From assembly GCF_042242105.1 (NCBI RefSeq), contig NC_092014.1, positions 2,826,874 through 2,890,873 of the forward strand: a DNA stretch of 64,000 nucleotides, read 5' to 3'. This DNA comes from Pempheris klunzingeri (Eukaryota; Chordata; Actinopteri; Acropomatiformes; Pempheridae). Of this stretch, positions 1 to 64,000 are shown one piece after another. Position 1 is the first letter of the stretch. Each line of letters opens with the position of its first letter. Both the position numbers and the translations under genes were made by a program. Below the pieces are notes generated by a model. The model was given only the letters and a program-made list of their open reading frames with translations, ran no database searches and was not told the DNA's origin.

Positions 1-21
1 GATGTGCTGATGTTTACTTAC

Positions 22-3000
22 ACTGGACATCTATGAGCAGAGACTCAGAGCGCTGATCCTCAGACGTGCAGTAGTAGATCCCTCTGTCCTCAGAGCGGAT
101 GGAGGTGAAGTGATGAATACCTGCTGATCCTACAGGCAGTACCTGGTCCTCCTTGTACCAGGTGTAGTTAGCTGCTGGGTTAGCATCACTGCTGCAGGTC
201 AGATTGACTGAGCTGCCCTCCACTATCTCAGCAGAGGGACTCACTGACACAGAAGGAAGTCTTGGAGCATCTGCATATCGATGAAGGTTGGTTAGTGTAA
301 ATTCATGGTTTGTTGCTATGGTGACACATACTGCATTTAAGTAAATACTTAGAGAAACATAGGAGGTGGTTTTGTGACCAGACTGATGGTTTGAATTCCC
401 AGAACAGCAGTAAAACTGCCTCACAGACATTCTCAGGACTTTGTCATGTTATGTGAGGTGAAAGTAAAAATACAGTGAAGTAAACTCACACACTGAAGGG
501 GAGCGATAATCCTCACGTCCTTTAAAAGCACAAGAGATCTTGTCTCCAGGATAAAAGTTGTCTTTATAAGAAGAAGTTTCCTCCCTCATGATTCTCTGTC
601 CATTCTTGAACCAGACGAAGGAAAGACGACCAGCTGGACTGCAGCTGCTGTGACACTTCAGCTCTGCCTCGGTATAAAGCTGATGATGTGTTGTTGTGGT
701 CACCTGCACCTGCAGAGCTGGATATGAAACAAGAAAAAACTTTATCACCGGCTCAAGAAATTTTGAAGTGATTTACACTACTCACAAAAAGTTAGGGATA
801 TTAGGCTTTTGGGTGAAATTTATGAAAATATTTTATATGAAAGTAGGGCATTTAAGTAGAAGCATGCACTGGTGATTCCCTCATCTCAAACAATTTATTG
901 AAACAAAAGCCAACAACAGTGGTGGGTAGACCACAAGTCAATGTCAATGTCTCAATAACTTATTGTCTGCTCAACATGAATCGACTTTCATCAGAGAACA
1001 GCACTGAGGCCCACTGGTCCCTCGTCCAGCGTAAATGCTCCCTGGCCCATGCAGGATGATGACACCTGTGCCTGGTGCTGCAGGTCGTCGACCACGCAGA
1101 CCACGTATGTGATGTAAACAGTTTTGATCTGACGGGACACTTGGGTGCCTCTAACCTCTCTTAAATGTGCCTGGAGTTAAGTGGCATTCAACATCCGGTT
1201 CTGCAGGTCACTGTTCACAATGAAGCGTTCATCAGCATGGGATGTGGCCAAAGGACGTCCACTCCTCTCCTTTCTGTGACTCTTCCAGTCTCTGTATCTC
1301 TGCTGCAACCTGCTGATGACACTCTGTGACCCTCTAAGCTCAGTGGCCACTTCCGTCTGAGGACTTCCTGTTTGAGAGGGCAGCATGGTGGTGCTGTGGT
1401 TAGCACTGTTGCCTCACAGCAAGAAGGTCTGGGGTCTTTCTGTGTGGAGTTTGTATGTTCTCCCCATGCTAGCGTGGGTTCTCTCCGGGTACTCCGGCTT
1501 CCTCCCACAATCCAAAGACATGCACATTAGGTTAATTGGTATCTCTAAATTGCCCGTAGGTGTGAGTGTGAGAGTGAGTGGTTGTCTGTCTGTATGTGGC
1601 CCTGCGATTGGCTGGCGACCAGTCCAGGGTGTACCCTGCCTTTCGCCCGAAGTCAACTGGGCTAGGCTCCAGCTCCCCCCGCGACCCTGACAGATAAGTG
1701 GTATAGAAAATGGATGGATGGACTTCCTGTTTGAAGCCTCGCAATGACGAGGTACTGTTGATCAATTGTTAGGTGTCGTCTTGGTCTCATGTTGACAAAA
1801 TGTGAACAGCATGATGAGGAGGATGTTAGGATCCTGTGATTCCCCCCCTTTTTTTCAGTGAGAAATGAGCTTCAAACTCAGACTGGCATCCTTTGCCTCG
1901 AAGATGGCTAAGATACATTACGTTCAGGGGCTGTTAAGAGATAAAGTGTTGGTCTGGGCGGAGGCTAGATTCGACCGGCGGACACTAGATGGCTTTTCCT
2001 TCAATGCCTTTTGGGAGGAGTTTAAGTTGGTATTTGATCACCCGTACTTCCAGGCAAATTCCTCAATGAGACTCAGCGGCGCCCATTCTCTGACTTTGCT
2101 CTGGAGTTCTGGACCCTGGCTGTTGGACGGAGGACGCACTCCGGGCCGTTTTTCTCACTGGTCTGTGTGAGTCGTTGAGGGACGAACTTAGCGCACACGA
2201 CAACCCAGCATCCTTGAACGATCTCATTGGGTTGGTGTTGCGTTTGGATGGATGGTTAAGATCTCGCCGCCATGGATGGAGTTCCCCCTCTGGATCAGAT
2301 AGCACCCAATTCATTGACATCACTATCAAGAACAAGTACCCTCTTCCCCTCATCTACTCTGATTTCACCCCAGTACAAGGTGCTACTATCTTCACAAAGT
2401 TGGACCTGCGTAACGCCTATCACCTGGTGCGGAAACGCGAGGGGGATAAGTGGAAGACTGCATTCAACACTCCTTTGGGCCATTTTGAGTACCGGGTCAT
2501 GCCTTTCGGGTTGACGAATGCCCCTGCCGTGTTCCAAACACTAATCAATAATGTTCTGAGAAACTTCCTGAACCATTTTGTGTTTGTGTATTTAGATGAC
2601 ATCCTGATTTTCTCCCAGAATCTCCAGACTCTCCAGGATCTCCAGGATCACGTACGGTTGATTCTCCAAAGACTCAAAGACTGGAGAATAAGCTCTACGT
2701 GAAGGCGGAGAAATGAATGTTCCATGCCCCCCAGGTGACTTTCCTGGGATTCATCATTGAATGCGGTCAGGTGAGCGGACCCAGAGAAGGTCAGGGCCGT
2801 AGCAGATTGGCCTACTTCGGCAAATCACAAACAGCTCCAGAGGTTTGCCAACTTCTACCGGAAGTTTATTTGAAATTTCAGTCTGGTTGTAGCTCCTTTA
2901 ACCTCTCTCACCTCCCCATCTCGCCAGTTCACATGGACCCCTGAGGCAGATGCCTCTCTCTCAGCTCAAGTCCCTGTTTGTTTCAGCTCCAATTTTGATC

Positions 3001-6000
3001 CAGCCCGATCCAGCCCAGCAGTTCGTGATGGAGGTTGATGCGTCGGACGTGGGAGTAGGGGCAGTCCTCTCCCAACGGAAGGGCCCAGATCTCCATCTCC
3101 ATCCATGCGCCTACTTCTCGACGAGAGTTGTTAGCAGTGAAGTTGGCCCTGGAAGAATGTAGACACTGATTAGAGGGATCTTCACTTCCATTCGTTGTGT
3201 GGACGGACCATAAGAACTTGTCCTACATTCAGTGCCAAGCACTGTCAGTCTCTTCTGGTTTTCACCCACAGACGAATGGACCGAAAGAACCAACCAGGGA
3301 CTGGAGTCTGCCTTACGCTGTGTGGTGGCAGGCCAACCCCAGCTCCTGGAGTACATACCTGTCGTAGGTGGAGTATTCATACAACTCTCTGATCAGCTCT
3401 GCCACTGGACTATCCCCTTTTGAGGCCTCTCTGGGCTATCAGCCCCTGCTGTTTCCTTCCCAAGAGGAGGAACTGTCTGTGCCCTCCATTCAGCACCTAT
3501 TACAGCGCTGTCAGGCCGTCTGGAGGAGGACACAATCAGCCCTGAAAACTACCACGTAGAGAAACAGAAAATCTGCTGATAAACACCGGTCCCCAGCTCC
3601 ACTATACACCGAAGGTCAAGCCGTCTGGTTATCCTCCCGAAACATTCCCCTCAGGACCGAGTCCAGAAAACTCTCCCGCCCCGTTTCTCTGTCCCTTCAC
3701 AATCCAAAAAATCATCAACCCCACAGCTGTCCGTCTTAAACTCCCATCCTCCATGCGCATTCATCCCACATTTCATGTCTCTCAAATGAAACCCGTCAAC
3801 ACCAGTCCACTTTTAGTTTAGAGAAGGTTACATTAAGTTCACCTGTTATTAAGCACAGGGCTCAGAGACAGGGAGGACCCAAATGCACGAAGCAAGACAC
3901 TCAGAGACAGATTAACAAACTTAATTGAACAAGATACTTACTGAGACAAGATACTTACTATATACATGGCATGGAAAACTATGGCTTGGTTTAGTAACAC
4001 AAGAGACCTTTGACGCTCGAACAAGACAAGACAATCTGGCACAAGACAAAGGGAGACGCAGACTACTTATACACAAGGTAATGGGGAACAGGTGGAGACA
4101 ATCAGGGCGGGGCAGACAATCACACTGGCGGGAAAACACACAAGGGCAGGAAGTCAAACAGCCTGAAACGAGAGGAGAGTTTAGGGTTTCAAAATAAAAC
4201 AGGAAGTGAGAGACAAGACTAGGCACAAGTGAACACAGACAACTTAACACACACGACGAGACATGACAGTACCCCCCCTACTAGGGCCGGCTCCTGACGG
4301 CCCAGGAGTGTCAGGGTGGCGTCTATAAAAGTCATCAATGATGTCTTGGTCCATGATGAAACTGGCCGGGACCCAGGACCGTTCCTCTGGCCCGTAACCC
4401 TCCCAGTCCACCAAGAACTGGCACCCCCGACCCCTCCTCCGAACAGCCAGTAGCTGCTTGACCGCATACACTGGACCCCCTTGGACCAGACGAGGTGGTG
4501 GCACCATAGTGCTATCCTTGACGGGTTTCAGTCTGCTTACGTGGAATGTTGGATGGATTCTGAGAGACCTGGGTAATTTCAAACGGACAGAGACAGGATT
4601 AATGACTTTTGAGATGGGAAATGGCCCCACAAAAACCTGGGGGCCAACTTCCAGGAATGTACATGGAGGGGAAGGTCTCTCGTGGAGAGCCAGACCCTCT
4701 GTCCTGGCTGATAATCCGGGGCTGGTCTGCGTCGGCGATCTGCTGCGGTCTTCATCCAGCCCTGGCTCCTTAGCAGGACCTGGCGAGCTGCGGCCCAGGT
4801 CCGCTGACAGCGGCGCACCATAGCCTATGCTGACGGTATGGCGACTTCCCTCTCGGAGGCAGAAAACAGGGGTGGCTGGTACCCATGAACTACCTGAAAG
4901 GGAGAGAGTCCAGTGGCGGTGGTAGGAAGTGTATTATGGGCATACTCCACCCAGGTCAGCTGATCGCTCCAGGCAGTCTGGTTCTGAGAAATAAGACACC
5001 GCAGACATGTTTCGAGTTCTTGGTTAATGCGCTCCGTTTGGCCATTTGACTCAGGGTGATATCCTGAGGACAGGCTGACTGTGGCCCCTATGAGGTGGCA
5101 AAATTCTCTCCAGAACCTTGCCACGAACTGAGGCCCCCGGTCAGACACAATATCAACGGGAAATCCATGGATTCTGAAAATGTGCTGTAACATTACCTTG
5201 GCCGTCCTTTTGGCAGAGGGCAGTGCCACAAAATGAACCATCTTGGAAAAGCGGTCTACCACTGTCAATATTGTTGTGTTACCGCGTGAGGGTGGAAGTC
5301 CGGTAACAAAGTCGATGGACAGATGTGACCAGGGACGTGCTGGAACTGGCAGCGGATGCAACAATCCCATCTGTGCCTGCCTAGAAGTCTTGTTCATAGC
5401 ACAGATATGACATGCAGATACATAATCGGAAACATCCTTTGCCAATGTAGGCCACCAGAACCGCTGTCTGATTACAAAAATTGTCCGTTTCGTACCTGGA
5501 TGGCATGTGGGCAGCGCTGTATGAGCCCAGTGTATAACTTGCGGACGCAACCGCTCAGGAACGAATAACCTATTGTCAGGACATCCGCTCGGGACTGGGT
5601 CATCACCAATAGCCTGCTGCACATCGTTTTCTATTTGCCAGGACACCGCCCCTACCACACGGTTTAGTGGCAGGATGGGTTCGGGGTCCGTGGCATCGGG
5701 GTCAGGATCGTACAAATGAGACAAGGAATCTGGCTTAGTGTTTTGGGAGCCTGGTCTATAGGACAGAGTGAAATTGAAACGACTAAAAAACAGAGCCCAC
5801 CTGGCTTGACGAGAGTTCAGTCGCTTTGCTTTCCTGACGTACTCCAAGTTCTTATGGTCCGTCCAGACTAAAAATGGCTGTTCTGCTCCCTCCAGCCAGT
5901 GTCTCCACTCTTCCAGGGCTGTCTTTACGGCCAGCAGTTCTCGGTTGTCTACGTCGTAGTTCCTCTCTGCTGGGGATAGCTTCCCGGGAGAGGTAGGCAC

Positions 6001-9000
6001 ATGGATGAACTCGTCCATCTGCCACAGACCTCTGCGAAAGAACGGCGCCCACCCCCTCGTTGGAGGCGTCGACCTCTACCACAAACTGCCGTTGTGGATC
6101 AGGAACAGAGAGGACTGGAGCAGTGGTGAAGGGCTGCTTCAGGTGGTTAAAGGCCTCCTCAGTCTGCGGGTTCCACACAAACGGCTGTTTGGAAGAGGTG
6201 AGAGTATGCAGTGGAGCAGCAATGGAACTGAAATTTCGGATAAACCTCCGATAAAAATTGGCAAAACCAAGAAACTGTTGCACCTTCTTTCTGTTACCTG
6301 GTGTTGGCCACTTGGCGACAGCACTAACCTTTTCAGGGTCCATGCAGATTTGGTTAGCTGTGACAATATAGCCCAAGAAGGAAACTGTGGAAACATGGAA
6401 CTCGCACTTTTCAGCCTTTACAAACAGCTGATGTTTCAATAGGCGAGACAAGACTAACCTGACATGAGCCTGGTGTGAGTCTAAGTCAGGAGAGAAGATG
6501 AGAATGTCATCCAAATAAACAAACACAAAGACATTCAAAAATTCCCTCAACACCTCATTGATAAAACCCTGAAACACCGCTGGAGCGTTTGTGAGTCCAA
6601 AAGGCATTACCAGGTACTCATAATGACCTGTTGGGGTGTTAAACCCTGTTTTCCATTCGTCGCCCTCTCGGATCCTGATTAAATGATAAGCGTTGCGGAG
6701 ATCTAGCTTGGTGAACACAGTAGCCTGTTGCAACAGCTCAAATGCAGAGGACAATAATGGGAGTGGGTAGCGGTTCTTCACGGTTATTGCATTGAGGGGA
6801 CTATAGTCTATACAAGGTCTGAGGGAACAGTCCTTTTTCCCCACAAAAAAGAAACCTGCTCCAGCGGGTGAGGAGGATGGTCTGATGATCCCAGCCTGGA
6901 GGGACGAAGCGATATACTCATCCATGGCCTTTCTTTCGGGCCCTGAGATGGAGTATAGTCGTCCCTTGGGGATGGGTGCGCCGGGAAGCAGTTCAATGGC
7001 ACAGTCATGGGGTCTGTGGGGAGGCAGAGATGTGGCCCGTTTTTTGCTGAATACCTCCCTAAGATCCCTATAGCACTCAGGGACCTTTGCAAGGTCCGGG
7101 TATTCAGCGGGGTCCACTGAGTCAGGCTGGAAGTTTCTGACCATAGAAATAAAATCAGATTTGCACCCCCTGCAGGCCTCCCCCCAGGCTTTAATTAGTC
7201 CTGACTTCCAGTCTACATGGGGGTTGCGTCTCTGGAGCCATGGGTATCCCAGAACCAATGGGTGCTGTGCAGAGTCAAATAAATGAAAGTGCATGAGTTC
7301 GGTGTGATCTGGTTCAATGGTTACCTGAATCGGCTCAGTCCGGTGAGTCACCTGGCATAGCACTCTCCCATCCAGAGCGCTCGCTCTGATGGGCTGGTCA
7401 AGTCTTAACCCGGAGTTCTTTGGCCAGCGACCAGTCCATGAGACTCTCGTCAGCCCCTGAGTCAATTAGTGTCTCTAGGTCTCTGGAGCCCTTACCTACT
7501 CAGAGACTTACCTTAGTCAAGGTGCGAGGAGGGTAGTCATTGTTAGAGAAATGGCTCACCAGTGCCCTCCTCACACCTGGTGAGCCCTGTCTTTTAATGG
7601 GCATGCCGTTAAAAGGTGGCCCTGCTGCCCGCAGTAAAAGCAGGTGCCCTCCGATAGTCGCCGCCGCCGCTCCTCCGGGCTGAGCTTGGTCCGGCCCAGT
7701 TGCATCGGCTCCTCACCGCCTGCTGGTGGTGCCTTCCTACCCGAAGGCTGGGGTGCCATCAGTACCATCCTCGGGAACTCTGACGGCTTAGAGGAGGGCC
7801 CCGGGTTGCCAACAGGTTGGCTGGAAGCCCGGCGTCGCTCTCCCGCCCGGTCCCTTAAACGGCTGTCCACTCGGTTCGCCATGTCTATTAAGTCCTCCAG
7901 CCCCGTGGGAAGCTCAAATGGAGCCAGCTGGTCCTTTATTGGTTCCGCGAGTCCATTAAAAAAAAAGTGTCTACCAGCGCTGGTGTGTTCCAGCCGCAGT
8001 CGGCAGCCAGCGTACGGAAACCGATGGCATAGTCTATCACTGAACCCATCCCCTGCTTGTGCCGAAGAAGGGCTCGTGAAGCCTCTCTTGCCGGAGAGGT
8101 GTGGTCGAAAATTCGACTCAGTGTGTCCTGAAACAGTCTTAGGTCTTGGCAGCAAGGAGCCTGCCTGGACCACTCAGCTGTGGCCCATGCTGCAGCCCTC
8201 CCCGTCAGGTGTGACACCATAAATGCCACCTTGGCCTGGTCTGTGGTGTACAAGACAGAGTTCAGTTTGAAGTGTAAGTCACACTGCACAATAAATGTTC
8301 TGCAGTCACCTGAGTCCCCTGAAAACTTTTCCGGTGAGGCGAGGCGTGGAGCAGACAGGGGAGGTGACTGGGTCGGCGGTGCATCGGTCGGCGGAGCTGT
8401 GGGTGATGGCGCAGCTGGGGAAGGAGGTGCAGGCTCCAGCCGTCTTAGAACCCAGTGGAGTTGCTCCGCCAGGTGTTGCACCTGCGCCGTCACCGACTCC
8501 TGGAAGTTCCCCTGGCGGTCAACCAGATCCTTCACCCCGCCGTGGATGGCCCTTAATTGCTCCTCATGCTGGGAAAGCATGGAGCCCTGGGCTGAAAGAG
8601 CTGTCTTAAATGAGCTCACTTCGGCTGGGTCCATGTCTGGCCAGATTGTACTATTAAGCACAGGGCTCAGAGACAGGGAGGACCCAAATGCACGAAGCAA
8701 GACACTCAGAGACAGATTAACAAACTTTTAATTGAACAAGATACTTACTGAGACAAGATACTTACTATATACATGGCATGGAAAACTATGGCTTGGTTTA
8801 GTAACACAAGAGACCTTTGACGCTCGAACAAGACAAGACAATCTGGCACAAGACAAAGGGAGACTACTTATACACAAGGTAATGGGGAACAGGTGGAGAC
8901 AATCAGGGCGGGGCAGACAATCACACTGGCGGGAAAACACACAAGGGCAGGAAGTCAAACAGCCTGAAACGAGAGGAGAGTTTAGGGTTTCAAAATAAAA

Positions 9001-11126
9001 CAGGAAGTGAGAGACAAGACTAGGCACAAGTGAACACAGACAACTTAACACACACGACGAGACATGACACCTGTAAAGGTTATAAAGCCGAATATCCCTA
9101 ACTTTTTGTGAGTAGTGTATGTCTTTATACAACAGTAATCACACAAACACATGCTGGTTGATCATTATCAACATGTGTGGTGTGTTTAAATCTCCTGTGT
9201 TGGTGTGTCTCCATCAGGTTGTGTTCATCAGTACCTGTGACAGTCAGAGTTGTTCCAGGTAAACTGCTCCTCCAGTCAAAGCTTCCTGCTGTGAATTTGA
9301 AGTGATACTGGGCTGAGTCTCTCTCTGTCAGCTCAGTGATTCTCAGAGTGGAGTGTCCTCCCTCTGTTTCAAGGACCTGAACACGACCTGCATACTGGGG
9401 GTCTTCACTAAGGTCCTCAGGCTGTGACTGATAAACCCACTGATGACTACGTTCAGGACTGAACCAGAGTTTTGATGTGATCGATCTATAACTGCTGTAT
9501 GTGGAAGAAATGTCCACTGAAGAGCCTTTGGGGGCACAGATGCTTCTGTTAGTGTAAGTCACTCTGTTGCAGCTTTGTCCACCGACACCTGAAAGATAAA
9601 ACAATTATATGATCATTTTTAAACCAGAGCTGCTGAGGAGTCACAGTCGGAGCCTCCATATTTAATATCCATGTAGTCAGAAGGCTCCACTAGATGGTGT
9701 CATGTTAGTAGAAGACTGTGGAGAACTCACACATTGGAGGAGAGTGGGAATCCTCATGTCCTCTCACAGCACAGACATAGCTGTCTTCAGGATAGACGTG
9801 GTCTGAATAATAACTTGTTTTTCTCTCAGTTTTCTGTCCATTCTTGTACCAGACGTAGGAAAGAAGATTACCAGGTAGACGACAATCACTGTGGCATGAA
9901 AGATCGGTCCAGGATTTAAAAGATGTCTCCTTCACCTGCAGAGCTGGATTTGTGAATCTCATTTTAAACAAAACTGTCAACACACATGGAAATAAACACA
10001 TGATACATTCATGTTGTTGTTTTCTGGATGTTGAACATTTGGAAAGTAGTAAAATATGAATGAAAATGTTACCTGTGACTGACAAAGTGACTCCAGGTGA
10101 ACCAGTAAACCTTCCACCTGGTTGGTTTGTTATGAACCTGAACTTGTACTCAGCTGAGTCGCTCTCTCTCAGGTCTGTGATTCTCAGAGTGCAGCTGTTC
10201 ATATCACAGTGATTCTGCACACGACCTGCGTACTCTGCATCTGTGCTCAGATCCACTGGTTCACTTTCTCTCATTTTAGTAAACCACAATGTTTTCTCAA
10301 CTACAGTAACACGGTCATTTATTCTGGACGGGTATCTGTAGGTGCTGTGTAGCTCCACTGATGATCCTTTCAGGGCACAGATGTTAGTAGAGGTGAAGGT
10401 CACTCCCCAGCCATTCTGACTCTGTATCACTGTAACACAGAGCACAGCAGAGAGCTCAATTACTTCCTCTTCTTAGGGAGGAACGGAGGCAGAAAGAAGT
10501 GTGTGTGCATGTTTCTTTGGTCATCCTCTCTCCACTTTGTGGTCAAGTGTCTGCTGTGTGAGTGTAAAAATAAAAAGCAGAACACTGAGGATTGTGAACC
10601 TCTCCTAGTTTTAACTATCATATCAAGATGTGGCCCCCACACACAATGAATGGACTGGTGGGTTGGTTCGGACATAGAAACTGAGCTGAAGTAGTTACAC
10701 TGATGAAGAAAAGTTCAAACACTTTAGTTTACTCTGGTTGTTCATCGTTTACAGAGACGTCCTACATTTAAATTCAGCCCTGAATGTTTGTCACAACACA
10801 AGAATATATATAGAATAATGGAGCAGCAAAACCTTCTGTGATCAATGTCCTGATCAATAAAACACAATCACTGACTGAAACTTCTATATTTTACAAACAC
10901 TGAGGGATGAACTTTCTTTTAGAAACCCAAACTTTAAATCTAATGAATAAGCTTGGTCTACTTTTGTGTTGATGCCAAGATATAGCTGTGAATAACTTTA
11001 AAATTAATAACCAGAATAACAGTAATTATCAGTAATAAGGTCAGTGTAGTATTAAAAATGTAAATAAGCTCTACCTGACACAGAGAGAAGGAAGACAAGT
11101 CCGCCTGCTGCTACTTTGAACCCCAT
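22..11126 (-). CDS. Gene A: CD22/Siglec-like Ig receptor, 3' part outside window
   Basis: Predicted cell-surface receptor of the fish CD22-like (sialoadhesin-like) family. Exons in coding order: 11075-11126 signal peptide (MGFKVAAGG...), 10073-10429 D1, 9731-9943 D2, 9235-9588 D3, 490-717 D4, 22-270 D5. D6, membrane segment and tail would lie beyond base 1, so the tail type is unknown. All seen exons are open with GT/AG borders and phase 1 joins. Two oddities set A apart. The B-strand cysteine of D1 is Ser (HSTY instead of RCTY/HCTY) while its E-strand partner is kept, and D2 is one codon longer than in the other copies. The D3-D4 intron also differs from the short intron (about 220 bp) of the others and holds an 8.3-kb nest of mobile elements. 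The gene may still be spliced, but long insertions could lower expression. CD22-like identity is from family pattern; ligand unknown. Confidence 0.8.
1177..1800 (-). pseudogene. Tc1 transposase N-terminal remnant
   Basis: The minus strand between 1386 and 1177 reads a Tc1-family DNA-binding region, including the characteristic [14 protein letters not shown] and NRMLNAT motifs. Upstream, 1800-1735 gives the start-like stretch ([12 protein letters not shown] type) known from this family, separated by the 1376-1720 insert. An in-frame stop follows the NAT motif and the DD34E catalytic region is missing. A normal family member is about 340 residues; this is roughly the first quarter to third, so it cannot make active transposase. 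Confidence 0.7.
1376..1720 (+). mobile_element. tRNA-SINE-like retroposon with 14-bp target duplication
   Basis: A common teleost repeat type: it begins with a GTGGTGCTGTGGTTAGCAC head resembling a tRNA A-box, carries the conserved middle (GTGGAGTTTGTATGTTCTCC) and ends in a TGGATGGATGG simple-repeat tail. The 14-bp sequence GACTTCCTGTTTGA occurs directly on both sides (1362-1375 and 1721-1734), as expected for target-primed insertion. It splits the Tc1 transposase remnant, so it is younger than the Tc1 copy. The tRNA origin is inferred from the head motif; the exact family name is not known to me. Confidence 0.8.
1850..3846 (+). mobile_element. Old, broken Ty3/Gypsy-type retroelement fragment
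   Basis: Plus-strand pieces resemble, in order, a gag-like stretch (about 1865-2080), reverse transcriptase (about 2300-2640, with the YLDDIL box), RNase H (about 2950-3140) and integrase-like sequence (about 3230-3560). No LTRs were found and the coding parts are heavily decayed, with many breaks, so this is a fossil. It lies inside the Tc1 element and was itself entered by the younger Gypsy element at 3847. Exact ends are uncertain because both borders run into other repeats. Confidence 0.75.
3847..4268 (-). repeat. 3' LTR of the young Gypsy element
   Basis: About 422 bp, matching 8652-9069 almost base for base apart from short indels. On the minus strand it starts TGTCATG. It is the copy downstream of pol. 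Confidence 0.9.
4280..7560 (-). other. pol region of the young Gypsy element, ending in a chromodomain
   Basis: In coding order from right to left: aspartic-protease-like region (about 7480-7250), reverse transcriptase with the YLDDILIF box (about 6900-6420), RNase H (about 6100-5780), integrase with HHCC zinc region and DDE core (about 5560-4840), and a chromodomain-like end (about 4540-4300; [17 protein letters not shown]). The chromodomain is the family trait thought to guide integration to heterochromatin. The region is spread over frames and is treated as a fossil. Confidence 0.8.
7571..8634 (-). other. gag region of the young Gypsy element
   Basis: Begins with MDPAEVSSF at 8634. It shows a proline-rich stretch, a capsid-like retrotransposon gag region, and near its end a CCHC zinc knuckle ([14 protein letters not shown]). 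Not a host gene. Confidence 0.8.
8652..9069 (-). repeat. 5' LTR of the young Gypsy element
   Basis: About 418 bp, near-identical partner of 3847-4268. Gag begins just inside it at 8634, leaving a very short leader where the primer binding site should be; I could not assign the tRNA. Confidence 0.9.
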
Positions 11127-13783
11127 GACTGGTCCTCTCCTCGTTCCGCTGAGACTAAACTAACTAAAAATATGTGACATGTATAAAGGAAGTCTCGTTT
11201 GGAGAAGTTTGAGATCTGCAAGTACAATTTGCTGTTTGTCAATTCACTGTGGTCAAACATGCCTCCTTAAAAGGCAACTTCTCTTCCGCTAATCATGTTC
11301 TTCAATCATCATGTTGTTCGTCACAGAAAAGTGTGTAAAAGAGAGAGATGGTGTGACTTTGGCCACTGCCAGGAAGACAACTATCATCTTCCTCCTCATG
11401 TTTGTATCATAGCAATGAGCATTTATTGGCCTGTGAAGACGCAGGATGTGAAGAACTTAAAAGTGCTCCTAGCAGAGCAGCATTTGTTGAACAGAAACGT
11501 TTATGGTGCATCTACTTCCTACGACACGGTGACAGAAAATGCAGCGATATCCCCTCCTGTGGAGCGCACCAACAGTGACAAAGCATAGGGTGGAGTCCAG
11601 GATGACGCCGAGGGTTCGTGCTTCAGGGGACGGAGAGACGGAGCAGTCGTCCACATTGGAGGAGAAGATCTCCAACCTTCTGGAGCAGTGCCCTGGGAGC
11701 CACGACCAAGAGCTCTGCTTTTTCTCTGTTGAGTTTGAGGAGGTTAGAGGTCATCCAAGTTTTTATTTCACAGAGGCAGTTGACGAGGGACTGTGGAGGG
11801 AGCTGAGTGGATGGTGAGGTGTTGAGGTACAGCTGAGTGTCATCAGCATAGCAGTGGAACTGGAGACCATGGCGGCAGATTATCAGGCCAAGGGGGAGCA
11901 TGTAAATGATGAAGAGGAGGGGACCAAGGACGGAGCCTTGTGGCACCCCATGGTTAAATGGAGCAGGCTGGGAAGTGGATCCATCAATGGTAATAAACTG
12001 TTAATTAAGACAAATGAAGAGAGTTTTCCAGAGATGTGATTGTCCTCGTTTTGAAACTGACTTGGTGTCTCCGGCTTACAACACTTAAAAGTTACAGATG
12101 TTTTTTAAAAATCACATTTCTTATTTGCTGAAACTACATTAATAACTATAGGGGACGACTGACTCCGTACGTTGTGACATCCGACCCTGTGATGGGGTCC
12201 AGAGTCACAATGAAAGGGAGCCCATTTTAACTCAAGGCTGAACTTACAGCAACATTCAACATAGGTAGAAAAAACTGTAAATATCACCTGCTTTCATGCT
12301 AAATCTGCCAACACAACACATGGATGTGATATACGAGGTCTAATAATAATAATAATGTCCATGACACGAGCTAACGAACCACTGCAACACATTTAGACAT
12401 TACAGAAAAATAAAAGTCAGCAGCTTTGTCACGCAGTTCTCTTCATCGTCCCTGATACTCATGTTTTATTGTATTTCGGACTCTCTGCATGAGTCCGTTT
12501 CCCTTTGTTTGGGTTCTTTGCACTGTAAGCTGTTGTTGTCAATGCAGGAATAACAACTTTTTCTGCAGGATTTTCCCGAATCAGACTTTCAGCAGCATCC
12601 GAAGGAACGTGCCCGAGCATCTGTGTTTGTAGAGCAGCCAATAAGAACGCTCTCTCTCTGTCTGAGAGGACCTTTGATTGGCTGAAGTCAAAGTGTAGAT
12701 TTTCTAAAGTCCAAACGCAGAGCCGAGAGGAGCGGCAGAAGTCTTGTTTTCTCTCAGACCACTTGGATTAAAACATGCTGACAAGTTATTATGAGATTGT
12801 TAAAGAATGACACCAGAAATAAACTGCCTGCCCCAGTTTTAAACAGCTTTTTGGTAAATTTCATTATGAAATTTGGATATTCGCTAATTTTATCAATATA
12901 TTCTTGCGTGTACAACCTAAAAAGATTAGTTACCTCAGTTTCATCCACAACTGTTGCTGTCCTTGTGATGTGCTTGTAGATTTAGTCAGCTGAAGAAGTG
13001 TGAGTGTGTTTTTGTGTTTCTTTTCCATTTCTGTCCCATCAAACAGACTGTTAACTCAAAAACTAGTTTAAGTTTCATCAATGATTCCTGATAAATAAAC
13101 ACTTTACTGTGATTAATACACATGAACACAGTTTGTCTGCACACTTTCACACCTTCACACCCTCTGTGGCAGTGAGAGGGAACTGAAATGATGTTCAAAC
13201 TGCAGAGTTGTTGTGGAAGCTGGATGTTTATTTCAAGCAGCCACCGCAACACACTGAAAATGTGACAGCTAGCAAAGCGCGGTAGAGCTGGACTTCTGTT
13301 TGACTGCAGTGTGTTTACATACACAATGTACATGCTGTGACATATTGTGCTTCCAGCTGTTTGTTTTGAACACACGTTACTGACTTTCTCTGCCAGGACA
13401 CATGTGATGTGATTGGGCAGTCAGTATTTCCCAACAGCAGTTTATTGCATTAACATTTAAAAGAAGATTTTGCACACCAAGGTAAATCCTGGACATCTCT
13501 CGTCTACCTGCACAGGTAAAAATCAAGCTTGCATTCTCCCCAAAGCTGCTGCTGCTGAAAACTGGAAATAAAAACTGTTGCAGTTGAAGGTAAATGAATC
13601 CACCTCTCCCACATCCTCCACAGCCTTCAGTGCTGTTCTCCTCTGTTTCCATGTGAGTCCCCTCTGCTTTGACTGCATCTGAGCAAAATCCAAAAGATTT
13701 GGGGAGTTATATCTCAGAAATGGAGCTAGGAAGTTGTTTGGAGTTAGTTTTGTTCATGCAGCAGACTCAGAGCTGACTGACCT
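11127..13783. other. Spacer between genes A and B
   Basis: The right flank of gene A holds its likely promoter (about 11127-11230), with an Ets/PU.1-like core AAAGGAAGTC on the plus strand near 11190. Then come a 170-bp segment (about 11389-11562) present in only some spacers, a LINE reverse-transcriptase fragment, a short ATA/ATT microsatellite near 12340, two oppositely facing CCAAT boxes (12638-12642 and 12677-12681), and the likely 3' UTR of gene B with a minus-strand AATAAA at 13441-13446. Short ORFs here recur in sister spacers but resemble no known protein. Confidence 0.6.
11580..12043 (-). mobile_element. LINE reverse-transcriptase fragment, spacer A-B
   Basis: The minus strand encodes the core of a non-LTR reverse transcriptase: the HGVPQGSVLGPLLF block, then the catalytic box CYADDTQLYL and the downstream thumb-like stretch to ARTLGVILDSTLCF. 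Only about 150 residues of a protein of about 1000 remain, so it is a dead fragment. The motifs fit the L2/CR1/Rex group best, but the clade is uncertain. Confidence 0.8.
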
Positions 13784-16700
13784 TCACACCAGGTCTTCCT
13801 GCTCCTCTGTGTCTTCTGTCCGTTCTGTGGTGATCCTCTTCACGTCTGGGACGTTGATATAATCAGGATCATCCTCCAACTCATGGGGAGAGAAAACAAG
13901 ATGAGAGTCAAAGGCTTCATACAAGGAATTTAGATTTTACATTCAAACGTTCTCAGATGTGATGAAAGTAAATCTGCTTCCTGAAATTGCTCTTTGGTAC
14001 AAAAGGCGTCCACAGGAAATGAGGAATGAGGAAAATGTGTGAAGGTAAATGAACATGGGTGGTTTGTCTTAAGAAAGAGTTTACTAATCAAGTTATATGT
14101 AAATTGTCTTTATGACCTCATATTATTAACAAAATAAGAGCCTCTGAATTCATAACAAATCATGACTTGTTGGTAGATTAAGTTCTGTCCCTGTGGCCCA
14201 GTATCTCTCTCACCTCCACAGTCTCAGCGGGTTCATTCGGTTCAGTGGTGGAGAGCAGAATTTCTTCCTTCCTAAAACAACCAAATAAAACAATACAAAG
14301 TTGAATTGCAAACTTTGAAACTATGAAAGTAAATATTCAGAATAAAAGAGCAGTGATGCTGCTGATTATTTTTCATGTCTTTACCTCATCCAGAGACACA
14401 GAAGAAGCAGAGGAATCAGCATCACGACCACCAGACTCAACCTGATGATGTTTGACACTGATAGTTTCTCTAGAAATGGAGATAAGCAGTTATTAGATAT
14501 ACAGTAGTGGAGCTCACTAGTAGATCTGAGTCATGAATCAGTTTGTTAGGAAAAAACAGCACCATGGAAAAATGTACCTGCTAAAACATTCAGATATAAG
14601 GCAGACTTTTGAAATCCTATTTTGTTCCGGGCTTCACAGTAATAATTCCCACTTTGATTAGCTCTGAAGTCAGTGATGGTGAAGATCTGTCCTGATGCTG
14701 TTGGTGAGTCTTCGTCCTCCTTGTACCAGGTGTAGGTAGCTGCTGGGTTAGCATCACTGCTGCAGGTCAGATTGACTGAGCTGCCCTCCACTATCTCAGC
14801 AGAGGGACTCACTGACACAGAGGGAAGTCTTGGAGCATCTGGAGGACAATATGCACAGAGAGATGAGTATTCTGTAGCTGTCCTGAAAGCTATGACAGTA
14901 AATAAATCATCATTTGAATCCAACTGATAACTGATGTGCTGATGTTTACTTACACTGGACATCTATGAGCAGAGACTCAGAGCGCTGATCCTCAGACGTG
15001 CAGTAGTAGATCCCTCTGTCCTCAGAGCGGATGGAGGTGAAGTGATGAATACCTGCTGATCCTACAGGCAGTACCTGGTCCTCCTTGTACCAGGTGTAGG
15101 TAGCTGCTGGGTTAGCTTCACTGCTGCAGGTCAGATTGACTGAGCTGCCCTCCACTACCTCAGCAGAGGGACTCACTGACACAGAGGGAAGCTTTGACGG
15201 ATCTGCATATCGATGAAGGTTGGTTAGTGTAAATTCATGGTTTGTTGCTACGGTGACACATACTGCATTTAAGTAAATACTTAGAGAAACATAGGAGGTG
15301 GTTTTGTGACCAGACTGATGGTTTGAATTCCCAGAACAGCAGTAAAACTGCCTCACAGACATTCTCAGGACTTTGTCATGTTATGTGAGGTGAAAGTAAA
15401 AATACAGTGAAGTAAACTCACACACTGAAGGGGAGCGATAATCCTCACGTCCTTTAAAAGCACAAGAGATCTTGTCTCCAGGATAAAAGTTGTCTTTATA
15501 AGAAGAAGTTTCCTCCGTCATGATTCTCTGTCCATTCTTGAACCAGACGAAGGAAAGACGACCAGCTGGACTGCAGCTGCTGTGACACTTCAGCTCTGCC
15601 TCGGTATAAAGCTGATGATGTGTTGTTGTGGTCACCTGCACCTGCAGAGCTGGATATGAAAAGGAGTGAAACAGTGAAACAGTAATGTCATAGATCACTA
15701 AATACTCAGCTGCAAACACAAAGACACACTCAGTCTAAACTGAGGAGATAAGTAACGGGACTGATGGATGATTCAACGTTTGTATCAAGCAGCATCTTCT
15801 CCACTTGTCATCTGCTTGTTTAAATCTCCTGTGTTGGTGTGTCTCCATCAGGTTGTGTTCATCAGTACCTGTGACAGTCAGAGTTGTTCCAGGTAAACTG
15901 CTCCTCCAGTCAAAGCTTCCTGCTGTGAATTTGAAGTGATACTGGGCTGAGTCTCTCTCTGTCAGCTCAGTGATTCTCAGAGTGGAGCGTCCTCCCTCTG
16001 TTTCAAGGACCTGAACACGACCTGCATACTGGGGGTCTTCACTTAGGTCCTCAGGCTGTGACTGATAAACCCACTGATGACTACGTTCAGACCTGAACCA
16101 GAGTTTTGATGTGATAGATCCAGAACTGCTGTATGTGGAAGAAATGTCCACTGAAGAGCCTTTGGGGGCACAGATGCTTCTGTGAGTGTAAGTCACTCTG
16201 TTGCAGCTTTGTCCACCGACACCTGAAAGATAAAACAATTATATGAACATTTTTAAACCAGAGCTGCTGAGGAGTCACAGTCGGAGCCTCCATATTTAAT
16301 ATCCATGTAGTCAGAAGGCTCCACTAGATGGTGACATGTTAGTAGAAGACTGTGGAGAACTCACACACTGGAGGAGAGTGGGAATCCTCATGTCCTTCCA
16401 CAGCACAGACATAGCTGTCTCCAGGACTAATGTAGTCTGAGTAAGAAGATGTTTTTCTCTCAGTTTTCTGTCCATTCTTGTACCAGACGTAGGAAGGATT
16501 ATCAGGTAGACGACAATCACTGTGGCATGAAAGAGCAGTCGAGAAAAAAGAGGATGTCTCCTTCACCTGCAGAGCTGGATCTGTGAAGAAGAAACAGGAA
16601 TCTCAAAACTGTCGACACACATGGAAATAAACACATGATACATTCATGTTGTTGTTTTCTGGATGTTGAACATTTGGAAATTAGTAAAATATGAATGAAA

Positions 16701-17743
16701 ATGTTACCTGTGACTGACAAAGTGACTCCAGGTGAACCAGTAAACTTTCCACCTGGTTGGTTTGTTATGAACCTGAACTTGTACTCAGCTGAGTCGCTCT
16801 CTCTCAGGTCTGTGATTCTCAGAGTGCAGCTGTTCATATCACAGTGATTCTGCACACGACCTGCGTACTCTGCATCTGTGCTCAGATCCACTGGTTCAAT
16901 TCCTCTCATTTTAGTAAACCACAATGTTTTCTCAACTACAACAACACGGCCATTCATTGTGGACGGGTGTATGTAGGTGCAGCGTAGCTCCACTGATGAT
17001 CCTTTCAGGGCACAGATGTTAGTAGAGGTGAAGGTCACTCCCCAGTCATTCTGACTCTGTATCACTGTAACACAGAGCACAGCAGAGAGCTCAATTACTT
17101 CCTCTTCTTAGGGAGGAAAGGAGGCAGAAAGAAGTGTGTGTGTGTCTTTCTCTTTCAAGTGTCAAGTGTCTGTTGTGTGAGTGTGGAAATAAAAAGCAGA
17201 ACACTGAGGAGAGTGAACGTCTCCTAGTTTTAACTATCATATCAAGACGTGGCCCCCACACACAATGAATGGACTGGTGGGTTGGTTCGGACATAGAAAC
17301 TGAGCTGAAGTAGTTACACTGATGAAGAAAAGTTCAAAGACTTTAGTTTACTCTGGTTGTTCATCGTCTACAGAGACGTCCTACATTTAAATTCAGCCCT
17401 GAATGTTTGTCACAATAATAATATATATAGAATAATGGAGCAGCAAAACCTTCTGTGATCAATGTCCTGATCAATAAAACACAATCACTGACTGAAACTT
17501 CTATATTTTGCAAACACTGAGGGATGAACTTTCTTTTAGAAACCCAAACTTTGAATCTAATGAATAAGCTTGGTCTACTTTTGTGTTCATGCCAAGATAT
17601 AGCTGTGAATAACTTTAAAATTAATAACCAGAATAACAGTAATTATCAGTAATAAGGTCAGTGTAGTATTAAAAATGTAAATAAGCTCTACCTGACACAG
17701 AGAGAAGGAAGACAAGTCCGCCTGCTGCTACTTTGAACCCCAT
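13784..17743 (-). CDS. Gene B: CD22/Siglec-like Ig receptor, YINV-tail type
   Basis: Predicted type I membrane receptor of 649 residues. Exons: 17692-17743, 16708-17064, 16365-16574, 15869-16222, 15422-15649, 14954-15202, 14578-14838, 14385-14469, 14214-14271, 13784-13879; all have GT/AG borders and matching phases. Signal peptide 1-17, D1 18-136, D2 137-206, D3 207-324, D4 325-400, D5 401-483, D6 484-570, membrane segment about 578-598, then a 50-residue acidic tail. D1 has Siglec-like features: R115 in YKFRF, C46/C97 pair, W25. Arg580 sits at the outer edge of the membrane segment. The tail has one tyrosine, Y625 in DPDYINV, a Grb2-SH2 type site (pYxN) like the YENV motif of mammalian CD22; there is no canonical ITIM. 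A minus-strand AATAAA at 13441-13446 is a likely poly(A) signal. Function as a leukocyte receptor is inferred from family. Confidence 0.85.
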
Positions 17744-17850
17744 GACTGGTCCTCTCCTCGTTCCGCTGAGACTAAACTAACTAAAAATATGTGACATGTA
17801 TAAAGGAAGTCTCGTTTGGAGAAGTTTGAGATCTGCAAGTACAATTTACT
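17744..17850 (-). promoter_or_regulatory. Conserved proximal promoter region of gene B
   Basis: The 100 bp or so before the start codon are nearly identical before all eight genes (equivalents start at 11127, 24238, 30834, 37351, 47853, 54356 and 61405). They contain an Ets/PU.1-like core (plus strand AAAGGAAGTC), fitting a leukocyte gene, and AT-rich TATTTTTAG on the minus strand. No clear TATA box in the right place. Transcription start not defined. Confidence 0.35.
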
Positions 17851-18023
17851 GTTTGTCAATTCACTGTGGTCAAACATGCCTCCTTAAAAGGCAACTTTCC
17901 TTCCGCTAATCATGTTCTTCAATCATCATGTTGCTCGTCACAGAAAAGTGTGTGAAAGAGAGAGATGGTGTGACTTTGGCCACTGCCAGGAAGACAACTA
18001 TCATCTTCCACCACACCAACAGT

Positions 18024-18485
18024 GACAAAGCATAGGGTGGAGTCCAGGATGACGCTGAGGGTTCGTGCTTCAGGGGATGGAGAGACGGAGCAGTCGTCCA
18101 CATGGAGGAGAAGATCTCCAACCTTCTGGAGCAGTGCCCTGGGAGCCACGACCAAGAGCTCCGCTTTTTCTCTGTTGAGTTTGAGGAGGTTAGAGGTCAT
18201 CCAAGTTTTTATTTCACAGAGGCAGTTGACGAGGGACTGTGGAGGGAGCTGAGTGGATGGTGAGGTGTTGAGGTACAGCTGACTGTCATCAGCATAGCAG
18301 TGGAACTGGAGACCATGGCGGCAGATTATCAGGCCAAGGGAGAGCATGTAAATGATGAAGAGGAGGGGACCAAGGACAGAGCCTTGTGGCACCCCATGGT
18401 TAACTGGGGCAGGCTGGGAAGTGGATCCATCAATGGTAATAAACTGTTAATTAAGACAAATGAAGAGAGTTTTCCAGAGATGTGA
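18024..18485 (-). mobile_element. LINE reverse-transcriptase fragment, spacer B-C
   Basis: Same fragment as in spacer A-B (GVPQGSVLGPLLF block and CYADDSQLYL box), here with Ser for Thr after YADD. Its ends lie at the same places relative to the genes, so it was copied with the array and did not insert afresh. Confidence 0.8.
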
Positions 18486-20220
18486 TCGTCCTCATTTTGA
18501 AACTGACTTGGTGTCTCCAGCTTACAACACTTAAAAGTTACAGATGTTTTTTAAAAATCACATTTTTTATTTGCTGAAACTACATTAATAACTATAGGGG
18601 ACGACTGACTCCGTACGTTGTGACATCCGACCCTGTGATGGGGTCCAGAGTCACAATGAAAGGGAGCCCATTTTAACTCAAGGCTGAACTTACAGCAACA
18701 TTCAACATAGGTAGAAAAAACTGTAAATATCATCTGCTTTCATGCTAAATCTGCCAACACAACACAAGGATGTGATATACGAGGTCTAATAATAATAATA
18801 ACGTCCATGACAAGCTAATGAACCACTGCAACACATTTAGACATTACAGAATAATAAAAGTCAGCAGCTTTGTCACGCAGTTCTCTTCATCGTCCCTGAT
18901 ACTCATGTTTTATTGTATTTCAGACTCTCTGCATGAGTCCGTTTCCCTTTGTTTGGGTTCTTTGCACTGTAAGCTGTTGTTGTCAATGCAGGAATAACAA
19001 CTTTTTCTGCAGGATTTTCCTGAATCAGACTTTCAGCAGCATCGTGCCCGAGCATCTGTGTTTGTAGAGCAGCCAATAAGAACGCTCTCTCTCTCTGAGA
19101 GGACCTGTGATTGGCTGAAGTCAAAGGGTAGATTTTCTAAAGTCCAAACGCAGAGCCGAGAGGAGCGGCAGAAGTCTTGTTTTCTCTCAGACCACTTGGA
19201 TTAAAACATGCTGACTAGTTATTATGAGATTGTTAAAGAATGACACCAGAAATAAACTGCCTGCCCCAGTTTTAAACAGCTTTTAGGTAAATTTCATTAT
19301 GAAATTTGGATATTCGCTAATTTTATCAATATATTTTTGCGTGTACAACCTAAAAAGATTAGTTACCTCGGTTTCATGCACAACTGTTGCTGTCCTTGTG
19401 ATGTGCTTGTAGATTTAGTCAGCTGAAGAAGTGTGTGTGTGTTTTTGTGTTTCTTTTCCATTTCTGTCCCATCAAACAGACTGTTAACTCAAAAACTAGT
19501 TTAAGTTTCATCAATGATTCCTGATAAATAAACACTTTACTGTGATTAATACACATGAACACAGTTTGTCTGCACACTTTCACACCTTCACACCCTCTGT
19601 GGCAGTGAGAGGGAACTGAAATGATGTTCAAACTGCAGAGCTGTTGTGGAAGCTGGATGTTTATTTCAAGCAGCCACTGCAACACACTGAAAATGTGACA
19701 GCTAGCAAAGCGCGGTAGAGCTGGACTTCTGTTTGACTGCAGTGTGTTTACATACACAATGTACATGCTGTGACATATTGTGCTTCCAGCTGTTTGTTTT
19801 GAACACACGTTACTGACTTTCTCTGCCAGGACACATGTGATGTGATTGGGCAGTCAGTATTTCCCAACAGCAGTTTATTGCATTAACATTTAAAAGAAGA
19901 TTTCACACACCAAGGTAAATCCTGGACATCTCTCGTCTACCTGCACAGGTAAAAATCAAGCTTGCATTCTCCCCAAAGCTGCTGCTGCTGAAAACTGGAA
20001 ATAAAAACTGTTGCAGTTGAAGGTAAATGAATCCACCTCTCCCACATCCTCCACAGCCTTCAGTGCTGTTCTCCTCTGTTTCCATGCACGTGAGTCCCCT
20101 CTGCTTTGACTGCATCTGAGCAAAATCCAAAAGATTTGGGGAGTTATATCTCAGAAATGGAGCTAGGAAGTTGTTTGGAGTTAGTTTTGTTCATGCAGCA
20201 GACTCAGAGCTGACTGACCT

Positions 20221-23200
20221 TCACACCAGGTCTTCCTGCTCCTCTGTGTCTTCTGTCCGTTCTGTGGTGATCCTCTTCACGTCTGGGACGTTGATATAAT
20301 CAGGATCATCCTCCAACTCATGGGGAGAGAAAACAAGATGAGAGTCAAAGGCTTCATACAAGGAATTTAGATTTTACATTCAAACTTTCTCAGATGTGAT
20401 GAAAGTAAATCTGCTTCCTGAAATTGCTCTTTGGTACAAAAGGCGTCCACAGGAAATGAGGAATGAGGAAAACGTGTGAAAGTAAATGAACATGGGTGGT
20501 TTGTCTTAAGAAAGAGTTTACTAATCAAGTTATATGTAAATTGTCTTTATGACCTCATATTATTAACAAAATAAGAGCCTCTGAATTCATAACAAATCAT
20601 GACTTGTTGGTAGATTAAGTTCTGTCCCTGTGGCCCAGTATCTCTCTCACCTCCACAGTCTCAGCGGGTTCATTCGGTTCAGTGGTGGAGAGCAGAATTT
20701 CTTTCTTCCTAAAACAACCAAATAAAACAATACAAAGTTGAATTGCAAACTTTGAAACTATGAAAGTAAATATTCAGAATAAAAGAGCAGTGATGCTGCT
20801 GATTATTTTTCATGTCTTTACCTCATCCAGAGACACAGAAGAAGCAGAGGAATCAGCATCACGACCACCAGACTCAACCTGATGATGTTTGACACTGATA
20901 GTTTCTCTAGAAATGGAGATAAGCAGTTATTAGATATACAGTAGTGGAGCTCACTAGTAGATCTGAGTCATGAATCAGTTTGTTAGGAAAAAACAGCACC
21001 ATGGAAAAATGTACCTGCTAAAACATTCAGATATAAGGCAGACTTTTGAAATCCTATTTTGTTCCGGGCTTCACAGTAATAATTCCCACTTTGATTAGCT
21101 CTGAAGTCAGTGATGGTGAAGATCTGTCCTGATGCTGTTGGTGAGTCTTCGTCCTCCTTGTACCAGGTGTAGGTAGCTGCTGGGTTAGCATCACTGCTGC
21201 AGGTCAGATTGACTGAGCTGCCCTCCACTATCTCAGCAGAGGGACTCACTGACACAGAGGGAAGTCTTGGAGCATCTGGAGGACAATATGCACAGAGAGA
21301 TGAGTATTCTGTAGCTGTCCTGAAAGCTATGACAGTAAATAAATCATCATTTGAATCCAACTGATAACTGATGTGCTGATGTTTACTTACACTGGACATC
21401 TATGAGCAGAGACTCAGAGCGCTGATCCTCAGACGTGCAGTAGTAGATCCCTCTGTCCTCAGAGCGGATGGAGGTGAAGTGATGAATACCTGCTGATCCT
21501 ACAGGCAGTACCTGGTCTTCCTTGTACCAGGTGTAGGTAGCTGCTGGGTTAGCTTCACTGCTGCAGGTCAGATTGACTGAGCTGCCCTCCACTATCTCAG
21601 CAGAGGGACTCACTGACACAGAGGGAAGTCTTGGAGCATCTGCATATCGATGAAGGTTGGTTAGTGTAAATTCATGGTTTGTTGCTACGGTGACACATAC
21701 TGCATTTAAGTAAATACTTAGAGAAACATAGGAGGTGGTTTTGTGACCAGACTGATGGTTTGAATTCCCAGAACAGCAGTAAAACTGCCTCACAGACATT
21801 CTCAGGACTTTGTCATGTTATGTGAGGTGAAAGTAAAAATACAGTGAAGTAAACTCACACACTGAAGGGGAGCGATAATCCTCACGTCCTTTAAAAGCAC
21901 AAGAGATCTTGTCTCCAGGATAAAAGTTGTCTTTATAAGAAGAAGTTTCCTCCGTCATGATTCTCTGTCCATTCTTGAACCAGACGAAGGAAAGACGACC
22001 AGCTGGACTGCAGCTGCTGTGACACTTCAGCTCTGCCTCGGTATAAAGCTGATGATGTGTTGTTGTGGTCACCTGCACCTGCAGAGCTGGATATGAAAAG
22101 GAGTGAAACAGTGAAACAGTAATGTCATAGATCACTAAATACTCAGCTGCAAACACAAAGCCACACTCAGTCTAAACTGAGGAGATAAGTAACGGGACTG
22201 ATGGATGATTCAACGTTTGTATCAAGCAGCATCTTCTCCACTTGTCATCTGCTTGTTTAAATCTCCTGTGTTGGTGTGTCTCCATCAGGTTGTGTTCATC
22301 AGTACCTGTGACAGTCAGAGTTGTTCCAGGTAAACTGCTCCTCCAGTCAAAGCTTCCTGCTGTGAATTTGAAGTGATACTGGGCTGAGTCTCTCTCTGTC
22401 AGCTCAGTGATTCTCAGAGTGGAGCGTCCTCCCTCTGTTTCAAGGACCTGAACACGACCTGCATACTGGGGGTCTTCACTTAGGTCCTCAGGCTGTGACT
22501 GATAAACCCACTGACGACTACGTTCAGACCTGAACCAGAGTTTTGATGTGATAGATCCAGAACTGCTGTATGTGGAAGAAATGTCCACTGAAGAGCCTTT
22601 GGGGGCACAGATGCTTCTGTGAGTGTAAGTCACTCTGTTGCAGCTTTGTCCACCGACACCTGAAAGATAAAACAATTATATGAACATTTTTAAACCAGAG
22701 CTGCTGAGGAGTCACAGTCGGAGCCTCCATATTTAATATCCATGTAGTCAGAAGGCTCCACTAGATGGTGACATGTTAGTAGAAGACTGTGGAGAACTCA
22801 CACACTGGAGGAGAGTGGGAATCCTCATGTCCTTCCACAGCACAGACATAGCTGTCTCCAGGACTGATGTAGCCTGAGTAAGAATATGTTTTTCTCTCAG
22901 TTTTCTGTCCATTCTTGTACCAGACGTAGGAAGGATTATCAGGTAGACGACAATCACTGTGGCATGAAAGAGCAGTCGAGAAAAAAGAGGATGTGTCCTT
23001 CACCTGCAGAGCTGGATCTGTGAAGAAGAAACAGGAATCTCAAAACTGTCGACACACATGGAAATAAACACATGATACATTCATGTTGTTGTTTTCTGGA
23101 TGTTGAACATTTGGAAATTAGTAAAATATGAATGAAAATGTTACCTGTGACTGTCAAAGTGACTCCAGGTGAACCAAAAAACTTTCCACCTGGTTGGTTT

Positions 23201-24237
23201 GTTATGAACCTGAACTTGTACTCAGCTGAGTCGCTCTCTCTCAGGTCTGTGATTCTCAGAGTGCAGCTGTTCATATCACAGTGATTCTGCACACGACCTG
23301 CGTACTCTGCATCTGTGCTCGGATCCACTGGTTCACTTCCTCCCATTTTAGTAAACCAGAATGTTTTCTGAACTACAGTAACACGGCCATTCATTCTGGA
23401 CGGGTGTCTGTAGGTGCAGCGTAGCTCCACTGATGATCCTTTCAGGGCACAGATGTTAGTAGAGGTGTAGGTCACTCCCCAGTCATTCTGACCCTGTATC
23501 ACTGTAACACAGAGCACAGCAGAGAGCTCAATTACTTCCTCTTCTTAGGGAGGAAAGGAGGCAGAAAGAAGTGTGTGTGTGTCTTTCTCTTTTTTTCATC
23601 CTCTCTCCACTTTGTGGTCAAGTGCCTGCTGTGTGAGTATAAAAATAAAAAGCAGAACACTGAGGAGAGTGAACGTCTCCTAGTTTTAACTATCATATCA
23701 AGACGTGGCCCCCACACACAATGAATGGACTGGTGGGTTGGTTCGGACATAGAAACTGAGCTGAAGTAGTTACACTGATGAAGAAAAGTTCAAAGACTTT
23801 AGTTTACTCTGGTTGTTCATCGTCTACAGAGACGTTCTATATTTAAATTCAGCCCTGAATGTTTGTCACAATAATAATATATATAGAATAATGGAGCAGC
23901 AAAACCTTCTGTGATCAATGTCCTGATCAATAAAACACAATCACTGACTGAAACTTCTATATTTTACAAACACTGAGGGATGAACTTTCTTTTAGAAAGA
24001 GAAATAAGCTTTGCATGAAAATAAATATACACACTTTCCAAACTTTAAATCTAATGAATAAGCTTGATCTACTTTTGTGTTCATGCCAAGATATAGCTGT
24101 GAATAACTTTAAAAATAATAACCAGAATAACAGTAATTATCAGTAATAAGGTCAGTGTAGTATTAAAAATGTAAATAAGCTCTACCTGACACAGAGAGAA
24201 GGAAGACAAGTCCGCCTGCTGCTACTTTGAACCCCAT
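20221..24237 (-). CDS. Gene C: CD22/Siglec-like Ig receptor, YINV-tail type
   Basis: Predicted 649-residue receptor with the gene B plan. Exons: 24186-24237, 23145-23501, 22802-23011, 22306-22659, 21859-22086, 21391-21639, 21015-21275, 20822-20906, 20651-20708, 20221-20316. D1 is the variant with QGQNDWGVTY near its start, VDPSTDAEY in the middle and PGGKFFGSPG in the G strand; it is identical at the protein level to D1 of gene G 30 kb away, although D2 of the two genes differs. D5 begins YAPRLPS like D6, not YPSKLPS as in B. The tail matches B with one Glu to Lys change (RKKEIL) and the YINV tyrosine. Intron 1 is longer than in B by about 40 bp with AAATAAGCTTTGCATG, also seen in E, F and G. 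Confidence 0.85.
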
Positions 24238-26341
24238 GACTGGTCCTCTCCTCGCTCCGCTGAGACTAAACTAACTAAAAATATGTGACATGTATAAAGG
24301 AAGTCTCGTTTGGAGAAGTTTGAGATCTGCAAGTACAATTTACTGTTTGTCAATTCACTGTGGTCAAACATGCCTCCTTAAAAGGCAACTTTTCTAATTT
24401 TTTATTTTTTTTTCTAATCATGTTCCTCAATCATCATGTTGCTCGTCACAGAAAAGTGTGTAAAAGAGAGAGATGGTGTGACTTTGGCCACTGTCAGGAA
24501 GACAACTATCATCTTCCTCCTCATGTTTGTATCATAGCAATGAGCATTTATTGGCCTGTGAAGACGCAGGATGTGAAGAACTTAAAAGTGCTCCTAGCAG
24601 AGCAGCATTTGTTGAACAGAAACGTTTATGGTGCATCTACTTCCTACGACACGGTGACAGAAAATGCAGCGATATCCCCTCCTGTGGAGAGCACCAACAG
24701 TGTCAAAGCATAGGGTGGAGTCCAGGATGACGCTGAGGGTTCGTGCTTCAGGGGACGGAGAGACGGAGCAGTCGTCCACATGGAGGAGAAGATCTCCAAC
24801 CTTCTGGAGCAGTGCCCTGGGAGCCACGACCAAGAGCTCTGCTTTTTTGGCTGTTGAATTTGAGGAGGTTAGAGGTCATCCAAGTTTTTATTTCACAGAG
24901 GCAGTTGACGAGGGACTGTGGAGGGAGCTGAGTGGATGGTGAGGTGTTGAGGTACAGCTGAGTGTCATCAGCATAGCAGTGGAACTGGAGACCATGGCGG
25001 CAGATTACCAGGCCAAGGGGGAGCATGTAAATGATGAAGAGGAGGGGACCAAGGACGGAGCCTTGTGGCACCCCATGGTTAAATGGAGCAGGCTGGGAAG
25101 TGGATCCATCAATGGTAATAAACTGTTAATTAAGACAAATGAAGAGAGTTTTCCAGAGATGTGATCGTCCTCATTTTGAAACTGACTTGGTGTCTCCGGC
25201 TTACAACACTTAAAAGTTACAGATGTTTTTTAAAAATCACATTTCTTATTTGCTGAAACTACATTAATAACTATAGGGGACGACTGACTCCGTACGTTGT
25301 GACATCCGACCCTGTGATGGGGTCCAGAGTCACAATGAAAGGGAGCCCATTTTAACTCAAGGCTGAACTTACAGCAACATTCAACATAGGTAGAAAAAAC
25401 TGTAAATATCACCTGCTTTCATGCTAAATCTGCCAACACAACACATGGATGTGATATACGAGGTCTAATAATAATAATAACGTCCATGACACGAGCTAAC
25501 GAACCACTGCAACACATTTAGACATTACAGAATAATCAAAGTCAGCAGCTTTGTCACGCAGTTCTCTTCATCGTCCCCGATACTCATGTTTTATTGTATT
25601 TCAGACTCTCTGCATGAGTCCGTTTCCCTTTGTTTGGGTTCTTTGCACTGTAAGCTGTTGTTGTCAATGCAGGAATAACAACTTTTTCTGCAGGATTTTC
25701 CTGAATCAGACTTTCAGCAGCATCGTGCCCGAGCATCTGTGTTTGTAGAGCAGCCAATAAGAACGCTCTCTCTCTCTGAGAGGACCTGTGATTGGCCGAA
25801 GTCAAAGTGTAAATTTTCTAAAGTCCAAACGCAGAGCCGAGAGGAGCGGCAGAAGTCTTGTTTTCTCTCAGACCACTTGGATTAAAACATGCTGACAAGT
25901 TATTATGAGATTGTTAAAGAATGACACCAGAAATAAACTGCCTGCCCCAGTTTTAAACAGCTTTTTGGACTTCTGTTTGACTGCAGTGTGTTTACATACA
26001 CAATGTACATGCTGTGACATATTGTGCTTCCAGCTGTTTGTTTTGAACACACGTTACTGACTTTCTCTGCCAGGACACATGTGATGTGATTGGGCAGTCA
26101 GTATTTCCCAACAGCAGTTTATTGCATTAACATTTAAGACAAGATTTCACACACCAAGGTAAATCCTGGACATCTGCATTAGATCAAATCACATGGAACA
26201 GTATCAGGCACACCCAGCGCAAGCTAATGCACTCTAATACCACAATAAAATACTGCTGCCCTGCTGCTGCATGAGCGATGCACTGAAGTCTGTCAGCTGA
26301 GAAAAGGATCATGAAGAGATGATGCATGTGCAGACTACACA
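24238..26341. other. Spacer between genes C and D
   Basis: Shortest spacer of the array. It has the promoter of C, the 170-bp segment (about 24514-24690), the LINE fragment and the paired CCAAT boxes. At about 25970 it jumps across about 449 bp that the other spacers keep, then resumes at GACTTCTGTTTGAC. Left of gene D the sequence switches at about 26176 to the ITIM-type 3' cassette. A minus-strand AATAAA at 26118-26123 is the likely poly(A) signal of D. Confidence 0.6.
24702..25166 (-). mobile_element. LINE reverse-transcriptase fragment, spacer C-D
   Basis: Sister copy with the GVPQGSVLGPLLF block and CYADDTQLYL box; compared with A-B it carries extra frame changes in the part after KTWMTSNLLK. 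Co-amplified with the gene unit. Confidence 0.8.
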
Positions 26342-27650
26342 TCACACTCGCTGGGTTTTGTTGACTGTGCTATAAATTGCAGGTGAATCCTCCATCGCTG
26401 CTTCACCTCTCGTTCTGTGAAGGAAACAATAAAGTCAAAAGATTTTTGTAGAGAAAACATGAATTCCAGACAGTCTAGAATAAAAAAAATACACATTTAA
26501 CAGAAGAAAATGTTGGATTTAATACTCTGGAAAGACTCTGCTGCTTACCCAGGGGCACTGCTGAAGTTGGTGGTCGCATAAACAACACTGTCCTCCTGGT
26601 TTGTGTGGGTCTGAGCTGGGCTGAAGTTGGAGCGGAGAGCTTCTGCCTGGTTCCTAGTGAATCTCACACTAGCGTACTGGAGTTCACCCATGTGCTGGCC
26701 GCATAGACAAGAGCACAATTAAACTTTCCATGTGTTTCGAGCTCCCGGCAAACAGAACTGAAGTGTAACTTGGGTTGTAAATGAGACTTTTACGCCACTG
26801 TTGCACTAAATGAACACTCAGTAAAATATCTGCAGGTGGAAAAGTGGCGAGTCTTCTACCTGATTGGCCGAACCAAAGGATTGTGATCCTGAGGTTTGAC
26901 ACCGGCCTGTTTTTGTTGTGGCAGTACGTCCTTCTCACCAGCAGAGGTCCATAATATTCAAGTTTTACTTCACATTGTCACACCATTCACAAAATGGTAT
27001 TGCTTGGCTAGATGGAGTTTAAGACAGACTATAAAAATGGTGAACCTGTCCTTTAAGCTGTCCTTTCAACCCTTCCTCCTCACCTGCTCTCTGTTGTTTC
27101 GTCTCTCACCAGAAGAACCCTCTCTTCTGACAGCAGAGCAAATTAAAAACCAAAGACACAAATAATTAAACCAAAAACAGGATGCTTTTAGTCAAGAATA
27201 CATCAACACAATGCTCAAATGTCCATATGCACACTGAGAGTTACTGCTCTTAGTTGTAGTTTCAGTGTAAGTAATGTGGATTATGTGGATTATTTAGCTG
27301 AAATGAAAGATTACAGCTAAATAAAACTATTCCAGTGAAATGTCCGTTCACTGTAATCACAGAGAAGCTGAGCTGCTCACCTCATCCATAGCAAGACACA
27401 GACGAGGATGACGAGCAGGACAACCGCAGTGATGGAAAGAGCGACTGGAAATATCCACGAACCTGGAAAACAGTCGACATGAACACTGGAAGGTTACAGG
27501 AAATCTTTGGGTCCAATGGTGGCTGATAACTGGACAAGAATAACAGTTTCTGTGTGTTTTCTAGGAGTGGGATTGGTTTAGTCTGAGGTCTCATGATGGA
27601 ACAATAATCCTGAATAAGATGCGTTCAGCTGAATGAATGACTTAACTCAC
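26176..27650 (-). other. ITIM-type 3' cassette of gene D
   Basis: Left of 26176 and right of 27650 the sequence matches the YINV-type genes; between them it does not. The stretch of about 1.47 kb holds the membrane exon, three tail exons, their introns and most of the 3' UTR. The equivalent in YINV-type gene B is 13499-14577 (1.08 kb). Exon 7 (D6) and the downstream poly(A) region are shared by both types. Confidence 0.75.
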
Positions 27651-30600
27651 CTGCCAAAACAATCAGATATAAGGCAGACTTTTTAAATCCTATTTTGTTC
27701 CGGGCTTTACAGTAATAATTCCCACTGTGTTCAGCTCTGAAGTCAGTGATGGTGAAGATCTGTCCTGATGCTGTTGGTGAGTCTTCGTCCTCCTTGTACC
27801 AGGTGTAGTTAGCTGCTGGGTTAGCATCACTGCTGCAGGTCAGATTGACTGAGCTGCCCTCCACTATCTCAGCAGAGGGACTCACTGACACAGAGGGAAG
27901 TCTTGGAGCATCTGGAGGACAATATGCACAGAGAGATGAGTATTCTGTAGCTGTCCTGAAAGCTATGACAGTAAATACATCATCATTTGAATCCAACTGA
28001 TAACTGATGTGCTGATGTTTACTTACACTGGACATCTATGAGCAGAGACTCAGAGCGCTGATCCTCAGACGTGCAGTAGTAGATCCCGCTGTCCTCAGAG
28101 CGGATGGAGGTGAAGTGATGAATACCTGCTGATCCTACAGGCAGTACCTGGTCCTCCTTGTACCAGGTGTAGGTAGCTGCTGGGTTAGCTTCACTGCTGC
28201 AGGTCAGATTGACTGAGCTGCCCTCCACTATCTCAGCAGAGGGACTCACTGACACAGAGGGAAGCTTTGACGGATCTGCATATCGATGAAGGTTGGTTAG
28301 TGTAAATTCATGGTTTGTTGCTACGGTGACACATACTGCATTTAAGTAAATACTTAGAGAAACATAGGAGGTGGTTTTGTGACCAGACTGATGGTTTGAA
28401 TTCCCAGAACAGCAGTAAAACTGCCTCACAGACATTCTCAGGACTTTGTCATGTTATGTGAGGTGAAAGTAAAAATACAGTGAAGTAAACTCACACACTG
28501 AAGGGGAGCGATAATCCTCACGTCCTTTAAAAGCACAAGAGATCTTGTCTCCAGGATAAAAGTTGTCTTTATAAGAAGAAGTTTCCTCCGTCATGTTTTT
28601 CTGTCCATTCTTGAACCAGACGAAGGAAAGACGACCAGCTGGACTGCAGCTGCTGTGACACTTCAGCTCTGCCTCGGTATAAAGCTGATGATGTGTTGTT
28701 GTGGTCTCCTGCACCTGCAGAGCTGGATATGAAAAGGAGTGAAACAGTGAAACAGTAATGTCATAGATCACTAAATCCTCAGCTGCAAACACAAAGCCAC
28801 ACTCAGTCTAAACTGAGGAGATAAGTAACGGGACTGATGGATGATTCAACGTTTGTATCAAGCAGCATCTTCTCCACTTGTCATCTGCTTGTTTAAATCT
28901 ACTGTGTTGGTGTGTCTCCATCAGGTTGTGTTCATCAGTACCTGTGACAGTCAGAGTTGTTCCAGGTAAACTGCTCCTCCAGTCAAAGCTTCCTGCTGTG
29001 AATTTGAAGTGATACTGGGCTGAGTCTCTCTCTGTCAGCTCAGTGATTCTCAGAGTGGAGCGTCCTCCCTCTGTTTCAAGGACCTGAACACGACCTGCAT
29101 ACTGGGGGTCTTCACTAAGGTCCTCAGGCTGTGACTGATAAACCCACTGATGACTACGTTCAGGACTGAACCAGAGTTTTGATGTGATAGATCCAGAACT
29201 GCTGTATGTGGAAGAAATGTTCACTGAAGAGCCTTTGAGGGCACAGATGCTTCTGTGAGTGTAAGTCACTCTGTTGCAGCTTTGTCCACCGACACCTGAA
29301 AGATAAAACAATTATATGATCATTTTTAAACCAGAGCTGCTGAGGAGTCACAGTCGGAGCCTCCATATTTAATATCCATGTAGTCAGAAGGCTCCACTAG
29401 ATGGTGTCATGTTAGTAGAAGACTGTGGAGAACTCACACACTGGAGGAGAGTGGAAATCCTCATGTCCTTCCACAGCACAGACATAGCTGTCTCCAGGAC
29501 TGATGTAGTCTGAGTAAGAAGACGTTTTACTCTCAGTTTTCTGTCCATTCTTGTACCAGACGTAGGAAGGATTATCAGGTAGACGACAATCACTGTGGCA
29601 TGAAAGAGCAGTCGAGAAAAAAGAGGATGTGTCCTTCACCTGCAGAGCTGGATCTGTGAAGAAGAAACAGGAATCTCAAAACTGTCGACACACATGGAAA
29701 TAAACACATAATACATTCATGTTGTTGTTTTCTGGATGTTGAACATTTGGAAATTAGTAAAATATGAATGAAAATGTTACCTGTGACTGACAAAGTGACT
29801 CCAGGTGAACCAGTAAACCTTCCAACTTGTTGGTTTGTTATGAACCTGAACATGTACTCAGCTGAGTCGCTCTCTCTCAGGTCTGTGATTCTCAGAGTGC
29901 AGCTCTTCTCATAACACCTGTTCTGCACACGACCTGCGTACTCTGCATCTGTGCTCAGATCCACTGGTTCACTTCCTCCCATTTTAGTAAACCAGAATGT
30001 TTTCTCAACTACAGTAACACGGCCATTCATTGTGGACGGGTGTCTGTAGGTGCAGTGTAGCTCCACTGATGATCCTTTCAGGGCACAGATGTTAGTAGAG
30101 GTGAAGGTCACTCCCCAGCCATACTGACTCTGTATCACTGTAACACAGAGCACAGCAGAGAGCTCAATTACTTCCTCTTCTTAGGGAGGAAAGGAGGCAG
30201 AAAGAAGTGTGTGTGTCTTTCTCTTTTTTTCATCCTCTCTCCACTCTGTGGTCAAGTGCCTGCTGTGTGAGTGTAAAAATAAAAAGCAGAACACTGAGGA
30301 GAGTGAACCTCTCCTAGTTTTAACTATCATATCAAGACGTGGCCCCCACACACAATGAATGGACTGGTGGGTTGGTTCGGACATAGAAACTGAGCTGAAG
30401 TAGTTACACTGATGAAGAAAAGTTCAAAGACTTTAGTTTACTCTGGTTGTTCATCGTTTACAGAGACGTCCTACATTTAAATTGAGCCCTGAATGTTTGT
30501 CACAATAATAATATATATAGAATAATGGAGCAGCAAAACCTTCTGTGATCAATGTCCTGATCAATAAAACACAATCACTGACTGAAACTTCTATATTTTA

Positions 30601-30833
30601 CAAACACTGAGGGATGAACTTTCTTTTAGAAACCCAAACTTTAAATCTAATGAATAAGCTTGGTCTACTTTTGTGTTCATGCCAAGATATCGCTGTGAAT
30701 AACTTTAAAATTAATAACCAGAATAACAGTAATTATCAGTAATAAGGTCAGTGTAGTATTAAAAATGTAAATAAGCTCTACCTGACACAGAGAGAAGGAA
30801 GACAAGTCCGCCTGCTGCTACTTTGAACCCCAT
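26342..30833 (-). CDS. Gene D: CD22/Siglec-like Ig receptor, ITIM-tail type
   Basis: Predicted inhibitory receptor of 684 residues. Exons: 30782-30833, 29781-30137, 29438-29647, 28942-29295, 28495-28722, 28027-28275, 27651-27911, 27381-27462, 27084-27126, 26549-26694, 26342-26414; phases match throughout (the tail exons run 2, 0, 2). The six Ig domains are near-copies of those of B and C. The last three to four exons are unrelated to theirs: the membrane segment (about 574-597, SWIFPVALSITAVV...) has no charge, and the tail of about 87 residues has Y619 in ELQYASV, a canonical ITIM resembling the LHYASL of mammalian Siglecs, Y651 in SVVYATT and Y675 in AIYSTV. ITIMs of this family recruit SHP-1/SHP-2. 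D1 has FRF arginine, NRCYEKSC in the E strand and QQVGRFTG in the G strand. Tail exons were found by frame and splice logic; cDNA is lacking. Confidence 0.85.
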
Positions 30834-33328
30834 GACTGGTCCTCTCCTCGTTCCGCTGAGACTAAACTAACTAAAAATATGTGACATGTATAAAGGAAGT
30901 CTCGTTTGGAGAAGTTTGAGATCTGCAAGTACAATTTACTGTTTGTCACTTCACTGTGGTCAAACATGCCTCCTTAAAAGGCAACTTTCCTTCCGCTAAT
31001 CATGTTCTTCAATCATCATGTTGCTCGTCACAGAAAAGTGTGTAAAAGAGAGAGAGAGAGATGGTGTGACTTTGGCCACTGCCAGGAAGACAACTATCAT
31101 CTTCCACCACACCAACAGTGACAAAGCATAGGGTGGAGTCCAGGATGACGCTGAGGGTTCGTGCTTCAGGGGATGGAGAGACGGAGCAGTCGTCCACATG
31201 GAGGAGAAGATCTCCAACCTTCTGGAGCAGTGCCCTGGGAGCCACGACCAAGAGCTCTGCTTTTTTGGCTGTTGAATTTGAGGAGGTTAGAGGTCATCCA
31301 AGTTTTTATTTCACAGAGGCAGTTGACGAGGGACTGTGGAGGGAGCTGAGTGGATGGTGAGGTGTTGAGGTACAGCTGACTGTCATCAGCATAGCAGTGG
31401 AACTGGAGACCATGGCGGCAGATTATCAGGCCAAGGGAGAGCATGTAAATGATGAAGAGGAGGGGACCAAGGACGGAGCCTTGTGGCACCCCATGGTTAA
31501 CTGGGGCAGGCTGGGAAGTGGATCCATCAATGGTAATAAACTGTTAATTAAGACAAATGAAGAGAGTTTTCCAGAGATGTGATCGTCCTCATTTTGAAAC
31601 TGACTTGGTGTCTCCAGCTTACAACACTTAAAAGTTACAGATGTTTTTTAAAAATCACATTTTTTATTTGCTGAAACTACATTAATAACTATAGGGGACG
31701 ACTGACTGCGTACGTTGTGACATCCGACCCTGTGATGGGGTCCAGAGTCACAATGAAAGGGAGCCCATTTTAACTCAAGGCTGAACTTACAGCAACATTC
31801 AACATAGGTAGAAAAAACTGTAAATATCACCTGCTTTCATGCTAAATCTGCCAACACAACACATGGATGTGATATACGAGGTCTAATAATAATAATAATG
31901 TCCATGACACGAGCTAACGAACCACTGCAACACATTTAGACATTACAGAATAATAAAAGTCAGCAGCTTTGTCACACAGTTCTCTTCATCGTCCCCGATA
32001 CTCATGTTTTATTGTATTTCAGACTCTCTGCATGAGTCCGTTTCCCTTTGTTTGGGTTCTTTGCACTGTAAGCTGTTGTTGTCAATGCAGGAATAACAAC
32101 TTTTTCTGCAGGATTTTCCTGAATCAGACTTTCAGCAGCATCCGAAGGAACGTGCCCGAGCATCTGTGTTTGTAGAGCAGCCAATAAGAACGCTCTCTCT
32201 CTCTGAGAGGACCTTTGATTGGCTGAAGTCAAAGGGTAGATTTTCTAAAGTCCAAACGCAGAGCCGAGAGGAGCGGCAGAAGTCTTGTTTTCTCTCAGAC
32301 CACTTGGATTAAAACATGCTGACAAGTTATTATGAGATTGTTAAAGAATGACACCAGAAATAAACTGCCTGCCCCAGTTTTAAACAGCTTTTTGGTAAAT
32401 TTCATTATGAAATTTGGATATTCGCTAATTTTATCAATATATTTTTGCGTGTACAACCTAAAAAGATTAGTTACCTCGGTTTCATGCACAATTGTTGCTG
32501 TCCTTGTGATGTGCTTGTAGATTTAGTCAGCTGAAGAAGTGTGTGTGTGTTTTTGTGTTTCTTTTCCATTTCTGTCCCATCAAACAGACTGTTAACTCAA
32601 AAACTAGTTTAAGTTTCATCAATGATTCCTGATAAATAAACACTTTACTGTGATTAATACACATGAACACAGTTTGTCTGCACACTTTCACACCTTCACA
32701 CCCTCTGTGGCAGTGAGAGGGAACTGAAATGATGTTCAAACTGCAGAGCTGTTGTGGAAGCTGGATGTTTATTTCAAGCAGCCACTGCAACACACTGAAA
32801 ATGTGACAGCTAGCAAAGCGCGGTAGAGCTGGACTTCTGTTTGACTGCAGTGTGTTTACATACACAATGTACATGCTGTGACATATTGTGCTTCCAGCTG
32901 TTTGTTTTGAACACACGTTACTGACTTTCTCTGCCAGGACACATGTGATGTGATTGGGCAGTCAGTATTTCCCAACAGCAGTTTATTGCATTAACATTTA
33001 AAAGAAGATTTTGCACACCAAGGTAAATCCTGGACATCTCTCGTCTACCTGCACAGGTAAAAATCAAGCTTGCATTCTCCGCAAAGCTGCTGCTGCTGAA
33101 AACTGGAAATGAAAACTGTTGCAGTTGAAGGTAAATGAATCCACCTCTCCCACATCCTCCACAGCCTTCAGTGCTGTTCTCCTCTGTTTCCATGCACGTG
33201 AGTCCCCTCTGCTTTGACTGCATCTGAGCAAAATCCAAAAGATTTGGGGAGTTATATCTCAGAAATGGAGCTAGGAAGTTGTTTGGAGTTAGTTTTGTTC
33301 ATGCAGCAGACTCAGAGCTGACTGACCT
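30834..33328. other. Spacer between genes D and E
   Basis: Like spacer B-C: promoter of D, no 170-bp segment, LINE fragment, CCAAT pair, and 3' region of E with a minus-strand AATAAA at 32982-32987. A short (GA)n near 31050 is longer here than in sisters. No supported gene. Confidence 0.6.
31120..31584 (-). mobile_element. LINE reverse-transcriptase fragment, spacer D-E
   Basis: Sister copy, with CYADDSQLYL as in spacer B-C and the SQKSRALGRG frame change also seen in C-D. It lies at the same distance from the upstream gene as the others. Confidence 0.8.
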
Positions 33329-36300
33329 TCACACCAGGTCTTCCTGCTCCTCTGTGTCTTCTGTCCGTTCTGTGGTGATCCTCTTCACGTCTGGGACGTT
33401 GATATAATCAGGATCATCCTCCAACTCATGGGGAGAGAAAACAAGATGAGAGTCAAAGGCTTCATACAAGGAATTTAGATTTTACATTCAAACGTTCTCA
33501 GATGTGATGAAAGTAAATCTGCTTCCTGAAATTGCTCTTTGGTACAAAAGGCGTCCACAGGAAATGAGGAATGAGGAAAACGTGTGAAAGTAAATGAACA
33601 TGGGTGGTTTGTCTTAAGAAAGAGTTTACTAATCAAGTTATATGTAAATTGTCTTTATGACCTCATATTATTAACAAAATAAGAGCCTCTGAATTCATAA
33701 CAAATCATGACTTGTTGGTAGATTAAGTTCTGTCCCTGTGGCCCAGTATCTCTCTCACCTCCACAGTCTCAGCGGGTTCATTCGGTTCAGTGGTGGAGAG
33801 CAGAATTTCTTTCTTCCTAAAACAACCAAATAAAACAATACAAAGTTGAATTGCAAACTTTGAAACTATGAAAGTAAATATTCAGAATAAAAGAGCAGCG
33901 ATGCTGCTGATTATTTTTCATGTCTTTACCTCATCCAGAGACACAGAAGAAGCAGAGGAATCAGCATCACGACCACCAGACTCAACCTGATGATGTTTGA
34001 CACTGATAGTTTCTCTAGAAATGGAGATAAGCAGATATTAGATATACAGTAGTGGAGCTCACTAGTAGATCTGAGTCATGAATCAGTTTGTTAGGAAAAA
34101 ACAGCACCATGGAAAAATGTACCTGCTAAAACAATCAGATATAAGGCAGACTTTTGAAATCCTATTTTGTTCCAGGCTTCACAGTAATAATTCCCACTGT
34201 GTTCAGCTCTGAAGTCAGTGATGGAGAAGATCTGTCCTGATGCTGTTGGTGAGTCTTCGTCCTCCTTGTACCAGGTGTAGGTAGCTGCTGGGTTAGCATC
34301 ACTGCTGCAGGTCAGAGTCACTGAGCTGCCCTCCACTATCTCAGCAGAGGGACTCACTGACACAGAGGGAAGTCTTGGAGCATCTGGAGGACAATATGCA
34401 CAGAGAGATGAGTATTCTGTAGCTGTCCTGAAAGCTATGACAGTAAATACATCATCATTTGAATCCAACTGATAACTGATGTGCTGATGTTTACTTACAC
34501 TGGACATCTATGAGCAGAGACTCAGAGCGCTGATCCTCAGACGTGCAGTAGTAGATCCCTCTGTCCTCAGAGCGGATGGAGGTGAAGTGATGAATACCTG
34601 CTGATCCTACAGGCAGTACCTGGTCCTCCTTGTACCAGGTGTAGGTAGCTGCTGGGTTAGCATCACTGCTGCAGGTCAGAGTCACTGAGCTGCCCTCCAC
34701 TATCTCAGCAGAGGGACTCACTGACACAGAGGGAAGCTTTGACGGATCTGCATATCGATGAAGGTTGGTTAGTGTAAATTCATGGTTTGTTGCTACGGTG
34801 ACACATACTGCATTTAAGTAAATACTTAGAGAAACATAGGAGGTGGTTTTGTGACCAGACTGATGGTTTGAATTCCCAGAACAGCAGTAAAACTGCCTCA
34901 CAGACATTCTCAGGACTTTGTCATGTTATGTGAGGTGAAAATAAAAATACAGTGAAGTAAACTCACACACTGAAGGGGAGCGATAATCCTCACGTCCTTT
35001 AAAAGCACAAGAGATCTTGTCTCCAGGATAAAAGTAGTGTTTATAAGAAGAAGTTTCCTCCGTCATGATTCTCTGTCCATTCTTGAACCAGACGAAGGAA
35101 AGACGACCAGCTGGACTGCAGCTGCTGTGACACTTCAGCTCTGCCTCGGTATAAAGCTGATGATGTGTTGTTGTGGTCTCCTGCACCTGCAGAGCTGGAT
35201 ATGAAAAGGAGTGAAACAGTGAAACAGTAATGTCATAGATCATTAAATACTCAGCTGCAAACACAAAGACACACTCAGTCTAAACTGAGGAGATAAGTAA
35301 CGGGACTGATGGATGATTCAACGTTTGTATCAAGCAGCATCTTCTCCACTTGTCATCTGCTTGTTTAAATCTCCTGTGTTGGTGTGTCTCCATCAGGTTG
35401 TGTTCATCAGTACCTGTGACAGTCAGAGTTGTTCCAGGTAAACTGCTCCTCCACTCAAAGCTTCCTGCTGTGAATTTGAAGTGATACTGGGCTGAGTCTC
35501 TCTCTGTCAGCTCAGTGATTCTCAGAGTGGAGCGTCCTCCCTCTGTTTCAAGGACCTGAACACGACCTGCATACTGGGGGTCTTCACTAAGGTCCTCAGG
35601 CTGTGACTGATAAACCCACTGATGACTACGTTCAGGACTGAACCAGAGTTTTGATGTGATAGATCCAGAACTGCTGTATGTGGAAGAAATGTCCACTGAA
35701 GAGCCTTTGAGGGCACAGATGCTTCTGTGAGTGTAAGTCACTCTGTTGCAGCTTTGTCCACCGACACCTGAAAGATAAAACAATTATATGATCATTTTTA
35801 AACCAGAGCTGCTGAGGAGTCACAGTCGGAGCCTCCATATTTAATATCCATGTAGTTAGAAGGCTCCACTAGATGGTGTCATGTTAGTAGAAGACTGTGG
35901 AGAACTCACACACTGGAGGAGAGTGGGAATCCTCATGTCCTTCCACAGCACAGACATAGCTGTCTCCAGGACTAATGTAGTCTGAGTAAGAAGATGTTTT
36001 TCTCTCAGTTTTCTGTCCATTCTTGTACCAGACGTAGGAAGGATTATCAGGTAGACGACAATCACTGTGGCATGAAAGAGCAGTCGAGAAAAAAGAGGAT
36101 GTCTCCTTCACCTGCAGAGCTGGATTTGTGAAGAAGAAACAGGAATCTCAAAACTGTCGACACACATGGAAATAAACACATGATACATTCATGTTGTTGT
36201 TTTCTGGATGTTGAACATTTGGAAATTAGCAAAATATGAATGAAAATGTTACCTGTGACTGACAAAGTGACTCTATTCTGATCAGTATACCATCCACCTG

Positions 36301-37350
36301 GTTGGTTTGTTATGAACCTGAACATGTACTCAGCTGAGTCGCTCTCTCTCAGGTCTGTGATTCTCAGAGTGCAGCTCTTCTCATAACACCTGTTCTGCAC
36401 ACGACCTGCGTACTCTGCATCTGTGCTCAGATCCACTGGTTCACTTCCTCTCATTTTAGTAAACCAGAGTGTTTTCTGAACTACAACAACACGGTCATTC
36501 ATTGTGGACGGGTGTATGTAGGTGCAGTGTAGCTCCACTGATGATCCTTTCAGGGCACAGATGTTAGTAGAGGTGAAGGTCACTCCCCAGCCATACTGAC
36601 TCTGTATCACTGTAACACAGAGCACAGCAGAGAGCTCAATTACTTCCTCTTCTTAGGGAGGAAAGGAGGCAGAAAGAAGTGTGTGCGTGTGTGTGTGTGT
36701 TTCTTTTTTCATCCTCTCTCCACTTTGTGGTCAAGTGTCTGTTGTGTGAGTGTGGAAATAAAAAGCAGAACACTGAGGAGAGTGAACCTCTCCTAGTTTT
36801 AACTATCATATCAAGACGTGGCCCCCACACACAATGAATGGACTGGTGGGTTGGTTCAGACATAGAAACTGAGCTGAAGTAGTTACACTGATGAAGAAAA
36901 GTTCAAAGACTTTAGTTTACTCTGGTTGTTCATCGTCTACAGAGACGTCCTACATTTAAATTCAGCCCTGAATGTTTGTCACAATAATAATATATATAGA
37001 ATAATGGAGCAGCAAAACCTTCTGTGATCAATGTCCTGATCAATAAAACACAATCACTGACTGAAACTTCTATATTTTACAAACACTGAGGGATGAACTT
37101 TCTTTTAGAAAGAGAAATAAGCTTTGCATGAAAATAAATATACACACTTTCCAAACTTTGAATCTAATGAATAAGCTTGGTCTACTTTTGTGTTCATGCC
37201 AAGATATAGCTGTGAATAACTTTAAAATTAATAACCAGAATAACAGTAATTATCAGTAATAAGGTCAGTGTAGTATTAAAAATGTAAATAAGCTCTACCT
37301 GACACAGAGAGAAGGAAGACAAGTCCGCCTGCTGCTACTTTGAACCCCAT
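33329..37350 (-). CDS. Gene E: CD22/Siglec-like Ig receptor, YINV-tail type
   Basis: Predicted 649-residue receptor. Exons: 37299-37350, 36253-36609, 35910-36119, 35414-35767, 34967-35194, 34499-34747, 34123-34383, 33930-34014, 33759-33816, 33329-33424. D1 carries a G-strand sequence GGWYTDQNRVTL, shared in nearly this form only with gene F, and EYMFRF with the Siglec-type arginine. D5 and D6 both read [15 protein letters not shown], so a short tract seems to have been copied between the two exons. The D6 loop reads EAWNKIG where the others have ARNKIG. Membrane exon and YINV tail as in gene B. Intron 1 has the extra segment of about 40 bp also found in C, F and G. Confidence 0.85.
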
Positions 37351-39901
37351 GACTGGTCCTCTCCTCGCTCCGCTGAGACTAAACTAACTAAAAATATGTG
37401 ACATGTATAAAGGAAGTCTCGTTTGGAGAAGTTTGAGATCTGCAAGTACAATTTACTGTTTGTCAATTCACTGTGGTCAAACATGCCTCCTTAAAAGGCA
37501 ACTTTTCTAATTTTTTATTTTTTTTTCTAATCATGTTCCTCAATCATCATGTTGTTCGTCACAGAATGGTATGTAAAAGAGAGAGATGGTGTGACTTTGG
37601 CCACTGTCAGGAAGACAACTATCATCTTCCTCCTCATGTTTCTATCATAGCAATGAGCATTTATTGGCCTGTGAAGACGCAGGATGTGAAGAACTTAAAA
37701 GTGCTCGTAGCAGAGCAGCATTTGTTGAACAGAAATGTTTATGGTGCATCTACTTCCTACGACACGGTGACAGAAAATGCAGCGATATCCCCTCCTGTGG
37801 AGAGCACCAACAGTGACAAAGCATAGGGTGGAGTCCAGGATGACGCTGAGGGTTCGTGCTTCAGGGGACGGAGAGACGGAGCAGTCGTCCACATGGAGGA
37901 GAAGATCTCCAACCTTCTGGAGCAGTGCCCTGGGAGCCACGACCAAGAGCTCTGCTTTTTTGGCTGTTGAGTTTGAGGAGGTTAGAGGTCATCCAAGTTT
38001 TTATTTCACAGAGGCAGTTGACGAGGGACTGTGGAGGGAGCTGAGTGGATGGTGAGGTGTTGAGGTACAGCTGAGTGTCATCAGCATAGCAGTGGAACTG
38101 GAGACCATGGCGGCAGATTATCAGGCCAAGGGGGAGCATGTAAATGATGAAGAGGAGGGGACCAAGGACGGAGCCTTGTGGCACCCCATGGTTAACTGGG
38201 GCAGGCTGGGAAGTGGATCCATCAATGGTAATAAACTGTTAATTAAGACAAATGAAGAGAGTTTTCCAGAGATGTGATTGTCCTCGTTTTGAAACTGACT
38301 TGGTGTCTCCGGCTTACAACACTTAAAAGTTACAGATGTTTTTTAAAAATCACATTTCTTATTTGCTGAAACTACATTAATAACTATAGGGGACGACTGA
38401 CTCCGTACGTTGTGACATCCGACCCTGTGATGGGGTCCAGAGTCACAATGAAAGGGAGCCCATTTTAACTCAAGGCTGAACTTACAGCAACATTCAACAT
38501 AGGTAGAAAAAACTGTAAATATCACCTGCTTTCATGCTAAATCTGCCAACACAACACATGGATGTGATATACGAGGTCTAATAATAATAATAATGTCCAT
38601 GACACGAGCTAACGAACCACTGCAACACATTTAGACATTACAGAAAAATAAAGTCAGCAGCTTTGTCACGCAGTTCTCTTCATCGTCCCTGATACTCATG
38701 TTTTATTGTATTTCGGACTCTCTGCATGAGTCCGTTTCCCTTTGTTTGGGTTCTTTGCACTGTAAGCTGTTGTTGTCAATGCAGGAATAACAACTTTTTC
38801 TGCAGGATTTTCCTGAATCAGACTTTCAGCAGCATCCGAAGGAACGTGCCTGAGCATCTGTGTTTGTAGAGCAGCCAATAAGAACGCTCTCTCTCTGTCT
38901 GAGAGGACCTGTGATTGGCTGAAGTCAAAGGGTAGATTTTCTAAAGTCCAAACGCAGAGCCGAGAGGAGCGGCAGAAGTCTTGTTTTCTCTCAGATCACT
39001 TGGATTAAAACATGCTGACAAGTTATTATGAGATTGTTAAAGAATGACACCAGAAATAAACTGCCTGCCCCAGTTTTAAACAGCTTTTTGGTAAATTTCA
39101 TTATGAAATTTGGATATTCGCTAATTTTATCAATATATTCTTGCGTGTACAACCTAAAAAGATGAGTTACCTCAGTTTCATGCACAACTGTTGCTGTCCT
39201 TGTGATGTGCTTGTAGATTTAGTCAGCTGAAGAAGTGTGAGTGTGTTTTTGTGTTTCTTTTCCATTTCTGTCCCATCAAACAGACTGTTAACTCAAAAAC
39301 TAGTTTAAGTTTCATCAACGATTCCTGATAAATAAACACTTTACTGTGATTAATACACATGAACACAGTTTGTCTGCACACTTTCACACCTTCACACCCT
39401 CTGTGGCAGTGAGAGGGAACTGAAATGATGTTCAAACTGCAGAGTTGTTGTGGAAGCTGGATGTTTATTTCAAGCAGCCACTGCAACACACTGAAAATGT
39501 GACAGCTAGCAAAGCGCGGTAGAGCTGGACTTCTGTTTGACTGCAGTGTGTTTACATACACCATGTACATGCTGTGACATATTGTGCTTCCAGCTGTTTG
39601 TTTTGAACACACGTTACTGACTTTCTCTGCCAGGACACATGTGATGTGAATGGGCAGTCAGTATTTCCCAACAGCAGTTTATTGCATTAACATTTAAGAC
39701 AAGATTTCACACACCAAGGTAAATCCTGGACATCTGCATTAGATCAAATCACATGGAACAGTATCAGGCACACCCAGCGCAAGCTAATGCACTCTAATAC
39801 CACAATAAAATACTGCTGCCCTGCTGCTGTATGAGCGATGCACTGAAGTCTGTCAGCTGAGAAAAGGATCATGAAGAGATGATGCATGTGCAGACTACAC
39901 A
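37351..39901. other. Spacer between genes E and F
   Basis: Full-length spacer: promoter of E, 170-bp segment (about 37627-37803), LINE fragment, ATA repeat near 38580, CCAAT pair near 38875, the 449 bp missing from C-D, and the ITIM-type 3' end of F with a minus-strand AATAAA at 39678-39683. No supported gene. Confidence 0.6.
37814..38279 (-). mobile_element. LINE reverse-transcriptase fragment, spacer E-F
   Basis: Sister copy with CYADDTQLYL; nearly identical to the one in spacer G-H, in line with E-F and G-H being copies of the same two-gene unit. Confidence 0.8.
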
Positions 39902-42900
39902 TCACACTCGCTGGGTTTTGTTGACTGTGCTATAAATTGCAGGTGAATCCTCCATCGCTGCTTCACCTCTCGTTCTGTGAAGGAAACAATAAAGTCAAAA
40001 GATTTTTGTAAAGAAAAACATGAATTCCAGACAGTCTAGAATAAAAAAAAACACATTTAACAGAAGAAAATGTTGGATTTAATACTCTGGAAAGACTCTG
40101 CTGCTTACCCAGGGGCACTGCTGAAGTTGGTGGTTGCATAAACAACACTGTCCTCCTGGTTTGTGTGGGTCTGAGCTGGGCTGAAGTTGGAGCGGCGAGC
40201 TTCTGCCTGGTTCCTAGTGAATCTCACACTAGCGTACTGGAGTTCACCCATGTGCTGGCCGCATAGACAAGAGCACAATTAAACTTTCCATGTGTTTCGA
40301 GCCCCCGGCAAACAGAACTGAAGTGTAACTTGGGTTGTAAATGAGACTTTTACGCCACTGTTGCACTAAATGAACACTCAGTAAAATATCTGCAGGTGGA
40401 AAAGTGGCGAGTCTTCTACCTGATTGGCCGAACCAAAGGATTGTGATCCTGAGGTTTGACACCGGCCTGTTTTTGTTGTGGCAGTACGTCCTTCTCACCA
40501 GCAGAGGTCCATAATATTCAAGTTTTACTTCACATTGTCACACCATTCACAAAATGGTATTGCTTGGCTAGATGGAGTTTAAGATAGACTATAAAAATGG
40601 TGAACCTGTCCTTTAAGCTGTCCTTTCAACCCTTCCTCCTCACCTGCTCTCTGTTGTTTCGTCTCTCACCAGAAGAACCCTCTCTTCTGACAGCAGAGCA
40701 AATTAAAAACCAAAGACACAAATAATTAAACCAAAAACAGGATGCTTTTAGTCAAGAATGCATCAACACAATGCTCAAATGTCCATATGCACACTGAGAG
40801 TTACTGCTCTTAGTTGTAGTTTCAGTGTAAGTAATGTGGATTATGTGGATTATTTAGCTGAAATGAAATATTACAGCTAAATAAAACTATTCCAGTGAAA
40901 TGTCCGTTCACTGTAATCACAGAGAAGCTGAGCTGCTCACCTCATCCATAGCAAGACACAGACGAGGATGACGAGCAGGACAACCGCAGTGATGGAAAGA
41001 GCGACTGGAAATATCCACGAACCTGGAAAACAGTCGACATGAACACTGGAAGGTTACAGGAAATCTTTGGGTCCAATGGTGGCTGATAACTGGACAAGAA
41101 TAACAGTTTCTGTGTGTTTTCTAGGAGTGGGATTGGTTTAGTCTGAGGTCTCATTATGTAACAATAATCCTGAATAAGGTGCGTTCAGCTGAATGAATGA
41201 TTTAACTCACCTGCCAAAACAGTCAGATATAAGGCAGACTTTTTAAATCCTATTTTGTTCCGGGCTTCACAGTAATAATTCCCACTGTGTTCAGCTCTGA
41301 AGTCAGTGATGGTGAAGATCTGTCCTGATGCTGTTGGTGAGTCTTCGTCCTCCTTGTACCAGGTGTAGGTAGCTGCTGGGTTAGCATCACTGCTGCAGGT
41401 CAGATTGACTGAGCTGCCCTCCACTATCTCAGCAGAGGGACTCACTGACACAGAGGGAAGTCTTGGAGCATCTGGAGGACAATATGCACAGAGAGATGAG
41501 TATTCTGTAGCTGTCCTGAAAGCTATGACAGTAAATAAATCATCATTTGAATCCAACTGATAACTGATGTGCTGATGTTTACTTACACTGGACATCTATG
41601 AGCAGAGACTCAGAGCGCTGATCCTCAGACGTGCAGTAGTAGATCCCTCTGTCCTCAGAGCGGATGGAGGTGAAGTGATGAATACCTGCTGATCCTACAG
41701 GCAGTACCTGGTCCTCCTTGTACCAGGTGTAGGTAGCTGCTGGGTTAGCATCACTGCTGCAGGTCAGATTGACTGAGCTGCCCTCCACTATCTCAGCAGA
41801 GGGACTCACTGACACAGAGGGAAGCTTTGACGGATCTGCATATCGATGAAGGTTGGTTAGTGTAAATTCATGGTTTGTTGCTACGGTGACACATACTGCA
41901 TTTAAGTAAATACTTAGAGAAACATAGGAGGTGGTTTTGTGACCAGACTGATGGTTTGAATTCCCAGAACAGCAGTAAAACTGCCTCACAGACATTCTCA
42001 GGACTTTGTCATGTTATGTGAGGTGAAAGTAAAAATACAGTGAAGTAAACTCACACACTGAAGGGGAGCGATAATCCTCACGTCCTTTAACCCTTATGCA
42101 CCCCTCGGTACATTTTTTGCATTTTTCAACTAAAAATACTCAATAATTTTGCCAATTTTAATGATAATGAGACAAAATTTTGCAGGGATGTCAGTCTTTT
42201 ACCACATTTTAAGATTTCAACTTTGAATGTATTAATAGAATTATAATACACTGTGGAGAGAAGAAAGTTCCTCTCGTCACCCTTAAAACATTTTTTGCAC
42301 CATTGACTCCCATTAAAACATCACTTTTTGATCCTACTTTAATTACACCATAAAATAATGTTTTACTTATGACTACCTTTTCAATCTAAGCTTTTGGCTT
42401 GAAAATTGTAGTTTTTTTCATTATCCATCATTTGACATCATTTTCCACTATATGGCTGAGGGCTCCATTATATGCTGTTTCAGTGAATCCTACTTCCGTT
42501 GCATTTCTCACTATTGCTCCCCAGCAGAATGCATGATTCCAACTAAAATGGTCTGAGTGTGTTGGCAGTGATGTAAAAGTGTGGTATGAATGTGTGTTTT
42601 GACAAATTATTTGATGAGTGTGTGTGTGTGTGTGTGTGTTTGTGTACAGGGAGTTAGAAAGTCATTTTTGCTCACCACATTTTGCACATCCCTATCGCTA
42701 TCTTTCTTATGACTACAGACCACATGCACCCACTCACCCCCCCGCCCACAAACACACACCTACACACACACACACACCTATTCGAAGCCCCCGGACACAC
42801 TACAGCACTTGTAAAAAGCAATCAAGGTCAAAAGGTCAAAAGGTCAAAAGGTCAAAGAATCTAAGGAGGAGCACCCTAGCTTTTTTTTTGCCTGGAAACG

Positions 42901-45900
42901 TTTTTTTTTTTTTTTTTGACCAAAGCAGTCTTTTTATTGTTTTGGTTTACAGTGCAGCATGTTTATACAGGTGCTGTGTCTGCAAACCTCAAGCTGCACC
43001 TAGCTGGTGCTGGCTGGTCATTTCCTCAGTGACAATGAAGAGACACTTTTGTGTTAGAGGAGGCTCTGACTGCTGTCCTGCAGTCGCCTGAGAACGAGGA
43101 GGAGATGTCCGGCACAGACACAGGCACTGAGGACATATCAGGGGAGGCTTCACCTGAAATTCATCCAGATGGGTCTCCAGCTCAAGTGAGGACATCCATG
43201 TCCTCACTTGAGCTGGAGCTGGAAGACCCATTTCCTCACTTGAGCTGGAGCTGGAAGACCCACTAGTGCGGCTGCTGCTTGGACCAGCAGCAGCCACACT
43301 AGTGGATCATGTCAGAGGAAATGGAAGAGCCAGCAGGAGAAGCCAGGCCCTCAAAGAGGTACAGGCAGTGCACATTTTGCATGGGACAGAGAAAGGTCTG
43401 GACCCATTGTGCCAAGTACAGCAAGTATGGATGCAAAGTATACATGACAGTGATCTGCAGGTCCTGCTCCACTGAGTGACCTTTCTCATCATTTGTCAAT
43501 ATATTCCCAAAATACCATTAAAGGGTTAAAATTAATTCATAAATACATGTAAATTGAATAGTTATGATCTGGACTGAGGTTGTTCAAAAGATTTAATGCA
43601 TTGAAAGTGAAAAAAATATTAATGTATAATATTTTTAGAGCACTTCTTAGGAACAGAGTATTTTTTGCACAAAGGATAAAAGGTGGCATATTTTGTACAT
43701 AAAGTCAAACTGCTCAAAAAATAATGATGGATTCAAATCAATGTTGTTGTCAATTATTGACATACCCAAGGGTGTAATACCCCCCCCAAAAAATTCCAGT
43801 TTGCAATTAGTATATGGAAAATATTTCATATTTTGTGTTTTACCTCATTTGAAATTTTTGGTTTTATATTCCCAAAATGGCACTAAAAAGTTAAAAATAC
43901 TTAATAAATCCATGAAAATGGAATAGTTATGATCAGGACTGAGGTTTTTCAGAAGATTTAATGCAATAAAAGTGAAAAGAATATTAATTATAATATTTTT
44001 ATAGCACTTTTTAGGAACAAAACATTTTTTTGCACAAAGCATAAAAGGTGGCATATTTTGTACATAAAGTCAAACTGCTAAAAAAATAATAATGCATTCA
44101 AATCAATGTTGTTGTCAATTATTGACACATCCAAGGATGTAATTGCCCCCCCAAAAAAATTCCAGTTTGCAATTAGTATATGAAAAATATTTCAGATTTT
44201 GTGTTTTTCTCATTTGAAATTTTTGGTTTTATATTCCGAAAATGGCACTAAAAAGTTACAAATGTTTAATAAATCCATGAAAACTTAATAGTTATGATTA
44301 GGGCTGAAGTTGGTCAAAAGATTTAATGCATTGAAAGTGAAAAAAAAAATGAATGTATAATATTTTTATAGCACTTTTTAGGAACAGAACATTTTTTGCA
44401 TCGAGGGTAAAAGGTGGCACATTTTTACATAAAGTCAAACTGCTCAAAAAATAATAATGCATTCAAATCAATGTTATTGTCAATTATTGACATATCCAAG
44501 ACTGTAATACCCCCCCAAAAAAATTCCAGTTTGCAATTAGTATATGAAAAATATTTCAGATTTTGTGTTTTTCTCATTTGAAATTTTTGGTTTTATATTC
44601 CGAAAATGGCACTAAAAAGTTACAAATGTTTAATAAATCCATGAAAACTTAATAGTTATGATTAGGGCTGAAGTTGGTCAAAAGATTTAATGCATTGAAA
44701 GTGAAAAAAAATATGAATGTATAATATTTTTATAGCACTTTTTAGGAACAGAACATTTTTTGCATCGAAGGTAAAAGGTGGCACATTTTTACATAAAGTC
44801 AAACTGCTCAAAAAATAATAATGCATTCAAATCAATGTTATTGTCAATTATTGACATATCCAAGACTGTAATACCCCCCCAAAAAAATTCCAGTTTGCAA
44901 TTAGTATATGAAAAATATTTCAGATTTTGTGTTTTTCTCATTTGAAATTTTTGGTTTTATATTCCCAAAATGGCACTAAAAAGTTACAAATGTTTAATAA
45001 ATCCATGAAAACTTAATAGTTATGATTAGGGCTGAAGTTGGTCAAAAGATTTAATGCATTGAAAGTGAAAAAAAATATGAATGTATAATATTTTTATAGC
45101 ACTTTTTAGGAACAGAACATTTTTTGCATCGAGGGTAAAAGGTGGCACATTTTTACATAAAGTCAAACTGCTCAAAAAATAATAATGCATTCAAATCAAT
45201 GTTATTGTCAATTATTGACATATCCAAGACTGTAATACCCCCCCCAAAAAATTCCAGTTTGCAATTAGTATATGAAAAATATTTCATATTTTGTGTTTTT
45301 CTCATTAATTAATTGTAGTTTTATATTGCAAAAATGGCATTAAAGGGTTAAAAATATTTGACAAATACATGAAAACTTAATAGTTATGATTAGGACTGAA
45401 GTTGGTCAAAAGATTTAATGCATTGAAAGTGAAAAAAAATATGAATGTATAATATTTTTATAGCACTTTTTAGGAACAGAACATTTTTTGCATCGAGGGT
45501 AAAACGTCATGATTTTTTTAAGGGGTGCACAAGGGTTAAAAGCACAAGAGATCTTGTCTCCAGGATAAAAGTAGTGTTTATAAGAAGAAGTTTCCTCCGT
45601 CATGATTCTCTGTCCATTCTTGAACCAGACGAAGGAAAGACGACCAGCTGGACTGCAGCTGCTGTGACACTTCAGCTCTGCCTCGGTATAAAGCTGATGA
45701 TGTGTTGTTGTGGTCACCTGCACCTGCAGAGCTGGATATGAAAAGGAGTGAAACAGTGAAACAGTAATGTCATAGATCACTAAATCCTCAGCTGCAAACA
45801 CAAAGACACACTCAGTCTAAACTGAGGAGATAAGTAACGGGACTGATGGATGATTCAACGTTTGTATCAAGCAGCATCTTCTCCACTTGTCATCTGCTTG

Positions 45901-47852
45901 TTCAAATCTACTGTGTTGGTGTGTCTCCATCAGGTTGTGTTCATCAGTACCTGTGACAGTCAGAGTTGTTCCAGGTAAACTGCTCCTCCAGTCAAAGCTT
46001 CCTGCTGTGAATTTGAAGTGATACTGGGCTGAGTCTCTCTCTGTCAGCTCAGTGATTCTCAGAGTGGAGCGTCCTCCCTCTGTTTCAAGGACCTGAACAC
46101 GACCTGCATACTGGGGGTCTTCACTAAGGTCCTCAGGCTGTGACTGATAAACCCACTGACGACTACGTTCAGACCTGAACCAGAGTTTTGATGTGATCGA
46201 TCCAGAACTGCTGTATGTGGAAGAAATGTCCACTGAAGAGCCTTTGAGGGCACAGATGCTTCTGTGAGTGTAAGTCACTCTGTTGCAGCTTTGTCCACCG
46301 ACACCTGAAAGATAAAACAATTATATGAGCATTTTTAAACCAGAGCTGCTGAGGAGTCACAGTCGGAGCCTCCATATTTAATATCCATGTAGTCAGAAGG
46401 CTCCACTAGATGGTGTCATGTTAGTAGAAGACTGTGGAGAACTCACACACTGGAGGAGAGTGGAAATCCTCATGTCCTTCCACAGCACAGACATAGCTGT
46501 CTCCAGGACTGATGTAGTCTGAGTAATAATATGTTTTTCTCTCAGTTTTCTGTCCATTCTTGTACCAGACGTAGGAAGGATTATCAGGTAGACGACAATC
46601 ACTGTGGCATGAAAGATCAGTCGAGAAAAAAGAGGATGTGTCCTTCACCTGCAGAGCTGGATTTGTGAAGAAGAAACAGGAATCTCAAAACTGTCGACAC
46701 ACATGGAAATAAACACATGATACATTCATGTTGTTGTTTTCTGGATGTTGAACATTTGGAAAAAATTTTACCTGTGACTGACAAAGTGACTCTATTCTCA
46801 TCAGTATACCATCCACCTGGTTGGTTTGTTATGAGCCTGAACATGTACTCAGCTGAGTCGCTCTCTCTCAGGTCTGTGATTCTCAGAGTGCAGCTCTTCT
46901 CATAACACCTGTTCTGCACACGACCTGCGTACTCTGCATCTGTGCTCAGATCCACTGGTTCACTTCCTCTCATTTTAGTAAACCAGAATGTTTTCTCAAC
47001 TACAGCAACACGGCCATTCATTGTGGACGGGTGTATGTAGGTGCAGCGTAGCTCCACTGATGATCCTTTCAGGGCACAGATGTTAGTAGAGGTGAAGGTC
47101 ACTCCCCAGTCATAATGACTCTGTATCACTGTAACACAGAGCACAGCAGAGAGCTCAATTACTTCCTCTTCTTAGGGAGGAAAGAAAGAAGTGTGTGTGT
47201 GTGTCTTTTTTCATCCTCTCTCCACTTTGTGGTCAAGTGCCTGCTGTGTGAGTGTAAAAATAAAAAGCAGAACACTGAGGAGAGTGAACCTCTCCTAGTT
47301 TTAACTATGATATCAAGACGTGGCCCCCACACACAATGAATGGACTGGTGGGTTGGTTCGGACATAGAAACTGAGCTGAAGTAGTTACACTGATGAAGAA
47401 AAGTTCAAAGACTTTAGTTTACTCTGGTTGTTCATCGTCTACAGAGACGTTCTATATTTAAATTCAGCCCTGAATGTTTGTCACAATAATAATATATATA
47501 GAATAATGGAGCAGCAAAACCTTCTGTGATCAATGTCCTAATCAATAAAACACAATCACTGACTGAAACTTCTATATTTTACAAACACTGAGGGATGAAC
47601 TTTCTTTTAGAAAGAGAAATAAGCTTTGCATGAAAATAAATATACACACTTTCCAAACTTTAAATCTAATGAATAAGCTTGGTCTACTTTTGTGTTCATG
47701 CCAAGATATCGCTGTGAATAACTTTAAAAATCATAACCAGAATAACAGTAATTATCAGTAATAAGGTCAGTGTAGTATTAAAAATGTAAATAAGCTCTAC
47801 CTGACACAGAGAGAAGGAAGACAAGTCCGCCTGCTGCTACTTTGAACCCCAT
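39902..47852 (-). CDS. Gene F: CD22/Siglec-like Ig receptor, ITIM-tail type, D4 exon split by piggyBac
   Basis: Exons: 47801-47852, 46772-47128, 46447-46656, 45951-46304, D4 split as 45540-45731 plus 42055-42090, then 41587-41835, 41211-41471, 40941-41022, 40644-40686, 40109-40254, 39902-39974. All but D4 are open. The piggyBac element at 42091-45535 breaks D4 after 192 of 228 bases; reading on from the exon gives a stop inside the element. The D4 exon is symmetric (phase 1 at both ends), so skipping it would keep frame and yield a five-domain receptor with an intact ITIM tail (LQYASV, VVYATT, AIYSTV). D1 reads EYMFRL, keeping the arginine, with GGWYTDENR in the G strand. Intron 2 lost about 20 bp beside the D1 donor, which is now GTAAAATT. 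It may be a pseudogene or an exon-skipped gene; the sequence cannot decide. Confidence 0.75.
42824..42855 (+). repeat. Four tandem copies of AAGGTCAA
   Basis: An eight-base unit repeated four times without change; it places four AGGTCA half-sites at 2-bp spacing. Inside the piggyBac element. Confidence 0.85.
43051..43266 (+). pseudogene. piggyBac transposase N-terminal remnant
   Basis: An ATG at 43033 starts MKRHF, and after a frame change the reading continues as LEEALTAVLQSPENEEEMSG, an acidic N-terminus like those of fish piggyBac transposases. It ends in a region scrambled by an inverted and a direct repeat (43171-43263). The family match is from general pattern; it is too short to name a lineage. 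Confidence 0.5.
43178..43215. repeat. Perfect 18-bp inverted repeat with 2-bp spacer
   Basis: Left arm 43178-43195 (CAGCTCAAGTGAGGACAT), spacer CC, right arm 43198-43215. A direct copy of the right-arm region follows at about 43233-43262 (CCTCACTTGAGCTGGAGCTG). It lies in the transposase N-terminal remnant and probably arose by template switching. Confidence 0.85.
43321..43479 (+). pseudogene. piggyBac transposase C-terminal cysteine-rich remnant
   Basis: A 52-codon frame beginning MEEPAGEARPSKRYRQC contains CTFC, THC, GC and CRSC spacing, the zinc-binding tail that closes piggyBac transposases, and ends with a natural stop. With the N-terminal piece about 60 bp away, it shows that the whole DDD catalytic middle (some 450 residues in the family) was deleted in one event or in steps. 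Confidence 0.6.
43501..45520. repeat. About 364-bp tandem repeat, five full units and a partial sixth
   Basis: The landmark AATAGTTATGAT recurs at 43557, 43922, 44288, 44651, 45015 and 45379, giving a period of 363-366 bp. Units 3 to 5 are almost identical, while units 1, 2 and 6 are more diverged, as expected for expansion from the middle. Each unit has a poly-C/poly-A stretch and ATTTTTTGCA, which also occurs near both element ends. AT-rich, no coding potential. Confidence 0.9.
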
Positions 47853-50342
47853 GACTGGTCCTCTCCTCGCTCCGCTGAGACTAAACTAACTAAAAATGTG
47901 TGACATGTATAAAGGAAGTCTCGTTTGGAGAAGTTTGAGATCTGAAAGTACAATTTGCTGTTTGTCAATTCACTGTGGTCAAACATGCCTCCTTAAAAGG
48001 CAGCTTTCCTTCCGCTAATCATGTTCTTCAATCATCATGTTGCTCGTCACAGAAAAGTGTGTAAAAGAGAGAGATGGTGTGACTTTGGCCACTGCCAGGA
48101 AGACAACTATCATCTTCCACCACACCAACAGTGACAAAGCATAGGGTGGAGTCCAGGATGACGCTGAGGGTTCGTGCTTCAGGGGATGGAGAGACGGAGC
48201 AGTCGTCCACATGGAGGAGAAGATCTCCAACCTTCTGGAGCAGTGCCCTGGGAGCCACGACCAAGAGCTCTGCTTTTTCTCTGTTGAGTTTGAGGAAGTT
48301 AGAGGTCATCCAAGTTTTTATTTCACAGAGGCAGTTGACGAGGGACTGTGGAGGGAGCTGAGTGGATGGTGAGGTGTTGAGGTACAGCTGAGTGTCATCA
48401 GCATAGCAGTGGAACTGGAGACCATGGCGGCAGATTATCAGGCCAAGGGGGAGCATGTAAATGATGAAGAGGAGGGGACCAAGGACAGAGCCTTGTGGCA
48501 CCCCATGGTTAACTGGGGCAGGCTGGGAAGTGAATCTATCAATGGTAATAAACTGTTAATTAAGACAAATGAAGAGAGTTTTCCAGAGATGTGATTGTCC
48601 TCATTTTGAAACTGACTTGGTGTCTCTGGCTTACAACACTTAAAAGTTACAGATGTTTTTTAAAAATCACATTTCTTATTTGCTGAAACTACATTAATAA
48701 CTATAGGGTACGACTGACTCCGTACGTTGTGACATCCGACCCTGTGATGGGGTCCAGAGTCACAATGAAAGGGAGCCCATTTTAACTCAAGGCTGAACTT
48801 ACAGCAACATTCAACATAGGTAGAAAAAACTGTAAATATCACCTGCTTTCATGCTAAATCTGCCAACACAACACATGGATGTGATATACGAGGTCTAATA
48901 ATAATAATAATGTCCATGACACGAGCTAACGAACCACTGCAACACATTTAGACATTACAGAATAATAAAAGTCAGCAGCTTTGTCACGCAGTTCTCTTCA
49001 TCGTCCCTGATACTCATGTTTTATTGTATTTCAGACTCTCTGCATGAGTCCGTTTCCCTTTGTTTGGGTTCTTTGCACTGTAAGCTGTTGTTGTCAATGC
49101 AGGAATAACAACTTTTTCTGCAGGATTTTCCTGAATCAGACTTTCAGCAGCATCCGAAGGAACGTGCCCGAGCATCTGTGTTTGTAGAGCAGCCAATAAG
49201 AACGCTCTCTCTCTGTCTGAGAGGACCTTTGATTGGCCGAAGTCAAAGGGTAGATTTTCTAAAGTCCAAACGCAGAGCCGAGAGGAGCGGCAGAAGTCTT
49301 GTTTTCTCTCAGACCACTTGGATTAAAACATGCTGACAAGTTATTATGAGATTGTTAAAGAATGACACCAAAAATAAACTGCCTGCCCCAGTTTTAAACA
49401 GCTTTTAGGTAAATTTCATTATGAAATTTGGATATTCAGTAATTTTATCAATATATTTTTGCGTGTACAACCTAAAAAGATTAGTTACCTCGGTTTCATG
49501 CACAACTGTTGCTGTCCTTGTGATGTGCTTGTAGATTTAGTCAGCTGAAGAAGTGTGAGTGTGTTTTTGTGTTTCTTTTCCATTTCTGTCCCATCAAACA
49601 GACTGTTAACTCAAAAACTAGTTTAAGTTTCATCAATGATTCCTGATAAATAAACACTTTACTGTGATTAATACACATGAACACAGTTTGTCTGCACACT
49701 TTCACACCTTCACACCCTCTGCGGCAGTGAGAGGGAACTGAAATGATGTTCAAACTGCAGAGCTGTTGTGGAAGCTGGATGTTTATTTCAAGCAGCCACT
49801 GCAACACACTGAAAATGTGACAGCTAGCAAAGCGTGGTAGAGCTGGACTTCTGTTTGACTGCAGTGTGTTTACATACACAATGTACATGCTGTGACATAT
49901 TGTGCTTCCAGCTGTCTGTTTTGAACACATGTTACTGACTTTCTCTGCCAGGACACATGTGATGTGATTGGGCAGTCAGTATTTCCCAACAGCAGTTTAT
50001 TGCATTAACATTTAAAAGAAGATTTTGCACACCAAGGTAAATCCTGGACATCTCTCGTCTACCTGCACAGGTAAAAATCAAGCTTGCATTCTCCCCAAAG
50101 CTGCTGCTGCTGAAAACTGGAAATAAAAACTGTTGCAGTTGAAGGTAAATGAATCCACCTCTCCCACATCCTCCACAGCCTTCAGTGCTGTTCTCCTCTG
50201 TTTCCATGCACGTGAGTCCCCTCTGCTTTGACTGCATCTGAACAAAATCCAAAAGATTTGGGGAGTTATATCTCAGAAATGGAGCTAGGAAGTTGTTTGG
50301 AGTTAGTTTTGTTCATGCAGCAGACTCAGAGCTGACTGACCT
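47853..50342. other. Spacer between genes F and G
   Basis: Like B-C and D-E: promoter of F, no 170-bp segment, LINE fragment, CCAAT pair near 49195-49235, and 3' region of G with a minus-strand AATAAA at 49996-50001. No supported gene. Confidence 0.6.
48133..48594 (-). mobile_element. LINE reverse-transcriptase fragment, spacer F-G
   Basis: Sister copy with one of the longest open stretches (157 codons from the GVPQGSVLG block to beyond STLCF); CYADDTQLYL box kept. Openness reflects few changes since copying, not function. Confidence 0.8.
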
Positions 50343-53300
50343 TCACACCAGGTCTTCCTGCTCCTCTGTGTCTTCTGTCCGTTCTGTGGTGATCCTCTTC
50401 ACGTCTGGGACGTTGATATAATCAGGATCATCCTCCAACTCATGGGGAGAGAAAACAAGATGAGAGTCAAAGGCTTCATACAAGGAATTTAGATTTTACA
50501 TTCAAACGTTCTCAGATGTGATGAAAGTAAATCTGCTTCCTGAAATTGCTCTTTGGTACAAAAGGCGTCCACAGGAAATGAGGAATGAGGAAAACGTGTG
50601 AAAGTAAATGAACATGGGTGGTTTGTCTTAAGAAAGAGTTTACTAATCAAGTTATATGTAAATTGTCTTTATGACCTCATATTATTAACAAAATAAGAGC
50701 CTCTGAATTCATAACAAATCATGACTTGTTGGTAGATTAAGTTCTGTCCCTGTGGCCCAGTATCTCTCTCACCTCCACAGTCTCAGCGGGTTCATTCGGT
50801 TCAGTGGTGGAGAGCAGAATTTCTTTCTTCCTAAAACAACCAAATAAAACAATACAAAGTTGAATTGCAAACTTTGAAACTAAGTAAATATTCAGAATAA
50901 AAGAGCAGCGATGCTGCTGATTATTTTTCATGTCTTTACCTCATCCAGAGACACAGAAGAAGCAGAGGAATCAGCATCACGACCACCAGACTCAACCTGA
51001 TGATGTTTGACACTGATAGTTTCTCTAGAAATGGAGACAAGCAGTTATTAGATATACAGTAGTGGAGCTCACTAGTAGATCTGAGTCATGAATCAGTTTG
51101 TTAGGAAAAAACAGCACCATGGAAAAATGTACCTGCTAAAACAATCAGATATAAGGCAGACTTTTTAAATCCTATTTTGTTCCGGGCTTCACAGTAATAA
51201 TTCCCACTTTGATTAGCTCTGAAGTCAGTGATGGAGAAGATCTGTCCTGATGCTGTTGGTGAGTCTTCGTCCTCCTTGTACCAGGTGTAGGTAGCTGCTG
51301 GGTTAGCATCACTGCTGCAGGTCAGAGTCACTGAGCTGCCCTCCACTATCTCAGCAGAGGGACTCACTGACACAGAGGGAAGTCTTGGAGCATCTGGAGG
51401 ACAATATGCACAGAGAGATGAGTATTCTGTAGCTGTCCTGAAAGCTATGACAGTAAATAAATCATCATTTGAATCCAACTGATAACTGATGTGCTGATGT
51501 TTACTTACACTGGACATCTATGAGCAGAGACTCAGAGCGCTGATCCTCAGACGTGCAGTAGTAGATCCCTCTGTCCTCAGAGCGGATGGAGGTGAAGTGA
51601 TGAATACCTGCTGATCCTACAGGCAGTACCTGGTCCTCCTTGTACCAGGTGTAGGTAGCTGCTGGGTTAGCTTCACTGCTGCAGGTCAGATTGACTGAGC
51701 TGCCCTCCACTATCTCAGCAGAGGGACTCACTGACACAGAGGGAAGCTTTGACGGATCTGCATATCGATGAAGGTTGGTTAGTGTAAATTCATGGTTTGT
51801 TGCTACGGTGACACATACTGCATTTAAGTAAATACTTAGAGAAACATAGGAGGTGGTTTTGTGACCAGACTGATGGTTTGAATTCCCAGAACAGCAGTAA
51901 AACTGCCTCACAGACATTCTCAGGACTTTGTCATGTTATGTGAGGTGAAAGTAAAAATACAGTGAAGTAAACTCACACACTGAAGGGGAGCGATAATCCT
52001 CACGTCCTTTAAAAGCACAAGAGATCTTGTCTCCAGGATAAAAGTTGTCTTTATAAGAAGAAGTTTCCTCCCTCATGATTCTCTGTCCATTCTTGAACCA
52101 GACGAAGGAAAGACGACCAGCTGGACTGCAGCTGCTGTGACACTTCAGCTCTGCCTCGGTATAAAGCTGATGATGTGTTGTTGTGGTCACCTGCACCTGC
52201 AGAGCTGGATATGAAAAGGAGTGAAACAGTGAAACAGTAATGTCATAGATCACTAAATACTCAGCTGCAAACACAAAGCCACACTCAGTCTAAACTGAGG
52301 AGATAAGTAACGGGACTGATGGATGATTCAACGTTTGTATCAAGCAGCATCTTCTCCACTTGTCATCTGCTTGTTTAAATCTCCTGTGTTGGTGTGTCTC
52401 CATCAGGTTGTGTTCATCAGTACCTGTGACAGTCAGACTTGTTCCAGGTAAACTGCTCCTCCAGTCAAAGCTTCCTGCTGTGAATTTGAAGTGATACTGG
52501 GCTGAGTCTCTCTCTGTCAGCTCAGTGATTCTCAGAGTGGAGCGTCCTCCCTCTGTTTCAAGGACCTGGACACGACCTGCATACTGGGGGTCTTCACTAA
52601 GGTCCTCAGGCTGTGACTGATAAACCCACTGATGACTACGTTCAGACCTGAACCAGAGTTTTGATGTGATCGATCCAGAACTGCTGTATGTGGAAGAAAT
52701 GTCCACTGAAGAGCCTTTGGGGGCACAGATGCTTCTGTGAGTGTAAGTCACTCTGTTGCAGCTTTGTCCACCGACACCTGAAAGATAAAACAATTATATG
52801 AGCATTTTTAAACCAGAGCTGCTGAGGAGTCACAGTCGGAGCCTCCATATTTAATATCCATGTAGTCAGAAGGCTCCACTAGATGGTGTCATGTTAGTAG
52901 AAGACTGTGGAGAACTCACACACTGGAGGAGAGGGGAAATCCTCATGTCCTCTCACAGCACAGACATAGCTGTCTCCAGGACTAATGTAGTCTGAGTAAG
53001 AAGATGTTTTTCTCTCAGTTTTCTGTCCATTCTTGTACCAGACGTAGGAAGGATTATCAGGTAGATCACAATCACTGTGGCATGAAAGAGCAGTCGAGAA
53101 AAAAGAGGATATCTCCTTCACCTGCAGAGCTGGATTTGTGAAGAAGAAACAGGAATCTCAAAACTGTCGACACACATGGAAATAAACACATGATACATTC
53201 ATGTTGTTGTTTTCTGGATGTTGAACATTTGGAAATTAGTAAAATATGAATGAAAATGTTACCTGTGACTGTCAAAGTGACTCCAGGTGAACCAAAAAAC

Positions 53301-54355
53301 TTTCCACCTGGTTGGTTTGTTATGAACCTGAACTTGTACTCAGCTGAGTCGCTCTCTCTCAGGTCTGTGATTCTCAGAGTGCAGCTGTTCATATCACAGT
53401 GATTCTGCACACGACCTGCGTACTCTGCATCTGTGCTCGGATCCACTGGTTCACTTCCTCCCATTTTAGTAAACCAGAATGTTTTCTGAACTACAGTAAC
53501 ACGGCCATTCATTCTGGACGGGTGTCTGTAGGTGCAGCGTAGCTCCACTGATGATCCTTTCAGGGCACAGATGTTAGTAGAGGTGTAGGTCACTCCCCAG
53601 TCATTCTGACCCTGTATCACTGTAACACAGAGCACAGCAGAGAGCTCAATTACTTCCTCTTCTTAGGGAGGAAAGGAGGCAGAAAGAAGTGTGTGTGTGT
53701 CTTTCTCTTTTTTTCATCCTCTCTCCACTTTGTGGTCAAGTGCCTGCTGTGTGAGTATAAAAATAAAAAGCAGAACACTGAGGAGAGTGAACGTCTCCTA
53801 GTTTTAACTATCATATCAAGACGTGGCCCCCACACACAATGAATGGACTGGTGGGTTGGTTCGGACATAGAAACTGAGCTGAAGTAGTTACACTGATGAA
53901 GAAAAGTTCAAAGACTTTAGTTTACTCTGGTTGTTCATCGTCTACAGAGACGTTCTATATTTAAATTCAGCCCTGAATGTTTGTCACAATAATAATATAT
54001 ATAGAATAATGGAGCAGCAAAACCTTCTGTGATCAATGTCCTGATCAATAAAACACAATCACTGACTGAAACTTCTATATTTTACAAACACTGAGGGATG
54101 AACTTTCTTTTAGAAAGAGAAATAAGCTTTGCATGAAAATAAATATACACACTTTCCAAACTTTAAATCTAATGAATAAGCTTGGTCTACTTTTGTGTTC
54201 ATGCCAAGATATCGCTGTGAATAACTTTAAAATTAATAACCAGAATAACAGTAATTATCAGTAATAAGGTCAGTGTAGTATTAAAAATGTAAATAAGCTC
54301 TACCTGACACAGAGAGAAGGAAGACAAGTCCGCCTGCTGCTACTTTGAACCCCAT
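50343..54355 (-). CDS. Gene G: CD22/Siglec-like Ig receptor, YINV-tail type
   Basis: Predicted 649-residue receptor. Exons: 54304-54355, 53263-53619, 52920-53129, 52424-52777, 51977-52204, 51509-51757, 51133-51393, 50940-51024, 50773-50830, 50343-50438. D1 protein is identical to that of gene C (PGGKFFGSPG G strand, VDPSTDAEY), and the flanking intron 1 matches it too, but D2 differs (CHSDCDLPDN and GHEDFPSPP, unlike any sister). So the gene is a mosaic. D3 has TSLTVTG for TTLTVTG. Membrane exon with edge Arg and DPDYINV tail as in B. A 4-bp deletion lies in the intron before the first tail exon, with no effect on splice sites. Confidence 0.85.
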
Positions 54356-56905
54356 GACTGGTCCTCTCCTCGCTCCGCTGAGACTAAACTAACTAAAAAT
54401 ATGTGACATGTATAAAGGAAGTCTCGTTTGGAGAAGTTTGAGATCTGCAAGTACAATTTACTGTTTGTCAATTCACTGTGGTCAAACATGCCTCCTTAAA
54501 AGGCAACTTTTCTAATTTTTTATTTTTTTTTCTAATCATGTTCCTCAATCATCATGTTGCTCGTCACAGAAAAGTGTGTAAAAGAGAGAGATGGTGTGAC
54601 TTTGGCCACTGTCAGGAAGACAACTATCATCTTCCTCCTCATGTTTGTATCATAGCAATGAGCATTTATTGGCCTGTGAAGACGCAGGATGTGAAGAACT
54701 TAAAAGTGTTCCTAGCAGAGCAGCATTTGTTGAACAGAAACGTTTATGGTGCATCTACTTCCTACGACACGGTGACAGAAAATGCAGCGATATCCCCTCC
54801 TGTGGAGAGCACCAACAGTGACAAAGCATAGGGTGGAGTCCAGGATGACACTGAGGGTTCGTGCTTCAGGGGACGGAGAGACGGAGCAGTCGTCCACATG
54901 GAGGAGAAGATCTCCAACCTTCTGGAGCAGTGCCCTGGGAGCCACGACCAAGAGCTCTGCTTTTTTGGCTGTTGAGTTTGAGGAGGTTAGAGGTCATCCA
55001 AGTTTTTATTTCACAGAGGCAGTTGACGAGGGACTGTGGAGGGAGCTGAGTGGATGGTGAGGTGTTGAGGTACAGCTGAGTGTCATCAGCATAGCAGTGG
55101 AACTGGAGACCATGGCGGCAGATTATCAGGCCAAGGGGGAGCATGTAAATGATGAAGAGGAGGGGACCAAGGACGGAGCCTTGTGGCACCCCATGGTTAA
55201 CTGGGGCAGGGTGGGAAGTGGATCCATCAATGGTAAAAAACTGTTGATTAAGACAAATGAAGAGAGTTTTCCAGAGATGTGATTGTCCTCGTTTTGAAAC
55301 TGACTTGGTGTCTCCAGCTTACAACACTTAAAAGTTACAGATGTTTTTTAAAAATCACATTTCTTATTTGCTGAAACTACATTAATAACTATAGGGGACG
55401 ACTGACTCCGTACGTTGTGACATCCGACCCTGTGATGGGGTCCAGAGTCACAATGAAAGGGAGCCCATTTTAACTCAAGGCTGAACTTACAGCAACATTC
55501 AACATAGGTAGAAAAAACTGTAAATATCACCTGCTTTCATGCTAAATCTGCCAACACAACACATGGATGTGATATACGAGGTCTACTAATAGTAATAATG
55601 TCCATGACACGAGCTAACGAACCACTGCAACACATTTAGACATTACAGAATAATAAAAGTCAGCAGCTTTGTCACGCAGTTCTCTTCATCGTCCCCGATA
55701 CTCATGTTTTATTGTATTTCAGACTCTCTGCATGAGTCCGTTTCCCTTTGTTTGGGTTCTTTGCACTGTAAGCTGTTGTTGTCAATGCAGGAATAACAAC
55801 TTTTTCTGCAGGATTTTCCTGAATCAGACTTTCAGCAGCATCCGAAGGAACGTGCCCGAGCATCTGTGTTTGTAGAGCAGCCAATAAGAACGCTCTCTCT
55901 CTCTGAGAGGACCTTTGATTGGCTGAAGTCAAAGGGTAGATTTTCTAAAGTCCAAACGCAGAGCCGAGAGGAGCGGCAGAAGTCTTGTTTTCTCTCAGAC
56001 CACTTGGATTAAAACATGCTGACAAGTTATTATGAGATTGTTAAAGAATGACACCAGAAATAAACTGCCTGCCCCAGTTTTAAACAGCTTTTTGGTAAAT
56101 TTCATTATGAAATTTGGATATTCACTAATTTTATCAATATATTTTTGCATGTACAACCTAAAAAGATTAGTTACCTCAGTTTCATGCACAACTGTTGCTG
56201 TCCTTGTGATGTGCTTGTAGATTTAGTCAGCTGAAGAAGTGTGAGTGTGTTTTTGTGTTTCTTTTCCATTTCTGTCCCATCAAACAGACTGTTAACTCAA
56301 AAACTAGTTTAAGTTTCATCAACGATTCCTGATAAATAAACACTTTACTGTGATTAATACACATGAACACAGTTTGTCTGCACACTTTCACACCTTCACA
56401 CCCTCTGTGGCAGTGAGAGGGAACTGAAATGATGTTGAAACTGCAGAGTTGTTGTGGAAGCTGGATGTTTATTTCAAGCAGCCACTGCAACACACTGAAA
56501 ATGTGACAGCTAGCAAAGCGCGGTAGAGCTGGACTTCTGTTTGACTGCAGTGTGTTTACATACACAATGTACATGCTGTGACATATTGTGCTTCCAGCTG
56601 TCTGTTTTGAACACACGTTACTGACTTTCTCTGCCAGGACACATGTGATGTGATTGGGCAGTCAGTATTTCCCAACAGCAGTTTATTGCATTAACATTTA
56701 AGACAAGATTTCACACACCAAGGTAAATCCTGGACATCTGCATTAGATCAAATCACATGGAACAGTATCAGGCACACCCAGCGCAAGCTAATGCACTCTA
56801 ATACCACAATAAAATACTGTTGCCCTGCTGCTGCATGAGCGATGCACTGAAGTCTGTCAGCTGAGAAAAGGATCATGAAGAGATGATGCATGTGCAGACT
56901 ACACA
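54356..56905. other. Spacer between genes G and H
   Basis: Like spacer E-F: promoter of G, 170-bp segment (about 54632-54810), LINE fragment, CCAAT pair near 55880-55920, and ITIM-type 3' end of H with a minus-strand AATAAA at 56682-56687. No supported gene. Confidence 0.6.
54819..55284 (-). mobile_element. LINE reverse-transcriptase fragment, spacer G-H
   Basis: Sister copy nearly identical to that of spacer E-F; CYADDTQLYL box kept. Part of the repeated two-gene unit. Confidence 0.8.
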
Positions 56906-59900
56906 TCACACTCGCTGGGTTTTGTTGACTGTGCTATAAATTGCAGGTGAATCCTCCATCGCTGCTTCACCTCTCGTTCTGTGAAGGAAACAATAAAGTC
57001 AAAAGATTTTTGTAGAGAAAACATGAATTCCAGACAGTCTAGAATAAAAAAAATACACATTTAACAGAAGAAAATGTTGGATTTAATACTCTGGAAAGAC
57101 TCTGCTGCTTACCCAGGGGCACTGCTGAAGTTGGTGGTCGCATAAACAACACTGTCCTCCTGGTTTGTGTGGGTCTGAGCTGGGCTGAAGTTGGAGCGGC
57201 GAGCTTCTGCCTGGTTCCTAGTGAATCTCACACTAGCGTACTGGAGTTCACCCATGTGCTGGCCGCATAGACAAGAGCACAATTAAACTTTCCATGTGTT
57301 TCGAGCCCCCGGCAAACAGAACTGAAGTGTAACTTGGGTTGTAAATGAGACTTTTACGCCACTGTTGCACTAAATGAACACTCAGTAAAATATCTGCAGG
57401 TGGAAAAGTGGCGAGTCTTCTACCTGATTGGCCGAACCAAAGGATTGTGATCCTGAGGTTTGACACCGGCCTGTTTTTGTTGTGGCAGTACGTCCTTCTC
57501 ACCAGCAGAGGTCCATAATATTCAAGTTTTACTTCACATTGTCACACCATTCACAAAATGGTATTGCTTGGCTAGATGGAGTTTAAGACAGACTATAAAA
57601 ATGGTGAACCTGTCCTTTAAGCTGTCCTTTCAACCCTTCCTCCTCACCTGCTCTCTGTTGTTTCGTCTCTCACCAGAAGAACCCTCTCTTCTGACAGCAG
57701 AGCAAATTAAAAACCAAAGACACAAATAATTAAACCAAAAACAGGATGCTTTTAGTCAAGAATGCATCAACACAATGCTCAAATGTCCATATGCACACTG
57801 AGAGTTACTGCTCTTAGTTGTAGTTTCAGTGTAAGTAATGTGGATTATGTGGATTATTTAGCTGAAATGAAAGATTACAGCTAAATAAAACTATTCCAGT
57901 GAAATGTCCGTTCACTGTAATCACAGAGAAGCTGAGCTGCTCACCTCATCCATAGCAAGACACAGACGAGGATGACGAGCAGGACAACCGCAGTGATGGA
58001 AAGAGCGACTGGAAATATCCACGAACCTGGAAAACAGTCGACATGAACACTGGAAGGTTACAGGAAATCTTTGGGTCCAATGGTGGCTGATAACTGGACA
58101 AGAATAACAGTTTCTGTGTGTTTTCTAGGAGTGGGATTGGTTTAGTCTGAGGTCTCATGATGGAACAATAGTCCTGAATAAGGTGCGTTCAGCTGAATGA
58201 ATGATTTAACTCACCTGCTAAAACAGTCAGATATAAGGCAGACTTTTGAAATCCTATTTTGTTCCGGGCTTCACAGTAATAATTCCCACTGTGTTCAGCT
58301 CTGAAGTCAGTGATGGAGAAGATCTGTCCTGATGCTGTTGGTGAGTCTTCGTCCTCCTTGTACCAGGTGTAGGTAGCTGCTGGGTTAGCATCACTGCTGC
58401 AGGTCAGAGTCACTGAGCTGCCCTCCACTATCTCAGCAGAGGGACTCACTGACACAGAGGGAAGTCTTGGAGCATCTGGAGGACAATATGCACAGAGAGA
58501 TGAGTATTCTGTAGCTGTCCTGAAAGCTATGACAGTAAATAAATCATCATTTGAATCCAACTGATAACTGATGTGCTGATGTTTACTTACACTGGACATC
58601 TATGAGCAGAGACTCAGAGCGCTGATCCTCAGACGTGCAGTAGTAGATCCCTCTGTCCTCAGAGCGGATGGAGGTGAAGTGATGAATACCTGCTGATCCT
58701 ACAGGCAGTACCTGGTCCTCCTTGTACCAGGTGTAGGTAGCTGCTGGGTTAGCTTCACTGCTGCAGGTCAGATTGACTGAGCTGCCCTCCACTATCTCAG
58801 CAGAGGGACTCACTGACACAGAGGGAAGTCTTGGAGCATCTGCATATCGATGAAGGTTGGTTAGTGTAAATTCATGGTTTGTTGCTACGGTGACACATAC
58901 TGCATTTAAGTAAATACTTAGAGAAACATAGGAGGTGGTTTTGTGACCAGACTGATGGTTTGAATTCCCAGAACAGCAGTAAAACTGCCTCACAGACATT
59001 CTCAGGACTTTGTCATGTTATGTGAGGTGAAAGTAAAAATACAGTGAAGTAAACTCACACACTGAAGGGGAGCGATAATCCTCACGTCCTTTAAAAGCAC
59101 AAGAGATCTTGTCTCCAGGATAAAAGTTGTCTTTATAAGAAGAAGTTTCCTCCGTCATGTTTTTCTGCCCATTCTTGAACCAGACGAAGGAAAGACGACC
59201 AGCTGGACTGCAGCTGCTGTGACACTTCAGCTCTGCCTCGGTATAAAGCTGATGATGTGTTGTTGTGGTCACCTGCACCTGCAGAGCTGGATATGAAAAG
59301 GAGTGAAACAGTGAAACAGTAATGTCATAGATCACTAAATACTCAGCTGCAAACACAAAGCCACACTCAGTCTAAACTGAGGAGATAAGTAACGGAACTG
59401 ATGGATGATTCAACGTTTGTATCAAGCAGCATCTTCTCCACTTGTCATCTGCTTGTTTAAATCTACTGTGTCGGTGTGTCTCCATCAGGTTGTGTTCATC
59501 AGTACCTGTGACAGTCAGAGTTGTTCCAGGTAAACTGCTCCTCCAGTCAAAGCTTCCTGCTGTGAATTTGAAGTGATACTGGGCTGAGTCTCTCTCTGTC
59601 AGCTCAGTGATTCTCAGAGTGGAGCGTCCTCCCTCTGTTTCAAGGACCTGAACACGACCTGCATACTGGGGGTCTTCACTAAGGTCCTCAGGCTGTGACT
59701 GATAAACCCACTGATGACTACGTTCAGGACTGAACCAGAGTTTTGATGTGATAGATCCAGAACTGCTGTATGTGGAAGAAATGTTCACTGAAGAGCCTTT
59801 GAGGGCACAGATGCTTCTGTGAGTGTAAGTCACTCTGTTGCAGCTTTGTCTACCAACACCTGAAAGATAAAACAATTATATGAGCATTTTTAAACCAGAG

Positions 59901-61404
59901 CTGCTGAGGAGTCACAGTCGGAGCCTCCATATTTAATATCCATGTAGTCAGAAGGCTCCACTAGATGGTGACATGTTAGTAGAAGACTGTGGAGAACTCA
60001 CACACTGGAGGAGAGTGGGAATCCTCATGTCCTCTCACAGCACAGACATAGCTGTCTCCAGGACTGATGTAGTCTGAGTAAGAATATGTTTTTATTGCAG
60101 TTTTCTGTCCATTCTTGTACCAGACGTAGGAAGGATTATCAGGTAGACGACAATCACTGTGGCATGAAAGAGCAGTCAAGGAATGATAAGATGTCTCCTT
60201 CACCTGCAGAGCTGGATTTGTGAAGAAGAAACAGGAATCTCAAAACTGTCGACACACATGGAAATAAACACATGATACATTCATGTTGTTGTTTTCTGGA
60301 TGTTGAACATTTGGAAATTAGTAAAATATGAATGAAAATGTTACCTGTGACTGTCAAAGTGACTCCAGGTGAACCAGTAAACCATTCACCTGATTGGTTT
60401 GTTATGAACCTGAACTTATACTCAGCTGAGTCGCTCTCTCTCAGGTCTGTGATTCTCAGAGTGCAGCTCTTCTCATAACACCTGTTCTGCACACGACCTG
60501 CGTACTCTGCATCTGTGCTCAGATCCACTGGTTCACTTCCTCTCATTTTAGTAAACCAGAATGTTTTCTCAACTACAACAACACGGTCATTCATTCTGGA
60601 CGGGTATCTGTAGGTGCAGTGTAGCTCCACTGATGATCCTTTCAGGGCACAGATGTTAGTAGAGGTGTAGGTCACTCCCCAGTCATTCTGACTCTGTATC
60701 ACTGTAACACAGAGCACAGCAGAGAGCTCAATTACTTCCTCTTCTTAGGGAGGAAAGGAGGCAGAAAGAAGTGTGTGTGTGTGTGTGTGTGTGTCTCTTT
60801 TCATCCTCTCTCCACTTTGTGGTCAAGTGTCTGCTGTGTGAGTGTAAAAATAAAAAGCAGAACACTGAGGAGAGTGAACCTCTCCTAGTTTTAACTATCA
60901 TATCAAGACGTGGCCCCCACACACAATGAATGGACTGGTGGGTTGGTTCGGACATAGAAACTGAGCTGAAGTAGTTACACTGATGAAGAAAAGTTCAAAG
61001 ACTTTAGTTTACTCTGGTTGTTCATCGTCTGCAGAGACGTCCTACATTTAAATTGAGCCCTGAATGTTTGTCACAATAATAATATATATAGAATAATGGA
61101 GCAGCAAAACCTTCTGTGATCAATGTCCTGATCAATAAAACACAATCACTGACTGAAACTTCTATATTTTGCAAACACTGAGGGATGAACTTTCTTTTAG
61201 AAACCCAAACTTTAAATCTAATGAATAAGCTTGGTCTACTTTTGTGTTCATGCCAAGATATCGCTGTGAATAACTTTAAAATTAATAACCAGAATAACAG
61301 TAATTATCAGTAATAAGGTCAGTGTAGTATTAAAAATGTAAATAAGCTCTACCTGACACAGAGAGAAGGAAGACAAGTCCGCCTGCTGCTACTTTGAACC
61401 CCAT
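56906..61404 (-). CDS. Gene H: CD22/Siglec-like Ig receptor, ITIM-tail type
   Basis: Predicted inhibitory receptor of 684 residues and the first gene of the array in transcription order. Exons: 61353-61404, 60345-60701, 60002-60211, 59506-59859, 59059-59286, 58591-58839, 58215-58475, 57945-58026, 57648-57690, 57113-57258, 56906-56978. D1 keeps the FRF arginine (EYKFRF) and the cysteine pair, with a unique G strand QSGEWFTGSPG. D2 has its own start (KETSYHSLTALSC) and GQKTAIKTYSYSD. D5 starts YAPRLPS as in A and C. The tail reads as in gene D, apart from Leu to Arg (EARRSNF, as in F), with the ITIM LQYASV plus VVYATT and AIYSTV. Likely poly(A) signal at 56682-56687. Confidence 0.85.
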
Positions 61405-61604
61405 GACTGGTCCTCTCCTCGCTCCGCTGAGACTAAACTAACTAAAAATGTGTGACATGTATAAAGGAAGTCTCGTTTGGAGAAGTTTGAGATCTGCAAG
61501 TACAATTTGCTGTTTGTCACTTCACTGTGGTTAAACATGCCTCCTTAAATGGCAACTTCTCTACCGCTAATCATGTTGCTCGTCACAGAAAAGTGTGTAA
61601 AACA

Positions 61605-61941
61605 GAGCCCTGGGAGCATTGACCAAGAGCTCTGTTTTTTTGCCGTTGAGTTTGAGGAGGGTAGAGGTCATCCAAGTTTTTATTTCACAGAGATGCAGCG
61701 ATATCCCCTCCTGTGGAGAGCACCAACAGTGACAAAGCATAGGGTGGAGTCCAGGATGACGCTGAGGGTTCGTGCTTCAGGGGATGGAGAGACGGAGCAG
61801 TCGTCCACATGGAGGAGAGGACCTAGGACGGAGCCTTGTGGCACTCCATGGTTAACTGGGGCAGGGTGGGAAGTGGATCCATCAATGGTAAAAAACTGTT
61901 GATTAAGACAAATGAAGAGAGTTTTCCAGAGATGTGATTGT
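61605..61941 (-). mobile_element. Rearranged LINE reverse-transcriptase fragment at the array edge
   Basis: Pieces of the spacer LINE fragment are shuffled here: the part around 61605-61691 (equivalent to the middle of sister fragments) comes before 61692-61820, and the YADD box region is missing. Marks the right border of the repeated array. Confidence 0.75.
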
Positions 61942-61949
61942 CCTTGTTT

Positions 61950-61951
<2 letters not shown>

Positions 61952-61986
<35 letters not shown>
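61952..61986. repeat. (CA)n microsatellite
   Basis: About 17 AC dinucleotides without interruption. Array homology stops here. Confidence 0.9.
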
Positions 61987-61988
<2 letters not shown>

Positions 61989-64000
61989 CATGGCCAGCAA
62001 GATATCTGTAGGGTTGAAAGTATTAAAACTAAATTTCTTGAATTTCTGCTCAGGAAATATTGTATATAATGTTTGAAGGCAAAGCAGGAAGTGGATATTT
62101 TGTTAAGATGATGGGTGAGGCTTTGCTGTTACTTGAATCCAAATACAAAGACACTGTTGTTCAGTTAGTTTGAACCCAGTGTTTCTTTACACAGAGCAGT
62201 TTTGAGAGGGACACTGGGTGTTTATTGATATTTTATGGGAGCAGAGAGAGTGACTCTCAGTCACTGACCTGTGATGCACTTTCTTCAGTGTCTGACGCCA
62301 GGGCAAACAACACAGTGAGGTTTAGGCAGAGATGAAGTCAGTCAAATGAGCAGGGAGCAAAAAATCAGGCTCACTATACAGAAGGAAAATGTGCTTGTCA
62401 CAAGGAACGAAGACAAACAGGCGCTGAAGGAAGGGAATAAACTAAATACACTATGGCAGTCAGGTAACGAGACAGGTGGAGCTTAAGACTCGAGGGGAGA
62501 CTTAAGTGATGAAATAAAACAAGAAATGAAAACGTAAACACGAGCTACAGAACAGAGCGGGACGTCACATCTGATCTGACGGCGCCACATTTTTCTTCAG
62601 TTGTGTAATATTTCACACGCAGCAGTGATGTTGCAAAAGCAGTTGTGGTGGCTGTGCCACACCTCTGCATGTGAGTTTGTTACTCTGAGCATCTCTGTAT
62701 GAGTTTTGTAATGCCGTCGGGCCTTTTGGATGCACACTAAACATTTCTCATTGATAAATGTGGCTCTGTAGCGAGTAAAATCTAAATACATTGTGGTAGA
62801 AGTCATTTTCAGGTGCAGTAATAAAGCTAACTAGTGACATTTGGCCTCTTCAGAGGGTTCATCAGCTTGATGACGACCAGCTGAAACACGATTGTGTTAA
62901 AATCAAAGTTTTATTTCGCTCTCACTGATTATAAGGGTTATAATGCACAGATGATCGTGGCTCAGATGTTTCTCCCTCAGGTGTGTCTCATCCAGGATGG
63001 TTGAGGGAACTTCAGCTCTTCGCTCTGTCCCGCTCTTGGCCTTGGTGGTTTTGCTGGTACTTTGTTTTCCGATGGGTGTGATGATCCAGTTTAGGTGGCC
63101 TGTATCTCTGTTGGTATGTCGACGTAGAGCCCAGATCCTGTGGCCCTTTGTGTGTGCAGGTCTGGGTGGCTTCCCTTGTTTTAGTTCTTCTTGGCCAGCC
63201 CGTCTTTGTTAATATTGGATTATGGTTGCCTTTGTTCATTAAAAAATTCAATATTTACGACTCAGTTTGGTTATGTTGGACCTCTTGTGTTGAGGAGCCT
63301 TTCCTTGCTTATTTTTGCACCACTTCAGACCGCCTCGTGGGAAATGAATTTGGACTCATTACTGCAGTAACTGTTGGTTGTGACAAACCCGAATCATCAC
63401 AGTTTAAAAGGTGCGCTTCCCCCCGCCGCCTAATAAAGCTGTGAGGATCTTGGTGTCCTTGTCATTCCACACAAGACCGCTCAGCAAACCACCATCTTTT
63501 AACAAGCTTATTATCATCAAGTGATTTCAAGACACATCGTCCTCCATGGAGAGTGACGCTCAGGATCATTTCTTAGGTTAAAGGGGACATATTATGCAAA
63601 ATGCACTTTTTAATGTCTCTTCAACATCGACGTGTGTCCCCAGTGTGTCTACAAACCCTTAAACTACGAGAAAAGACCGTCCTCTCTCTTTTTCTCCATT
63701 CCTCGTTTAGTTTTGGCCCCGAGTGTGATGTCACATGTTGATCATGTGACCTTGTTCAACTTAAACACAAATAACACCAAATGGAACAAAAATGTAAAAT
63801 GTGCAAATCAATTATAAGTTGACCTAAACTAAGTATTTTTGTCTGATGTCTAACAATTACACTAATAATATAAATAGTTTCTTGTTTTGCTCACAATATA
63901 ATATATATAACCTGGGGGATTCATGTACGACCAGCTCCAGCATTGAAGATGACAGAGCTGATGCTGGCCTTGGTGGGAGGAGCCTGTCCAGGGAACTGAC
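61987..64000. other. Right flank outside the array
   Basis: No homology to the gene unit and no gene I can support. About 62280-62580 resembles a decayed LTR-like repeat in composition (weak). About 63575-63700 matches a very common teleost interspersed repeat that starts AAGGGGACATATTATGCAAA and includes GTGTCCCCAGTGTGTCTAC; its class is unclear to me. A plus-strand AATAAA occurs near 63432. Short ORFs (60-98 codons) lack recognisable motifs. Confidence 0.5.

Follow-up and report, generated by a model that had tools for sequence, protein, structure and literature searches.

Two alternative tail cassettes under mosaic CD22-like ectodomains in a gene array of Pempheris klunzingeri, candidate paired receptors

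Several vertebrate receptor families include paired receptors, and the locus analysed here (a stretch of 64,000 nucleotides, "the window") raises the question of how exchange could provide the two kinds of receptor with a common set of binding domains that is itself changing. The window covers part of an inverted array of 14 genes, ten Y and four I, whose right arm is entirely Y (6/6); each member appears to carry one of two alternative membrane-plus-tail cassettes. An earlier note, made from the letters of the window, had read these as paired receptors with the same ligand face and different signals, and paired receptors are still the best reading, with corrections that concern the ligand face, the homology of the membrane exons and the decay of the ITIM genes. 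The genes are as follows, in window coordinates except for the remainder of gene A.

1..11126, minus strand: gene A, 5' part only in the window, from signal peptide to D5
G000:C3:2825713-2826779, minus strand: gene A remainder, left of the window, with D6 and a decayed I tail
13784..17743, minus strand: gene B (Y), coding span, intact
17743-17692, 17064-16708, 16574-16365 and 16222-15869, minus strand: gene B exons for signal peptide, D1, D2 and D3
15649-15422, 15202-14954 and 14838-14578, minus strand: gene B exons for D4, D5 and D6, followed by the tail
20221..24237, minus strand: gene C (Y), intact; cassette 19932-21012
26342..30833, minus strand: gene D (I), coding span, intact
33329..37350, minus strand: gene E (Y), intact; cassette 33040-34120; closest D1 found in ITIM gene F
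39902..47852, minus strand: gene F (I), cassette 39736-41208 complete; D4 exon broken by a 3.4-kb insert
50343..54355, minus strand: gene G (Y), intact; cassette 50054-51130; shares an identical D1 with gene C
56906..61404, minus strand: gene H (I), intact; cassette 56740-58212

When the window is compared with itself, the alignment of gene B to D, F and H runs to 13498 and resumes at 14576 with nothing between; the corresponding cut points in D are 26175 and 27649, and the flanks around the breakpoints are 95.7-99.1% identical between tail types. Genes C, E and G align to B without a break across its cassette (~98% identity), and the I cassette of D is 98-99% identical to those of F and H throughout. 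The self-comparison thus bears out the two 3' cassettes of the earlier note, Y on B, C, E and G and I on D, F and H, with limits within two bases of its figures and breakpoints near 13498 and 26175. The cassettes and their 3' flank are made up as follows.

13499..14575, minus strand (1077 bp): Y cassette of gene B, with intron 7, TM exon, two further exons and the start of the 3' UTR
14469-14385, 14271-14214 and 13879-13784, minus strand: its TM exon (SNIIR...), next exon and last exon (YINV, stop)
26176..27648, minus strand (1473 bp): I cassette of gene D, with TM, middle, ITIM and last exons
27462-27381 and 27126-27084, minus strand: its TM exon (uncharged) and the exon after it
26694-26549 and 26414-26342, minus strand: its ITIM exon (LQYASV, VVYATT) and last exon (AIYSTV, stop)
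13441..13498, minus strand: shared 3' UTR end of gene B, with AATAAA at 13441
19874 (C), 26118 (D), 32982 (E), 39678 (F), 49996 (G) and 56682 (H), minus strand: counterparts of the AATAAA at 13441

On the 5' side the homology between tail types stops at the D6 splice donor, and on the 3' side all seven genes examined (B to H) have an AATAAA within the shared flank, 343-347 nt downstream of the stop in Y genes and about 220 nt in I genes, so the homology claimed on either side of the cassettes and the shared poly(A) region both stand. Breakpoints arising by chance are rejected, since identical junctions recur in three I and four Y genes. Genome-wide, the ten Y cassette copies reported are all inside this array, as are the three full I cassettes and the deleted copy of gene A; the I cassette query also gave one unrelated-looking 39-base match on C4. 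Near-identical repeats are difficult for assembly, and collapsed or misjoined copies could give false tail combinations. This explanation is scarcely credible here, because both cassette types recur with identical breakpoints, the copies bear private inserts, deletions and substitutions, and the array sits within a 30-Mb contig. Read-through between neighbours, by which one ectodomain would be spliced to either tail and a gene's cassette would not fix the tail of its protein, fits the head-to-tail arrangement of the window genes in one direction and the identical phase of the D6-to-TM junction in the two types, but it is very improbable given that each gene has its own AATAAA below the stop (7/7 examined) and its own signal-peptide exon (8/8 in the window).

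The description of the cassettes as unrelated holds for the DNA, where no convincing Y to I alignment was found (best blastn E 0.034; a Smith-Waterman score reached by 8 of 100 shuffles), and fails for the membrane exons, which retain weak homology. The test of the latter used five peptides, four of them picked for having matched in an earlier search, so its counts flatter the match; like the pN/pS and PHI-type tests below, it was run with custom scripts.

Genes B, C, E and G have intact frames of 10 exons and 649 residues, containing ...SNIIRLSLVVVMLIPLLLLCLWMR... and ...DYINV..., and all ten Y genes of the array, the six of the right arm included, are intact. The membrane segment carries N-x-x-R (SNIIR) in 10/10 copies, a motif to which the "edge Arg" noticed earlier belongs. 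The single tyrosine of the Y tail, also as described earlier, is that of YINV (one YxN, no strict ITIM), and DYINV is retained in all ten tails amid variable adjacent residues. The splice acceptor ahead of the YINV exon is GAG and not CAG; were it unused, the tail would stop after about 30 residues and have no tyrosine. The Y cassette is most likely activating, as its N-x-x-R segment would pair with the ITAM adaptor FcRγ, and YINV may add Grb2 to the signalling. Four zeta/FcRγ-family matches were found in the genome, including a membrane-exon-like stretch of 26 protein letters at C23:14255428, which we take to be FcRγ-like; a search of the 3-kb locus around it with a pattern of our own showed no ITAM exon. 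The N-x-x-R segment (TM1) of Xenopus FcR-like genes is described as resembling mammalian receptors that associate with FcRγ (PMC2413239, available in part). The catfish receptor LITR 2.6b is reported to bind adaptors with no need for membrane charge (PMC4810170, available in part), so membrane charge alone is weak proof in fish. If the Y receptors did without FcRγ, they would signal solely via YINV and Grb2 and tune other receptors, with no independent activation. The retention of DYINV and the Grb2-type YxN described in the fish receptor IpLITR 1.1b (PMC4810170, same part) agree with this; it is nonetheless improbable, as N-x-x-R, the mark of FcRγ-associating membrane segments in the available part of PMC2413239, is kept in every Y copy and an FcRγ-like exon is present in the genome.

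Genes D and H have intact 11-exon frames with LQYASV, VVYATT and AIYSTV, their splice sites are kept, and the I membrane segment is uncharged. The ITIM and two more tyrosines of the earlier note are thus all present; only LQYASV fits the strict ITIM pattern (VVYATT, the second motif, has T at +3), and there is no YxN. A multi-motif CD22-type tail, with more than one canonical ITIM and a Grb2 YxN site, is not what the I tail offers. LQYASV would recruit SHP-1/SHP-2, which would make the I cassette inhibitory. The other two I genes of the array are damaged: F has the insert in its D4 exon, and A has lost about 650 bp of its I cassette and has an 8.4-kb insert (730-9182) between D3 and D4; the gene F insert and the deleted cassette of gene A are absent from the earlier note. 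No relatives of the ITIM exon were confirmed in viral contigs.

The ITIM genes are therefore a decaying minority in this array, and with 2/4 I genes intact against 10/10 Y genes its inhibitory side may be fading. At the extreme, the Y genes would be the working family and the I genes fading relics of an ancestral CD22-like tail, with no functional pairing in the array. The difference in intactness and the all-Y right arm speak for such an activating-only expansion, as does the lack in the I tail of motifs seen in a second cluster on the same chromosome, some 430 kb from gene L, which has further ITIM tails. Read by eye from incomplete gene models, and among the matches listed, the tails of that cluster all carry both a V[ED]Y motif and, as their first motif, [LI].Y.S[IV] (6/6), and five of the six have a YSN tyrosine where the array I tail has RSN. 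We consider the activating-only expansion unlikely, since D and H still have complete frames and splice sites as well as LQYASV, the intactness contrast does not reach significance (a hand calculation gives 6 in 91, about 0.07), and ITIM tails persist in the second cluster, the first gene of which has a D1 97.5% identical (among the matches listed) to that of the right-arm Y gene L.

The ectodomains largely do not follow the tails. Among the six intact window genes, protein identity is 92.5-94.4% for the 8 between-type pairs and 91.8-96.8% for the 7 within-type pairs. The four-gamete test is failed by 53% of pairs among 90 informative sites, and the PHI-type statistic lies below all of 2000 permutations. 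A 3.3-kb ectodomain block in seven genes has one fixed tail-type difference, the D/F/H split ranking 13th of the 35 possible 3:4 splits; in the 3' flank the same split ranks first with two fixed differences, tied with two other splits. The top split in the block, B/C/G against D/E/F/H (15 sites), separates three of the four window Y genes from the ITIM genes. The 210 bases adjoining the cassette do sort by tail (0.95% within, 2.3% between). With the single fixed difference, that rank, and a D6 not associated with tail among the 14 genes (1350 of 5000 shuffles), we reject two old lineages with separate ectodomains. Gene conversion or unequal exchange has probably moved ectodomain exons between genes of the two tail types, and both types would then draw on one V-domain pool. 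Gene B shares a 170-bp spacer with the ITIM genes, and at 12 of 18 outer contrast sites its state is I-like; at all four sites next to the cassette its state is Y, and Y gene L keeps 132 bases of the spacer, so simple retention is possible and gene B is weakened as proof of in-place tail replacement. A further reading, put forward tentatively, is that gene conversion shuffles one fast-changing pool of Siglec-type V blocks among three outputs on one chromosome, namely an activating FcRγ-type tail (10 genes), a reduced single-ITIM tail (4 genes, 2 intact) and the richer ITIM tails of the second cluster. Any one V variant could then pass from a "stop" to a "go" receptor, and in gene B an I cassette may have given way to the Y cassette in place.

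The outermost V domain, D1, which presumably binds the ligand, has Siglec features. Gene B matches Pfam Ig_CD22 (E 2.2e-17), and its D1 matches sialoadhesin 1url best among the 29 chains listed (E 7.4e-5), with YKFRF aligned to sialoadhesin YNFRF at the F-strand arginine. This arginine contacts sialic acid in Siglecs; the position is Arg in 12 of the 14 array genes and Met in right-arm Y genes I and J. An intrasheet Cys pair (strands B and E) in place of the usual B-F pair is a CD22/Siglec hallmark, and both D1 Cys align with that of sialoadhesin, the first present in 13/14 genes (Ser in A) and the second in 14/14. The equivalent CD22 arginine, R120, is reported conserved to fish (PMC7226832, available in part). 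"CD22-like" denotes this resemblance only, and not orthology by tree or synteny.

D1 is also the most divergent exon, at 5.7% within and 6.4% between types in seven genes (gene A left out, the gene F insert removed for alignment). Its pN/pS is 3.62 in eight genes and 2.83 in 14 (D4 was scored without gene F and D6 without gene A), and its 47 nonsynonymous changes stand against 3 synonymous (p 0.001), so D1 appears to change fast under selection for amino-acid change. The "same ligand face" of the earlier note is therefore too strong, and with 47 of 118 D1 residues variable among the 14 genes a common ligand cannot be assumed. A weaker version holds: D1 variants are not partitioned by tail, as divergence is 6.0% between and 6.6% within types across the 14 genes, and 4416 of 5000 label shuffles reach or exceed the observed contrast. 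The nearest D1 of each ITIM gene belongs to a Y gene (4/4), which indicates mixing and not matched pairing, since with ten Y genes the chance of this is about 0.35 (by hand). What stands of the paired-receptor claim is two tail types, N-x-x-R against uncharged with ITIM, under homologous ectodomains; pairing in function would suppose a shared ligand and shared cells. The receptors may respond to a ligand that keeps changing, as with microbes that engage inhibitory Siglecs. We think it likely that the locus is a young tandem CD22/Siglec-like array of activating Y and inhibitory I cassettes with exchanged ectodomains, acting as paired receptors against such a ligand.

Mammalian paired Siglecs, which are supplied by the CD33-related Siglecs and include Siglec-5/14 and 11/16, likewise have Siglec-type ectodomains in inhibitory and activating versions, but the N-x-x-R here points to FcRγ and the ectodomain is CD22-like. 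According to the available part of PMC7226832, activating Siglecs 14, 15 and 16 use DAP10/DAP12, and CD33-related Siglecs are missing from fish. The catfish LITRs, in the available part of PMC4810170, are a fish family in which some members have ITIMs and others, with charged membrane segments, bind FcRγ; LITR 2.6b combines a membrane lysine with a tail that lacks canonical tyrosine motifs, whereas here the charge is that of an outer-edge Arg, YINV is present in the tail, and there is an Ig_CD22 match to gene B. The Xenopus FcR-like (XFL) genes have such a layout and are called paired in the available part of PMC2413239: one membrane type has N-x-x-R (TM1), the other is uncharged and has longer tails with Y motifs on separate exons (TM2), and genes of the two types are interspersed in the genome and include pairs alike in ectodomain. 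XFL ectodomains are FcR-like and the TM1 tail is absent or very short, within the TM exon, whereas ours are CD22-like with two V domains and the Y tail is on separate exons with YINV. Xenopus CEACAM genes (PMC5112662, available in part) likewise combine gene conversion between activating and inhibitory paralogues with rapid amino-acid change in the exon for ligand binding. There the exon with its splice sites bounds the conversion, much as homology here ends at the D6 donor, but conversion is limited to the N exon and the introns have diverged, whereas here the genes are alike almost throughout, the cassette excepted, with D1 least alike. In agreement with the earlier note, no description of pairing in fish CD22-like genes was found among the open-licence papers listed. 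If the Y genes are FcRγ-coupled, activating Siglec-type receptors would have had an independent origin in a CD22-like gene and would use another adaptor. The array, in which many near-identical ectodomains sit on two tails, would permit direct tests of binding-domain exchange.

The window (G000:C3:2826874-2890873, within a 646-Mb genome) carries eight CD22/Siglec-like receptor genes on its minus strand; read as they are transcribed, they run from H to A. In self-comparison, gene B matches C, E and G at about 98% along its whole length, and matches D, F and H only on the two sides of one block, at 95.7-99.1%. The unmatched blocks, both located by self-comparison, are:

13499-14575, minus strand: gene B, Y cassette (the YINV tail of B, C, E and G)
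26176-27648, minus strand: gene D, I cassette (the ITIM tail of D, F and H)

Between the two types, homology ends on the 5' side where the D6 ectodomain exon has its splice donor, and on the 3' side within the 3' UTR, ahead of a common AATAAA. The cassettes differ by 0.5% among the four Y genes and by 0.6% among the three I genes, and Y and I give no convincing DNA alignment to one another. Two distinct tail cassettes under homologous ectodomains, as proposed in the earlier note, are thus present, and homology does resume beyond them, taking in the shared poly(A) signal as that note also had it.

The exons of B and the tail exons of D were set by hand, and all others by alignment; introns between placed exons have GT at the start and AG at the end. 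Genes B, C, E and G each have an uninterrupted 649-residue frame, and D and H are open as far as the stop. Gene F is probably broken, because its D4 exon contains an insert, which we take to be piggyBac-like:

42087-45539 of the window: gene F, 3.4-kb insert within the D4 exon, flanked on each side by TTAA and with ends that resemble each other in inverted orientation

Within this insert, a 364-bp unit is repeated in tandem 5.5 times (43500-45504). Beyond the left edge of the window, gene A continues into an I cassette from which positions 413-1063 are missing, so that exon 9 and the 5' portion of the ITIM exon are gone. Gene A also has an 8.4-kb insert between D3 and D4 (window 730-9182), in which a pair of 424-bp direct repeats with 98% identity (3847-4268 and 8652-9069) is arranged as in a long-terminal-repeat element.

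The Y membrane exon, EKLSVSNIIRLSLVVVMLIPLLLLCLWMR, is followed by a 50-residue tail whose single tyrosine is in DYINV; the I membrane exon, GSWIFPVALSITAVVLLVILVCVLLWMR, is followed by an 86-residue tail with LQYASV, VVYATT and AIYSTV, the first a strict ITIM. The Y membrane segment has N-x-x-R at its outer edge, which in an account of Xenopus FcR-like genes is the TM1 signature, reportedly common to the FcRgamma-associating LILRA2, PIR-A, NKp46, GPVI, OSCAR and FcalphaR; TM2 there is uncharged, with tails that carry tyrosine motifs (PMC2413239). The Y model is least secure at the YINV exon, which has a GAG acceptor; all ten copies retain the frame of this exon and DYINV. The zeta/FcRgamma family has four matches in the genome, one of which (C23:14255428) presumably resembles FcRgamma, and a pattern search saw no ITAM exon in the 3-kb locus there.

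The array extends beyond the window, and related exons recur farther along the same contig:

G000:C3:2890874-2936000, plus strand (inverted relative to the window genes): six right-arm genes, all with Y tails
G000:C3:3340000-3409999 (3.34 to 3.41 Mb): second cluster, with related Ig exons and six ITIM tails

All six right-arm frames are intact; no D5 exon was found in these genes, and three have a second D3-D4 pair. Genes I and M of this arm carry a distinct signal peptide. Searches of the genome found ten copies of the Y cassette, and three full copies of the I cassette plus the deleted one in A; a further 39-base match to the I cassette lies on another contig.

Gene B matches Pfam Ig_CD22, and its D1, the outermost V domain, aligns with sialoadhesin across nearly its full length; the F-strand arginine and two cysteines are among the aligned residues. 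Among the D1 exons of the 14 array genes, the N-terminal-side tryptophan is present in 13, the arginine in 12 and an aromatic at position 107 in all, residues that we take to be the contact residues. Methionine replaces the arginine in two genes:

G000:C3:2892188-2892544: D1 exon of gene I
G000:C3:2899232-2899588: D1 exon of gene J

These two Y receptors should therefore be unable to bind sialic acid through the usual contact. Judged from sequence, most members could plausibly bind sialic acid, with I, J and M the less likely ones.

D1 is also the exception to the homogeneity of the array, with 47 of 118 residues variable across the 14 genes, a pN/pS of 3.62 (8 genes) or 2.83 (14 genes), and 47 nonsynonymous against 3 synonymous changes (p 0.001); D2 to D6 show no significant nonsynonymous excess (D2, 34:6, p 0.14). 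Within- and between-type divergence are close in most segments compared, the latter being about twice the former in the 210 bases adjoining the cassette, the signal-peptide/promoter block and the D3-D4 intron. Among 90 informative sites in a 3.3-kb block, 53% of pairs are incompatible, and the local statistic falls below 2000 of 2000 permutations; one difference is fixed between tail types there, versus 15 between B/C/G and D/E/F/H. The nearest exon neighbours shift along the gene: D1 is identical in C and G and close in E and F, and D6 is identical in B and C and close in E and H. The ectodomains are of mosaic ancestry, through conversion or unequal exchange, and in label shuffling D1 showed no link to tail type. 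The "same ligand face" of the earlier note is too strong as worded, D1 itself varying so widely; the weaker point that stands is that D1 variants do not sort by tail, and the phrase is better put as a single pool of ligand faces that both types share and that keeps changing.

The second cluster's ITIM tails are like the I tail and more motif-rich, and its first gene, which from its position would end in the first of them, has a 2.24-kb D1-to-D3 block in common with gene L of the right arm (97.6%, 430 kb apart); the I tail would thus seem to be a pared-down version of the local CD22-like tail. For the Y tail, protein search found no relatives outside the array (20 of 20 reported matches lie within it). 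Its membrane exon resembles CD22-like membrane exons, the score being reached by at most 8 of 2000 shuffles in four of five comparisons and by 131 of 2000 in the fifth, counts that flatter the likeness, four of the five peptides having been picked for earlier matching. Compared as DNA, the Y and I membrane exons give a score reached by 5 of 500 shuffles. From this likeness we think that the Y cassette may have branched off long ago from the same gene end and diverged, rather than having been brought in from elsewhere. In-place tail replacement is possible for gene B. Its outer 3' flank (window 11302-13498) is like that of the ITIM genes, with a 170-bp spacer missing from C, E and G, but the four contrast sites nearest the cassette have Y-like states. 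About 434 bp of 3' flank found in B, C, E, F, G and H (12855-13288 in B) is absent from gene D, around window 25966.

The principle is already known from XFL, CEACAM, mammalian Siglecs and LITR. Searches of open-licence papers turned up no combination of a CD22-like ectodomain with N-x-x-R and YINV and, in line with the earlier note, no description of the pairing in fish CD22-like genes. The array may no longer work as a balanced pair, since ten intact Y genes stand against two intact I genes. Most likely, the Y receptors would give ITAM signals through FcRgamma once D1 meets its ligand, and the I receptors, together with the second-cluster ITIM genes, would give ITIM signals; exchange of the V block would supply both sides with the same variants while selection goes on altering D1.
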